A stretch of DNA of 49,819 bases from Candidatus Latescibacterota bacterium. GTDB lineage: Bacteria > Krumholzibacteriota > Krumholzibacteriia > WVZY01. The stretch covers positions 1 through 49,819 of the forward strand of contig WVZY01000073.1 in assembly GCA_011772205.1 (NCBI GenBank), in the 5' to 3' direction. Position numbers and translations under genes: made by a program. The notes under the pieces were generated by a model. That model had not been told where the DNA came from. It saw only the letters and a program-made list of their open reading frames with translations, and did not search any database. Position 1 is the stretch's first letter, and every line of letters starts with the position of its first letter. Shown in pieces: positions 1 to 49,819 of this stretch.

Positions 1-100
1 GACGGTCGAGCTTGAGATCGCGCGCCTCGTAGACCACACCCATCCCGCCTTCGCCGAGTTTTCGGAGGATTTTGTAGTGGATAACCGTTTGGCCGATCAA
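1..100 (-). CDS. Ser/Thr protein kinase, N-terminal fragment (runs off window)
   Basis: Only the first 33 codons are inside the window. Read from a TTG at 100 the protein starts [19 protein letters not shown] and continues with the glycine-rich loop GEGGMGVVY and the start of the N-lobe, which is diagnostic of a PknB-type eukaryotic-like kinase. A GGAGGGG Shine-Dalgarno sits just upstream (about 104-111). The start matches the second kinase at 8662, which begins MIGKTISHYKIL. The rest of the gene, and any sensor or TPR part, lies to the left of position 1. A promoter is visible at 138-165. Confidence 0.85.
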
Positions 101-137
101 GATCCCCTCCCTGGAAACAGCCGCAGAAAGAGGATAA

Positions 138-165
138 ATAATATCCCTCACAGGGACTCTACCAA
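138..165 (-). promoter_or_regulatory. Putative sigma70-type promoter for the kinase at 1-100
   Basis: On the minus strand TTGGTA (165-160) and TATTAT (143-138) are separated by 16 nt. The predicted start of transcription lies about 30 nt upstream of the kinase TTG codon. Sequence match only. Confidence 0.45.
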
Positions 166-279
166 CGCATTTTAGCAAGCATTTTAGCAAGCATGTGAGC
201 GGGATTCAAAGGAATCGTTCGCGATACGCTGAGGTTTGATAATGGAGCGCCCAAGAATCTGGATGATACCTGATATATG

Positions 280-316
280 AAAATGCCCCGCATACGAACG
301 ACCTGCCGGGCATTTT
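280..316 (-). terminator. Hairpin terminator downstream of the porin gene
   Basis: AAAATGCCC (280-288) pairs with GGGCATTTT (308-316). On the minus strand the stem ends in a T-rich run, about 30 nt after the porin stop codon. It is also the first of a series of GCCCC/GGGC hairpins in this window (14042, 20311, 21844, 35636). Confidence 0.7.
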
Positions 317-345
317 ACCAAGGCATATGAGGAGACGATACTGTT

Positions 346-1548
346 CTAGAACTCGTAAATGAGATCGACCTGGAGTCTGATCCTTTCGGAGTCCTCAACG
401 GATGGTGTGAAGGCTGCCAGATCCGTTTCGATGGCATCGGAAGCGAACAGCTTGATACCGAAGTCGGCGCCCGCGAGGAGCTGCCTCGTGCCGTAAAAAA
501 AGAAGCCCTTGCGGTTCGTGCGGCCGTCAAAAAGGTCGCTGTCGATATACTGTGATGGGAAAGCGTTCGCCTCGATGAAAAAGTAGGCGAGGCCCAGGTG
601 GACATTCTTTTTCTTGTCTCCGCCCTCGAGGCCCGCGTTATACGCGATGTTCTCTTCCTCAACCGAAAACTCTTGTGAGGGCTCGGCGCTGAGGTTGCTC
701 GAGAAACCGCCGAATGCGAATACCGGCCAACTCCCGAGCTTGAGAAACGCCTGGGTTTCGACAACCTGGAGGTTGCCCCCATTCGGGTCTCCAGTGAGAC
801 CATCCACGACGTTTCCGCCGCCGCTCGTCACGCCGCCCGTGCCGTCCACGCCGCGCTCGAGGAAATCATCGTCGAGATAATCGAAGTAGTAAAAGCTTCC
901 GCGAACACCGGTGGTTAAATTGTTTGCAAGTTCGACCTCGATACCCCCCTGAAATCCCGTGAAGAAGGGATCCCTCGCCGCTTTGTTCTCATCCACGATG
1001 AAGCCGGCGATGTTTGCAAAGATCGAGGCCTTCTCGGAAACAGCCACATCGAAATTCGTGCTGATTCCTCCAGGATTGAAGTCATTGTCTATCAGCATCA
1101 TGTCCTTACCGTTCTTCCAGTAGAATGGATTGGGGACACGACCAAATTGAATCTTCCAATGACCATCCCGGTTCGGAAGTTCACCTTTCGCAAACGGCAT
1201 GATGACCAAGTACGCCTGTCGAACGTCGAACTCGTTCGACCCGAAATCGACGGGTGAGCCGATCGTCTGGTTCCCGCTGCGGCTATTGATATCGCCCGTG
1301 CCGACACGAATCCCGACCGCGGCATGGTCGTTGATCGTGGCCTTCGCATTCAGACGAAGCCTGTAGCGAATCCGTCTCCGATCCTCGGACCTCGAGCCGG
1401 TTTCGTCACGCTCGAACCAGAATCCTTCGAAGCGACCGCGCAGATCGCCCGAAAATTTGAGCCTGCTCTCCTCCTCGGCGGCGCCCGCGAGTGGGATCCA
1501 TCCGAGCAGGAAGGAGATGAGTACTAGTAGAATTACCTTACGTCCCAA
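346..1548 (-). CDS. Putative outer-membrane porin
   Basis: 400 aa. It has an N-terminal signal peptide (residues 1-23, hydrophobic VILLVLISFLLGWI then AGA-AEE), a body of alternating polar/hydrophobic beta strands rich in G, Y, F and N, and a C-terminal YEF whose terminal Phe is typical of BAM-inserted beta-barrels. Overall it looks like the putative-porin family of FCB bacteria (Porin_5-like) or phosphate-selective-porin-like proteins; the substrate cannot be read from sequence. The start is a TTG at 1548, with AAGGAGG eight bases upstream. The gene stands alone with a hairpin terminator after it. The upstream gap (1549-1890) is AT-rich and carries GTTAAG repeats that could be regulatory. 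Confidence 0.75.
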   Translation of the reverse strand: MGRKVILLVLISFLLGWIPLAGAAEEESRLKFSGDLRGRFEGFWFERDETGSRSEDRRRIRYRLRLNAKATINDHAAVGIRVGTGDINSRSGNQTIGSPVDFGSNEFDVRQAYLVIMPFAKGELPNRDGHWKIQFGRVPNPFYWKNGKDMMLIDNDFNPGGISTNFDVAVSEKASIFANIAGFIVDENKAARDPFFTGFQGGIEVELANNLTTGVRGSFYYFDYLDDDFLERGVDGTGGVTSGGGNVVDGLTGDPNGGNLQVVETQAFLKLGSWPVFAFGGFSSNLSAEPSQEFSVEEENIAYNAGLEGGDKKKNVHLGLAYFFIEANAFPSQYIDSDLFDGRTNRKGFFFYGTRQLLAGADFGIKLFASDAIETDLAAFTPSVEDSERIRLQVDLIYEF

Positions 1549-1890
1549 GGGATAAGCCTCCTTGATTGGGTGAACGATATCTACCGCATTTCCAATCCGA
1601 GCTCGATTGTTGCGGCCTTGGCCCTGCCTTTCTGCCTTAGTCAGAACTATGTTCCGATATTGTTAAGTGGCAATAAGCGTTAAGTTAGAATTTCGTTAAA
1701 TTAGCTTTGCAGCAGTATACAAAAAGGTCGCAGCGAGCGGAACTGCCATGTTAAATAAACAGATCACACGGCAATATCGAGTCGCCTGTTCCGCGCATCC
1801 TATATTATAGAGTCTATTCGCTCATTGGGGGAGATCTTGATCGATAAAACCGATGAGGAAATGGGAACAAAGCCGGATGTCGAAGGAGTC
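1549..1890. other. AT-rich intergenic region upstream of the porin, with GTTAA direct repeats
   Basis: No coding sequence is supported here. GTTAAG at 1662, GTTAAGTTAG at 1679 and GTTAAATTAG at 1695 form loosely spaced direct repeats in the probable promoter zone of the porin. They could be a regulator binding site, but no known operator consensus was recognised. Confidence 0.35.
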
Positions 1891-2145
1891 TCAAATTCCT
1901 GGGAGCTCGTTGTGCTCGTTATTCTTTTCGCCGCCTTGTCCTTTTTTCAATTCTTCAGCCACAGCCCAGCCAATTAAACTCCCTATCACAAGGTACAATA
2001 CCCAAATAACAAGAACGCCCAACGAAGTAAAAAAGAGGGACTTCCAGAAGCCATGGACGTCGAGAATGCTGGGAAACAACAGCACTGCAAATATCACCGA
2101 GAGAAAGGCCGTCCAGATTGTGGCTGCTTTCCGTATGCGGGACAT
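1891..2145 (-). CDS. Small two-helix membrane protein, function unknown
   Basis: 84 aa from the ATG at 2145, which follows AGGAGG by nine bases. A longer reading from 2199 lacks such a site. A short basic N-terminus (MSRIRKAATIW) leads into one hydrophobic helix (about residues 8-27), a short loop containing HGFWKS, a second helix (about 33-58) and a charged tail EELKKGQGGEKNNEH. Both helices look membrane-spanning, so this is probably an inner-membrane protein. No family was recognised and no neighbour suggests a role; glpD runs divergently on the other side. Confidence 0.6.
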   Translation of the reverse strand: MSRIRKAATIWTAFLSVIFAVLLFPSILDVHGFWKSLFFTSLGVLVIWVLYLVIGSLIGWAVAEELKKGQGGEKNNEHNELPGI

Positions 2146-2553
2146 TTTCTTCGACCTCCTTCTGCATACAGCTACCCACGAACCGAGCCGAATATTCAAT
2201 TCCTATGAAGGAAAGTCACCGAGAGCAACATCCACCTTCTCCCCGATGTGGGATCATCGTATCAAGGTATGACTTTTAGCTGGATGTTTCGCCAACAAAG
2301 TGAACTCCAGCGCAGGGGATTTCAGAAAAAGAGCTCGTATAGTGCAACTTCTTTTAATATATATAGTTACATTATTACGGAGGAAACGATGCCGACCTCG
2401 AACTCCCGCTCGGGCTGTCCTCGAGAATAGGCTCGATTTCCGGCGAACTCGGAGTGGCACGATTTTGGATACCATGATCGAAAAACCCGTTGAATGTGAC
2501 GTTCAGGAACTTCACAAATCTCCTGAATACTCGAGGTAATGGAGAGATGAGCC
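2146..2553. other. Divergent intergenic region between the small membrane protein and glpD
   Basis: A 408-base gap holding the promoters of both flanking genes. An A/T-rich stretch at about 2340-2375 (TTTTAATATATATAG) is the likeliest core promoter for the rightward transcript. A strong Shine-Dalgarno followed by a very short open frame (2389-2430) is listed separately. Confidence 0.4.
2389..2430 (+). CDS. Possible 13-codon leader peptide upstream of glpD
   Basis: ACGGAGGAAACG precedes an ATG at 2389, giving MPTSNSRSGCPRE and a TAG at 2428. The ribosome-binding site is as good as any in the window, yet the frame is only 13 codons and ends 123 bases before the glpD start. It may be a leader peptide, the decayed start of a lost gene, or chance. 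There is no run of regulatory codons. Confidence 0.25.
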   Translation: MPTSNSRSGCPRE

Positions 2554-4143
2554 TTGAATCAGATTGACCTTCTCATAATAGGAGGCGGGATCACGGGATC
2601 GGGATGCCTTCTCGAAGCAACCCGCCGGGGATTGCGGAGCGTCCTCGTCGAAAAGGGAGATTTTTCATCGGGTACCACCGCCGCATCCTCGAGGCTCATC
2701 CATGGAGGCATACGCTACCTCGAACACCTGCACGTTCGACTCGTCGCAGAATCGCTGAAAGAGCGATTCTGGATCTCTAAGAGATTTCCGCATCTTCTGA
2801 AACCTCTCGCCATTCATGTTCCCGTCTATGGGTGGGGTAAGAGGTCTCCACTGGTAGCAGGGATCGGCATCAAGCTCTACGACCTGCTATCAGGCACGAT
2901 GAAAATCGAGAACAGCAAGATACACCTCAAAAAATCGGCTCGTGAAATGATTCCGGAAATTCACCTCGACGGTCTCTCGGGAATATTCGTCTTCTACGAC
3001 TATCAGATCATCATGCCTGAAAGGCTCGTCCTCGAAAACATCATCGCGGCAAGAAGCATGGGAGCGATGGCTCTCAATTACAATTCGGTGAGAGAAATCC
3101 GGCATCAAAATGGCGGCTACCGAGTTGCGGTTAAGAACACGCTCACGGGCGAAGAATCTTCGATTTTCGCTGCTGCGGTGATAAATGCCACAGGAGCATG
3201 GGCAGATGAAATAAGGATGCTCGCCGGTTTCGGGAGCAAGCTGCTCCGCCCGACCAAGGGAGTCCATATAGAAACGCAAAGGCTGGGCGACAGGGCTCTT
3301 TTCGTAGAAGCAGGAACTGACAACAGGCTCTTCTACATGCTTCCCTTTATGAATCACACCCTGATCGGGACGACGGATACCGATTACAACGAGTCGCCAG
3401 ATCTCGTGGAACCGCTTCCGGAAGATGTATCCTATCTGATCGACAACGCAAACCAAATCCTCAACGGAATCAGGCTCGATCGCACGAAGGTGTATGCTTC
3501 CTTCGGGGGATTGAGGCCTCTGTTGAACATTCCCGGAAAAACAGAATCGGATATTCCGAGAGCACATCGCGTGGTTTGTGAGGGCCCGCAAGGGAGATTC
3601 ATTTCTATAATCGGCGGGAAGCTCACAACCTACCGGAAAATGGCTGAAGACACCGCCAAAAAAGTAAGGAAGATCCTCGGTGTCGCGGATAGAGCGAGAC
3701 TATCCGCACCTGAATTCCCCTGCGGTGCTGTCGCATCCGTGGAGAGGGAGAGATACATCGAACATCTCGCTGGTGAATACGGCATCGAGAAAAGGACGGC
3801 ATCGGCACTCTTCACGCTCTACGGCATGGGTGCTGAAAATGTTCTGGAATATGCAGGAAACGATGCTGCACTCAAAATCCCCGTCTCTGAATGTACATCG
3901 GAGATCCCGGCTCAGATCGTGTATGGATTCGAGAAGGAGTTCGCGAGAAAACTGGAAGACATCTTGTTGCGCAGGATGCTTCTCGGCAAAAGCCCTTCAA
4001 AAGGATTGGAAGCAGGAGAAGCGATCAAGGTGGCCCTCACCAAATTTATGGGAAAGAGCCCGGATGAGGCCGATGACCTGTTCGATGAAGCCCGGCAGTC
4101 AATAATAAAGAAATTCGGGATGAACGATCGGATAACAGGATGA
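2554..4143 (+). CDS. glpD: FAD-dependent glycerol-3-phosphate dehydrogenase
   Basis: 529 aa, full length for the GlpD/GlpA family. The N-terminal Rossmann FAD motif GGGITGSG (residues 10-17) follows a beta strand DLLII. It is followed by EKGDFSSGTTAASSRLIHGG, the classic FAD and substrate-site segment of DAO-fold glycerol-3-phosphate dehydrogenases. The DAO catalytic domain runs to about residue 380 and the alpha-helical C-terminal domain (DAO_C) fills 385-529. The enzyme oxidises sn-glycerol-3-phosphate to DHAP at the membrane and passes electrons to quinone. The start is a TTG at 2554 with GGAGAG seven bases upstream; the nearby ATG at 2547 is out of frame. No glpK or glpF is adjacent, so the substrate may come from lipid turnover or distant genes. 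Confidence 0.93.
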   Translation: MNQIDLLIIGGGITGSGCLLEATRRGLRSVLVEKGDFSSGTTAASSRLIHGGIRYLEHLHVRLVAESLKERFWISKRFPHLLKPLAIHVPVYGWGKRSPLVAGIGIKLYDLLSGTMKIENSKIHLKKSAREMIPEIHLDGLSGIFVFYDYQIIMPERLVLENIIAARSMGAMALNYNSVREIRHQNGGYRVAVKNTLTGEESSIFAAAVINATGAWADEIRMLAGFGSKLLRPTKGVHIETQRLGDRALFVEAGTDNRLFYMLPFMNHTLIGTTDTDYNESPDLVEPLPEDVSYLIDNANQILNGIRLDRTKVYASFGGLRPLLNIPGKTESDIPRAHRVVCEGPQGRFISIIGGKLTTYRKMAEDTAKKVRKILGVADRARLSAPEFPCGAVASVERERYIEHLAGEYGIEKRTASALFTLYGMGAENVLEYAGNDAALKIPVSECTSEIPAQIVYGFEKEFARKLEDILLRRMLLGKSPSKGLEAGEAIKVALTKFMGKSPDEADDLFDEARQSIIKKFGMNDRITG

Positions 4144-4225
4144 GATCTGATACCTCAGCGAACTCTGCAAGAACGAGAGTGCGGCGCTCGACAGCCGGAC
4201 CGAGAACATTGGCATCCAGCAGAAG

Positions 4226-6454
4226 TTATGTGCTCGACTTCGACGTCGCTTCCATGCCGGCCAGCTGGTGCAGCGTGAGAAATGCGATCAGGCAGAAGAC
4301 CGTCGCCTCGGTTCCCTGGTTGTGGTTCAGTCCGCTGGCCGTCAACGCGTCGTGACATCCCCCGGTGGAAAAATCGTATAGAGGCGTTCCAATACGATTG
4401 CGCCCGAGGAACCAATCCGCGGCAGCCCGGATCGGCTGCAGCACCTCGGGGCTGCGCTTGAGGAAGAACGCGGCGCCCAGCGCCTCGATGAACGTCGCGG
4501 CGGAGACCGGCAACTCTTCTTCGTCTGGATTGCTTCCCAGTTTGAGAAACACACGGCCGTCGGAGGTTACACTTCGCATTTCCGCCATCGCTTCCTGCGA
4601 CCGGCGCCACATCTCGTCGTCGTTCAAGGCGCCAGCGGCGATGATGAGGGCCTGGACGGCCAAGGGCCAATCCGGAGATTCCCACCGATTGATCCAACCC
4701 GGCTCCGACATGAAGCTCTGCAGCGTCTTGGCATGCTGGATGAGATACCGCCGCACATCAGAAGCGCCCGGAAAACGTCGCAGGTAGTTCTCGGCACCCA
4801 ACACCGCACAGCCAATCCCCGGGGGAGCCATCACCGCGGCGTTTGGCACCAATCGGTTGAACAAGTTGTTGGCCGGTGCGGCAAGCGTCGAGATCCCGTA
4901 ACTAACGAGATAACCGAGACCCCATATCGCCCTCCCGATCGATGCCGCAGGAGCAGGTCCCAAGGGCCTACGGGTGTAATCGAGTCCCTCCGCAACGCTG
5001 GCACCGTCGCCAATAAGCACATGCATCAATCCGAGGGACGTTTCGGAAAGGCGTGCTGCTTCCACCTCGCCAAAAATGTCACAGAATTTAGCGCTTGCCA
5101 CCAGGACAGCCGCAGCATCTTCAAGCCGATAGCCGTAAGTCCAGTCCGGCATCGTGTGAACGGCGTGGTGCGCCGGACCCGTATCGTCTATCAGCCGCGC
5201 CACGTGATCGAGCTTGGGCAGGGGCAGGTTGCTGGGCGCGATCGGCCGGCGCAATGCCGACGCCGTTGGCACCATTTTAGGCGTGCGGGTCCGCACTTCG
5301 TTGAATAGCTCGAGATATGACTGCGCGACGGCAGGCCAGATCATTCTTCGGCAGTACGTATACGCCCTCTTGCGCGTGGCGTTGAGCTCCACCTCGTCAT
5401 CGAGCAGGGCGCTGACCGTTTCCGAGAGAATTTTAGAATCTTCAACTGGCACGAGGCGACCGCGGCCGTCAGCAAGCAGCTCCGCGGCGTGCCAGTAGGG
5501 AGTCGACACCACCGCTTTACCCGCTCCCATCGCATAGGACAGCGCGCCGCTCGTGATCTGATCCAAGTTGAGATATGGGGTTACGCAGATGTCAGCCGCA
5601 CCCAGATACTCCAGCAACTCATCCAGTTCGACGAAACGCGGATGAAAGAGTACATGGTCTTCCACACCGAGCTCTCTCGCACGGCGTTGGAGACTCAAGC
5701 GATATGCCTCGCCTTCGTCACGTACCACATGAGGGTGCGTGGCCCCGAGTATGAGATACGTTACTCGCGGGTGCCGCCCCACGATGGCAGGCAGCGCTTC
5801 GATCATATATTCAATACCTTTGTTCCGATGAAGGAGACCGAAGGTGAGCAGCACCTTGCGTCCCTCAACACCGAACTTGTCCTTGTAGTAGTTGGGATCG
5901 ACAAAGGGCACATCGTGGATGCCGTGCGGAATCAGGACGATTTTCTCCGCCTCGATGCCGTATATTTCCCGGAGAAACTGAACGGCTCGCTCGCTCATTA
6001 CTACGAGTCTGTGCGCCCTCGCCGCGATTTCCTGGAATACTTCTTTTTGCACCGGCTCCGGCTGCTTGAGAACGGTGTGGCATGTCACCACGACCGGCCG
6101 GTGAAGATCCCTGAGCAGCGTGAGCACGTTGGCTCCCCATTCGCCCCCAAAAATCCCGTACTCGTGCTGGAGGCTCACCACGTTGATTCTGCTGAAGTTC
6201 AGGAAGTCCGCAGCGCGCGAGTAATCGATTTGATAATCCTGCCGAATCTCGAATTTGACGCGGTTCGGGTAGAAGTAACCGTCCGAATTGTCATTCATTG
6301 CGGCCACGATCACCGGCTGATTGGCGCCTGCCCCCTTGGCAACGGCTTCAGCCAGATCGTACGTAAACGTGGCGATACCGCACACCCGCGGCAGGTAGTT
6401 CCCCACAAACGCGATCCCCTCGAAACTTTGTCCCAATCTGACGGTTTGGTTCAT
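4226..6454 (-). CDS. GT4-type glycosyltransferase fused to a C-terminal helical domain
   Basis: 742 aa. Residues 1 to about 395 are a GT-B glycosyltransferase of family 4. The N-lobe contains VGNYLPRVCGIATFTYDLA and SLQHEYGIFGGEWG. The C-lobe nucleotide-sugar site contains LTFGLLHRNKGIEYMIEAL and TSGALSYAMGAGKAVVSTPY, where the usual EGFG glutamate motif is replaced by TSGALSYA. After a Pro/Ala-rich linker, residues about 410-742 form a second, mostly helical domain (WTYGYRLEDAAAVLVASAKF, ESPDWPLAVQALIIAAGAL, TGGCHDALTASGLNHNQG) that resembles an (alpha/alpha) toroid like those of carbohydrate-active enzymes. It therefore probably makes or remodels a mannose- or glucose-type oligosaccharide; donor and acceptor are unknown. 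No signal peptide, so cytoplasmic. It converges with glpD. Confidence 0.8.
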   Translation of the reverse strand: MNQTVRLGQSFEGIAFVGNYLPRVCGIATFTYDLAEAVAKGAGANQPVIVAAMNDNSDGYFYPNRVKFEIRQDYQIDYSRAADFLNFSRINVVSLQHEYGIFGGEWGANVLTLLRDLHRPVVVTCHTVLKQPEPVQKEVFQEIAARAHRLVVMSERAVQFLREIYGIEAEKIVLIPHGIHDVPFVDPNYYKDKFGVEGRKVLLTFGLLHRNKGIEYMIEALPAIVGRHPRVTYLILGATHPHVVRDEGEAYRLSLQRRARELGVEDHVLFHPRFVELDELLEYLGAADICVTPYLNLDQITSGALSYAMGAGKAVVSTPYWHAAELLADGRGRLVPVEDSKILSETVSALLDDEVELNATRKRAYTYCRRMIWPAVAQSYLELFNEVRTRTPKMVPTASALRRPIAPSNLPLPKLDHVARLIDDTGPAHHAVHTMPDWTYGYRLEDAAAVLVASAKFCDIFGEVEAARLSETSLGLMHVLIGDGASVAEGLDYTRRPLGPAPAASIGRAIWGLGYLVSYGISTLAAPANNLFNRLVPNAAVMAPPGIGCAVLGAENYLRRFPGASDVRRYLIQHAKTLQSFMSEPGWINRWESPDWPLAVQALIIAAGALNDDEMWRRSQEAMAEMRSVTSDGRVFLKLGSNPDEEELPVSAATFIEALGAAFFLKRSPEVLQPIRAAADWFLGRNRIGTPLYDFSTGGCHDALTASGLNHNQGTEATVFCLIAFLTLHQLAGMEATSKSST

Positions 6455-6499
6455 GAGTTGCTCGATTGACTAAATGTTCGATTGCGAATTAGCTACATC

Positions 6500-6516
6500 C
6501 CATTCGCAGCGAATGG
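6500..6516. repeat. Perfect 17-nt palindrome upstream of the glycosyltransferase
   Basis: CCATTCGC-A-GCGAATGG lies 46 bases before the glycosyltransferase start codon and after the serine hydrolase gene. There is no T-run, so it is not an obvious terminator; an operator is possible. Confidence 0.35.
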
Positions 6517-6651
6517 CATCCTGGGCATCGCCGCCCGTGCTCTATGACGAAAGCTATATCCACGCCCACGGCTGAGGGATACGATGCTCCAAATATAGCA
6601 CTTAAAAGGACTCTCGCGTAGGGAAACAATGCCGGTACCCAGATTTCTCGA

Positions 6652-8154
6652 TCAACGAATCCGCCCGGACAGCGTGAATTCACGGAATAGTGGCCTATCT
6701 GTAATGGACATATCGAGCCGATCGCCTTCGAACGACACAAGCACCTTCCAGTGTGTGGGAGCTCCGATTTCGTGGAGATCCATGGAAAATGTGCCGTCTT
6801 CGAGCCAATTACCTCTTGCGGCCAGTCTGCTGCCTCCCTGCACGCGGCCAAAATCACGAACATCCGTTACCCGGTAAATCCCGTCGAGCCCAACGGCCAA
6901 TTCGTATTTGGCATTGGGCGTTTCGAGCGTCATCACTCCGGTGTCTTCGTGCGGGAAGTCGAACGTCACGGCCTTGTACCTTGGATTCGGGTTGAGCCAG
7001 TATCTCTTACCGGCGATTTCAGCCGCGATGGCAGGCGGATTCGACGGCTGTTTGGGCGCGGGATGTTCGAGGTCGTTTATGATCTTTGTGAGTTCTTCAT
7101 ATGCTTCAGGATTTGCCGGATGGGCCTCGTCGCTGATCGTTGATTCGTCGAAATCACGAAACAGGATGTCTCCCGTCTCGTGAGTCGCGCTGGTTACGAC
7201 CATGACAATGTTGGCTTCTCGATGATAGCTGATGCCCTGCCCTCCCCATCCAATTGCATCGACGAATCCATCGTCGTTTACATACCACCAGTATCCATAC
7301 TGCTGATTCCCGCACGGAATCTGGACGCGGCCGGACGTCGACTCCTTAATCCACTCCGAAGGTACGATTTGCTCCCCGTTCCACTGTCCTTTGTTTAAAA
7401 ACAGCGTCCCGAACCGCGCCAGATCCCGGGGTGTCATGAAAAGCTCCGCCCCCCCGAAATAGTAGCCTTTCGGGCCTCGCAACCATTGAACATCCGTTAT
7501 ACCGAGGGGATTGAAGAGATACGTGTTGCAGAGTTCGAGGAGGCCGCGCCCACTGGCCTCCGTAAGAATACCCGACATGAGGTGGGTGAGCCCTGTGCAA
7601 TAGGTATACCGCGTACCGGGATCTTCGACCATGGGTCGGGCCAGCGTCGCCCCTATCCAATCGCTGCTGTTGAAAATCATGCGCATGATCGGCCCATTCT
7701 CATCGAGATCGAGGCCGGATGTCATCGTAAGCAAGTGACGCAGCGTGATCGATTTCTTGCGCGGATCCGTCTCATCGGTGAAATACTGCGGAAAGTGGTC
7801 ATATACCGTCTCATCAAGGCTCTCGATGATTCCTTCGCGAAGGGAGATGCCAACCATTGCGGAGATGATGCTCTTGCTCACCGACTTGACATTGTGAAGA
7901 GAGGTTTCATCGTAGGGATGCACGTAACATTCGAGAATCACGCGACCGTTTCGAATCATAATCAAACTGTGCATGTCGAGTTCGAGTTCCTTCACCCGGG
8001 CGAGCATCAGAGCGAGCTCACGCGAATCCATCCCCTGCTCTTCGGGGGGGCACGGTTCCCAGTTGATGTCGGCGCATTCCGCGACGTCAGCACCCGCTAG
8101 GAGCAATATTGCGGGGAGCAGCAGAAGTGAGAAGATCGCGTGCTTTGGATTCAC
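6652..8154 (-). CDS. Secreted serine hydrolase, beta-lactamase/esterase fold (class C-like)
   Basis: 500 aa. A signal peptide (residues 1-27, SLLLLPAILLLAGADVAECA) is followed by a PF00144-type domain. The nucleophile motif S-x-x-K is SVSK, in NVKSVSKSIISA. The second motif is YTYCTG, and the third region reads IGWGGQGISYH, as in the 6-aminohexanoate-dimer hydrolase (NylB)/EstB branch rather than true AmpC. A C-terminal extension of about 130 aa (from KRYWLNPNPRY) looks like a beta-rich accessory domain. It probably hydrolyses an ester or amide in the periplasm; the substrate is unknown. The start is GTG at 8154, with AGGAGA six bases upstream. The overlapping ATG two bases earlier is followed at once by TGA. 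Confidence 0.8.
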   Translation of the reverse strand: MNPKHAIFSLLLLPAILLLAGADVAECADINWEPCPPEEQGMDSRELALMLARVKELELDMHSLIMIRNGRVILECYVHPYDETSLHNVKSVSKSIISAMVGISLREGIIESLDETVYDHFPQYFTDETDPRKKSITLRHLLTMTSGLDLDENGPIMRMIFNSSDWIGATLARPMVEDPGTRYTYCTGLTHLMSGILTEASGRGLLELCNTYLFNPLGITDVQWLRGPKGYYFGGAELFMTPRDLARFGTLFLNKGQWNGEQIVPSEWIKESTSGRVQIPCGNQQYGYWWYVNDDGFVDAIGWGGQGISYHREANIVMVVTSATHETGDILFRDFDESTISDEAHPANPEAYEELTKIINDLEHPAPKQPSNPPAIAAEIAGKRYWLNPNPRYKAVTFDFPHEDTGVMTLETPNAKYELAVGLDGIYRVTDVRDFGRVQGGSRLAARGNWLEDGTFSMDLHEIGAPTHWKVLVSFEGDRLDMSITDRPLFREFTLSGRIR

Positions 8155-8610
8155 ATCTTGTCTCCTGTATAACGCTTGACTGATATCGACTTAGTTACGT
8201 CAGATTGCCCTTGATAATATTTTCGCTGCCAATCAGGACGGTTTCGCTTTGTCCATAGCAAGCTATGACGCTATATACGAATGCGTAAGCAACTTGTTGT
8301 CCTTAAAAAGCGGCTTCTTCAGTGTCTTGCAAGTTTGAAACAGGCATCAGAGAAACAGAATAACGATAGAAATGCACGCCCCCAACGACATGCGACCCAG
8401 CCGTCAGGACAGATCGCAGAATGAGAACACCACCCGACACAACTTCATGCAAAATATTCAGTTACAAAATGGCTGGGCAAACGATACTTCGCTCGAACTC
8501 ATCGGGGCTTCTCGAGCACCCTGCTTCACTATCATTGTTATTTTCCGGGAATAAGAATTTTGAGTCAGTCCACTGAACCTTTTCCATGCCCAGCGTCGTA
8601 TCTCATTCAG
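8155..8610. other. Non-coding gap with a decayed hairpin/tRNA-Asp-like repeat
   Basis: About 450 bases with no supported gene. The part near 8430-8505 resembles the hairpin plus tRNA-3'-end repeat seen at 20311 and 21844, in decayed form (see 8470-8505). The rest shows no recognisable structure. Confidence 0.5.
8470..8505 (-). repeat. Decayed tRNA-Asp 3'-end-like copy
   Basis: TGGCTGGGCAAACGATACTT followed by CGCTCGAACTCATCGG resembles the reverse complement of the T-arm and CCA end of tRNA-Asp, with about four extra bases. The sequence just to its left (CCCGACACAACTTCATGC) resembles a degraded form of the associated hairpin. The subtype GCAAACGA-ACT is shared with the copy at 29647. Confidence 0.4.
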
Positions 8611-8639
8611 TTGACCTGAGCGAATTCCTCCTCTATTAT
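8611..8639 (+). promoter_or_regulatory. Strong sigma70-type promoter of the kinase-TPR gene
   Basis: TTGACC (8611-8616), 17 nt, TATTAT (8634-8639). Transcription should begin near 8646, which excludes the in-frame ATG at 8638 and supports the ATG at 8662 as the translation start. Confidence 0.65.
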
Positions 8640-8661
8640 GGAAATTAGTGGTGAGGTTCCC

Positions 8662-11556
8662 ATGATCGGCAAAACCATCTCACACTACAAAATTCTCGAA
8701 AAGCTCGGGGAAGGCGGGATGGGCGAGGTGTACCTGGCCGAAGACACCGAACTGAAACGTAAGGTCGCTCTCAAATTCCTCCCAACGCAGGCCGCCTCGG
8801 ATCCCGATGCGCTGGCTCGTTTCAAGCGCGAAGCGCAGGCGGCGGCAGCGCTCAACCACCCCAACATCATCACCGTACACGAGGTCGGTCGTCACGAAGA
8901 TCAGGCTTTCATCGCCATGGCCTATGTCCAAGGCGCACTGTTGAGCGATTTACTGCGTGAAGGCATCTCTGTAGAGCAGGCCCGGGACGTCGCGATCCAG
9001 GTATGTGAAGGGCTCGATAAAGCCCACCAAGCCGGCATCGTCCACCGCGACATCAAACCGGACAACCTGCTCATCGATTCCGACGGCCGCGTGAAGATAC
9101 TCGACTTCGGGGTGGCCTTGTTCGAAGAGCCGGGCACGCCGTTGTCGGAAACGTCGACTGTGGGGACGGTGTATTACATGTCGCCCGAACAAGCGCGGGA
9201 GGATCAGATTGACGCTCGCACGGATGTGTTTTCCCTGGGAGCTATCCTGTATGAGATTCTCTCGGGTCAGCGCCCGTTCAAAGGCGACCATGCTGCGGCT
9301 GTTCACTACTCCATCCTGAACGAAGATCCCGAGCCGCTGTCCCGCATCAATCCCCAAGTGAGCCCCGAGCTGGAGCGAATCGTCGCGAAAGCCCTTGCAA
9401 AAGACACCGCCGCCCGATACCAGTCCGCCGCTGAACTGGCTGATGATCTCAAGGCGCTGCAAATCGGTGCCGCATCTTCCATCAGAGAAAAAATCTTTCA
9501 AAAGCGATTTGCAATTCCCGGCTCGCTGGTGCTGCTGGCGATCATCATGTTGTTCGTCTTGAATCCCTTCAATGTGAGGATCGCTCCCGATGAGGGAGCG
9601 GTCGCGGGCGAAAACATCCTGGCCATCATGTATTTCGAGAACCTGGCACAGGAGAGCGATCCGCGCCGTCTCGGCGAGATCATCACGAACCTGCTCATCA
9701 CGAACCTGTCGCAATCACAAGACCTAAAGGTGGTTTCCAATCAACGACTCTACGACATCCTGAAAATGCAAGGCAAGGAAGGCGCCAAAGTCATTGATCG
9801 GACAACAGCGACACAAATCGCCCAAACGGCCGGTGCACGTTGGATGATGCTGGGCAGCATCCTCCAGGTCGAACCCCACCTGGTCATCACGTCTCAACTC
9901 ATAGACATGGCCACGGGCAACATCGAGGCATCCCAGCAACTAACGGGCGCTCCCGGCGAAACGGTGTTCGACTTGGTGGACCGCATGACCGGCGATACCA
10001 GGACTGAACTGGCGATACCCGTAGCGTTGGATGTCGGGCAACCCGCATCTGTCGTGGACGTGACAACCAACTCGCTGGAAGCCTACCGCCACTACCTCGA
10101 AGGCCTCGAGTACCGTTACAAGTACTATTCAATAGAAGCCGGCGAGAGCTTCCGCAAAGCCATTGAGCTCGATTCGACGTTCGCCATGGCACACTTCTGG
10201 TACGCGTTCAATGCTTTGAATTTAAGGAACACACGTGAGGCACTTGCGGCCATCGACAAAGCAATGCAATACGCCGACAAGGCAAGTGAGAAGGAGCGGT
10301 TGTACATAGAAGCTCTCAAGGCAGCTACCGATTATCGCCTCGAGGATGCGATCGCCAGATGGACTCAGATCACGGAAAACTACCCCGACGAAAAAGAGGC
10401 CATCCTCTGGCTGGCCCGCGCCCACCGAAACCGCGACAATGAGAAGTCTCTTAATTACTACCAGAAGCTTGTGGCAATCGATCCTCTACATAAAATAACG
10501 TACAACGAGATGGCGTACCTTTACGCTGATATTAATGACCCTGAAAAGTCTATCCAGGCGATCAACCGGTATCTCGAGCTCGCACCCGACGAGGCCAATC
10601 CCCACGACTCACGCGGTGACCTTTACGCTTATAATGGAGAGATTGACAACGCATTGGCCTCCTACCAGAAAGCGGTAGAGATCAAACCCGACTACTATAC
10701 GTCCGTGGGCAAACTTGGAAATATGTATCTATTCAAAGGCCAGTACGATAAGGCAAAAGCCCAGTACCAGAAACTGGTTGCCAGCGATCAGCCCATCATT
10801 CGAGCGATTGGCCGGTATTATCCCGCGTGCATTGATCTGTACCAGGGTAGGTTTCAAGAAGCACTGGCAGATCTCGATGTCGCCATCGCGGCCGATGAGA
10901 TGGAGGATTACATCGGTGAACATTACGCAGAAAAGTTCATCCTGCGGTCTGCGATTTATGCGGATCTCGAACAGCCCGACCGTTCCATCGAAGCAGCCCA
11001 ACGGGGATTGAGCATTTATAGAAAGATGTTCCCGATGCACTCGGCACTAGTCGATCTCAGCTTAGCACCGACATTTGCGCTCGGCGGCAGGGTCGAGCAA
11101 GCTGACAGCATGATTGTCCCCTTCGAATCGGTGTTGGATACGCTGGACCAATCTCTAGTTGCGGCCTTTCACGTTACAAAAGGCGTGATCGAACTCGAAA
11201 AGGATAATCTCGAAGCCGCCTGCCATCATCTGGAAACGGCGGACAGTCTCAGCCCGAACAATTACCTCCTGCGCTATTGGCTGGCGACGGCATATCTGAA
11301 CAGCGATCGCTTCGCCGATGCGATCGCCTTGTTGGAAAGCATGCTCAAGCGCTACAACCAAAGCCGTCTCCAATACCCGCCGTATGCCCCTTTGGGATAT
11401 TACTTGCTAGGAACAGCTTATCAAGAAGCCGGGCAAAAAGAGAAAGCGATTGCGAATCTTCAAACATTCCTCGAGATTTGGAAGAACGCCGATCCCGGGC
11501 TCGACGAAGTGTCCGATGCAAAGAAACGCCTGAAGGAGCTGCGAAGGGGCACCTGA
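8662..11556 (+). CDS. Membrane Ser/Thr protein kinase with TolB/FlgO-like and TPR domains
   Basis: 964 aa. The cytoplasmic N-terminal kinase has the glycine loop LGEGGMGEVY (15-24), Lys38 in VALK, the catalytic loop HRDIKPDNLL with Asp130, and DFG with Asp148. One transmembrane helix (about 284-302) is followed by a domain beginning ILAIMYFENLAQESDPRRLG (about 325-460), which resembles the TolB-N/FlgO-type region seen in such kinases. TPR repeats run from about residue 480 to the end. The likely topology is kinase inside and TPRs outside, suggesting a receptor that senses a periplasmic protein or ligand. The start at 8662 is chosen because GGTGAGG lies five bases upstream, a -10 box covers the alternative ATG at 8638, and the kinase at the left edge starts at the same residue. 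The output is unknown. Confidence 0.88.
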   Translation: MIGKTISHYKILEKLGEGGMGEVYLAEDTELKRKVALKFLPTQAASDPDALARFKREAQAAAALNHPNIITVHEVGRHEDQAFIAMAYVQGALLSDLLREGISVEQARDVAIQVCEGLDKAHQAGIVHRDIKPDNLLIDSDGRVKILDFGVALFEEPGTPLSETSTVGTVYYMSPEQAREDQIDARTDVFSLGAILYEILSGQRPFKGDHAAAVHYSILNEDPEPLSRINPQVSPELERIVAKALAKDTAARYQSAAELADDLKALQIGAASSIREKIFQKRFAIPGSLVLLAIIMLFVLNPFNVRIAPDEGAVAGENILAIMYFENLAQESDPRRLGEIITNLLITNLSQSQDLKVVSNQRLYDILKMQGKEGAKVIDRTTATQIAQTAGARWMMLGSILQVEPHLVITSQLIDMATGNIEASQQLTGAPGETVFDLVDRMTGDTRTELAIPVALDVGQPASVVDVTTNSLEAYRHYLEGLEYRYKYYSIEAGESFRKAIELDSTFAMAHFWYAFNALNLRNTREALAAIDKAMQYADKASEKERLYIEALKAATDYRLEDAIARWTQITENYPDEKEAILWLARAHRNRDNEKSLNYYQKLVAIDPLHKITYNEMAYLYADINDPEKSIQAINRYLELAPDEANPHDSRGDLYAYNGEIDNALASYQKAVEIKPDYYTSVGKLGNMYLFKGQYDKAKAQYQKLVASDQPIIRAIGRYYPACIDLYQGRFQEALADLDVAIAADEMEDYIGEHYAEKFILRSAIYADLEQPDRSIEAAQRGLSIYRKMFPMHSALVDLSLAPTFALGGRVEQADSMIVPFESVLDTLDQSLVAAFHVTKGVIELEKDNLEAACHHLETADSLSPNNYLLRYWLATAYLNSDRFADAIALLESMLKRYNQSRLQYPPYAPLGYYLLGTAYQEAGQKEKAIANLQTFLEIWKNADPGLDEVSDAKKRLKELRRGT

Positions 11557-11842
11557 AGAGGCTTTATGGATTAAATAAGGAACAGCTTTCTGACCTTTTC
11601 AGAATGTTCTTACTGGCAGTGAACTAACCTTAATCCGTCAAAATCCAACATTGCGCATGTCTCGTTTGCCGCGAGGCGATTTCCGCAGCGCGCTATAATT
11701 TTAGACGCGAGCGAGGACCATGAGCCGAGGGGTAAACGAAACATGCGAATTCATTTGAATATAATTATCGTCAAACACCTTACAAGATAGATCGCTGCGA
11801 TTTTCCGACGGATTCAGGCTAAATCTGCTTACTTTTCCAGTT
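11557..11842. other. Convergent intergenic region, nothing firm
   Basis: Lies between the end of the kinase gene and the end of the DUF6599-like gene. A TATAAT at about 11694 and a following short frame (ATG at about 11719) could be the front of a lost gene, but the spacing to any -35 is wrong. No clear terminator was seen. Confidence 0.3.
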
Positions 11843-12766
11843 TTATTGTATTAATGCCGCCTCGATTGAATTAAATATTTGATTTGCATTCATATTGCTC
11901 TCGCCCAAGACGATTAATATCCAGCTCTGACATTTTTTGATCCAAAGTCTGCTGTTCTGATGATCGCTGATTTCGAAGTGGGTATTGTGGTCCAGAAAAT
12001 CATTGAAGCGCTTACTCTGTTTTAAATGATTCTTTGCAAATTCATACCATTCTTCTGAATCCTCCTTACTTGTGTACTGAAATATGAAAATAGAGTAATC
12101 ATCATACTTACCGATCACGCCTTCTTTCAGCCCAAAGATATCCTTGTTATCAAATCGATATCGGTTGACCAATGCTAAATTACCTTTGAGATAAGTGACG
12201 CCGTTGGGCTGCAGGTTTTCTTCGGGCAGATAGGAGACGATGTGAGGCTTTTTGGCCTTGAATTTTAATTTCGCATCGACTGCTTTGGCAAACTTTTTTA
12301 TACCATCCAAAATGTCCGCATCCGTACCAAGACCTACGATGGTAATGAGAAAATTTCCTTCCCAAAAATTCAAATAATAGGATTCAAACCAACCTTCATG
12401 CCCCACCTCAATTGGATAACCATCCCCACCCGTCTTGAACGTATAAATACCGTACGCCGCCTCCTGGCTTTCCATTTCATAGATTTCAAGATTGATCGAC
12501 TTGCCCTCCACCTTGCTATACGTCTGAAAAGCGACTTCTTTGAAGCCGTATTCATGATAGATCTCGGCACCGCCATTAATGAGCAAAAAAAGATCTTCCC
12601 CTTCAGCAAACTGCGCTTCTCCTTCAGGCATCCAACCATCCACATCTCCCGCTTGAAGCAGAAGATTCTTCAGCTCCAACTCTTCATTTTGATCTTCCGA
12701 TCCTAAGGCTGGAGAGCAACAAAGACATGCTGAGATAAAGGCAATAACCGGCATGGACATCTTCAT
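11843..12766 (-). CDS. DUF6599-like exported protein
   Basis: 307 aa from the ATG at 12766. The frame is open to a TTG at 12823, but the 19 extra residues would precede a normal signal peptide, so the shorter form is preferred. The N-terminus MKMSMPVIAFISACLCCSPA contains ISAC, which fits a lipobox, with ALG-SE as an alternative signal-peptidase I site. The mature part has LLQAGDVDGWMPEGEAQFAE, GAEIYHEYGFKEVAFQTY and a tail with WIKKCQSWILIVLGESN, a pattern like the DUF6599 family (uncharacterised, often beside DUF362 or ferredoxin-like genes). It follows the DUF362 gene closely (46 nt) in the same direction, so the two are probably cotranscribed and functionally linked. Biochemical role unknown. 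Confidence 0.65.
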   Translation of the reverse strand: MKMSMPVIAFISACLCCSPALGSEDQNEELELKNLLLQAGDVDGWMPEGEAQFAEGEDLFLLINGGAEIYHEYGFKEVAFQTYSKVEGKSINLEIYEMESQEAAYGIYTFKTGGDGYPIEVGHEGWFESYYLNFWEGNFLITIVGLGTDADILDGIKKFAKAVDAKLKFKAKKPHIVSYLPEENLQPNGVTYLKGNLALVNRYRFDNKDIFGLKEGVIGKYDDYSIFIFQYTSKEDSEEWYEFAKNHLKQSKRFNDFLDHNTHFEISDHQNSRLWIKKCQSWILIVLGESNMNANQIFNSIEAALIQ

Positions 12767-12812
12767 ATATGAACCATCAGCGTCACATTCTTTTAAAAAG
12801 CGTGCACCGAAT

Positions 12813-13745
12813 TTAGACTTCAACTTCTTTGATGTTCACCTTCTTTAAATTCTTCTCACCGAGCCCATGTTCGTGTGCTTTTTCTATTGCAAATATATTT
12901 TCAGACTTAAGCCCCCATAAAGTACAACAATAGGAGTCAAGGGCCACTGGATCCGTCCCGGCAACGACTTTTTGAGCCTTGTGTACTTCCCCTGGACCGA
13001 AAGGACCGTTCGTAGTAATAAATTCCGTGGAATCAATGATGCTCAAATCAGGTTTGATGATCGTATTCAAATCGGTGATACATTGTTCCAAATGCTTAAT
13101 GCTATCTACATTCGTCGTCCAATCTTCTTTGTGAAACGTTCGATTGGACTTTGGCGAGTTGATGCCCATAAGATTTTTCATCGCCCCCGTATATTTATTG
13201 CCAGCGTGATCTTTGCTAATGGGCATATTGATGAAAACATCGTAGTCAAAAAATGAATTCATTATGCGAGCCTCCTTCAGGGATTTGCCTTTCGGAACGG
13301 GCATAGCCTTGAATAGTGACTCATCTTTTAAATTTGTAATCACCAATCGGGCACCTTCTTCGTCAACCACCTTTTTTAGACCGGTACTTTTCCAGTTTTC
13401 TTCCGGCAGCCAGCTGATGCAGCTGATTTCTTTTGCGCCTGCCTGCTTGCACATCTGAACAGCGGCCCGAACAATCTCCGGTTTTGTAAAGGCTCCAGGA
13501 TTGTTCCGCTGCGGATTGGCTAGAATCGCGACCTTTGAATCTTTGGGAACAAATTTTTTCATGCCCCCCAGCAACTCCACCGCTTTTTTGGCGTTCTCGA
13601 AATAATTCTGACCTTTGGCCACACCAATATCGGCGGCTTCATCACCAAAGGCGATGTTTGGGATCAAGGTGTCGCCCAAAACCGAGCCTACTCCAATCGC
13701 GGCACTTGCTTTGATGAATTCGCGGCGATTCATTTTCTCCAACAT
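12813..13745 (-). CDS. Tat-exported DUF362 family protein
   Basis: 310 aa. It starts at the ATG at 13745 (AAGGAA upstream) with a twin-arginine signal, MNRREFIKASAAIGVGS, then a DUF362 domain: VAILANPQRNNPGAFTKPEI, a central MPISKDHAGNKYTGAMKNLM and a C-terminal GTDPVALDSYCC. These are typical of the family, in which the central Lys/Gly segment and the GTDPVALD motif are conserved. Tat export suggests a folded or cofactor-bearing protein, but no CxxCxxC ferredoxin motif is present in this version. Its product is probably periplasmic. It lies upstream of, and just before, the DUF6599-like gene. Its 5' leader overlaps a decayed kinase 5' end (13788-13873). Confidence 0.8.
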   Translation of the reverse strand: MLEKMNRREFIKASAAIGVGSVLGDTLIPNIAFGDEAADIGVAKGQNYFENAKKAVELLGGMKKFVPKDSKVAILANPQRNNPGAFTKPEIVRAAVQMCKQAGAKEISCISWLPEENWKSTGLKKVVDEEGARLVITNLKDESLFKAMPVPKGKSLKEARIMNSFFDYDVFINMPISKDHAGNKYTGAMKNLMGINSPKSNRTFHKEDWTTNVDSIKHLEQCITDLNTIIKPDLSIIDSTEFITTNGPFGPGEVHKAQKVVAGTDPVALDSYCCTLWGLKSENIFAIEKAHEHGLGEKNLKKVNIKEVEV

Positions 13746-13787
13746 GATCCTGTTCCTTTCTTTTTTAGAAGAGCAACGTCTCAAACC

Positions 13788-13951
13788 ACACTCGTCCCAT
13801 TACCGACAAGTTCCAGGAGGATCCCTCAACGGCCAACTATCTGCTCGATCTTGGTCCCTCCCTGTGAACAGCCAAGGACGGAGGTGCAAAGGGGTCATGA
13901 TCGAAGCTACTGTCCCATCTTATCAGGCATCAAAACGGGATTCAAAGGAAT
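13788..13951 (-). pseudogene. Decayed 5' end and upstream region of a Ser/Thr kinase gene
   Basis: Between 13788 and 13873 the sequence aligns, with one gap, to the start of the kinase at 29-122. ACCACAC, GGAGGAT, GATC and CTCCCTG all fall at the same offsets. Read in the kinase frame it gives IEQIVGR-stop-GILLELVG, against [15 protein letters not shown] in the intact gene. Further out both copies share the 16-mer CGGGATTCAAAGGAAT (200-215 and 13936-13951), and further still a GCCC hairpin. It is therefore a diverged duplicate of the window's left edge. It now forms the leader of the DUF362 gene and codes for nothing. Confidence 0.55.
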
Positions 13952-14041
13952 AGAGGGCCAGCAGCTTGTGCCCGTGGGATGCATGCGTCTGTGCCGGCGG
14001 AGTGACGCTTTGGGTGGGTGAATTCGTTCTATGAAAGAAAC

Positions 14042-14068
14042 GCCCTGCAACACAACTTGTTGTCGGGC
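14042..14068. terminator. GCCC-type hairpin, probable terminator
   Basis: GCCCTGCAACA pairs with TGTTGTCGGGC with two mismatches. Read on the minus strand it ends in GTTTCTTTC, so it could stop transcripts from the NTF2-like gene. It belongs to the hairpin family beside tRNA-Asp-like fragments: TGGAGGAGCAAATGATGCTT follows at 14084. Confidence 0.5.
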
Positions 14069-14297
14069 ATTATTTTGAATCAATGGAGGAGCAAATGATG
14101 CTTATATCAAGTTTCTCAAGTCTCCACCGCAGCACTCGAAGAGCTGTAATTCATTATAATTAAACGATTTGTCCTTTTTGTTGTCGATGAGCTGCCGCCC
14201 ACACTCGAAGAATGCCTTCCTCAACGGGACGGCGCTCAAATCCCTCTGTTCGAGCTCGACGCCAGCATAGATCCCTGAAGCCAACGGCTCCGCGAAG

Positions 14298-14831
14298 CTA
14301 ATCGCGCAGCGCCGCTGGAACGGGACGGTCGGGCGTTGGAATCTCGTTCACCACCGACACGATCCACCAACGGTTGTCTTTTCGAATCAGCTGAAAGCTG
14401 TCCACGCCTCGCTGCGGCTTGCGTTCCGAGCCGGGAATCATCGCTTCGTACAAAACAAGGACGTGAGCAATATCGCCGAACACCATGGTCTTCTTGCGGA
14501 TGATCGTTTCGGCAAAACCTGTCTGATTTATGTTCGCTCTCTCGATGAACGCGATGAAATCAGCGACGAAGCCTTCCACATCGAATACACTCGTTTCGGT
14601 ACGAGCCGTACGAATCACTATTATCGCGTTGTCGATAAAGAGCTTACGCACGCGGTCCCAGTCGGGAGTCGTGCCGGGGTCCATCGTCACCAGCTGGTAT
14701 AGTTCCTCCACCACGGCCTCCGCAGAACCGAAGGGATCGCGCCCTGAGGACGCAGCCGGTGCGACGGACGGCGCTGACAGGATTACGATGAGCAAAAACG
14801 TGATGAGGGATATATGAGAGCTTGTGCGCAT
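14298..14831 (-). CDS. Secreted NTF2-like (SnoaL/DUF4440-type) protein
   Basis: 177 aa from the ATG at 14831, with AAGGAGA five bases upstream; the frame is open further but only this start gives a normal signal peptide (MRTSSHISLITFLLIVILSA, cut near APAAS). The rest is a compact alpha+beta barrel pattern: AVVEELYQLVTMDPGTTPDW, FIDNAIIVIRT, then FVADFIAFIER, and a terminal strand pair VDSFQLIRKDNRWWIVSVVN that is the hallmark of NTF2-like nuclear-transport-factor folds. Such proteins bind small molecules or serve as accessory domains; no catalytic residues can be assigned. Upstream is a divergent protease gene. Confidence 0.7.
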   Translation of the reverse strand: MRTSSHISLITFLLIVILSAPSVAPAASSGRDPFGSAEAVVEELYQLVTMDPGTTPDWDRVRKLFIDNAIIVIRTARTETSVFDVEGFVADFIAFIERANINQTGFAETIIRKKTMVFGDIAHVLVLYEAMIPGSERKPQRGVDSFQLIRKDNRWWIVSVVNEIPTPDRPVPAALRD

Positions 14832-15278
14832 GACCTTCTCCTTTTTACTCGGCCGATTCGCGCAGGGATCTTGGCAAAACCCTGCCCCCTGCGCCATCTA
14901 TCGTCGTGTCTCGTCTCCAGCGTTTGCCGGCGAGAACGATGGAGTTAAATTCGGAAATGTCGCTTTTTGTACTCTTTGCCGCATGGTCGCCCAAGAGGCA
15001 TCTTGAAGAAGTCTTGCCCTGGCAAACAAGCGATTTTACTTGGATCTAGCAGATTGCGACAATTATTTTATATATCGCGTTGACGTCTTGCAAGCATGCT
15101 GCTTTCCTTTCTTTCCAGTCCTTGCAGCGGTGCTCATGTAGATTTGTAGGCGGGCTAGGAACAATATCTCGTGGCTAATCGCAGGACGCCTTTTGATATT
15201 AATGGCCCGGATTTGCCGGGCTATTTTGTTCTCACCGACATCACCTTAGCGATCGCTGCATTCCTGAGGGGGAACGAA
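14832..15278. other. Divergent intergenic region between NTF2-like protein and S8 protease genes
   Basis: 447 bases without a supported gene. It holds the promoters of both genes, an AT-rich segment near 15059-15075 (ATTATTTTATATATCG), and a terminator-like hairpin at 15205-15229. Confidence 0.4.
15205..15229 (+). terminator. Hairpin with T-rich tail inside the protease leader
   Basis: GCCCGG (15205-15210), loop ATTTG, CCGGGC (15216-15221), then TATTTTGTT. It ends about 50 bases before the protease start codon, so it is either a leftover terminator of a lost gene or an attenuator in the protease leader. Confidence 0.45.
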
Positions 15279-17033
15279 ATGAAAAAGCTGTCGTGTTTCT
15301 TGGCTATCATGTTGGTCTTGTTGATCGGCTCGGCACCACCGAGCGGGGCTCAGCAAATGACGGGCGCGGGATACGCGTCCGAGGAAGATCTGATCGAAGT
15401 TATGTTTGCAACCGACTCAAAGGTGCGTCTCCGCAATGGATCATTAATCGATATGATGACGAACGCCGTTACAGGCGTCGAACAGGTGCTCCAGACAGTT
15501 GCGTGACACAGCTGGAGCAGAATCAGTGACGTGAGTGAGGAGAAGCTGGATGAAATCCAGTCGCGAGGTGAAACAAACACCGGCAAGCCCGTATACAATC
15601 TGAACAACATATACCGCCTGCGGATACCAAAGGGAAACGATGTCTGGGCGATGAGTAGAGATTTGGAAGCACTCCCGGGGATCCTGCGTGCGCGCCCGGT
15701 GCCGAAGCCGGTGCTGCCTCCCTTGCCGGCTGACTATGAGCCGCAACAGAACTATTTGGATCCTGCGAGTTTTACGCCGACTGGAATCGACGCAGAATAT
15801 GCATGGACGCAGCCCGGAGGCACGGGTGTTGGCGTCACGGTCTGTGACCTCGAGTATTTCTGGAACTACAATCACGCAGATGTCACCAAGGCCGTAGGTT
15901 CTCAGATCAATATAAACGTGGTCGATCCCGGTTACGGCCCCGATCATGGAACGGCCGTCATCGGAGAGATGGTTGCCGACAACAACGGCTGGGGAACCAC
16001 CGGCATTTGCTACGGTGCCTCCTTGCTGACGTGCGGGACTTACTACGGGACGCCTTTTCCATCATGGAACATGCCGGGCGCCATGGCGCTAGCGATTGCC
16101 AATCTTCACCCGGGGGACGTGATCCTCTTGGAACAGCGGTGGGATTACACGGGCCTGGAAGACTACGTTCCGATCGAGTGGTGGACGGATTATTACCCCG
16201 CCCCCCAGTCGTTTAATGCCGTCTATGCCGCCATTGAAAACGCCGTGGCGAACGGGATCAACGTTGTTGAAACGGGCGGAAACGGTGGGGGTGACAGCGG
16301 CACGATTACATGGTTCGGTGATTCAGGAGCCATTATCGTGGGCGCCGGTGGTGCCTACCCGGGAGGGACGTGGATCGAGGGTGATCTACAGAAGTTGCCC
16401 TTTTCAACTTATGGTCCCCGCTTCGACCTCCAAGGCTGGGGCGAGGATGTTGTTACAACGGGATACGGCGATCTGTACAACGCGGAAGGCGAGAACTATT
16501 TTTACACAAGCCAATTTTCTGGTACGTCCTCCGCTGGGCCGATTGTCGCAGGCGCTGTTGCCAGCTGCGTCGGATATTGGAAAGCAACCATCTCTCCGAC
16601 ACCGCCGACTCCCTCTCAGGTTCGAAACATCCTGAAGATCACGGGCACGCCCCAAATCACACCCCCTCCGGGGAACATCGGCCCCCGACCGGACTTAATG
16701 GCCGCGTTCGAGGCTTTGGCACTCACCGGCGTTGCCGGTGAAACCGGTCCACGATTCCACGTGGTCCTCGAGCAAAACTACCCAAACCCATTCAACCCGG
16801 GGACCAGGATCACTTACTCGATACCGGCCCCAGGACAGGTAGCGCTGACGGTCTATGACATCCGCGGAAGCATCGTAAAACGGTTGGTCGAGGAACAACA
16901 AGACGGCGGAAAGCACACGGTCATCTGGCACGGGCGAAATGAGAGCGGTGCGCCGGTCGCGTCAGGGATTTATCTCGTGCGGCTCGAGGCAGCGGGGGAA
17001 ACGCGAGTGGTAAAGGCCGTTTTGTTGAAATAG
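15279..17033 (+). pseudogene. Secreted S8 (subtilisin-like) protease interrupted by an in-frame TGA
   Basis: One continuous 585-codon frame apart from a TGA at codon 76 (15504-15506). The ATG at 15279 follows GAGGGGGAACGA. Codons 1-26 encode a signal peptide (MKKLSCFLAIMLVLLIG). The part before the stop (TDSKVRLRNGSLIDMMTNAV) and the part after it (HSWSRISDVSEEKLDEIQ) read as one propeptide. The catalytic triad is intact: Asp190 in VTVCDLE, His223 in GPDHGTAV, Ser417 in SGTSSAGP. Residues about 495-584 are a FlgD-like/type IX-style sorting domain (NYPNPFNPG, YDIRGSIVKRL, SGIYLVRL). A downstream restart at the GTG 15531 would give a protease without a signal peptide. The rest shows no decay, so this may be a recent nonsense mutation, an assembly error or, less likely, read-through. 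Confidence 0.8.
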
Positions 17034-17121
17034 GAGTGGGGTCGATCAACACCTCGATCCAGCAGCAAGCGTCTGAGGCATTGTACCCGTCTGATCAAAC
17101 ATGAGCCCTCACGAATCAGAT

Positions 17122-17151
17122 TTGACCCGGGATCCACACAAGAAGTACAGT
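17122..17151 (+). promoter_or_regulatory. Possible promoter of the outer-membrane protein gene
   Basis: TTGACC (17122-17127), 18 nt, TACAGT (17146-17151), about 95 bases before the start codon at 17246. Confidence 0.35.
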
Positions 17152-17245
17152 TTATTGGACATGGATGAACCTTCAGCCAGCGGCTCGATTGCCGGCTTCG
17201 CTCCGGCCCCTGGGAGTGCGGGTTGATATGCGAAGGGAGTCAGTC

Positions 17246-18103
17246 ATGAAAACGACGACCTTCGCCATGGCCTGCATCGTTCTGTTGGCAAACACTTGCA
17301 ACGCCAGAGAGATCCGAGGGCATCTCGACACCGAGCATTTGCCCGCGTACCTCCGAGATCGGGGAGAAGGGGTGCCGATTTCCATGTTCGGAACCTACAT
17401 CCAGAAGAGACAATTGATCATCTACCCGTACTTCGAGTACTACCAGGATTCCAACTTCGAATACGCGCCGAACGAACTCGGTTTCACCGAGGATCGCGAC
17501 TACCGCGGAGACTATGAGGGATACGAGTGGCTGCTGTTCGTTGGTTACGGCCTGACCGACCGGCTTGCGCTCGAGTTCGAGGCCGCGGCGATTCAAGCAG
17601 AGCTCGAAACGGCCAGTGACGACCGCTCGGGACTCCCGCCCAGCATCGAGGAATCCGGCATCGGTGACGTAGAAGGCCAACTCCGTTACCGCTGGGTTAC
17701 GGAGACTACCAACCGCCCCGAGGTGTTCAGCTACTTCGAGACCGTCCTGCCGACGCAGGACAAGGGATCACTCATAGGGACCACGGATTGGGAATTCCAG
17801 CTGGGAACTGGCGTCATTCGAGGATTTTCCTGGGGCACTTTGACCGGCCGCCTCGCCGTCGAGTACGATCGGGCCGAAGAGCTGTTCGAGATTGGTGAGT
17901 ATGCCGTCGAGTATTTGAAGCGCCTCTCACTTACATGGCGCGTTTTTGGCAGCGTCGAAGGCAGCGGTGACGAAGTCGAACTGATCACCGAGGCACAGTG
18001 GCATCTGTCGCGCAACGCATTCCTGAAACTGAACAACGCCTTCGGCCTAACGTCAAAGGCCCCCGGATGGGCTCCGGAGGTGGGAGTGCTGCTCAGTTTC
18101 TAG
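17246..18103 (+). CDS. Outer-membrane beta-barrel protein of unknown role
   Basis: 285 aa from the ATG at 17246, which follows GGGAG by six bases. The upstream in-frame ATGs at 17165 and 17228 would place residues before a good signal peptide (MKTTTFAMACIVLLANTCNA). The mature protein is a series of amphipathic strands (RQLIIYPYFEYYQDSNFEY, GYEWLLFVGYGLTDRLALEF, GDVEGQLRYRW, FLKLNNAFGLTS) ending in LLSF, consistent with a 10- to 12-strand barrel inserted by BAM. It resembles the transporter/MetA-pathway (phenol_MetA_deg) and OmpW-like groups, but no specific substrate can be named. A hairpin terminator follows at 18203. Confidence 0.65.
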   Translation: MKTTTFAMACIVLLANTCNAREIRGHLDTEHLPAYLRDRGEGVPISMFGTYIQKRQLIIYPYFEYYQDSNFEYAPNELGFTEDRDYRGDYEGYEWLLFVGYGLTDRLALEFEAAAIQAELETASDDRSGLPPSIEESGIGDVEGQLRYRWVTETTNRPEVFSYFETVLPTQDKGSLIGTTDWEFQLGTGVIRGFSWGTLTGRLAVEYDRAEELFEIGEYAVEYLKRLSLTWRVFGSVEGSGDEVELITEAQWHLSRNAFLKLNNAFGLTSKAPGWAPEVGVLLSF

Positions 18104-18202
18104 CACACCGTTCCATTGAAAAACGGTACCGAAAGTAGACCATTATAAAATGGCGTCCCCAACGACACACAGTCAAAGCTCTGTCGAGCCTGTATGAAGT
18201 TG

Positions 18203-18236
18203 AAGCCCAAGCGATCGAACAACTTGGGTTTCTTGT
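18203..18236 (+). terminator. Rho-independent terminator after the outer-membrane protein gene
   Basis: AAGCCCAAG (18203-18211) pairs with CTTGGGTTT (18223-18231) and is followed by TCTTGT. It lies between two convergent genes. Confidence 0.5.
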
Positions 18237-18377
18237 CGAGGGAATTACTGCATGATTAGATCGTTACCGCAACTGGTCCTAGAGGTGCTTTGCAAACGAG
18301 CATTCGTGAGACCGCTCACCAGCAAGGTTTTCCCTACATCCAACCCATATATCGAAACACTCGAACATTTCGAGCTG

Positions 18378-19856
18378 TTACTTCACTCTTCCAAGGAGCT
18401 CTTTAATCCTCGAGGCAAGTGGGCTCGCTCCGCGATCGACATTGGAGAGAACAGCGACGGTGTATCCCCTATCGATAAAAATATCGAGGTTGCCGTTGAT
18501 GCCTGGGAAACCGCCGCCGTGCCCGACAACTTTCCCGCTGGGTCCTTCCTCGATCCTGAAGCCATAGCCGTAGCCTTCGCCGGATTGGTCCTTCCACATT
18601 GCCTCGAGAGACTCTCTTGAGACGAGTTTGCCTTGCAGAAGGGCACGGGCAAATCTGTGTAAATCACCGACCGTTGAGAAGCCACCGCCGGCGGGTCCTC
18701 CTTTGACGACGTGTTTATAATAATTGTTCTGCCAACCGTATTCACTTTCCGGGTCAGGGCTGTAACCGATGGCAAGGTTCTCAACCGGGTAGTCCATTTC
18801 GTAACAATCTGTGTTTTTCATACCTGCAGGCTCATAGATATTCTTTCGGATGTAATCGAAATAATTCTGTCCGGTTACGCCCTCGATGACTACCCCAAGG
18901 AGAAACATCCCGGTGTTGCTGTACCGCCAGCGCTCGCCGGGCTCGAACTCGGGCTTTTCATCCTTTACAAGCGGCTTATAGTCCTCGAGATTGCGGTACA
19001 GCGCACGTGAGCCGTTCGAGAATGTTTCGTTGAAGTAACTCCCCAAACCCGACGTGTGTGTGAGGAGGTGGTGGACCTTTATTTTTGCAGTGATATCCCT
19101 GGGAAGCCAGGATTCATCGACGTACTTGCTTATCGGATCGTTAAAAGACAGCATTCCCTTCTCCACGAGCTGAACGATGGCCGTGGACGTGAACATTTTA
19201 TTCATGGAGCCGAGGTTGAACTTCGTGTCGATGGTGTTCGGGACGTGGAATCGTTTGCTTGCTTCGCCGCCGGCCCGGACGAGCAAAACGTCATCGCCCT
19301 TGGCAACGAGCACCGCACCTGAGAAAACATCCCGCTCGATCAACCCTTTCATTAAGCTTTCAACCTGTTTGATGAGGAGACTTTCGGTGAGCTCGCTTTC
19401 ATCGACATTCGAAGGAGGGCGGGCGGGAGTGAATTGAAGCCCGTCTACGAGATAATCTTTCTTATCCGCGAACACAATGATAAGCCCTCGCCAGGCTTCG
19501 TAGTTGCGGTCTTTCAGGATAACAACGGTCTCATCTTTTCTCTCTGGGACATACGTGCGGATACTGTGAAAATCGAGCCCTCCCGTCTCCATATACACGC
19601 TGCGCCAGACGGTGATGTGTCTGTCCATGGGCGCAAAGTCACGGAATTTCTCCGTGCATTCTTCGTTCATAAATCGGCGTATCCGCTCGGCATCGTTCGA
19701 ATTGACGGTGCTGATGATCGATTGAATCCGCTCTCCCATCTTGCCCTTTGGCATGACCGATTCGTCATGGTAGCTGATCTCGCCAGGAGTCTGGGCTCGC
19801 CCGATCTGGAAAACTAATGCAAACAGAGTAATAGCGATCGCGCTCGTCTTCTTCAC
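18378..19856 (-). CDS. Secreted serine hydrolase (beta-lactamase class C fold) with N-terminal domain
   Basis: 492 aa from a GTG at 19856, six bases after AAGGAGG; the signal peptide is VKKTSAIAITLFALVFQIGRA. Residues about 30-170 form a small NTF2-like alpha+beta domain (IISTVNSNDAERIRRFMNEE ... WRGLIIVFADKKDYLVDGLQ). The PF00144 hydrolase domain follows with all three class C motifs: S-x-x-K as SMNK in FNLGSMNKMFTSTA, Y-x-N as YSN in WRYSNTGMFLLG, and HGG in VGHGGGFPG. It is probably a periplasmic D-Ala peptidase- or esterase-like enzyme; true beta-lactamase activity cannot be inferred. It is not closely similar to the other serine hydrolase at 6652, which has a different third motif. No operon partner is visible. 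Confidence 0.82.
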   Translation of the reverse strand: MKKTSAIAITLFALVFQIGRAQTPGEISYHDESVMPKGKMGERIQSIISTVNSNDAERIRRFMNEECTEKFRDFAPMDRHITVWRSVYMETGGLDFHSIRTYVPERKDETVVILKDRNYEAWRGLIIVFADKKDYLVDGLQFTPARPPSNVDESELTESLLIKQVESLMKGLIERDVFSGAVLVAKGDDVLLVRAGGEASKRFHVPNTIDTKFNLGSMNKMFTSTAIVQLVEKGMLSFNDPISKYVDESWLPRDITAKIKVHHLLTHTSGLGSYFNETFSNGSRALYRNLEDYKPLVKDEKPEFEPGERWRYSNTGMFLLGVVIEGVTGQNYFDYIRKNIYEPAGMKNTDCYEMDYPVENLAIGYSPDPESEYGWQNNYYKHVVKGGPAGGGFSTVGDLHRFARALLQGKLVSRESLEAMWKDQSGEGYGYGFRIEEGPSGKVVGHGGGFPGINGNLDIFIDRGYTVAVLSNVDRGASPLASRIKELLGRVK

Positions 19857-20310
19857 GTGAATCCTCCTTCTGATTGCAGTGATGTGTAGACCAGAACCAT
19901 TCGTTTGGTCATCATGCTTTGGTTTTGCGGTGCCCATTCCTCAATATTATCACTTATACGGTAAAATCACATTGTGAGTTCCCATAGTGCTCGCCTTGAA
20001 CACAGGTTTTTTCGAGTTCTATAAGAATCAAGACAGGATCAGACTGTTTGATCATTGGGAAGTGCAAATTTCGCGGATTTGAAAGCTGGAGCGGCTGGTT
20101 GTCTGGTTTCTCTTTGGAAGACTGACGCATGTAGCGCGCTATGTCCCGCGGAGCTCGATCGGGACGATCAGTCCCTTGTGAATGCGTTCCATGTGTCGTG
20201 CGAGCGATCGCGAAACATATGACTCCGTAAACAGTGAATTCTAACGGGACCTTCGAGAAACAATAATGTCAGATGTACGTCTTCTGATCACCCGGTTCGA
20301 AGCATAAAAC
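19857..20310. other. Intergenic region with no supported gene
   Basis: The sequence near 19857-19960 should contain the serine hydrolase promoter. No coding frame with a credible start was seen. It ends at the hairpin/tRNA-like repeat at 20311. Confidence 0.35.
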
Positions 20311-20339
20311 TGCCCCGCAACGCAATTCGTTGCAGGGCA
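20311..20339. repeat. GCCCC hairpin of the tRNA-associated family
   Basis: TGCCCCGCAACG pairs with CGTTGCAGGGCA with one mismatch, a long near-perfect stem. Read on the minus strand it is followed by GTTTTATG, so it can act as a terminator. A degraded tRNA-Asp end (TGGCGGCGCAGTCGAGAC) follows at 20353. Confidence 0.65.
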
Positions 20340-20352
20340 TTAAATAAAACAA

Positions 20353-20385
20353 TGGCGGCGCAGTCGAGACCTCATCCGAACTCTT
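20353..20385 (-). repeat. Decayed tRNA-Asp 3'-end-like copy
   Basis: TGGCGGCGCAGTCGAGACCT then CATCCGAACTC resembles TGGCGGGGCCGACGAGACTC then GAACTC of the intact tRNA complement, with small indels. It sits 13 bases after the hairpin, much as at 21887. Confidence 0.45.
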
Positions 20386-21759
20386 GTGCAGGCTCCAGCA
20401 AATGGAGGCTTCTACATGCCTCCCCCCACTCGAACAGATATCTTTATACAGCGATTCGATCGCGCCTTGAATTTTCTCGGACCCGAAACACAGGTAAATA
20501 CGAATTCCAGCGGCAAACACGTGTGCGCCAATGTGGCTACGTCCGCAGAAGGCAGGTTCCTGGTTGTCTGGGCTGCAAGAGATCCTGGCGCTACAGGAAT
20601 AGGTGTATTCGGCCGCCAATATGACGAAGTGGGCACTCCACTCGGCCCGGAATTTCAAATCAACTCAATCGCTGCAGAACAGACTCCCATCGATCCGGCT
20701 ATGGCTATGAACAAATCCGGAGCTTTTGTTGTGACGTGGCAAGCCAGCCATATGTTTCAGCCAGGATAGCTCTATGCAAGATTATACGATACGAATTCCG
20801 ATCCGTTGGGACCTGAATTCGTTGTCACGCCTAAGCTACAGTATGCGGGATTCCAGCCATGCGCCGAAATGGATCCTGACGGAAACGCTCTCATAGTCTG
20901 GCGAGAATTCGAGGAAGCAGTGACCGCAGGAATATACGGCCAGAAGTACGATAATAACGGTAATCCCCTGGGAACGAAATTCCAGATCGACGCGTTGGGA
21001 GACAGCCTACATTCCGGCCCTGCTATAGCCATGGGAGCAGAAGGTGATTTTGTTGCTGTTTGGGCCGCCCGAGCGCATGGCGCAGGACATAAAGAAATCA
21101 AAGCACGCATGTTCGCGAGCACCGGTGCTCCAGCCAGCCCCGAGTCTCAGGTGAATACGAGTGAAGGGGGTGAGCAGATGGATCCCGCTGTAGCGATGAG
21201 CCAATCGGGAGATTTTGTAGTGTTTGGGAGTCGGACACTTCCGGCACGCACCATTGGGAAATATTTGGACAACGTTTCGATTCCGACGGCAGCCGGATCC
21301 TGGATGAATTTCAAGCAAACAGTTACGCAGATGGATATCAACTCTATCCCGCCGTTGCGTCGTCTGATTCACTTATATTCATAGCATGGCAAAGTGACGG
21401 CCAAGATGGTGGTGGATATGGTATATTTGGCAGAGGATTGTTGAGAGATTTAGCCTCACATGTCAATAGCCCAGAATTCGGTCAACTTCGATTATCTCAA
21501 AACTATCCCAATCCATTCAATCCCCGCACGACTATCGAACTTCATCTGCCCAAAGGCATGAGGGCAAAGTTGAGCATCTATGATGTCCAAGGAAAACTCA
21601 TCACGCACCTCATAGACGAGATGTTGCCAAAAGGATTCATGAAATTCGAAATGGAACCGTCAAAACGAAGATGGAGGGACTGTGAGCTCGGGGATTTATT
21701 TTTATAGGCTTTCTGCAGGCGGTCGCTGTTTGACGAAAAAAATGATACTTCTTAAATAG
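20386..21759 (+). pseudogene. Wrecked gene for a repeat-containing secreted protein with sorting domain
   Basis: One ancestral frame can be followed through an in-frame TAG (20767-20769) and at least three frameshifts (near 21224, 21648 and 21680). The pieces encode repeats of about 55-60 aa with the pattern G-DFV-VWxA...G-Y-GQ-YDxxGxPLGPEFQIN (for example FGRQYDEVGTPLGPEFQIN and YGQKYDNNGNPLGTKFQID), like beta-propeller or bacterial-surface repeats. The 3' part encodes a FlgD-like/type IX sorting domain: LSQNYPNPFNPRT, YDVQGKLITHL, SSGIYFYRLSAGG, TKKMILLK with the TAG at 21757. The N-terminal signal peptide is missing. The mix of nonsense and frameshift changes means it is long dead. It lies between two hairpin/tRNA repeats. 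Confidence 0.75.
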
Positions 21760-21841
21760 AATCTTTTTCCCCCAAGTCAAATGATAAGCTTTGCATGGTT
21801 CGTCGGGGGATTATCAGAATCTGAAAAATGCGAGCGAAGAG

Positions 21842-21879
21842 TATGCCCCGCAACCTAACTCGTTGCAGGGTATTTTTTT
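21842..21879 (+). terminator. GCCCC hairpin with T7 tract
   Basis: TATGCCCCGCAAC and GTTGCAGGGTA form the stem, followed directly by TTTTTTT on the plus strand. It is the clearest terminator-like member of the hairpin family and lies eight bases before a tRNA-Asp 3' fragment. Confidence 0.6.
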
Positions 21880-21886
21880 AAAACAA

Positions 21887-22080
21887 TGGCGGGGCCGACG
21901 AGACTCGAACTCGCGCCCTCCGGCGTGACAGGCCGATGGAAGAGAAAAATGAAAGTGATTGAAAATGCTATAGTTGCAGAAATGACAGCAAGTTACCGGG
22001 CTTTTAAGCTGTCCAATCAGTTCCTTTTTGTCGCATACGGGTACATGCAACCCGATCTGTAGTGGCACAAAAGTGGCACA
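21887..22080 (-). repeat. att-like repeat: tRNA-Asp 3' end plus island-end sequence (copy 1)
   Basis: 21887-21935 matches the 3' 49 bases of the tRNA-Asp at 35757 with one mismatch, including CCA, T-arm and part of the anticodon arm. It then diverges. The next ~145 bases are about three-quarters identical to 29483-29627, including AATGAAAGTGATTGAAA and TGCTATAGTTGCAGAAA. The unit ends with two AGTGGCACA copies (22061 and 22072), like arm-type recombinase sites. It is 194 bp long; the sister copy is 195 bp. Confidence 0.75.
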
Positions 22081-22145
22081 TATTCAGCTCAGGGAGGCCG
22101 AGGTGCCAAAACAATGCCGGGAGACATGCGCAGTCAATTCCGGCC

Positions 22146-22180
22146 GCGTGCGTCCCCCCGCACGCTCTAAATATTTTTTA
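22146..22180 (+). terminator. Terminator-like hairpin before the IS91-type remnant
   Basis: GCGTGCG (22146-22152), loop TCCCCC, CGCACGC (22159-22165), then TCTAAATATTTTTTA. Confidence 0.5.
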
Positions 22181-22209
22181 TTGGCAAATGTTGATCGCCG
22201 TTTCACGAT

Positions 22210-23379
22210 TTGTTAGGATACGAAACGCGAGGGCTCTCGGTTCCCAAACGGATACGCTACTTGTTTCGCACCGAGAGGGAAACGGTGGGGGCGGTGCTTC
22301 GCTTCTTCATGCGTGCTCTCGAAACAACGCTTCGGCGAAAGAGCCCCGGCGCGCCACCGGTCTCGCGCTTTGGAGCGGTGGCGTTTGTGCACCACTTTGG
22401 ATCTTCACTAAACGAGCATCTCCATTTCCATTGTATCGTAACGGACGGCGTTTTCTCCGAAGGCCCCGGTGGAGAGGCGCTCTTTCATGAGGCCACGGGT
22501 CTTGCAGAGGCGGATATCGAGTCGGTCGGGGAGAAGACCCGTCACCGATCGCTCAAATGGCTGGCCCGTCACGGCTATCTCGATCCCGAGGCGGCGGAGA
22601 TGATGCGAAGTTGGCCGCACTCGGGCGGGTTTTCCGTGGACGGAAGGGTGCGTCTTCCCAACGGGGACCGGGGCGGCCTGGAGCGCTTGGCGCGCTATTG
22701 TGCCCGGCCTCCCTTTAGCGCCGAACGCCTGGAGCGGTGGGACCGGGATACCTGGGTCTATCGCCTGAAACGCCCGCTCGCTTCCGCGGAGACATCCCTC
22801 GTTCTCTCTGCGTTGGCACTCCTCTCGCGCCTGGCGGCCACGGTGCCGCCACCCCGGCGGCATGGCACGCACTATTACGGGGTACTCTCTGCACATGCGA
22901 AGCTACGCGAAAAGGTGATCGAATCGGCGGGCCCGAGCGCTGCGGTGGCGGCACGTCTTTGGGAGGCGGCCCGGCGGATGGACATCGTTGCGCTCACGCC
23001 GCTAGAGGACGGTGATACAGAGGAGGCCGGTGAGTCGTTCGAGCCCGAAGCGTTTCCTCGCACGTTTCCCTACGCGCGGGCGATGCTTCTTGCGAGGATC
23101 TATGAAGCGCTGCCGCTCGTATGTCCCCGGTGTGGAAGCTCGATGCGAATCATCGCGTTTATCACGAATGCCTCGGATGTCAAGAGGATCTTGGAGCACA
23201 TCGGGGAGGCGAGCGAGCCGCCGGTTGTCTCACCATCGCGGGCCCCGCCGGAGGAGGAGTTCGCGTTCAATCAGGGATCACCTGGGGAGGATGAATTCGA
23301 TTTTGATCAGGATCCCCCTCGGGATGCCACGTTTGATTTTGATCAGTGGATTGAATGTGACGATGATACCGTGGCGTGA
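22210..23379 (+). pseudogene. IS91-like (Y2) transposase, 5'-truncated
   Basis: 389 aa remain. The frame opens at a TTG (22210), and homology would begin at LSVPKRIRYLFRTERE, which in full IS91-family transposases lies roughly 100 residues in. The missing part is the zinc-binding N-terminal region. Retained are the HUH-type motif in LNEHLHFHCIVTDGVF, the tyrosine region LARYCARPPFS, and the C-terminal cysteine pair VCPRCGSSMRIIAFI. These enzymes drive rolling-circle transposition of IS91/ISCR elements. An acidic tail with FDFDQ-like repeats follows (EEEFAFNQGS, DEFDFDQ, TFDFDQ), which is unusual. The truncation point lies just after the att-like repeat and a terminator-like hairpin. The 3' end of the element was not defined; a GTTC at 23638 is one candidate boundary. 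Confidence 0.75.
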
Positions 23380-23648
23380 TCGGGATATTCCCGAATGTGT
23401 GAGTCGAGTCAGTGGGCGGTCCGGTGTTGGCCGGGAAATCCGGTGGCTTGAAACCGGGGGGGAGGTGTGTGCGGTTTGGCCTGTAGTGAGCCTGTTTAGG
23501 GGTTGGAAGAGATGGAAGTGACAGCTGGAATGGCGAGAGGAGGCTTTCCGAAGGGATTGAAGGTGCGGGGGAGGGGAATGAATCACTGGATTAACGGGGC
23601 CACAGTGGTAAAATGGAGGCTATAAAGGAAAAATCGTGTTCAAAATCT

Positions 23649-24104
23649 CTATCCTTGGAAGTTGCAGCGGTCTGCTCCACCGCCACCTCGCCCATAAATT
23701 GAAGTAGAGATCCTGAGCCAACCCTCGTGGGAACCGCCGTAATAATCTGCTTCTTCACCGTGTAATCCGAATTCGAACTCTGCGAGAATTGATTTATACC
23801 CTACTATGCCTGCAATCAATGCTCCCCAACCGCCGGGGATGGAAAAATCGGATTGGATCTCTGACAGTTGCTGTTCGATGTATTCATGTTTCTCGTCGCT
23901 CACTGACACCGCCCATCTCAAACCGCCCCCAATATGGCGTAACCAGCCGGAATCGGATTGCTCTGGGTTTTCACAATAACCGGGGCACGGATGTACAGCT
24001 CCACAACACAGCGAGATCAGAAACCACGCTGTTCTCGCCCCAAACCGATAAGACTTGAGCGCAGCAGAGCGGTTTCGTCGAAAGCTTGCGATCCCTTTAA
24101 TCAT
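23649..24104 (-). CDS. Hypothetical exported protein, probably a 3'-truncated outer-membrane protein
   Basis: 151 aa with a poor start: no clear Shine-Dalgarno before the ATG at 24104. After a basic stretch comes a hydrophobic segment (ARTAWFLISLCCGAVHP) that may be a signal peptide. Strand-like segments follow (HIGGGLRWAVSVSDEKHEY, GGWGALIAGIVGYKSILAEF, EGWLRISTSIYGRGGGG), ending abruptly in DRCNFQG. The last strands look like the beginning of a beta-barrel whose remainder is missing, which fits truncation by the IS91-type element to its left. No family recognised. It is last in a minus-strand run with two lipoprotein genes. Confidence 0.4.
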   Translation of the reverse strand: MIKGIASFRRNRSAALKSYRFGARTAWFLISLCCGAVHPCPGYCENPEQSDSGWLRHIGGGLRWAVSVSDEKHEYIEQQLSEIQSDFSIPGGWGALIAGIVGYKSILAEFEFGLHGEEADYYGGSHEGWLRISTSIYGRGGGGADRCNFQG

Positions 24105-24198
24105 CGAAATTGCTGATGTCGATCGTGTTTGTTATCCCTTGTCAGCGGAATGTCGCCGCTGCGTGGAAATAGCGAAATATCTCTGACGAGCTGGGGTT

Positions 24199-24618
24199 TT
24201 AGTGATTCGCGTCGTATACGTTGTTGTTCTCGTTCTTCTCGTCGACCATTCCCTTGGCATCTGCGCGAACGACGACGTTGGCTTCGGTAAGGGAACCAAG
24301 GTCAATTGTTGAGCCACGGCGGGGCGAAAACTTCGAGAAAGGAATCGGTCCCGAATCCCACGCTGTACCCACCGGGACGGAGGAGACGTTCGCGCTGTAC
24401 TGCGTCTCCGGTTTCGCAGCGTCAGACGCGCTCACCCGGTTGATCTCGATGTACGTCAGGTGCTCGCCGGCATTCGCGTCTCCCACGTTGCCGACCCGGA
24501 TTGTCACGGTGTTGGCGTCAAAGTCGACGTGCACGTCTTGTACGACGAGATCGGGCTTCTTGCAGCCGGCGGCCGTCAGGACGGCGACACATAACAGCAA
24601 TACCAGATACTTCTTCAT
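24199..24618 (-). CDS. Lipoprotein with a CARDB-like domain
   Basis: 139 aa from the ATG at 24618, preceded by GGAGGGAG. The signal peptide MKKYLVLLLCVAVLTAAGC ends in a lipobox (TAAGC), so the mature protein should be acylated at Cys19. The body (KPDLVVQDVHVDFDANTVTI, VGNVGDANAGEHLTYIEINR, ending VDEKNENNNVYD) has the CARDB signature: a seven-strand Ig-like cell-adhesion-related domain with the final N-E-x-N-N. It is probably surface or periplasmic, and binds or bridges other components. It lies 188 bases after the repeat lipoprotein gene, on the same strand. Confidence 0.75.
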   Translation of the reverse strand: MKKYLVLLLCVAVLTAAGCKKPDLVVQDVHVDFDANTVTIRVGNVGDANAGEHLTYIEINRVSASDAAKPETQYSANVSSVPVGTAWDSGPIPFSKFSPRRGSTIDLGSLTEANVVVRADAKGMVDEKNENNNVYDANH

Positions 24619-24806
24619 GACAAGCTCCCTCCATAGAATCACGGGGACAACGGGATCGTCATAGGCGACAATCGTTTATCCTCCGCCGCCCAAGGTGGTC
24701 CGACGCGGGCAAACCCGACAAATTTCGGCCTGCTCGTAACGCTGTTGAGAACTGTCTATGAGAGAAAAACCTCGCCCAACCCGTGGATTTCACATTCCCG
24801 GCACCA

Positions 24807-27080
24807 CTACTGGTACCTGAAGCACAAGCCCTCGATGCGCAGCTCCTGGCCTCCGATCTCGAACTGTTCGATGTCACCCACGATCGACACCGCGCCCCGC
24901 CAGTCGCCGTCCACGATGGTCGAGATCGAGTTCAATTGCGCCCCGCCGATCACCTGGCCGTTGAGCGCGTTGATGTCGTCGGCCTCACGGTGTTCGCCGT
25001 TGACGCGGACGTTTATATTTCCGCCTGTTTCCAGATACTGGAACGTGACCTCATATACTGGGCACAGGATCTGGAAGTCGGCGCTCGCGTTGTTGGGGTT
25101 GAGGGTGTTTCCGTCGCTGCGCACGGATCCGCTGGTCGCCCACCGGCCGTCGGCCCACTGAAACGGCACTACGGCTACCTGCATCCCACGGGTCGTGAAG
25201 CCTTCGCCGAGGTTCCAGCGGCCGTCCGCCGGCAGCTCGTCGAAGTCGTAGCACGCCATCGTCGGGCCGTCGCACTCTGCGCGGCGGAGAATCGTGCCGG
25301 TGGTGCCCACGGCGTAGTACGCCTGATTGGCGTCTCCCCACAGGCCGTGCATCGTACTGATCGTGATCGGTTCCTGGGGCGACCAGGCGGCGCCGTCGTA
25401 GTGAAGGACGGTATGCATGCCTACCGCAGTCACGTCGGTCGCGGAGTGCCCGAAGACGGAATAAAGGGACGACGTCGTGCCGCTAGACTGCGGCGACCAT
25501 GTCGCGCCGTCGTAGTGCAGGATCGTTCCGCCGGTACCAACCGCAAACACATCGGAGGGTCCGCTGCCCCATACGTCCCACAGCATACCGCTGACACCGG
25601 TGGTGTGGGTGCTCCACGTCGTGCCGTCGTAGTGGCCTATCAATCCGCTGCCACCCGAGACGAAAATGTCGTTCGGCCCGAACCCCCAGATACCGAGGAG
25701 TTCCGAACCCCACGGTGACGGAATGGTCGACCAACTGCTGCCGTCATAGCGCACGATTCTCGAATTCGGAAACCCTCCGACGGCGTACACGTTGGAGCCG
25801 TCGGTTCCCCACACGTCGTAGAGATTGTCGGTGACGCCGGTCGCCATGCTCGACCAGGCCGTGCCGTCGAAGTGGAGGGCGTCTCCGCTCATCCCGACGG
25901 CGAAGACATCGTTCGGCGAGGAGCCCCACACTCCCCAGGCCCTCGCGAGCGGGGGGACGGATTGCTCGACCCACACGCCTCCGGCGAGCCGTACGACACG
26001 TGCGTTCAGCCCACCGCCGACGGCAAAGACGTCGCCGGTGGGAAAACCCCAGATTCCGAAGAGGGACTCAGTCGTTCCGGTCGATTGGGTCGTCCACGCC
26101 GTGCCGTCGTAATGAAAGACCTGGCCTTCGTTTCCGACGGTGTACACGTCGCTGCCCGAACTCCCCCACACGCCGAGCAGCCACGACGTCCCTCCCGACT
26201 GCTGGGTCGTCCACGCCGTGCCGTCGTAGTGGCGGATGGCGCCGTCGGCGCCCACTCCGAACACGTCTTCCGGCGCACTGCCCCACAAGTCGTCGATGGG
26301 ACGGGTATCGAACGTCTGCATCTGCGTCCAGGACGTGCCGTCGTAGTGAAAGACGTTTCCGTTGCTTCCCGACGCGAATACGTCGGTGGCGGAGAAGCCC
26401 CACAGCGAGGTGTAACCCTGGGCGGACGGCGCCGACGTGTCGTTCCAGTCGCTGCCGTCATAATGGAGAATCACCGAAGCGCCACCGGCAAAGACGTCGC
26501 TACCGGAGGAACCCCAAAGGCTGTAGAAGTTCTGCGGCGTTCCGCTGGGTTGTTGCGTCCAGCTGGTGCCGTCGTAGTGGAGAATCGTCCCGCCCTGTCC
26601 GACGGCGAACACGTCGTTCGACGAATTTCCCCACACTTCCCATAACATCGTCGTCACGCCGCTGTTCTGCTCGGCCCAGTCGGTGCCGTCGTAGTGGAGA
26701 ATCGTCCCGCCCTGTCCGACGGCGAACACGTCGTTCGTGCCGACGGCCCACACGTCGTTGAACCTGTAACTCGTGCCGATGGATTCAACCGACCATTGCG
26801 TACCGTCGTAGTGGATCATCGCCCCGTGCACGCCGACGGCCCAGATGTCGCCGGCAGATACGCCGGAGATCGACTCGAGCCGCGCCCCCTGAGGCAGGGG
26901 GTTGCTCCATACCCAATCGAAGTCGGGTGGGACGACCGGCGTTTCACCGGGCCCGGCGCAGGCGGCAAGTATGATGAGGACTATGAGAAGAGTGGTGAAG
27001 TGTCGGTTTTTTGGTGTGGCTGGAAGCGGATTGATTGGCTGCTCTGTCCCCAAATGCTCCCTTAACCGTTCGGGGTCCAT
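24807..27080 (-). CDS. Large lipoprotein with about 13 propeller-like repeats
   Basis: 757 aa. The ATG at 27080 follows GGAGGG by five bases. A hydrophobic segment TTLLIVLIILAACAG ends in the lipobox LAAC (Cys near residue 41). Residues about 55-600 are roughly 13 repeats of about 42 aa with the consensus W-x-VWGSS-x-NDVFAVG-GGTILHYDGT-W-x-QxSGT, as in the kelch/WD-like repeat lipoproteins of myxobacteria and related groups; they probably form one or two beta-propellers. The C-terminal 150 aa (MACYDFDELPADGRWNLGEG ... RIEGLCFRYQ) is a separate beta-rich domain, possibly ligand- or carbohydrate-binding. The coding DNA is markedly GC-rich, and repeats at 26563-26620 and 26688-26745 are almost identical, pointing to recent internal duplication. 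Function unknown. Confidence 0.75.
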   Translation of the reverse strand: MDPERLREHLGTEQPINPLPATPKNRHFTTLLIVLIILAACAGPGETPVVPPDFDWVWSNPLPQGARLESISGVSAGDIWAVGVHGAMIHYDGTQWSVESIGTSYRFNDVWAVGTNDVFAVGQGGTILHYDGTDWAEQNSGVTTMLWEVWGNSSNDVFAVGQGGTILHYDGTSWTQQPSGTPQNFYSLWGSSGSDVFAGGASVILHYDGSDWNDTSAPSAQGYTSLWGFSATDVFASGSNGNVFHYDGTSWTQMQTFDTRPIDDLWGSAPEDVFGVGADGAIRHYDGTAWTTQQSGGTSWLLGVWGSSGSDVYTVGNEGQVFHYDGTAWTTQSTGTTESLFGIWGFPTGDVFAVGGGLNARVVRLAGGVWVEQSVPPLARAWGVWGSSPNDVFAVGMSGDALHFDGTAWSSMATGVTDNLYDVWGTDGSNVYAVGGFPNSRIVRYDGSSWSTIPSPWGSELLGIWGFGPNDIFVSGGSGLIGHYDGTTWSTHTTGVSGMLWDVWGSGPSDVFAVGTGGTILHYDGATWSPQSSGTTSSLYSVFGHSATDVTAVGMHTVLHYDGAAWSPQEPITISTMHGLWGDANQAYYAVGTTGTILRRAECDGPTMACYDFDELPADGRWNLGEGFTTRGMQVAVVPFQWADGRWATSGSVRSDGNTLNPNNASADFQILCPVYEVTFQYLETGGNINVRVNGEHREADDINALNGQVIGGAQLNSISTIVDGDWRGAVSIVGDIEQFEIGGQELRIEGLCFRYQ

Positions 27081-27305
27081 GTGAGCCCTCCTTCCTTGTT
27101 GGAATTTCTTCCAATACCGTGAAGGCTGCCAAGGCGAAGGTGCGGTCCACTCTCAGAATGAGATTATACCGGGCGCGCAGCGACAAACCAACGCATTTGG
27201 AGGGGAAGAACGATGGCTCGACCGTTGCCGACAAAAAGCCGCCGCCAGCCACGCCATCGTCAATGTTGACAACGACTTCACATCGGTTATAGTAACAACT
27301 AGCCG

Positions 27306-27757
27306 ATGCCCGACCACACCAAAACACGGATTTCCACTGCGATCACACTGCTCGCCGCAGGCGCGGCGCTGCTGGCGACAGCTGCGCTAGCGCAACCGGA
27401 CGCAGCGGCTAGCCAGCGGCCGACCCAGCCCCAGCCCGGCGACAGGCGGACGGTCGCGACCGGTCGCATCAACACACCTCCCGTCATCGACGGCGTGGTC
27501 GACGACGAGTGCTGCCCTTCGGCCGCGTCGACCGACAGCCTGATCCAGTACGAGCCCCGCCACGGCGAGCCCTCGCCCCACCGCACCATCATCTATATAG
27601 GCTTCGACGACCAGGCGCTGTACGCGGCGTTCGTGTGCTACGACCCCGACCCCGCCGGCATTGCCGCCGCGCTCACGCGGCGCGACAGCGACTTGACCAA
27701 CGACGACGCGGTCGCCATCTTCCTGGATTCGCTCAACGACGGCTGCACGGCCACGGG
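27306..27757 (+). pseudogene. 5' part of a DUF5916-type gene cut off by an IS
   Basis: A signal peptide (TLLAAGAALLATAALAQ) is followed by the CBM9/DOMON-like front domain of DUF5916 proteins: INTPPVIDGVVDDECC, IIYIGFDDQALYAAFVCYDP, IAAALTRRDSDLTNDDAVAI and FLDSLNDG. Full-length relatives are usually 700 aa or more and continue into an outer-membrane beta-barrel. Here the reading stops making sense exactly at 27758, where the IS inverted repeat begins; the ~66 further open codons are IS sequence. The 3' part of the gene is not on the other side of the IS, so a deletion followed or accompanied the insertion. Confidence 0.75.
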
Positions 27758-29355
27758 TGTATTAGTCCATCGAATTCAGACCACTTGTTTGCAGTCGGAA
27801 TGTGTCCATCCGCCAGCGTTTTATTTCAGGAACGGGGCGTTTCTCGAAGGTGACCCGCGGCGAGTACCGATGCACCCCACATCATTGGCTGAGGATGGTG
27901 CCTCCACCCAAACCTATTCGAGATCACGCCGCTTTGCGAAGCTCAACAACAGGTAGGTGTCGTCTGCCGTCCACATAGCCCACCACAAGTGTCATCTTGA
28001 TTCCAGGCCTACCTCGGATCGCCGTCTGCGGCGAGGCACAAGAACCCCAGACAGGATAGTTCTTGCGTGGTTCAAATCTCGGCGAGGTGTTCGCCGGTCT
28101 AACGCCGGTGTAAACTTCCCGTGGCGTCCGTCCACCGATCGCTTGATTTGGGCGGTGCGTGTTGTACCAGATGACGTATGAGCCGAGCTCGCGCCGCATC
28201 GCATCAAGCCGCAACGGAACCAGAATGTGCCTTGTATACTCGTTCTTCATGGAACGTATGAATCGCTCGATTACGGCGACACTTCCGTACTTGCCGACAG
28301 CACCGAACCGAGGACGGATGGCTCTACAGTGACACCATTGCCGGAAGGAGCCGCACCAAAACTGCCGGCCTTTATCGGTGATGATGTACTTGGGCGAGCA
28401 ATCGGCGCTACGGATCGCTCGATCCAAAAAGCTCTGAATGTCGCCTGACGTCGGATCGTCACGGAAGATTGCGAAACCAACCACGGCACGTGAGAAGTGA
28501 TCGACCACGACGCCAACCCACCAACAAAACGGCCACGACTGGGGCAGGGCGAACGGGGCCCACGGAACCCAGAAGCCGGATCCGGTCGGTACGGTGGTAA
28601 GGTCGACGTGCCAGACTTCACCGGGAAGCCTGGCTGTGACGACTCGCGTCTCAATAACGTCGAGCGTTGCAGCGTCCTCCGGTATCGGGTCAGTTTCCTT
28701 CAAGATCCGTCCCACCATGGTCACACCGAGATGGAGACCTGCTCGCGCCAAGACTTGGGCGATGCGAGCTTTGCCCATCGTCGGCAGGAGCATCCTCAAC
28801 TGTTTAACTAGATAGCGGACGAAGTCGGGGAACTTGTTCACCGGTTCGGAGATCCGAATCAAGGCACCCTCCCCTTCCTCGTCTACTCGCCGCAGCCACG
28901 AGCGCATTGTCTGCTCGTCGATCATGAAAGCCTGAGCTGCCTGTTCGCACGACCAGCCTCGGCCCGCCCTGACCTGCAGTATGCGCATGCGCTGTATAGG
29001 CGTGTAGTGAGGGCGTCGTCGAGAGGGCAGGCGACTCCAGCGAGCGTCCTTGATTTCCAGTTCTTCTTTTAGTAGAGCAATCTCGTTGTCAGCCCGATCG
29101 AGTTCTGCCTGGAGGCCGTTCCGGGTGCATCGACTGCGGGCCACGGTCAACGCCATCGCCGCAAGAGAGATGGCATGCAGCAGGCCGGACTTGATGTGGT
29201 TCGGCCAGCCCCTCGGCAGAGGAGTAGAACGTTGAGAAGGCATAATCGGACTCCATGAAATGCGGCTGGGACACGGGGCTGCTACATCATAACATATTTA
29301 TCCCGGGGAGGTTCGGGGCTTAGGAAGGACAGAATAAAATCGGTGGACTAATACA
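27758..29355. mobile_element. Complete IS (IS481/IS3-type DDE element), 1.6 kb
   Basis: Terminal inverted repeats TGTATTAGTCCATCGAATT (27758-27776) and, from the other end, TGTATTAGTCCACCGATTT (29355-29337) match at 17 of 19 positions. They enclose a single transposase gene on the minus strand. The TGT ends fit IS481-like elements. No target-site duplication was found: the flanks read CACGGG and GTGACA. Confidence 0.85.
27924..29243 (-). CDS. DDE transposase with integrase core (IS481/IS3-like)
   Basis: 439 aa, intact. The start is the ATG at 29243, eight bases after GGAG. The N-terminal third has a coiled segment (LDRADNEIALLKEELEIKD) and a helix-turn-helix region (YTPIQRMRILQVRAGRGWSC, AFMIDEQTMRSWLRRVDEEG). 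The rve-type core carries the DDE triad: Asp in WHVDLTTVP, Asp in YIITDKGRQF, Glu in VIERFIRSMKNEY. The C-terminal part has YNTHRPNQAIGGRTPREVY, typical of this group. It cuts and joins the element ends. It appears intact and could be active. Confidence 0.88.
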   Translation of the reverse strand: MPSQRSTPLPRGWPNHIKSGLLHAISLAAMALTVARSRCTRNGLQAELDRADNEIALLKEELEIKDARWSRLPSRRRPHYTPIQRMRILQVRAGRGWSCEQAAQAFMIDEQTMRSWLRRVDEEGEGALIRISEPVNKFPDFVRYLVKQLRMLLPTMGKARIAQVLARAGLHLGVTMVGRILKETDPIPEDAATLDVIETRVVTARLPGEVWHVDLTTVPTGSGFWVPWAPFALPQSWPFCWWVGVVVDHFSRAVVGFAIFRDDPTSGDIQSFLDRAIRSADCSPKYIITDKGRQFWCGSFRQWCHCRAIRPRFGAVGKYGSVAVIERFIRSMKNEYTRHILVPLRLDAMRRELGSYVIWYNTHRPNQAIGGRTPREVYTGVRPANTSPRFEPRKNYPVWGSCASPQTAIRGRPGIKMTLVVGYVDGRRHLPVVELRKAA

Positions 29356-29382
29356 GTGACACCTGACGAAATCTCAACAGAA

Positions 29383-29406
29383 ACGGGCCCCAGAAGTGAA
29401 GCCCGT
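29383..29406. repeat. Short hairpin beside the att-like repeat
   Basis: ACGGGC (29383-29388) and GCCCGT (29401-29406) form a 6-bp stem about 27 bases left of the tRNA-Asp fragment. It occupies the place taken by the GCCCC hairpins at other copies. Confidence 0.4.
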
Positions 29407-29432
29407 AAGATATTGAAAATGGGAATGTTAAA

Positions 29433-29627
29433 TGGCGGGGCCGACGAGACTCGAACTCGCGACCTCCGGCGTGACAGGCCGGGCGAGGAGGAAAATGAAA
29501 GTGATTGAAACTGCTATAGTTGCAGAAACGATAACTGGTTACCGGACTTTCACATTGTCTGTTCTGTTCCCTTTTGTCTCATGAAAACCTAACCGACCCG
29601 GTCCGTAGTGGCACAGGAAGTGGCACA
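29433..29627 (-). repeat. att-like repeat: tRNA-Asp 3' end plus island-end sequence (copy 2)
   Basis: 29433-29482 is identical to the 3' end of the tRNA-Asp at 35757 through CCGG of the anticodon arm, then departs. The following ~145 bases match copy 1 (21936-22080) and end in AGTGGCACA at 29607 and 29619. Because the tRNA is on the minus strand, the element body must lie to the right of this core, toward the intact tRNA. Confidence 0.78.
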
Positions 29628-29646
29628 CTTTAATGAGAACATTAAT

Positions 29647-29679
29647 TGGCGGGGCAAACGACACTAAATCGAACTTATC
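29647..29679 (-). repeat. Decayed tRNA-Asp 3'-end-like copy
   Basis: TGGCGGGGCAAACGACACTA then AATCGAACTTATC keeps the CCA end and T-loop of tRNA-Asp in complement but has lost the stem pairing. It shares GCAAACGA-ACT with the copy at 8470. Confidence 0.45.
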
Positions 29680-29944
29680 AAGCCATTATCACCGCCATCT
29701 TGGGGTTGCAACTCTTTGCTAGTTAATGAGAAACCCGTTCTTTTCGCCGGCAGCTTGTTTTTCTCCGTCGAAGAATGGCATTACCAATTGAACGTTGCTC
29801 GGACCCAATTGAATACGACGGAACTTCGAGCCAAAGTGATCCTCAAACCATAGGTAGAGGAAGGCGCACGAAGAATTGAAAAGCCAGACGCGTCCACTTT
29901 AGGGCTTGACCGAAGTAAGATCCTCATATTAAAAAACCTTAATT

Positions 29945-29969
29945 ACTCAAGGGATGCTCGAGTTTTTTC
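29945..29969 (+). terminator. Hairpin with T6 tract upstream of the response regulator
   Basis: ACTCAAG-GGATG-CTCGAGT with one mismatch, followed by TTTTT. No intact gene precedes it on this strand. Confidence 0.4.
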
Positions 29970-30059
29970 GGTTCATGATGCCCGTGAAGGGACGCGTTCA
30001 CAACGAATTGTATTCCAACATGTTAAGCGTATGAACGGATACCGCAGCGGAAATATCAC

Positions 30060-30716
30060 ATGGCGAAAATACGAGTCTTGTTGATCGAGGACAACCGGCT
30101 TTTGCGAGAGGGAATCGCCGCCATGCTGACAGATGATGGCGATTTCGAGGTCGTCGCACGATCGGACGACGGCGATGCAGTACGCCAGCTCAAAGCTGCC
30201 GGCAAGGCGCCCAACGTCATACTTCTGGATCTTGGTCTGGAAAAAGCGAACAGCCTGAAGCTGATGGCACTGCTTCGGGATGAATTACCCGACGCAAAAG
30301 TGATTGCCATGGACATACTCCCTGAACAGGTTGACATGATCGAGTTCGTGCAGGCGGGGGGGGCCGGCTTCATTCTCAAGAGCGCCCCCTTTGACGATTA
30401 CATCAAAACCATCAAATTGGTCGCAGCAGGGACAAACGTGCTTCCGCCGGTTTTAACCACGTCACTATTCACGCAGATTGTCGATTCTCTGCTCAAGAGC
30501 GGCGAGAGCATACCGGACGATTCAGTAAAACTGACACCACGTGAGAGAGAGATTGTCGACCTGATATCCGAGGGCTTGAGCAACAAAGAAATCGCGAAGC
30601 GTCTCCACATTGCGACATATACGGTAAAAAGCCACGTCCATAATATCCTGGAAAAGCTTGCCTTGAGTACCCGGCTGCAGATAGCGGCCTTCGCCCGAAA
30701 AGACCGCCCTAAATGA
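30060..30716 (+). CDS. NarL/FixJ-type response regulator
   Basis: 218 aa. The receiver domain (1-120) has the acidic pocket ED (10-11), phosphoacceptor Asp57 in VILLDLGLE and Lys107 in FILKSA. The position usually held by the switch Thr/Ser is Asp85 (VIAMD), and Phe104 takes the aromatic switch. The C-terminal LuxR-type helix-turn-helix (about 153-212) reads LTPREREIVDLISEGLSNKE and TVKSHVHNILEKL. A DNA-binding transcription regulator is clear. The Asp in place of the switch Thr could alter how phosphorylation is read. No histidine kinase is encoded nearby. It is the first gene of the cassette that includes the baeRF and radical SAM genes, 165 bases upstream of the former. Confidence 0.9.
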   Translation: MAKIRVLLIEDNRLLREGIAAMLTDDGDFEVVARSDDGDAVRQLKAAGKAPNVILLDLGLEKANSLKLMALLRDELPDAKVIAMDILPEQVDMIEFVQAGGAGFILKSAPFDDYIKTIKLVAAGTNVLPPVLTTSLFTQIVDSLLKSGESIPDDSVKLTPREREIVDLISEGLSNKEIAKRLHIATYTVKSHVHNILEKLALSTRLQIAAFARKDRPK

Positions 30717-30881
30717 CGGAATCGTGATCAATTTTTTTTTGATATGTTCTGGGGAACACACCATTCCGACCATACGTTCCTCGTTTCTCATTCTTAAGAT
30801 CTACATCCCTTTTCATCCTTTCGCCCGATTGTAGCGAATTCCCCTACTCACTAAATTCTTATAATAAAGAGGAGACCCAAC

Positions 30882-31607
30882 GTGCATATGAGCACGCATT
30901 ACTATGTCATTTCCCTAAGCGAACACGAGAACGCGCTTTATGAGGCGTTCCGCGACGATGTAATCGATATCCGCAATGGAGGGTTTCCGGTTGAGGTGTC
31001 GTTACGAGCAAGCAGTGCGGCCGATTCCATCGATCGGGAGGAGCGATTGCGTGAAGCGTTACGAATCGTAGATCAACTCTTTGGAGACTGCTACCGGCAT
31101 GACCCGCTGGGCGTTGTCGTAACCGGCAAAAAAGAATTGCTGGATTTATTTGCTTCGGTGACGGCGCATCGAAGCGTCATCGTTGGTCGTATCGAAGGCG
31201 ATTACAGCACTACCTCTCTACACGATTTGGGCAAGATCGTCTGGCCCATCGTCAAGGAAGCCATATCGGGTCTGCTGGATGAGGCAATGCGCGACCTGGA
31301 AATTGCAGAGAAGGCGGGCCGGACAGCGTGCGGTCTTGATGCAGTGAGCCAGCTAGCCATAGCAGGAGTGAGTGCTACGCTAATCGTCGAGGATGATTAC
31401 CATATGCGAGGGAGCATCACCAGAACGAGTCAATCGTTGGAAATATCTCAAGAAGTGGATGTGATGGAAGAGTTGGATGATGCTGTTGATGTGGTCATTG
31501 AGAAGGTACTCGAATCGGGAGGCAATGTGGTTTTTGCGCCGAGCGGTTCGTTGCATAGACAGGGGAGAATTGTGTTGCTTTTGCGCGAATCGGAAGGTTT
31601 GCAATAA
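30882..31607 (+). CDS. Bacterial archaeo-eukaryotic release factor-like protein (baeRF)
   Basis: 241 aa starting at a GTG (30882), seven bases after GAGGAG; the ATG two codons later is the alternative. The N-terminal part (YYVISLSEHENALYEAFRDD, ASVTAHRSVIVGRIEGDYS) and the C-terminal eRF1-domain-3/L7Ae-like end (VVIEKVLESGGNVVFAPSGSL, then GRIVLLLRESEG) match the pattern of bacterial baeRF proteins. In that C-terminal segment family members read NVVFVPDGxLxxxGRIALILRY. These proteins are distant relatives of eRF1/Dom34 and are thought to act on ribosomes, but few have been tested. No GGQ motif is visible. It sits between a response regulator and radical SAM genes, with 62 bases to the latter, and is probably cotranscribed with them. 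Confidence 0.65.
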   Translation: MHMSTHYYVISLSEHENALYEAFRDDVIDIRNGGFPVEVSLRASSAADSIDREERLREALRIVDQLFGDCYRHDPLGVVVTGKKELLDLFASVTAHRSVIVGRIEGDYSTTSLHDLGKIVWPIVKEAISGLLDEAMRDLEIAEKAGRTACGLDAVSQLAIAGVSATLIVEDDYHMRGSITRTSQSLEISQEVDVMEELDDAVDVVIEKVLESGGNVVFAPSGSLHRQGRIVLLLRESEGLQ

Positions 31608-31669
31608 ACACGCAATGCATACAAAGATGATTACAGATATCGAATTACATCAAAGTGTAAGGAGGATGC

Positions 31670-33100
31670 ATGCGTCTGCTCCTGATTAATCCCTGTAATC
31701 CGCTGGTAAATACCGGCTCGAAAAAAAACCGTTGGAACAAGTACCGTGCCTGGAAACCTCTGGGCCTCCTGGTGCTGGCCGGCTTGACACCCGCTGAATG
31801 GGAAATCACCATTGTTGATGAAAACACCGGTGTGCCCGACTACAAGCGGATGCCTCGTCCCGATCTGATGGGCGTGTCAGCCTTCACTTCACAGGCGCCC
31901 CGAGCGTATGAATTGGCCGCTGAGTTTCGTACCCGTGGAGTACCCGTCGTAATGGGTGGAATCCATGCAACGATGCGCCCGGCGGAAGCGTCGGAGCGAG
32001 TGGATGCAGTAGTGACGGGCGAGGCCGAGAGTGTCTGGACGCAGGTTCTGGAGGACGCCCGACGCGGTGCTTTGAAGCCGTTATATGAAGGCAGCCTGGA
32101 GGCTTTGGAGAAGACTCCGTTCCCTCGGCACGATCTGCTCCCGACCGGATATCATTTTGGGTCTATACAGACCACACGAGGGTGCCCGCTCAACTGCAGC
32201 TTCTGCAGCGTCAGCGCCTTTAACGGGAGGGAATACCGTCGCCGTTCGATCGAAGACGTTGTGGCGGAGTTCAAATTGATTCGCGAGAAAGAGGTCCTGA
32301 TCGTGGACGACAACCTCATTGGCACTCGCGGTGATCATATTGCCCGTGCGAAGGAACTGTTCCTGGCGATGATCGAGGCCGATCTCGGCAAGAAGTGGGT
32401 CGCCCAGGCGACGATCAACATGGCTGATGACGAAGAGCTGCTTCGACTCGCAGAGCGCGCTGGCTGCACCGCTGTTTTCATCGGCTTCGAAACGACGGGG
32501 GACGAAGGGCTGATCGAAGTGCGCAAGAAGTACAACATTCAAAAGAGCCGCGATTTCAAGGCCTCGGTCCGCCGAATCCAGCGGCATCATATCCTCGTGG
32601 TCGGTTCGTTCATTATCGGCCTGGACGTCGATCGATCCGGCATCGGGCTGGATATCGCCGACACGGCCACTCGGTATGGTGTGGATGCCATCAACGTGAT
32701 GTTTTTGACGCCGCTGCCGGGCACCGAACTTTGGAAGAAAATGGAGGAAGAAGATCGTATTGCCGCGGACAGCTTCCCCGAAGATTGGAAGTACTACACG
32801 CTCACACTGCCTGTGGGCCGCTACCGTCATCTCAGCCGTGCTGAGATCATAGAGGAAATGCATTCCTGCAATCGATCCTTTTATTCATGTGCTCGAATTC
32901 TGCGGCGGGTGGGGCGTAACTTCTGGAAGAGACACAAGGCCTTTCTCTCCCTAGTGTGTAATCTTTCATACCGAAAGAACACCCATCTAGGTCGGAAGGT
33001 TCATTGGGAATTCAAACGTTCACTCGATCAGTTTCAACTCAATCGCCGGTTGCCTACGACCGGGGATAATTTGCATGTTGGCACCCCCCCATCAGAGTGA
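31670..33100 (+). CDS. B12-binding-domain radical SAM enzyme (1)
   Basis: 476 aa; the start at 31670 has AAGGAGG close upstream. Residues 1 to about 150 form a cobalamin-binding-like Rossmann domain (MRLLLINPCNP, PLGLLVLAGL, then VPVVMGGIHATMRPAE and VVTGEAESVW). The radical SAM domain follows with the 4Fe-4S motif C-x3-C-x2-C as CPLNCSFC (Cys172, 176, 179) and a TIM-barrel pattern (LIVDDNLIG, VFIGFETTGDE, LTPLPGTELW). The C-terminus (about 390-476) is Arg/Lys-rich. Such enzymes typically methylate or rearrange carbons in lipids, hopanoids, bacteriochlorophyll or peptides; the substrate here is unknown. It is followed by a second, different radical SAM gene. Confidence 0.88.
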   Translation: MRLLLINPCNPLVNTGSKKNRWNKYRAWKPLGLLVLAGLTPAEWEITIVDENTGVPDYKRMPRPDLMGVSAFTSQAPRAYELAAEFRTRGVPVVMGGIHATMRPAEASERVDAVVTGEAESVWTQVLEDARRGALKPLYEGSLEALEKTPFPRHDLLPTGYHFGSIQTTRGCPLNCSFCSVSAFNGREYRRRSIEDVVAEFKLIREKEVLIVDDNLIGTRGDHIARAKELFLAMIEADLGKKWVAQATINMADDEELLRLAERAGCTAVFIGFETTGDEGLIEVRKKYNIQKSRDFKASVRRIQRHHILVVGSFIIGLDVDRSGIGLDIADTATRYGVDAINVMFLTPLPGTELWKKMEEEDRIAADSFPEDWKYYTLTLPVGRYRHLSRAEIIEEMHSCNRSFYSCARILRRVGRNFWKRHKAFLSLVCNLSYRKNTHLGRKVHWEFKRSLDQFQLNRRLPTTGDNLHVGTPPSE

Positions 33101-33184
33101 GTTGAAAACGAATATCGACCGCACCTGTGCGGGTGAAAGTGAACACCGGTTAGCTAGAAATGGCACAGCATTGAGGCAAATACC

Positions 33185-34792
33185 ATGAAGAACGATCCTG
33201 CAGACAGACCACATCACGCCGATCAGGGAATGCACGACAAGCGTTTCCGTTTCCGTGTCGTAGCGCCCGCTTACCCGGCGTTCAACATTTACTCCAATAT
33301 TGCCAAGATAACGACGGCTCTGGGACCCGTTTGCATCGCTACCATTGCGAACAAGATGGAGGGCTGCGATGTCGAAGCAATTGATGAGAACAACTATCGA
33401 CGATTCGGTCCCAAGGATACAGCCGGATTGCCGGATCACAGTACACTTCAGACCATCCGAAAGGCTGACGTAGTCGGTTTTTACGGCGGACTCTCCAGCA
33501 CGATCCCACGGCTCCACGAACTTGCCCGCTTTTATCGGAGCCGTGGCGTTATCACGGTCGCTGGCGGCCAGCACTTCGTCGATGAAAACATCGAGCATGC
33601 CCTCCGCAATGGAGTGGACTATATAGTTATCGGTGAGGGTGACGAGACCATCAGAGACTTGCTTACAGCTATTCGCTTTAAGCGTGACCCTGGGCGTATC
33701 CCCGGTGTGGCCTTTCTTCGGAATGGCGAGGTGATTAAAACTTCCGAACGGCCGCCGCTGACCGACTTCGCCGGGCTGCCCCTGCCCGATTTCTCTCTGC
33801 TGCGGTATGCGAAGATCAAGTTGTACCCGATCAGCTGGACCCGCGGGTGCGGCATGGATTGCGAATTCTGTACAGTCAAGAGTAAGCCAAGGGCTGCTCC
33901 ACCCGAGCGGGTGGTCGAACAGATCGCCACGCTGCTAGAGAAACACAACGCTCGGCATTTTTTTATGGTGGACGACCTGTTCGTCCAGAATCGAAAGGAC
34001 ACGCTTTGGTTGTGTGAGATGCTCGCCTCCTACCAGAGAGCGGTTGGAACACGACTCGACTTGACGGTGCAGATTCGCCTGGATCGAGCACGCGACCCTG
34101 AACTCCTGCGCGCGATGAGAAAGGCAGGCATCAATACAGTCGCCATCGGGTATGAGTCACCGATCGCTGAAGAGCTGGAAGCGATGAAAAAGAAAATCCG
34201 CCCGGAGAACATGTTAACCATGACGCGTGAATTCCACAAAGCGGGCTTCCTCGTTCATGGTATGTTCATTTTTGGCTACCCAATGGCTGAAGGCGTCACC
34301 TTCTCTATGGCCGCGAAGGAACGTGTGAAAAGATTCAGGGAATTCATACGCAACGCGCGAATCGATACCGTTCAGATCCTTCTACCGGTTCCTCTTCCAG
34401 GCACCGAGCTAACCCGCCGACTTGTTAGGAGCAACCGCATTTTTCCGATAGATTGCGTGGGATGGGAGTACTACGACGGCAACTTCCCGCTTTTCCAGCC
34501 GGATGCTCCTTTAACCCCCGAAGAGATGCAGACATCCATCCAGAAGATAATGGGCCACTTCTATCGTTTCCGGTACATGTTCTCGATTGCACTGAATGTA
34601 CTCACTTTTCCAGCCATGATTTTCTCGCTCTGGAACATCAGATTCGGCTGGCGCAAGTGGTACCGGCATTGGCGCAACCACCTATTACGGTTTGGCGGGT
34701 GGATCGTCATACGGAAGTGGACATATCAGTTCAAGAAAGGAAATTTCTCAAAGAAACTGAGAGAAGCCAAGCGGAGTCTTGAGCACTCCTGA
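33185..34792 (+). CDS. B12-binding-domain radical SAM enzyme (2)
   Basis: 535 aa; the ATG at 33185 is preceded by GAGG. An N-terminal B12-binding-like domain (about 15-160; VVAPAYPAFNIYSN, VVGFYGGLSSTIP, ITVAGGQHFVDENIEHAL) leads to a radical SAM domain with CGMDCEFC (Cys222, 226, 229) and the barrel strands FFMVDDLFV, VAIGYESPI, MFIFGYPMAE and LLPVPLPGTEL. The C-terminal 90 residues carry a hydrophobic helix (MFSIALNVLTFPAMIFSLW) and a very basic aromatic segment, suggesting membrane association and a lipid-like substrate. It is 85 bases after the first radical SAM gene. The two may act in sequence on one molecule, or one may be an accessory. Function not assigned. Confidence 0.88.
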   Translation: MKNDPADRPHHADQGMHDKRFRFRVVAPAYPAFNIYSNIAKITTALGPVCIATIANKMEGCDVEAIDENNYRRFGPKDTAGLPDHSTLQTIRKADVVGFYGGLSSTIPRLHELARFYRSRGVITVAGGQHFVDENIEHALRNGVDYIVIGEGDETIRDLLTAIRFKRDPGRIPGVAFLRNGEVIKTSERPPLTDFAGLPLPDFSLLRYAKIKLYPISWTRGCGMDCEFCTVKSKPRAAPPERVVEQIATLLEKHNARHFFMVDDLFVQNRKDTLWLCEMLASYQRAVGTRLDLTVQIRLDRARDPELLRAMRKAGINTVAIGYESPIAEELEAMKKKIRPENMLTMTREFHKAGFLVHGMFIFGYPMAEGVTFSMAAKERVKRFREFIRNARIDTVQILLPVPLPGTELTRRLVRSNRIFPIDCVGWEYYDGNFPLFQPDAPLTPEEMQTSIQKIMGHFYRFRYMFSIALNVLTFPAMIFSLWNIRFGWRKWYRHWRNHLLRFGGWIVIRKWTYQFKKGNFSKKLREAKRSLEHS

Positions 34793-34961
34793 GAGGATGA
34801 GAGAATCCATTATCCGCATAGTCGCTTCAGCCAAGAGGCCAATTAGCTGTCGTCATTACAGTTGCAGGCGCGCCACAGACAGTCCCGAGGCTGGCAATAC
34901 GCAGTGCCAAATCCGGGTGCCGGGAGTTGTCGAGAAATCGCCTTCCCACAGACGATTTACC

Positions 34962-34990
34962 TTGGACAAGGACTGAATTAGTGTTATAAT
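34962..34990 (+). promoter_or_regulatory. Strong sigma70-type promoter with a long leader before the RRM gene
   Basis: TTGGAC (34962-34967), 17 nt, TATAAT (34985-34990). The predicted start at about 34997 leaves a 5' leader of nearly 200 bases before the ATG at 35194. No riboswitch class was recognised. Confidence 0.65.
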
Positions 34991-35193
34991 TTTTTAACTC
35001 AGAGAATAGTCCCGCCACCTTCGTCTCCGCAGATTTCGCCCCCGCAGTTACGAGTGTTGGTTCCGGAGCATATTTTTCCGAGTTCATTGAAAGTGGGCAC
35101 GAGGCTCACTTAAAGCAGATTGGTGTGGTTAGCAGCTGTCGTTTCAGCGGGTGACCGCACGAGTTCAAAAGGGGCGAAAGAAGGAGTTGTTCA

Positions 35194-35460
35194 ATGTCCA
35201 AGAGACTATATGTCGGCAATCTTCCATTCGATGCGTCGACTGAGGACATCCGCGCTGCGTTTGAAGCGCATGGAACCGTTCACGATGTTTCACTCATGAC
35301 CGACCGCGATACTGGTCGCTCCAGGGGATTCTGCTTCGTCGAAATGGATGAGGAAGGCGCCAGGGCCGCAATAGCGGGCCTTGACTCCAAGGATTTTGGA
35401 GGGCGCGACCTCAAAGTCAGCGAAGCGCGTGAACGGCAAGGTGGACGCGGACGTAGATAA
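35194..35460 (+). CDS. RRM-domain RNA-binding protein
   Basis: 88 aa, a single RNA-recognition motif with a short basic tail. RNP2 is LYVGNL (5-10) and RNP1 is RGFCFVEM (44-51), both with the aromatic residues that stack on RNA (Tyr6, Phe46, Phe48). The tail RERQGGRGRR is Gly/Arg-rich. It closely resembles the bacterial and cyanobacterial Rbp family, where several members respond to cold and bind mRNA. AAGAAGGAG lies seven bases before the ATG. The ~200-base leader behind a strong promoter suggests post-transcriptional control. A strong terminator follows, so it is monocistronic. Confidence 0.93.
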   Translation: MSKRLYVGNLPFDASTEDIRAAFEAHGTVHDVSLMTDRDTGRSRGFCFVEMDEEGARAAIAGLDSKDFGGRDLKVSEARERQGGRGRR

Positions 35461-35485
35461 CATACGATTCGTTTTCCAACTAACG

Positions 35486-35517
35486 AAGGGGCTGCAAACG
35501 CGGCCCCTTTTATTTTG
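35486..35517 (+). terminator. Rho-independent terminator of the RRM gene
   Basis: AAGGGGCTGC and GCGGCCCCTT form a 10-bp stem with one mismatch and loop AAAC, followed by TTATTTTGT. Confidence 0.88.
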
Positions 35518-35635
35518 TATACTTTTGTATGCCGGAAGCGCTTAGGAAGTCAACATTGCGGTATTATCACAAGCACAACCGGATTATTCAAAGCATTCAA
35601 AATAGATGAAGCCTCCAAGCGACAACAACAAAACC

Positions 35636-35662
35636 GCCCCGCAACTCAACTCGTTGCAAGGC
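35636..35662. repeat. GCCCC hairpin downstream of tRNA-Asp
   Basis: GCCCCGCAAC pairs with GTTGCAAGGC. On the minus strand it is followed by GGTTTTGTTG and lies about 95 bases after the CCA end of tRNA-Asp, so it may terminate the tRNA transcript. It is the native-position member of the hairpin family. Confidence 0.5.
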
Positions 35663-35756
35663 AATCTCTTATTTGGATTTTCGCAGCGCTGAAGACTGTC
35701 CGCTCGAAATCCCAATAAAAAACACGGCCCTAAGTCCTTGTTTTCTATAATGATAA

Positions 35757-35834
35757 TGGCGGGGCCGACGAGACTCGAACTCGCGACCTCCGGCGTGACA
35801 GGCCGGCGTTCTAACCGAACTGAACTACGACCCC
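35757..35834 (-). tRNA. tRNA-Asp (anticodon GTC)
   Basis: 78 bases with an encoded CCA. The acceptor stem GGGGTCG/CGGCCCC has one G-U pair, the D-arm is GTTC/GAAC, the anticodon stem CCGGC/GCCGG has the loop CTGTCAC (anticodon GTC), the variable loop is AGGTC, and the T-arm is GCGAG-TTCGAGT-CTCGT. The discriminator base is G73. Its 3' half is duplicated at 21887 and 29433, as expected of an integration target. Confidence 0.97.
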
Positions 35835-35882
35835 GCCTATTTCTCGCATCTTATGAGGAGAATTCCAGGATCTGACAGGAAG

Positions 35883-35911
35883 AAGCTAACACCCCGATGC
35901 CGCTTTGTCAA
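35883..35911 (-). promoter_or_regulatory. Promoter of tRNA-Asp
   Basis: On the minus strand TTGACA (35911-35906), 17 nt, TAGCTT (35888-35883). The predicted start lies about 40 bases before the mature tRNA 5' end. Confidence 0.7.
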
Positions 35912-36030
35912 TCCGGAAATGCTCCATTAGGTTCAATTCCAATATGTTAGGGGCCTTGCGGTCTTGAAGCATCGGGGGCTCGCAATCTCGCGGCCAAAGT
36001 GCTCGCATCCCACTTGCCGATCCACCCGTA

Positions 36031-37842
36031 TCAAAACCACTCCGGCAGCGAACGAAGCGGCTCGAGCTCTCCCTTTAGCACCCGGGCTGCTGCCGATGCA
36101 ACTTCACGCGATGCTCCGAACGTCAACAGACACCCCACGGACTCTGGAAGGCCTTCGAGGAGCGGCCATCCTGTGAACACCACGAGCGGCGGCAGGTGAG
36201 TTTCCAAGAATTCCTGAAAGCGCGCAAGATAATCCTCGGGCGGCACGCCTCTCGCAGACACGATGGGAATGAGCGTCACCCTTTCCGGGACCACAAAACC
36301 CTCTTCCTTTGCAGGGGCAAGTTCGATGTCCACTTCTCCCTTCCCCTTCTTGATGGCTCGAACTCGTCTTGCCTCTTCCCTGAACGATCGGGGCTGCATC
36401 CGCCCGTATACATCGGGCATGAAGTCCACGATCAAGCTGGTCCGATCCCAGGACGAAAAATGCCGGCGCAAAACAGTGAGAAATTCTCCGATGTTCTGTG
36501 GCTTCAGGCTCTGACCGGCAAAATGAACGACCGGCATCAACAGGCATTTGGCATTCGGCATAACCGGAACGAATCCCGCCGGATCCCTCTCGAGAACGAT
36601 GCTTCTCTCCGCTACTTTTTTATAAATCGAGGGCGTCGATGCATAATCCTCGAGGCGTATGACTTTGTCTTTCGATGGTTCCCTCGGTACCTCCGCTTGC
36701 TTGATTTGCTTTCGCAAAGAGGTGACCCGCTGCTCCGATTTATCCAGTATCTCAAGAATCGCTCGAAGTCCTTCGTTCTCCGCCGCGGCTTCCTCTACCT
36801 TCTGGTCGATTCGATCCTTGTCGATGATCCGCTCGAGCGTGTGGATGATCATTTCCATCACCTTGAGCGAAGCCATCTTTTCGCCGCTCCTCTCCATGCG
36901 CATTTCAGATGGAATTGGCTCTGTATAGAGAAGAAGGTCCGCACCGGCGAGAAGCGGGCGCTCCGTTCCACCCGCTATACCTCCGAACTGAGCCTTTCCA
37001 TACGCCCTCGATGCGGCCATGTCGAGAGAGTCCGTAATCACAACACCGCCAAATCCGAGCTCATCTCTCAAAAGCCCATCGATCAGCCTTCGGTCGTAGC
37101 TCGCCGGCATCTCGATATCCGTCTCCAGCGGAAACGCCACATGCGTAATCATCACCATTTCGACGCCGGCCTTTGCCGCGGCCACAAACGGAAGCAGATC
37201 CGTTCGGGCAAGCTCTTCCCGCGTTTTGCGCACGACCGGAAGGATTTCGTGCGAATCACCCGCAGTCGAGCCGTGACCGGGGAAATGTTTCGCGCAGCAG
37301 ATGATCCCTGCATCTTTATAGCCCAGCACAGTTTCGTGGATGTATTCGGCCACGTGCACGGGATCGCGCCCGAATGTACGAAGCCCGGTAACCTGGCTCG
37401 ACGGCTCGAACACACAATCGGCAACCGGTGCGAGAACCACGTTGACGCCCAGTTTCCGCATCTCCCGCCCGGTCTCGCGCGCCACTTCCCGCGCGAGACC
37501 TTCGTCCCTCGAAACGGCTATCGCCGCAGGAGAGGGTGGCACACCGATGAGTTTTCTCAGCTCGCTGACCGCATCCCCTTCATGATCGGCCATGATCAGC
37601 GGAGGAAGGCTGTTCTTAGCGAGTCTTTCCGTAACACTTCCGATGAGGTCGCCGACTTGTGTCAGGCTCTCCACATTTCTCTCGAAGAGAATCACGCCGG
37701 AGACATTATGGAATTCGAGATATTTTTCCTCGTGCGGAAAGAGCTGCATCTCGCCCAAACCGATAACCTTGTGCGATTCGATCTTTTTGACGAGGTGAAA
37801 TTTCACACCGGGTGAAAGCGCGTATTCTTTTTTTTCGGTCAA
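36031..37842 (-). CDS. nagZ: GH3 beta-N-acetylhexosaminidase, NagZ-like
   Basis: 603 aa from a TTG at 37842, eight bases after AAGGA and directly after the stop of the SpoIID-type gene; a GTG at 37863 is open in frame but has no ribosome site. The GH3 barrel carries the NagZ signature KHFPGHGSTAGDSHE, with the Asp196-His198 acid/base dyad on its loop, and the nucleophile Asp271 in ITDSLDM. Family members remove GlcNAc from GlcNAc-anhydroMurNAc. No signal peptide, so cytoplasmic. About 230 extra C-terminal residues after a charged coiled segment (KSEQRVTSLRKQIKQAE) form a second domain, as in longer Gram-positive NagZ proteins. It is the last gene of the murQ-anmK operon, and the genome context strongly supports peptidoglycan sugar recycling. 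Confidence 0.88.
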   Translation of the reverse strand: MTEKKEYALSPGVKFHLVKKIESHKVIGLGEMQLFPHEEKYLEFHNVSGVILFERNVESLTQVGDLIGSVTERLAKNSLPPLIMADHEGDAVSELRKLIGVPPSPAAIAVSRDEGLAREVARETGREMRKLGVNVVLAPVADCVFEPSSQVTGLRTFGRDPVHVAEYIHETVLGYKDAGIICCAKHFPGHGSTAGDSHEILPVVRKTREELARTDLLPFVAAAKAGVEMVMITHVAFPLETDIEMPASYDRRLIDGLLRDELGFGGVVITDSLDMAASRAYGKAQFGGIAGGTERPLLAGADLLLYTEPIPSEMRMERSGEKMASLKVMEMIIHTLERIIDKDRIDQKVEEAAAENEGLRAILEILDKSEQRVTSLRKQIKQAEVPREPSKDKVIRLEDYASTPSIYKKVAERSIVLERDPAGFVPVMPNAKCLLMPVVHFAGQSLKPQNIGEFLTVLRRHFSSWDRTSLIVDFMPDVYGRMQPRSFREEARRVRAIKKGKGEVDIELAPAKEEGFVVPERVTLIPIVSARGVPPEDYLARFQEFLETHLPPLVVFTGWPLLEGLPESVGCLLTFGASREVASAAARVLKGELEPLRSLPEWF

Positions 37843-37843
37843 C

Positions 37844-39256
37844 TCAATATTCCTTCTTAACACGGCAGCCGGTGTAGTAGTGAGAAAGGATCATTTGATA
37901 GGTGTATCCTTGCTTCGCCATACCGATTGCACCACTCTGGCACATCCCAACGCCGTGGCCGTTTCCGCCGCCGGTGATGCTAACGAACGAAGCGGTGTTC
38001 CCCTCCATGGATTTGCTGATGTCGAACATCGTGCTCGGGAGAATCTGGTTGTTCTCGGGATCGATCATGAGCACCCACCGGATCCGGTCCCCTTGGACGC
38101 GGAAGAGGCCTTTGGACGTCTCTATTTCTATCGAGGTCACCCTTCCTGAAGCACTCCGCTCCAGAATGCGAACATCACGGAACGCACCGATATTGTCTTC
38201 GTTAATGCCCAGCTCGCGTGGGAGCGTCTCGCGAATGATCTGGCCCAGCTCCCGGCCGCTGAACGAATGCCGCCAGCGGAAACGCCTGTACTCGCGGCAG
38301 CACGTTTTCTTGGAAATACCGTCGATATCCCGTATCCCCGTGAGGTAGGCGGCCGGCTCCCGCTCGGGCCACACACGGCGGATATCGGATGTGTGCCCGC
38401 CGCAGCACGCGCTGTAATAGGCACGGACGAGTTCATCCTGGTATTCCAGGACCCGGCCGCGCGTGTCCCTTGCGGCTCCCGTAGCGAGCCGGTAAGCTCC
38501 CTCCGTACCGCGGTAAAGCTGGTCCATAACGGTTGCAACCACATCGAAACGCTCGTATCTTCTCTTTCTCATTTTTGCCAGGGCGTACGTGCGGGCGGCA
38601 ATTGCCTGCGCCTGCAACGCCGCGTACCCGTGCGGTCCCGGATCGCCCATTTCATGGGGGAGGACGCCTTCGAGATACGTCTCTATGGGAAGGATGTTCA
38701 CCAACGAAATCCTGCCCGCCGTGGCAGATACCACTATCCTTCCAGGGTAGGAAACACCTCGAATCGATAGCATCGATTGCTTCCCCGGATTGATGACAAC
38801 CTCTCCATCCGTCGTGGACACGCTGCCGCTCGGCGCCTGCCGAAAGTAGAGTGATGACTGTTGAGCGCTGACATCAATGCTCCCCGCGCCCTCCGTATCG
38901 AACAACGGAAAGCCACCTTGAGCCGTTACCTGCACGGGACCGTTGAAATCAATTGTTACCTCATCCGCTTCTTCGAGGAGCAGCACCCGGATTTCGGGCT
39001 CTCGTTTGCCCGTCGGCCCGCGTCGTGTGGGCGGCACGCTCGTACACGCTATCAAACATAGAACCGGCAGAAGGGCGGCGACGATGAACAACCACTGTTT
39101 CCACGTGCGTAGAAGTGGGTTCTTGCCACGCGCTCCCTTAGGAAGTCGCATCCTTTCTTGAAGCGCCCCCTTGTGAAACGGCTTTCCTCCTTTTAGCGCC
39201 CACTTGCGACAAAGCGCCTTCGTTTCACGTCCACCGCTATGAAGCACAACCGTCAT
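37844..39256 (-). CDS. SpoIID/LytB-domain lipoprotein (putative lytic transglycosylase)
   Basis: 470 aa. A hydrophobic segment WLFIVAALLPVLCLIAC ends in a lipobox LIAC, about 70 residues in. Translation may begin at the ATG at 39256, which overlaps the anmK stop by four bases (ATGA), or at the ATG at 39151, closer to the signal. The SpoIID domain has LPIETYLEGVLPHEM, LQAQAIAARTYAL, YYSACCGGHTSD and the C-terminal GHGVGMCQSGAIGMAKQGYT, all typical. In sporulating bacteria SpoIID cleaves peptide-free glycan and leaves 1,6-anhydroMurNAc ends. Here it lies in a non-sporulation setting between anmK and nagZ, so it may generate the anhydro-sugars used by its neighbours. It should face the periplasm as a lipoprotein. 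Confidence 0.85.
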   Translation of the reverse strand: MTVVLHSGGRETKALCRKWALKGGKPFHKGALQERMRLPKGARGKNPLLRTWKQWLFIVAALLPVLCLIACTSVPPTRRGPTGKREPEIRVLLLEEADEVTIDFNGPVQVTAQGGFPLFDTEGAGSIDVSAQQSSLYFRQAPSGSVSTTDGEVVINPGKQSMLSIRGVSYPGRIVVSATAGRISLVNILPIETYLEGVLPHEMGDPGPHGYAALQAQAIAARTYALAKMRKRRYERFDVVATVMDQLYRGTEGAYRLATGAARDTRGRVLEYQDELVRAYYSACCGGHTSDIRRVWPEREPAAYLTGIRDIDGISKKTCCREYRRFRWRHSFSGRELGQIIRETLPRELGINEDNIGAFRDVRILERSASGRVTSIEIETSKGLFRVQGDRIRWVLMIDPENNQILPSTMFDISKSMEGNTASFVSITGGGNGHGVGMCQSGAIGMAKQGYTYQMILSHYYTGCRVKKEY

Positions 39257-40461
39257 AGATCACTCCCCAGTGCGATGGTGCCCAGTATCGTTTCCTTCGA
39301 CGCGCCTGTGGCGGAGCTGATCACGTTCTTTCTAACGAGCAGCGTTTCCCTTGCCAGCACCGCGAAGTCCACCGCCTCCTTGGCCTCGGCCGGAATGCCG
39401 AGATCATCGATGGGCCGGACCTGCACCGGCTCCAAAAGCGCTTCGAGCTCATTGGTGATCGCTTTATTCCTCGCCCCGCCACCGCTCAAGTACACCTCAT
39501 CGACCTCACCCCGGGGTTGGACGAACTCTTCGATAGCGCCGGCGATGCTCCGCGCCGTCAGCGAAGCGGCTGAGGCAAGAATATCTTCCCTTTTGAGACC
39601 CCTTTCTTTTCCCTGTGACAGAAATTCCCAGGCAAAAGGCGTCCCGAACTCGCGGTGACCGGATGTCTTGGGCGGTGCATTTTCAAAGTAAGGGTGCGTC
39701 AAGAATTTATCGACGAGCTCCTTCGAGGGTTCTCCCCGGCGTGCGTTTTCGCCGGCCTGATCGTAGCTCCCCTTGGTGGGATACAACGCCCGGAAAAGCG
39801 CATCCAGAACCATGTTGCCGGGCCCCGTATCGAAGGCGATGACAGCCTCCCGCTTGCAGTTCCTTGGGAGGTACGTGAGGTTTGCAATGCCACCGATATT
39901 CAGTATGATCCGGTTTACGTTTTCGCTTCTTCTGAGCAGGTAATCGGCATAGGGGGACAACGGAGCCCCCTGTCCGCCCAGTGCAATGTCTCCCACACGA
40001 AAATCACCGACCGTCGTAATGCCTGTGAGGGCCGCAATCATCCCGGGAGGGCCGAGCTGCAGCGTGCCCGCAATCTCATGTCCCCGGCCGCTGGATGGAG
40101 GTGCATGGGCTACCGTTTGGCCGTGGGATCCAATAAAATCAACGTCTTCGCTGTCCATGCCGGCCGTTCTCATTAGTTCGAAAAAGCAGTTGGCGAAGCC
40201 AACGGCGACCGACGTTTGGAGTAGTGCGATATCCTCGGCGGTACACTCCTGACCGGTGGCGAGTTCCATCAAGTTGTCTTTCAATTCTTCGGGATACGGC
40301 CTGGTTTTGAATGCGACGAGTTCGATGTTCGACTGTTCGAGGCCGGCGTCCATTTGAACGAGGGCCGCGTCGATCCCGTCCATCGATGTCCCGGACATCA
40401 ATCCGACGGCGAGGAACTCGTCTTTCGACAGCAGCCTCTGTAACCCGCTTGCCGGTTTCAA
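39253..40461 (-). CDS. anmK: Anhydro-N-acetylmuramic acid kinase
   Basis: 402 aa. It begins at a TTG at 40461, five bases after GGAGAG. It has the hallmark N-terminal motif GLMSGTSMDGIDAALV, the substrate loop FIGSHGQTVAH, NIGGIANLTYLP, the catalytic AFDTGPGN and the C-terminal GGGARNKAI. The enzyme opens the 1,6-anhydro ring of anhydroMurNAc while phosphorylating it to MurNAc-6-phosphate, in the cytoplasm. It is fifth in the operon: 103 bases after the permease gene and overlapping the SpoIID-type gene. Its product is the substrate of MurQ, encoded at the start of the same operon. Confidence 0.96.
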   Translation of the reverse strand: MKPASGLQRLLSKDEFLAVGLMSGTSMDGIDAALVQMDAGLEQSNIELVAFKTRPYPEELKDNLMELATGQECTAEDIALLQTSVAVGFANCFFELMRTAGMDSEDVDFIGSHGQTVAHAPPSSGRGHEIAGTLQLGPPGMIAALTGITTVGDFRVGDIALGGQGAPLSPYADYLLRRSENVNRIILNIGGIANLTYLPRNCKREAVIAFDTGPGNMVLDALFRALYPTKGSYDQAGENARRGEPSKELVDKFLTHPYFENAPPKTSGHREFGTPFAWEFLSQGKERGLKREDILASAASLTARSIAGAIEEFVQPRGEVDEVYLSGGGARNKAITNELEALLEPVQVRPIDDLGIPAEAKEAVDFAVLARETLLVRKNVISSATGASKETILGTIALGSDL

Positions 40462-40564
40462 AACAACTCTCCATTCAGCTGATTGCCGAGGTCAGCGAAA
40501 CGCACAGACATCGATTGCGACCGGGTCACGCAGATACCGCGTAATGGCTCGGACAATCTTCTGC

Positions 40565-41356
40565 TTATCGCGTCATCCCGGAAGTGAGCCCGCTGATGAT
40601 CTGGCGCTGGAATATCAGGAACGCCACCACCACGGGAAGTGCGGAAATCACCGCGCCGGCCATCATATGGCCCCAGTCGATGCTGTGCTGGCCCTGCGAC
40701 AACAGCGCGAGCCCCACGGGCAATGTCCGCATTGATGTGCTGTTCGTCAGTATAAATGGAAAGAGAAAAGAATTCCAGTTGATAAGGGACGTATGGATGG
40801 CCACTACGGCCAGAGCCGGTTTCAAAACGGGCATGACCACCCGGAAGAGAACCGTGAACTCGCCCGCACCTTCGAGCCTCGCGGCCTCTTCGCAGTCCGG
40901 AGGAATGGAAACGAGATACTGGCGGATGAGAAAAATGTTGAACGGGTCGGCAAGAAAAGGAAGTGTCAGCGCCGCATAGGTGTCCAGCAAGTGGAGCTTT
41001 TGCATCAAGATGTACATCGGAACGAGGATCACCTGCTTGGGCAGCATGATCGTCGAGATCACGAGGAAAAAGAGGATTTTCCCGGCGGGGATCCGGTACC
41101 TGGCAAACGCATAACCTGCCATCGAGCAGAACAGGATGTTGCCGATAAGAACGAGGGTGACGACGATCGTGCTGTTCAGGAAATACCTGTCGAACGGGCC
41201 TGCCTGCCAGACCTCCCGATAGAAACGAATCGTACTTTCCCCGCCGGTCCTCATCGAGAGATTGATCATCCACACGAGCGGGTACGCCATCACGACAAAG
41301 ACGGCGAGAAGACCGGTAATCACGAGCAGACGCTTGATCGTGTTCGAACGGCTCAA
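40565..41356 (-). CDS. Carbohydrate ABC transporter permease (MalG-like)
   Basis: 263 aa from a TTG at 41356, six bases after GAGGGA. Six hydrophobic segments are predicted (for example VITGLLAVFVVMAYPLVW, NSTIVVTLVLIGNILFCSM, AGAVISALPVVVAFLIF). The cytoplasmic EAA loop is CEEAARLEGAGEFTVLFRVV, which docks to the ATPase. It matches the MalG/CUT1 branch for oligosaccharides. It pairs with the MalF-like gene ten bases upstream. No ATP-binding subunit is encoded in the operon, as often in CUT1 systems that share an MsmX-like ATPase. The context suggests peptidoglycan sugars as cargo. Confidence 0.92.
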   Translation of the reverse strand: MSRSNTIKRLLVITGLLAVFVVMAYPLVWMINLSMRTGGESTIRFYREVWQAGPFDRYFLNSTIVVTLVLIGNILFCSMAGYAFARYRIPAGKILFFLVISTIMLPKQVILVPMYILMQKLHLLDTYAALTLPFLADPFNIFLIRQYLVSIPPDCEEAARLEGAGEFTVLFRVVMPVLKPALAVVAIHTSLINWNSFLFPFILTNSTSMRTLPVGLALLSQGQHSIDWGHMMAGAVISALPVVVAFLIFQRQIISGLTSGMTR

Positions 41357-41366
41357 CTCATTTCCC

Positions 41367-42287
41367 TCATACCGCTTTTTTCGCGGCCGTATAAGATGGT
41401 TTCAAACGCCGGATCGCAAAAATCGAGAACACGCCGGACAGCAGAAACACCACATAGGCAATCACGCTTGCATAGCCGTAGTCGAGTTTTCGAAAGGCCG
41501 TTTCATACAAATAGAGGACCAATGTGTTCGTCGAACCCAGGGGTCCGCCCTGCGTCATCACGAACACCTCGATAAAAATCTGGAACGAGCGGATCGTGTT
41601 GATCACCACCACGAATCCAATCACCGGTTTCAGCATGGGAAACGTGACGTATCGGAATGTCGACCAGGTGCCCGAGCCTTCCAGTGAGGCCGCTTCGTAC
41701 AGTTCATCGGGAATGCTGGTGAAGGCGGCAAAGAAAATGACGGCATAATATCCAACGGCCGCCCACACATCCATCAACATGATCGCAGGCAGCGCCGTTC
41801 GCGGATCGGTAAGCCAGGGGTGCCCGCCGAGCCCGATCGTTGTAAGTGCCCCGTTCAACGCGCCCGTCGGAGCGTAGAACAGCTTGAAGAGGAGCGATAT
41901 CACCACCATCGACAGGATCGACGGTAGAAAGAAACCCGCTTTGAAAAGGTCCCTTCCCGGCACCCGCTCGCGCAGCAAGAGCGCCAAGCCGAGTGCGGCC
42001 GCCGTGGTCAGGGGCACCGTGACAATGACGAAGAGGAGCGTGTTCCTCAACGCTTGTTGGAAATCCGGATCTTCGAACAGCCGGGAGAAGTTCGAGATCC
42101 CCGTCCAGGAGGTTTCTTGAGTGCTCAAGGGATTGTACGAGAGAAAGCTCAGCAAAAACGAAAACACGAAGGGAAAAACGAAGAAGGCCGCATAAACAAC
42201 GGCCCACGGGAGGAGAAACATCAGGGGGGGCGGAAGACCCCGGCGTTTCGTTTGTATTATTCGGGTGGGCTCCATTACGTCATTCAC
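41367..42287 (-). CDS. Carbohydrate ABC transporter permease (MalF-like)
   Basis: 306 aa; GTG at 42287 (an ATG four codons later is possible). Six hydrophobic segments (LLPWAVVYAAFFVFPFVFSF, LLFVIVTVPLTTAAALGLAL, SILSMVVISLLFKLF and others) and an EAA loop in DELYEAASLEGSGTWSTFRY place it in the MalF/CUT1 permease group. It forms the channel with the MalG-like protein encoded ten bases downstream. The solute-binding protein gene lies 24 bases upstream. Confidence 0.92.
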   Translation of the reverse strand: MNDVMEPTRIIQTKRRGLPPPLMFLLPWAVVYAAFFVFPFVFSFLLSFLSYNPLSTQETSWTGISNFSRLFEDPDFQQALRNTLLFVIVTVPLTTAAALGLALLLRERVPGRDLFKAGFFLPSILSMVVISLLFKLFYAPTGALNGALTTIGLGGHPWLTDPRTALPAIMLMDVWAAVGYYAVIFFAAFTSIPDELYEAASLEGSGTWSTFRYVTFPMLKPVIGFVVVINTIRSFQIFIEVFVMTQGGPLGSTNTLVLYLYETAFRKLDYGYASVIAYVVFLLSGVFSIFAIRRLKPSYTAAKKAV

Positions 42288-42311
42288 ACTTCGCGACGCC
42301 TTCGATATTCT

Positions 42312-43538
42312 TTACTCATACTTCGTCACAATGGCCTTCACACCCGCGGCGGCTTTCTTCAGCGCACCGGCCGGCTCCTTCCTGCCGTATAGCACCTCTT
42401 CGAGCGACCGGTTGATGAGATCCTCCATTTCGATCCAGCCGGGGTGGGCCGGAGCGGAGCGGCTGGTGAAAGCCTGTTCGACGAAGACCCTGCGCTTTGC
42501 ATCTCTCAAAAATGTTGAATCCGAAAGCGCGCGTTTGGCAGCGGGAAACACGCTCTGCTCCGAAACTGAAAGCGCCCTTGCCCGGGGATAATCATGGAGG
42601 AAACGGGCGAGTTCGAGCGCCGATTCTTTTTTCTTCGAGTTCTTGAAAACGATTAGGATCTCGGCTCCGGCGAAGCTTGCATGCACGCCTTTTTCTTCCG
42701 ACGGCTTCGGCACCAGTGCCACACCGTACTCGAGACCGGGGGCTTCGATCGAATAGTTCCTAAGATTCCAGGCGCCGGATATCTGGATGCCCAGTTTACC
42801 GCTCTTGAAATAATGGTCGAGAACTTCCTGCTTCTCCTTGAGAGAATAATCGGCGAGTTCGAGATAGAACTCGAGCGCCTCGAGATTCTCCGGACTGTCG
42901 AACAGCACCGATCCATCATCGCCGAGAATGCGGCCGCCGTTACCCCACGCGAATGCCATAAACTTCTTGTAGAGCACGTACCGCTCGCCGAGGTTCAGCC
43001 CGAAACCGTGAATGTCGGTTCCCAGCGCATGGATCCGTTTTGCCGCGTCGAGGAGGTCCTTCCACGTGCGCGGCGGCTCTTCCGGATCCAGCCCGGCGCT
43101 CCTGAAAAGCGACTTGTTATAGAAGAGCACGCGCGATCCCTGGACCCATGGGAGCCCATACACGCGCCCTTTCCACATCGCACTTTCCCACATGAGAAAG
43201 CTGTCGGCGATTTCATTGTACACAGCGGTGAGATCTTCGAGGACGCCTTCGTAGCTGAAACGGGGGACCCAGGTTGAGCCGAGCTCGCACAGGTCGGGCT
43301 GGGTTCCCGAGGCGACGGCCGCCTGGATTTTTTCGAGCCCGCTCTTCCACGTGAGCTGCTCGATCTCGACGCGGACGCCGGGATGTTTCGCTTCGAACTC
43401 CCTCACGAGGGGCTCGACGAAAGCAACATCCCAGAACTGCCAGAAATGGATCACTTCCCCGTCGCGATCTTTTCCGGAGCACGAGAATACGAGGGCGACG
43501 CCGACTCCCAGGATAATTGCGCTCAAACGTTTGTTCAT
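42312..43538 (-). CDS. Sugar-binding lipoprotein of the ABC importer
   Basis: 408 aa; ATG at 43538. The signal peptide MNKRLSAIILGVGVALVFSC ends in a lipobox (VFSC), so it is acylated at Cys20 and anchored at the membrane. The fold is extracellular solute-binding family 1 (MalE-like): IHFWQFWDVAFVEPLVREFE, VRVEIEQLTWKSGLEKIQAA, ASGTQPDLCELGSTWVPRF, YGLPWVQGSRVLFYNKSLF. Conserved Trp and Phe residues probably stack on sugar rings. It captures substrate in the periplasm for the two permeases immediately downstream. Location right after murQ suggests a MurNAc- or anhydroMurNAc-containing sugar; this is inference. Confidence 0.9.
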   Translation of the reverse strand: MNKRLSAIILGVGVALVFSCSGKDRDGEVIHFWQFWDVAFVEPLVREFEAKHPGVRVEIEQLTWKSGLEKIQAAVASGTQPDLCELGSTWVPRFSYEGVLEDLTAVYNEIADSFLMWESAMWKGRVYGLPWVQGSRVLFYNKSLFRSAGLDPEEPPRTWKDLLDAAKRIHALGTDIHGFGLNLGERYVLYKKFMAFAWGNGGRILGDDGSVLFDSPENLEALEFYLELADYSLKEKQEVLDHYFKSGKLGIQISGAWNLRNYSIEAPGLEYGVALVPKPSEEKGVHASFAGAEILIVFKNSKKKESALELARFLHDYPRARALSVSEQSVFPAAKRALSDSTFLRDAKRRVFVEQAFTSRSAPAHPGWIEMEDLINRSLEEVLYGRKEPAGALKKAAAGVKAIVTKYE

Positions 43539-43590
43539 GTCGCAGCTCTCGCCATCGCCGGCAGGTGGATCTCGTTATCCAGGCGAGCCC

Positions 43591-44508
43591 TCACCGCTCT
43601 CCCAGAGCCCTGGCAAGAAAACCGTCTGCTTTTTTCAAGGCCGATTCTGCCTCTTTCCTGCCGAGTCCGAGCTTTTGCATCACAACGGCGACCTTGACGT
43701 TTCGGCCGGATGCTGCAAAAACTTCCGAAGCTCGCTCGTACTCCGCACCCGTTAGCATCATGATGATTCCCTTGGCCCGCTCGACGAGCTTCTCGCTTGC
43801 AGGTTTGAGGTCGACCATCAGGTTCTCATAGACCTTGCCCAGCTTGACCATGCTCGCCGTTGTGACCATGTTCAGAATCATCTTCTGGGCGGTGGCCGCT
43901 TTGAGACGTGTGGAGCCGGCGATCGCCTCCGGCCCCACAACGACGCAGATTTTGACGTCCACATCGATTTGGGCACCTTCGTTGCAGCAAAGGAAGATCG
44001 TTTTCGCCTTGCGGCGCTTCGCTTCTTCGAGCGCCCCGAGGACATAGGGAGTTCGGCGGCTTGCCGTAATCCCCATAACGGTGTCTTTCTCCAAAACGTC
44101 GTGCGCTTCGACGTCCCGCATTCCTCCCGGTTTGTCGTCCTCTATCCCTTCTCGCGAGAGAAACACAGTGTCCCTGCCGCCGGCGATCATGCCGACAACC
44201 ATCCCGGGATCCACGCCGAATGTGGGCGGGCATTCGGCGGCGTCGATAACTCCGAGGCGCCCGCTCGTTCCGGCCCCTGCATACAAGAGCCGTCCACCGT
44301 GCTTGAAGGACTCGACAACGAGGTCCACGGCGCGGGCGATCATTGGGATGACGCGGCCGACGGCTTCGGCAACCGTCCGGTCTTCGGCGCTCATGAGTTC
44401 CAGAATCCGTCGCGTCGAGGCGAGATCGATCGCTTTCGTGCGGGGATTCCGCCGTTCCGTGGTGAGATCCTGGAGAAGGTCGAAAAGGTTTTCTCTTTCT
44501 TCGGGCAT
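43591..44508 (-). CDS. murQ: N-acetylmuramic acid 6-phosphate etherase
   Basis: 305 aa, standard length. The SIS-fold sugar-phosphate site is GAGTSGRLGVIDAAECPPTF, where the Glu of AAECPPTF corresponds to the catalytic Glu83 of E. coli MurQ. The substrate-binding region TRLKAATAQKMILNMVTTAS and the C-terminal helical tail (LGLGRKEAESALKKADGFL) are also present. The enzyme cleaves the lactyl ether of MurNAc-6-phosphate to give GlcNAc-6-phosphate and D-lactate in the cytoplasm. It is first in a minus-strand operon running to nagZ at 36031. AAGGAG lies 11 bases upstream of the ATG. Confidence 0.96.
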   Translation of the reverse strand: MPEERENLFDLLQDLTTERRNPRTKAIDLASTRRILELMSAEDRTVAEAVGRVIPMIARAVDLVVESFKHGGRLLYAGAGTSGRLGVIDAAECPPTFGVDPGMVVGMIAGGRDTVFLSREGIEDDKPGGMRDVEAHDVLEKDTVMGITASRRTPYVLGALEEAKRRKAKTIFLCCNEGAQIDVDVKICVVVGPEAIAGSTRLKAATAQKMILNMVTTASMVKLGKVYENLMVDLKPASEKLVERAKGIIMMLTGAEYERASEVFAASGRNVKVAVVMQKLGLGRKEAESALKKADGFLARALGER

Positions 44509-44643
44509 GCTGAATTCGTCTCCTTCATTCAGGGAAATGGCGCCACTTGGATTGCAGCGCCAGGCGAATCAGGGGACAGTCTAGCAGATTATCGCGTGAA
44601 ATGAAAAGAAATTGGAGGGCGCTCGGTGTTTGCTGCTTCTCCC

Positions 44644-47600
44644 TTACTCGATCCGTGCCATTTTGCCGCGGATCGTGCTCGATTTTCCACGCTGCACCAC
44701 CGTCACGACATAGAGGTAGACGCCGTTGGCGATATCATCTCCTGCGGCATCCCTGCCGTCCCAATGGACCGCGTTCTGGCCGGGCAGCCGTGCATTCGGC
44801 GGGATATGGAGCCGTGCGACTTTCTTGCCGCTCGTCGTGAAAATATCGATTCTCCCTTCGGCGATTTCCACCTCGTTCCGGTAGACGAAATACGTGTCCC
44901 TGGTAAATGGATTCGGGTAGTTGATCACCTCTCTTAGGCCGATCGTCGTGCTCACAAAGACGACAAACTCGGCCATTTCGCTTCCGTCCACAAAGACCTG
45001 CAGGAGGTGCTGGCCGAGGGAGAGATCTTGGCGGAAACTCACCAGCCACGTCGTCGTATCCTGGGGGCTGGGATGACTGAACTGGAGCCCCGGAACGGGC
45101 ACGCTGTCGATCTCCACCTCGATACTCGACGGATCGATTTCGATCGGAAATCCAATCTCCAGGAGATAATCGGCTTTCGGCGGTACAGGATCTCCGCTTG
45201 AGACCGTGCGTCCGTTTACCCTCAATGCGACATCGGATTGAACGCGCAACAGGAACTCGCCCACCATGCTGTAGTCCAACCCCGTCGTATCTCGAGCCTG
45301 GGATGCGCGGAGAATGATATCGTACGATCTGGGGATGAGCCTGTGGCTGAACTGAGCCTTGTATTTTCTCGATGCAGAGAGCGTTTCGTCGATAAGCGGC
45401 GTTTTGGTCATTGAGTTGGTCGCATCCTCCCCGTCGATTTCGAGTTCGAGTTTCTCGATTGCCACTTCATCGGAGACGATCGCTTCGACGTGGATCGTAT
45501 CGGTCCCGGCGGCTCCATAGACCAGATCCCCGGACTGCGCCGGCTCGCCGTTCACCGTCACATCGAACCGCGGCGGGCCCGCATCGATTCGAAGCAGGGG
45601 ATCTCCCAATAAGTGATACCGCTTGATCGGCCCCGGGGATGCGTACCGGATCTCCGCCAGCGTCATGACCTCGCCGAAGATCCAGCGAACCTGGGCGCGG
45701 TTGGTGGACACCATTGTGTCCTGCGGCGGGGTGGTGAAGAAGGTTTCGTGAATAAGATTGGTAAAGATCCGGTTGGGTGAGAGGTATTCGAAGCCGCTGC
45801 TTCCATAGGTGGATACGGCTCCCCGCCTCGCGCGCGTAAACAAGAGCAGCTCATTGATACAATCACCGGTTGGTCCGTTGAAGCTTTTGTTGACATCGCT
45901 GAGTTCTTTGTGCAGTGCAAAGTCGCTCAAATGGCAGCCCATACCGAAGACAACAAACGGCCGATCCAGATTATCCAATTTGAGATGATCTCTACTTCCA
46001 CCGGCGGGTGCGATATAGCTGGTAAACAGCACTTCGTGGCAAATCTGGTACCGATTGCTGTGCGCTTGTATGCTCACCAGCGTGGCACCCTTGTTCAACT
46101 CGCTGATGAATTGTGGCGTTGCTTGCAATCTCGTGGCGTCTATTGCAACTGTGCTGTTCATACATTGAGGAGGAGTAGGGTAAAGATGCTCCAAAAATGC
46201 GGATAAATAGAACCTGACGACATCGAACCCTCCTGCAGGGGATGACTCTATAATCAGCGCGGACCCCTCCTCGCCGAGTTCGAATCCTGTCTCCCCGGGA
46301 TCGAAGCAATGATTCGACGGACCTAGAGAGGTATAAGACCATGCATCATCGGCCACCATGATCATCCGCCGACGCCAGAAGTCCGAGGCCTGGGGTTGTT
46401 CGCAATCGAAGATTTTGTTGAGCATGACCTGGAGCTCCGCTCCACTTCCCGAGGGAAGACGCCCGATGATGAGGTCCGGCAGGAAGTCGGTTTGTCCCGG
46501 AAGGTAGTCGTTGTCCATGAGGACGTACCATTTATCCGACGTGACGACCTCGTTGGTATGGAAAGGAGCACCCACATGTTCGGGAAACGACTCGGTGGGA
46601 ACGAAGTTCGGGGGGGACTCAGGGGCGTGCACGTTTTTGTTGTCCTCGCTCGCATCCCCCACGAGCACGACGAAACTCGCATTTCCCCACTCGAAAAAGT
46701 GACGCACGAAATTCTTGACCGCCCTGGGATTGGGAACGCCGTTGTTGAACTCATCGTAGATATCATTGACATCCGCCATGAGGACTTTATAGCCCTGGGC
46801 CTTCCGGTAATCCACCCACGGCTGCATCTCATCCATAAAACCTGCGTGAGAAACAGCGAGGACATCCACGCCATTTTCCAGAGGATGTCCAATTAACGTA
46901 TTCGGAGCACCAGGGGCGATATCGTTCGCGGATACCTCTGGGATCGCGTCGAGCGGCGCGAGCACGTAGCGTTTCCGGAATGAAATGGCATCCCGGAAAG
47001 AAAACACGTACCCATCCCCCACATCGAGAAACAAGCTGTCGGCAACTATACCCTGCACAGGTTGGTACGGATCTGTGACGTCGAATAGCAGCAGATCTCT
47101 TCTCGTGAGACCGGTAACGGCGATCGTCGTGTCGCCTGACAACGAGGCCGTATGGAACGACAGCGAGTTCCCCTTCGCCCGGTAGAGCGACTGATAGATC
47201 ACCTCGAACCACATGAGATAGGCATGGAGGTAACCTCGATCTTGGCTTTCAGTGATCACGAGCCGATTCTCGCCCTCCACGACAGCCGTCGATGGTGCCG
47301 GCTGCGACGTGTTCTGCACCCGATACGCGCGGTGATTGATCTCCGGAACCAGCACACTATTGAGAAAGACGTTTCCGAGTGAATTCTGAATCTCGAGATC
47401 CACCTCGCGGTCCGGAGTTCCATTGGGACCGCCCAGGATCTCGGTATCGATCTGGAGCGTCGTTCCGGGTTTCATCGCATGGACGTCGAAGGGGAGCGAT
47501 AACGAAGGGACGACATAGTCATTGAATCCATAAACGTCAATGCGAGTGGGAGCTTCGTAGAATCCCTCTTGATCTGGAGGGGTGTACTCGATAAACCAGT

Positions 47601-48813
47601 TGTCTTCCTCGTACCTGTCAACGCGCTCGAAAGATGCAGTCGCCGTGTCGGCCGATACGAAGCCCTTCCGCAGAGCCTGCTGGGCCATCGTCGGCCCGCC
47701 CGAGGTCCCTAGCCAGTAGCAGTTGTAATCGGAGAACTTCTCGACCGGATCCTCCTGAAGCGAGTCATCGCGGATCCTCAGCCCATAGAACATCACATAG
47801 TCCAGCCCGTCGAATACACCGTCGGTACCGCCGGGATCCTCGCTCACGGTGAAAGGGATATCAACGATCGCTTCCTGCAAGAGATTCTTATCGTACTGCC
47901 GCTTGAAAAGATGAAGGTTCGCGGTCGGTTCGCCCGGCGGAAATCCGGCAGCGATCACGGAAGCGGCCGAGACTTTGTGGATCCCCGTCTCGCGGACCTT
48001 GAGTTTTACGATTGGTCCGCTGATGACGGGCTTTGAAGGAGCCAATCCCGGTTGGTCCATTTTTGCAGAGAGGCGCCGTTTCACCCGCCATTTCGCCGCA
48101 TGCTCGGGATTGATGAGCACTCTCGAGAGGATCCGCTCCCAGGCCGGCGACTCTATGACCGGCCGGGCGTCTTCGTCCAGGAGCGCTCCCCCGCGCCTTC
48201 CAGGAGGAAGGGAAAACGAGATGTCCACACGAATGTGAGTAGCGATCGAGGTTTCACCGGTCTGCGGATCATAGGAGACCGGATGAATCCACACCGGCAG
48301 GACCCGCTGGTGCCTGAGATGCGCAACGGGCTCGTGAGTGAGCAGAGGTTTCCTTTCATAGTCCGTATATGCCGGCTCTATGATCTCGAATCGCTCGGAA
48401 ATGAACAGCTCGCCGGCATCATCCCGGATTGTTATGGGAGTCGGCGCCGGCTCCAGACGATGGCGCCCCAGGGGGGCGGCCCCGAGGACGCTCCATCGGA
48501 CCGTAAAATCGACTTCCGGTGGGATGGCAACGAGGAATCTGCGGGAAGGCAACGCGGGCTCCCCGGGCTTCGACTGCGTCACATACCCAGGGATCACGAG
48601 CCTCTCGGTCCCCTCGAGAGCAACCGATGGAGACAAGCCGTATCCCTCGACTCTGACCTCGAAACTCACCCGATCGGCATCCGATCGCAGCAACTCGGTC
48701 TCCGGCGGAGCTGCGACTACTGCAGGGGCCATCAATACCACAGGGGTCAGAAAAACGAGCGCTTTTTTCAGGCAAGCTATCTTCTCGTAAATAGAAACAT
48801 GCACGGTCCCCAT
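44644..48813 (-). CDS. Gingipain-like C25 cysteine peptidase with C-terminal sorting domain
   Basis: 1389 aa; the ATG at 48813 follows AAAGGAG by eight bases. Signal peptide (KKALVFLTPVVLMAPAVVAA), then a long N-terminal propeptide-like region (to about 640). The C25 domain runs about 650-1080 with IPGAPNTLIGHP-like lead-in, FVVLVGDASEDN, the catalytic His918 (IQAHSN) and Cys960 (FGMGCHLSDF), spaced 42 residues apart, and ending at YHLLGDPLLRI. Ig-like domains follow. The last ~95 residues are a FlgD-like/type IX-style domain (NYPNPFTRDTYFV, FTTSGKKVARL, ANGVYLYVV). It is therefore a secreted surface protease, possibly processing other exported proteins; in Bacteroidetes a C25 peptidase (PorU) performs sortase-like processing. 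Its promoter is at 48926-48954. Confidence 0.87.
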   Translation of the reverse strand: MGTVHVSIYEKIACLKKALVFLTPVVLMAPAVVAAPPETELLRSDADRVSFEVRVEGYGLSPSVALEGTERLVIPGYVTQSKPGEPALPSRRFLVAIPPEVDFTVRWSVLGAAPLGRHRLEPAPTPITIRDDAGELFISERFEIIEPAYTDYERKPLLTHEPVAHLRHQRVLPVWIHPVSYDPQTGETSIATHIRVDISFSLPPGRRGGALLDEDARPVIESPAWERILSRVLINPEHAAKWRVKRRLSAKMDQPGLAPSKPVISGPIVKLKVRETGIHKVSAASVIAAGFPPGEPTANLHLFKRQYDKNLLQEAIVDIPFTVSEDPGGTDGVFDGLDYVMFYGLRIRDDSLQEDPVEKFSDYNCYWLGTSGGPTMAQQALRKGFVSADTATASFERVDRYEEDNWFIEYTPPDQEGFYEAPTRIDVYGFNDYVVPSLSLPFDVHAMKPGTTLQIDTEILGGPNGTPDREVDLEIQNSLGNVFLNSVLVPEINHRAYRVQNTSQPAPSTAVVEGENRLVITESQDRGYLHAYLMWFEVIYQSLYRAKGNSLSFHTASLSGDTTIAVTGLTRRDLLLFDVTDPYQPVQGIVADSLFLDVGDGYVFSFRDAISFRKRYVLAPLDAIPEVSANDIAPGAPNTLIGHPLENGVDVLAVSHAGFMDEMQPWVDYRKAQGYKVLMADVNDIYDEFNNGVPNPRAVKNFVRHFFEWGNASFVVLVGDASEDNKNVHAPESPPNFVPTESFPEHVGAPFHTNEVVTSDKWYVLMDNDYLPGQTDFLPDLIIGRLPSGSGAELQVMLNKIFDCEQPQASDFWRRRMIMVADDAWSYTSLGPSNHCFDPGETGFELGEEGSALIIESSPAGGFDVVRFYLSAFLEHLYPTPPQCMNSTVAIDATRLQATPQFISELNKGATLVSIQAHSNRYQICHEVLFTSYIAPAGGSRDHLKLDNLDRPFVVFGMGCHLSDFALHKELSDVNKSFNGPTGDCINELLLFTRARRGAVSTYGSSGFEYLSPNRIFTNLIHETFFTTPPQDTMVSTNRAQVRWIFGEVMTLAEIRYASPGPIKRYHLLGDPLLRIDAGPPRFDVTVNGEPAQSGDLVYGAAGTDTIHVEAIVSDEVAIEKLELEIDGEDATNSMTKTPLIDETLSASRKYKAQFSHRLIPRSYDIILRASQARDTTGLDYSMVGEFLLRVQSDVALRVNGRTVSSGDPVPPKADYLLEIGFPIEIDPSSIEVEIDSVPVPGLQFSHPSPQDTTTWLVSFRQDLSLGQHLLQVFVDGSEMAEFVVFVSTTIGLREVINYPNPFTRDTYFVYRNEVEIAEGRIDIFTTSGKKVARLHIPPNARLPGQNAVHWDGRDAAGDDIANGVYLYVVTVVQRGKSSTIRGKMARIE

Positions 48814-48925
48814 GGCAGCGGCTCCTTTCGGTCGGGCTACCTCGATTGAATGTGTGAAGCTCGTGCTTGGACTTCAACTGGAATTTTACGGCAGGGGCGT
48901 ATTCACAGGCTGGCTAACTATTTAT

Positions 48926-48954
48926 AGTTTATTTCGTTAACAAAAAAAAGTCAA
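48926..48954 (-). promoter_or_regulatory. Sigma70-type promoter of the C25 peptidase gene
   Basis: On the minus strand TTGACT (48954-48949), 17 nt with a T-tract, TAAACT (48931-48926), about 105 bases before the start codon. Confidence 0.55.
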
Positions 48955-49075
48955 GCAAAAGCCAATTCCTTGTGCGAGTGCTCATTAACCGAGATTGGGT
49001 CTCCGATCGGACAATCCACCGGCATTCGTCGGTTCTCCCAACTCTCACTGGAGACAGGCCGCAAATATTAGCATA

Positions 49076-49111
49076 ACGCCCGGTCTCCCTATTGGATAGA
49101 AGGCCGGGCGT
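49076..49111 (-). terminator. Hairpin after the small secreted protein gene
   Basis: ACGCCCGG (49076-49083) pairs with CCGGGCGT (49104-49111). It lacks a good T-run on either strand, so it is a weak terminator. It is 85 bases after the stop codon. Confidence 0.45.
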
Positions 49112-49196
49112 CTGATAGTCAAACCGTGCGTTCAGGGGATGCCCATAATTATCCCTTAGGAGGCGCCGTGAGCGAAAAACTCACACCGGGCAACCG

Positions 49197-49763
49197 CTAT
49201 CTGTACAACGACTTGATCTTGCCCCAAGATGTATCTTCAATCGGATCCGGCTGGGGACAAGGACAATTTCCATCGTCATTGATCCACGCATCCGATCCAG
49301 GAGCTACGAGCAGATTCGGGGGCATTTGGCAGTCGACAACCAAAATTTCGAGCGGGTCTGCCACAGGGTCCGGAGTAATAGTGAGTCTCGAGCAGGGCGG
49401 TGAACCACCCTCACACGCAAAGTAGCTGATCGTAAGGAGTTCGATCGGACCTAATGCGCCCAGGCACACTTGGTACGGAATGGCAATCCCGTCTTCAGGA
49501 TTTCCAATGACAATGCTAAAAGGAGATTGAAACGCCAAATAGCTCATGCACGCGCCATCGACCTGCTCGACTCTGAACTGGGAACCCGTCGCCCCCCCTG
49601 TATTGATATGATAAATGTAAACGAAAACAATACCTGATCCGGGATCCGTGAAATTACAGCTCGTCAATCCTAAGTCTGAGAAAATCTGGATTTTGCCGGT
49701 TTGGGCAACTGCCATGCTCGCAACCAGCAACAGCCCAGCAACTATTAACAAAGTCCTTCGCAT
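49197..49763 (-). CDS. Secreted Cys-containing protein of unknown function
   Basis: 188 aa from the ATG at 49763, five bases after AAAGGAG; 15 more in-frame codons upstream would precede a complete signal peptide (MRRTLLIVAGLLLVASMAVA-Q). The mature protein has several Cys residues (LTSCNF, DGACMSY, YQVCLG, YFACEGGSPPCSRL, VVDCQMPP, NCPCPQP), suggesting disulfides, and beta-strand-rich segments (IVFVYIYHI). It resembles the small exported Cys-rich proteins found in many copies in some candidate-phylum genomes. No catalytic motif is visible. It is the last gene before the window edge. Confidence 0.65.
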   Translation of the reverse strand: MRRTLLIVAGLLLVASMAVAQTGKIQIFSDLGLTSCNFTDPGSGIVFVYIYHINTGGATGSQFRVEQVDGACMSYLAFQSPFSIVIGNPEDGIAIPYQVCLGALGPIELLTISYFACEGGSPPCSRLTITPDPVADPLEILVVDCQMPPNLLVAPGSDAWINDDGNCPCPQPDPIEDTSWGKIKSLYR

Positions 49764-49819
49764 CTCGACTCCTTTCGAGTTGAATCCCCTGCTGAGGACC
49801 GCCCTCACCTCTAAACGCA

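Follow-up and report, generated by a model that had tools for sequence, protein, structure and literature searches.

What joins a response regulator (RR), a baeRF protein, and two B12-type radical SAM enzymes (rSAM1 and rSAM2) that follow one another on one strand of a bacterial contig: a shared function or merely a shared address? The window, by which we mean the whole stretch of 49,819 nucleotides that was analyzed, had earlier been read as carrying four plus-strand genes between two tRNA-derived boundaries, and the open reading frames, their Pfam domains, and the tRNA repeat bear this out. The same boundaries also enclose a fifth gene, for an RRM protein. The features referred to below are:

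29431-29482, minus strand: 3'-half copy of tRNA-Asp, an att-like boundary (52/52 identical to 35755-35806)
30060-30716, plus strand: RR, an orphan NarL/LuxR-type response regulator of 218 aa (Pfam Response_reg 2.2e-13, GerE 2.2e-17)
30786-30833, plus strand: conserved block, candidate operator of RR, TCTCATTCTTAAGATCTACATCCCTTTTCATCCTTTCGCCCGATTGTA (conservation, matrix match)
30829-30834 and 30852-30857, plus strand: weak sigma-70-like baeRF promoter, TTGTAG, 17 nt, TAAATT (conservation only)
30882-31607, plus strand: baeRF of 241 aa, GTG start, Balon-type but limited to the middle and C domains (PF18845 1.9e-26)
31670-33100, plus strand: rSAM1 of 476 aa, B12-binding and Radical_SAM domains (Pfam), CxxxCxxC at 172/176/179
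33185-34792, plus strand: rSAM2 of 535 aa, B12-binding and Radical_SAM domains (Pfam), hydrophobic and then basic C-terminus
35194-35460, plus strand: RRM RNA-binding protein, a recurrent neighbor of rSAM1 (PF00076 5.8e-20)
35757-35834, minus strand: intact tRNA-Asp (gtc) (tRNA detection)

The intergenic gaps measure 165 bases between RR and baeRF, 62 between baeRF and rSAM1, and 84 between rSAM1 and rSAM2; the sequence-only reading had the 62 right and gave the last as 85.

One answer would be that a tRNA-Asp integrative element carries the cassette along as passenger cargo, its genes grouped without any joint function. Perfect 52-bp tRNA-Asp repeats flank 29431-35806, and an additional copy of the tRNA-Asp block (81%) at 21885-22080 suggests tandem insertions. 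However, Pfam scans of 17 window ORFs turned up no tyrosine-recombinase domain, and relatives keep the order RR-baeRF-rSAM1 at loci with no tRNA-Asp match. Since the same gene order stands at unrelated sites in relatives, cargo can account at best for where the cassette sits locally and for the insertion of rSAM2; we rejected it as the main story and consider it very unlikely to explain the cassette. The grouping exceeds chance, with RR-baeRF recurring across phyla and baeRF-rSAM1 within the family.

What, then, is the baeRF protein? It scores 93.9 bits against baeRF_family3 (PF18845), above the Pfam gathering cut-off of 31.5, and matches NF052287 at 5.7e-46 over profile positions 113-360 of 361, falling below the NCBIfam Balon-type cut-off (157.6 of 330 bits). 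Its sequence matches residues 117-368 of Balon 8rd8, and residues 3-236 of its predicted model align with 119-369 of Balon 8rdv (Z 18.0, rmsd 7.8, 213 aligned); the model also aligns with Msmeg1130 (Z 14.9, rmsd 8.0, 211 aligned). The PF18845 match and the structural alignment identify a Balon-type middle domain, and the sequence and structural alignments a Balon-type C domain, on the EF-Tu side, where the Pelota C domain aligns over 91 residues at Z 13.4 and rmsd 1.8; both are homologous in sequence and predicted fold to those of Balon (AOC03_06830, Psychrobacter; NF052287; PDB 8RD8/8RDV/8RDW) and Msmeg1130/Rv2629. An earlier suggestion that the locus is tied to translation status or stress is supported by this kinship with a hibernation factor.

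The differences from Balon are equally plain: the window protein has no N domain, misses the NCBIfam cut-off, and is paired with a dedicated RR. The absent domain is the one bearing the decoding-center contact (HP motif), as the protein starts at profile position 113 and Balon residue 117; a split-off N domain of about 112 aa just upstream is ruled out because the gap to RR is only 165 bp. With that domain gone and the cut-off missed, a Balon-like mode of ribosome binding may be lacking. The stretches corresponding to the bL27 trap loop and the EF-Tu beta-hairpin are present but variable, or modeled at pLDDT <60, and the hairpin region itself (residues 175-198) is of low confidence at pLDDT <50. 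Short forms make up a single clade in our tree, with support of 100/100 against three long forms. No RaiA/HPF gene was identified beside baeRF among the window ORFs searched with Pfam.

A different role must be weighed here, namely that short baeRF, in the manner of the VLRF1/Vms1 branch, serves ribosome rescue or subunit quality control rather than hibernation. The actinobacterial acVLRF-1 has lost its N (stop-codon) domain according to PMC6514570, and Pelota/Dom34 and aRF1 structures rank next after Balon; aRF1, Dom34, and eRF1 reach about Z 12-13. Yet Balon is nearest by both sequence and structure, and the baeRF alignment, whose loop region is variable, has no conserved GGQ-type glutamine. 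We regard the rescue role as distinctly improbable. The loop does carry a GG in the window's own family, which is not kept elsewhere.

Balon-type descent leaves the regulator to be accounted for. At E<=1e-70, RR is present in 8 of the 78 genomes of the window's phylum, and all 8 have short baeRF; the latter occurs in 9 of the 78, and the ninth genome has an assembly N gap at the RR position. The association is significant when genomes are treated as independent (Fisher p 3.8e-10). Counted across several phyla, RR lies within the gene block of baeRF in 14/16 assessable loci, and MAGs of Calditrichaeota, Marinimicrobia, and Bacteroidetes also carry the pair. The count starts from 21 short-baeRF loci, five of them not assessable (L011 for an N gap; L018, L024, L087, and L091 for contig ends); loci representing the same place (L021/L035, L010/L017, L009/L015, L006/L016) were counted once each. 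The phylum count of short baeRF leaves out the matches in G049 (a long-type protein) and G017 (a remnant). Short baeRF is rare in the Bacteroidota sample (1/395 genomes at E<=1e-50). Homologues of these genes are thus neighbors elsewhere: RR and baeRF adjoin across phyla, and RR, baeRF, and rSAM1 within the family. The first half of the condition that was to refute the earlier interpretation, namely that they never adjoin, therefore does not hold.

The orthologues of RR, at 61-84% identity, form a distinct orthologous group with the signature A-M-D at the usual Thr/Ser switch position of the receiver. The Thr/Ser residue itself is absent, and Asp85, whose column we take to be that switch position, is invariant in the alignment, as is K107 (14/14 orthologues each); the phosphoacceptor D57 is kept in 13/14 and is Asn in L036. 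No sensor kinase is found among the annotated genes adjoining RR in the window.

Between RR and baeRF lies a further conserved element. A block of about 48 bp abuts the promoter, the two together spanning window positions 30786-30857, and they precede baeRF, or the first gene of the operon (c20), in all 18 assessable loci of 21 (L011, L024, and L091 could not be assessed). A 72-nt matrix, built without the second tandem site of L085 and used to scan 41 loci, scores the window site at 61.3, or 49.2 when that site is left out, whereas shuffled sequence never exceeds -1.7. The block is sparse: 1 site in the own genome (869 kb of its 4.13 Mb scanned), 2 in 400 kb of G039, both at the locus, and 0 in 400 kb of the RR-less G019. 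A second own-genome match of 5.7 (L157) sits inside an unrelated ORF and was discarded as noise. A generic consensus scan missed the baeRF promoter, and the sigma-70-like count of the region is not above shuffles (3 promoters against a shuffled mean of 5.5; 8 terminators against 6.4).

We propose the block as a candidate operator of RR. It could instead be bound by some other regulator, or act as an alternative sigma-factor promoter or an RNA leader, with RR and baeRF merely traveling together. In L019 and L084, the block is kept upstream of short baeRF although RR is absent over at least 7 kb upstream; there, RR may be encoded elsewhere, or some other protein may bind the block. Read by eye, the first half of the block also lends itself to a small RNA hairpin. 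Against this, the spacing of 17 nt from the -35 to the -10-like TA is near-fixed across block sites, and the conserved bases lie mainly upstream of the promoter, with fewer in the transcript; because the same promoter spacing follows nearly every site, the structured-RNA reading was set aside. Rfam matched the tRNA alone. The block is, moreover, absent from the sampled RR-less loci in the 41-locus scan, and RR-baeRF co-occurrence in the phylum is near-perfect. A different owner for the block therefore seems unlikely to us.

There is a precedent for such control. Rv2629, a Balon homologue, belongs to the DosR dormancy regulon according to PMC5694894. The likeness lies in placing a Balon homologue under a response regulator, control that in the window would follow by analogy. 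The DosR box is TTSGGGACTWWAGTCCCSAA. Several block sites (such as L020, L006, and L038) share its GGGACT half, although the resemblance is short and the arrangement differs. Unlike in the DosR system, the window RR is encoded beside baeRF, no kinase is adjacent, and the examined part of each genome holds few sites.

On balance, we think that the locus is probably an RR-regulated ribosome-hibernation operon. The orphan RR, transcribed from its own promoter, would receive a stress signal, through phosphorylation or by some other route, and bind the block at about 30786-30833, immediately upstream of the -35 of the weak sigma-70-type promoter. Binding would turn on baeRF, and read-through would carry transcription into rSAM1 and rSAM2. 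Retaining Balon's middle (peptidyl-transferase center) and C (EF-Tu side) domains without the decoding-center N domain, baeRF may fill that half of the A site which lies on the large subunit, with no need of the small-subunit decoding center. Its targets would then be free 50S, or 70S whose decoding center is occupied by another factor, and it would hold the peptidyl-transferase center idle.

What is known of ribosome hibernation comes mostly from factors of culturable bacteria, and the gene set suggests an overlooked bacterial route to ribosome sleep. A clade of Balon relatives with the large-subunit half only is the kind removed by the length filter of the Balon study, which according to PMC10901736 dropped 806 homologues of <300 aa, typically without one or two domains. 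The clade is accompanied by its own regulator and by a conserved control site, which is short and well conserved and thus directly usable in binding assays. It becomes testable whether a Balon-type protein can act without the decoding center, and how a dedicated two-component-type regulator switches on a hibernation factor outside mycobacteria. The baeRF-1 clade (Burroughs and Aravind 2019) falls in the same Pfam baeRF_family3 and was predicted to comprise non-catalytic ribosome regulators; in the portion of PMC6514570 consulted, the baeRF families described lose the C domain or both flanks, whereas the window protein has lost the N domain only. The terms radical SAM, B12, and response regulator do not occur anywhere in that paper's text. 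Beyond PMC10901736, PMC6514570, and PMC5694894, our open-access literature search found nothing on an RR-controlled or N-less Balon.

How do the radical SAM enzymes fit? B12-binding is above the Pfam cut-off in both, and rSAM2, like rSAM1, carries CxxxCxxC, so that they share B12-binding, radical SAM, and this motif with the known B12-type enzymes (BchE/HpnJ/HpnR-like; AprD4, CysS, TsrM, TokK). All scores against NCBIfam equivalogs (BchE, HpnJ, HpnR, and others) are far below cut-offs. We make no claim of methylation, since the best Foldseek match is AprD4, a dehydratase.

Orthologues of rSAM1 (62-86% identity) occur in two families of the phylum, with C172/C176/C179 invariant in 14/14. The gene directly follows baeRF, with small gaps, in 5 genomes of one family, the RR side being gapped in one; in another family, G017 bears a deletion scar that fuses the start of RR to the end of baeRF just upstream of an intact rSAM1. 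The rSAM1 loci are related by descent, and their counts are not independent. In 10/16 loci, counting the G017 scar as linked, rSAM1 stands without baeRF, and several genomes are of this kind. Its commoner neighbor is the RRM gene, found within 5 kb in 11/15 assessable loci where about 0.2 would be expected (51 RRM matches in about 38 Mb); the 15 are 17 places minus a 38% paralogue (G000:C77) and a contig-edge locus (G004:C221). The real unit might accordingly be rSAM1 and RRM, performing an RNA- or membrane-linked modification, with baeRF adjoining by chance in one ancestor. The small-gapped order in one family and the scar in another count against chance, and we hold this alternative to be rather unlikely.

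Within the hibernation operon that we favor, one lineage would have recruited rSAM1 from an RRM-associated context, and the enzyme would perform some radical modification during the same stress state, and rSAM2 would have joined later and locally. A far bolder generalization, which we offer as a long shot, is that short baeRF represents a widespread, overlooked class of hibernation factors that lack the decoding-center domain, silence 50S (or 70S held by another factor), are controlled in several phyla by a dedicated RR and its operator, and are coupled in one lineage to a radical SAM enzyme modifying the sleeping ribosome or its RNA.

The sequence-only reading had tentatively treated both radical SAM enzymes as one functional set with baeRF, and we rejected this grouping: none of the three rSAM2 homologues found (0/3) lies near baeRF or RR, and rSAM1 is often beside RRM instead. 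That reading thus stands in part, for the conserved neighbors and the tie to translation and stress; rSAM2 is a local, lineage-specific addition. The rSAM1 C-terminus is basic and not hydrophobic; it is mostly below 50 in a predicted model of mean pLDDT 65, which is uninformative on the basic tail. In rSAM2, a hydrophobic stretch at residues 465-483 is followed by a basic tail, an arrangement kept in its three relatives. Farther downstream, a terminator-like hairpin is located at 35485-35510, 3' of the RRM gene.

The sequence-only reading had pointed to a cassette of a response regulator, a baeRF protein and two B12-type radical SAM enzymes between two tRNA-derived boundaries. That observation is confirmed and is of greater interest than it stated; the interest lies, however, in the response regulator (RR), the control site and an N-domain-less relative of the hibernation factor Balon, and not in the two radical SAM enzymes. 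The four ORFs were all recovered where they had been placed, encoding a receiver plus GerE RR (30060-30716, +), a baeRF family 3 protein (30882-31607, +) and two proteins that combine B12-binding and radical SAM domains (rSAM1, 31670-33100, +; rSAM2, 33185-34792, +), with intergenic gaps of 165, 62 and 84 bases. The boundaries, too, are real:

29431-29482, perfect 52-bp copy of the tRNA-Asp 3' half
35194-35460, RRM-protein gene, within the tRNA-Asp-derived boundaries
35757-35834, intact tRNA-Asp

A ~197-bp block beginning with the 3'-half copy occurs a second time at 21885-22080 (81%), which suggests that two segments were inserted in tandem at tRNA-Asp. Counting the shared pair, three tRNA-Asp-derived blocks lie in tandem (21885-22080, 29431-29630 and 35755-35806) and enclose 7.5 kb on the left and 6.3 kb on the right. 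GC content is higher in the left segment (59.7%), which also encodes Y2 and rve-type transposases. At 24807-27080 is a 757-aa protein with many repeated "WG..HYDG"-like motifs and a lipoprotein-like start, for which no Pfam family was found above cut-off.

Of 80 genomes searched in the window's phylum, 11 matched a profile of the short, N-domain-less baeRF: nine carry a short form, the G017 match is a remnant and the G049 match is a long-type protein. By a strict profile the RR is present in 8 of 78 genomes of the phylum, all within the nine with a short baeRF; in the ninth (G002), a run of N lies exactly where the RR would be. Fisher's test for co-occurrence gives 3.8e-10, to be taken as a guide only given that the genomes are related. 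The wider locus set took in named MAGs of Calditrichaeota, Marinimicrobia, KSB1 and Bacteroidetes, together with genomes from the Calditrichaeota MAG's phylum (matches in 9/82, two of them long-type). Across all loci, from several phyla, RR and baeRF share a gene block in 14 of the 16 assessable; no same-block RR was found in L019 or L084, and 5 further loci that end too early or are gapped fall outside the 16. Identity to the window proteins is 61-84% for RR and 41-74% for baeRF. Every one of the 14 RRs has Asp at the column that we take to hold the Thr/Ser switch residue of typical receivers, and phosphoacceptor Asp57 is Asn in one orthologue.

A common block precedes baeRF, or c20 as the operon's first gene where c20-c21 come before baeRF; in the window it spans ~30786-30833. 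A matrix scan recovered it in 18/18 assessable loci (scores 26-49 vs ≤14.5 in shuffles), and with the matrix extended to 72 nt, nearly all sites show a -10-like TA spaced 17 nt from a TTG/TTT -35-like hexamer. Scanning 41 loci (486 kb) gave 25 sites scoring >5, of which 15 are upstream of baeRF, 6 of c20 and 4 of other genes (an ice-binding-like protein, an outer-membrane barrel, a secreted protein and a small RskA-like protein). The same scan found 0 sites in 13 loci of RR-less genomes (L039, L059, L060, L062-L068, L092, L095, L096). In 469 kb of the window's own genome only the window site exceeds 8, and a further 400 kb held just one 5.7 match, within an unrelated ORF; 400 kb of G039 held two sites, both inside its locus, and 400 kb of RR-less G019 held none. 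We read the block as the RR's candidate operator with a weak, activator-dependent promoter, although L019 and L084 carry it without a nearby RR and a generic promoter scan did not list the window promoter. GGGACT, contained in the DosR box, recurs in several control sites here; the site arrangement differs, and we give the resemblance little weight.

Some loci vary this layout. In L085 a near-exact duplicate of the block (7341-7412 and 7613-7684, 272 bp apart) lies upstream of one baeRF, and in L038 (4198-5400) the ice-binding-like gene bearing the block comes right after RR. The small protein c20 and c21 (weak Peptidase_C11, clostripain-like) lie between RR and baeRF in L035 (7199-8816), L036, L037 and L023, and are fused in L085 (14054-15646).

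In NCBIfam, baeRF matches a single entry, the ribosome hibernation factor AOC03_06830 (Balon), below cut-off and over profile positions 113-360 of 361, and Balon 8rd8 is its only significant PDB relative by sequence (residues 117-368 aligned). Its AlphaFold2 model (mean pLDDT 78.5) aligns best with Balon (Z 18.0), next with Msmeg1130 (14.9) and then with aRF1, Dom34 and eRF1, through their middle and C domains. Because sequence and model alignments reach only these domains, the N domain is absent from the protein, and the 165-bp gap to the gene upstream is too small for it. In Balon that domain touches the decoding centre, as an excerpt of PMC10901736 describes. A tree sets 20 short proteins from several phyla on one side of a branch and 3 long ones opposite (support 100/100).

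As a proposal from sequence and predicted structure only, the RR probably switches on the baeRF promoter under stress, the resulting short protein probably sits over the A site on its peptidyl-transferase side with no part played by the decoding centre, and rSAM1 would act on some putative target in the same stress state. A natural parallel is Rv2629, a Balon homologue under the control of DosR (excerpt of PMC5694894).

All 5 family genomes having baeRF (window, G001, G002, G003, G004) have rSAM1 next. In G017, from another family, a deletion joins the RR's first codons to the 3' end of baeRF (40-odd codons), with an intact rSAM1 directly downstream, so the RR-baeRF-rSAM1 order was formerly present there too. 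The rSAM1 family occurs in 13/78 genomes, frequently without baeRF. A paralogue (86%) lies on a separate contig of the window's own genome. The scar and this second copy are placed as follows:

L059 (G017:C169) ~7945-8200, deletion scar, RR start (with stop) fused to baeRF C-terminus
L012 (G000:C63) 150-4850, second rSAM1 copy (86%) in the cluster RRM - hflK - hflC - rSAM1

An RRM gene lies ≤5 kb from rSAM1 in 11/15 assessable loci, where the 51 RRM matches in the 13 rSAM1 genomes give ~0.2 expected by position alone, these loci sharing descent. In Calditrichaeota L020, RR-baeRF is also followed by a radical SAM gene, though not the same one (31% to rSAM1); a Band 7 protein and an RRM gene come farther along.

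For rSAM2, five near relatives gave no match at E≤1e-40; the phylum holds three homologues (66-69%), beside which neither baeRF nor RR was found (0/3) in the stretches examined. All three keep the hydrophobic stretch and basic tail, so the suggested membrane association is reasonable for rSAM2, but not for rSAM1. One of them (L096 3615-6713) adjoins a further radical SAM gene of the B12 type, and 3.4 kb separate it from an RRM gene.
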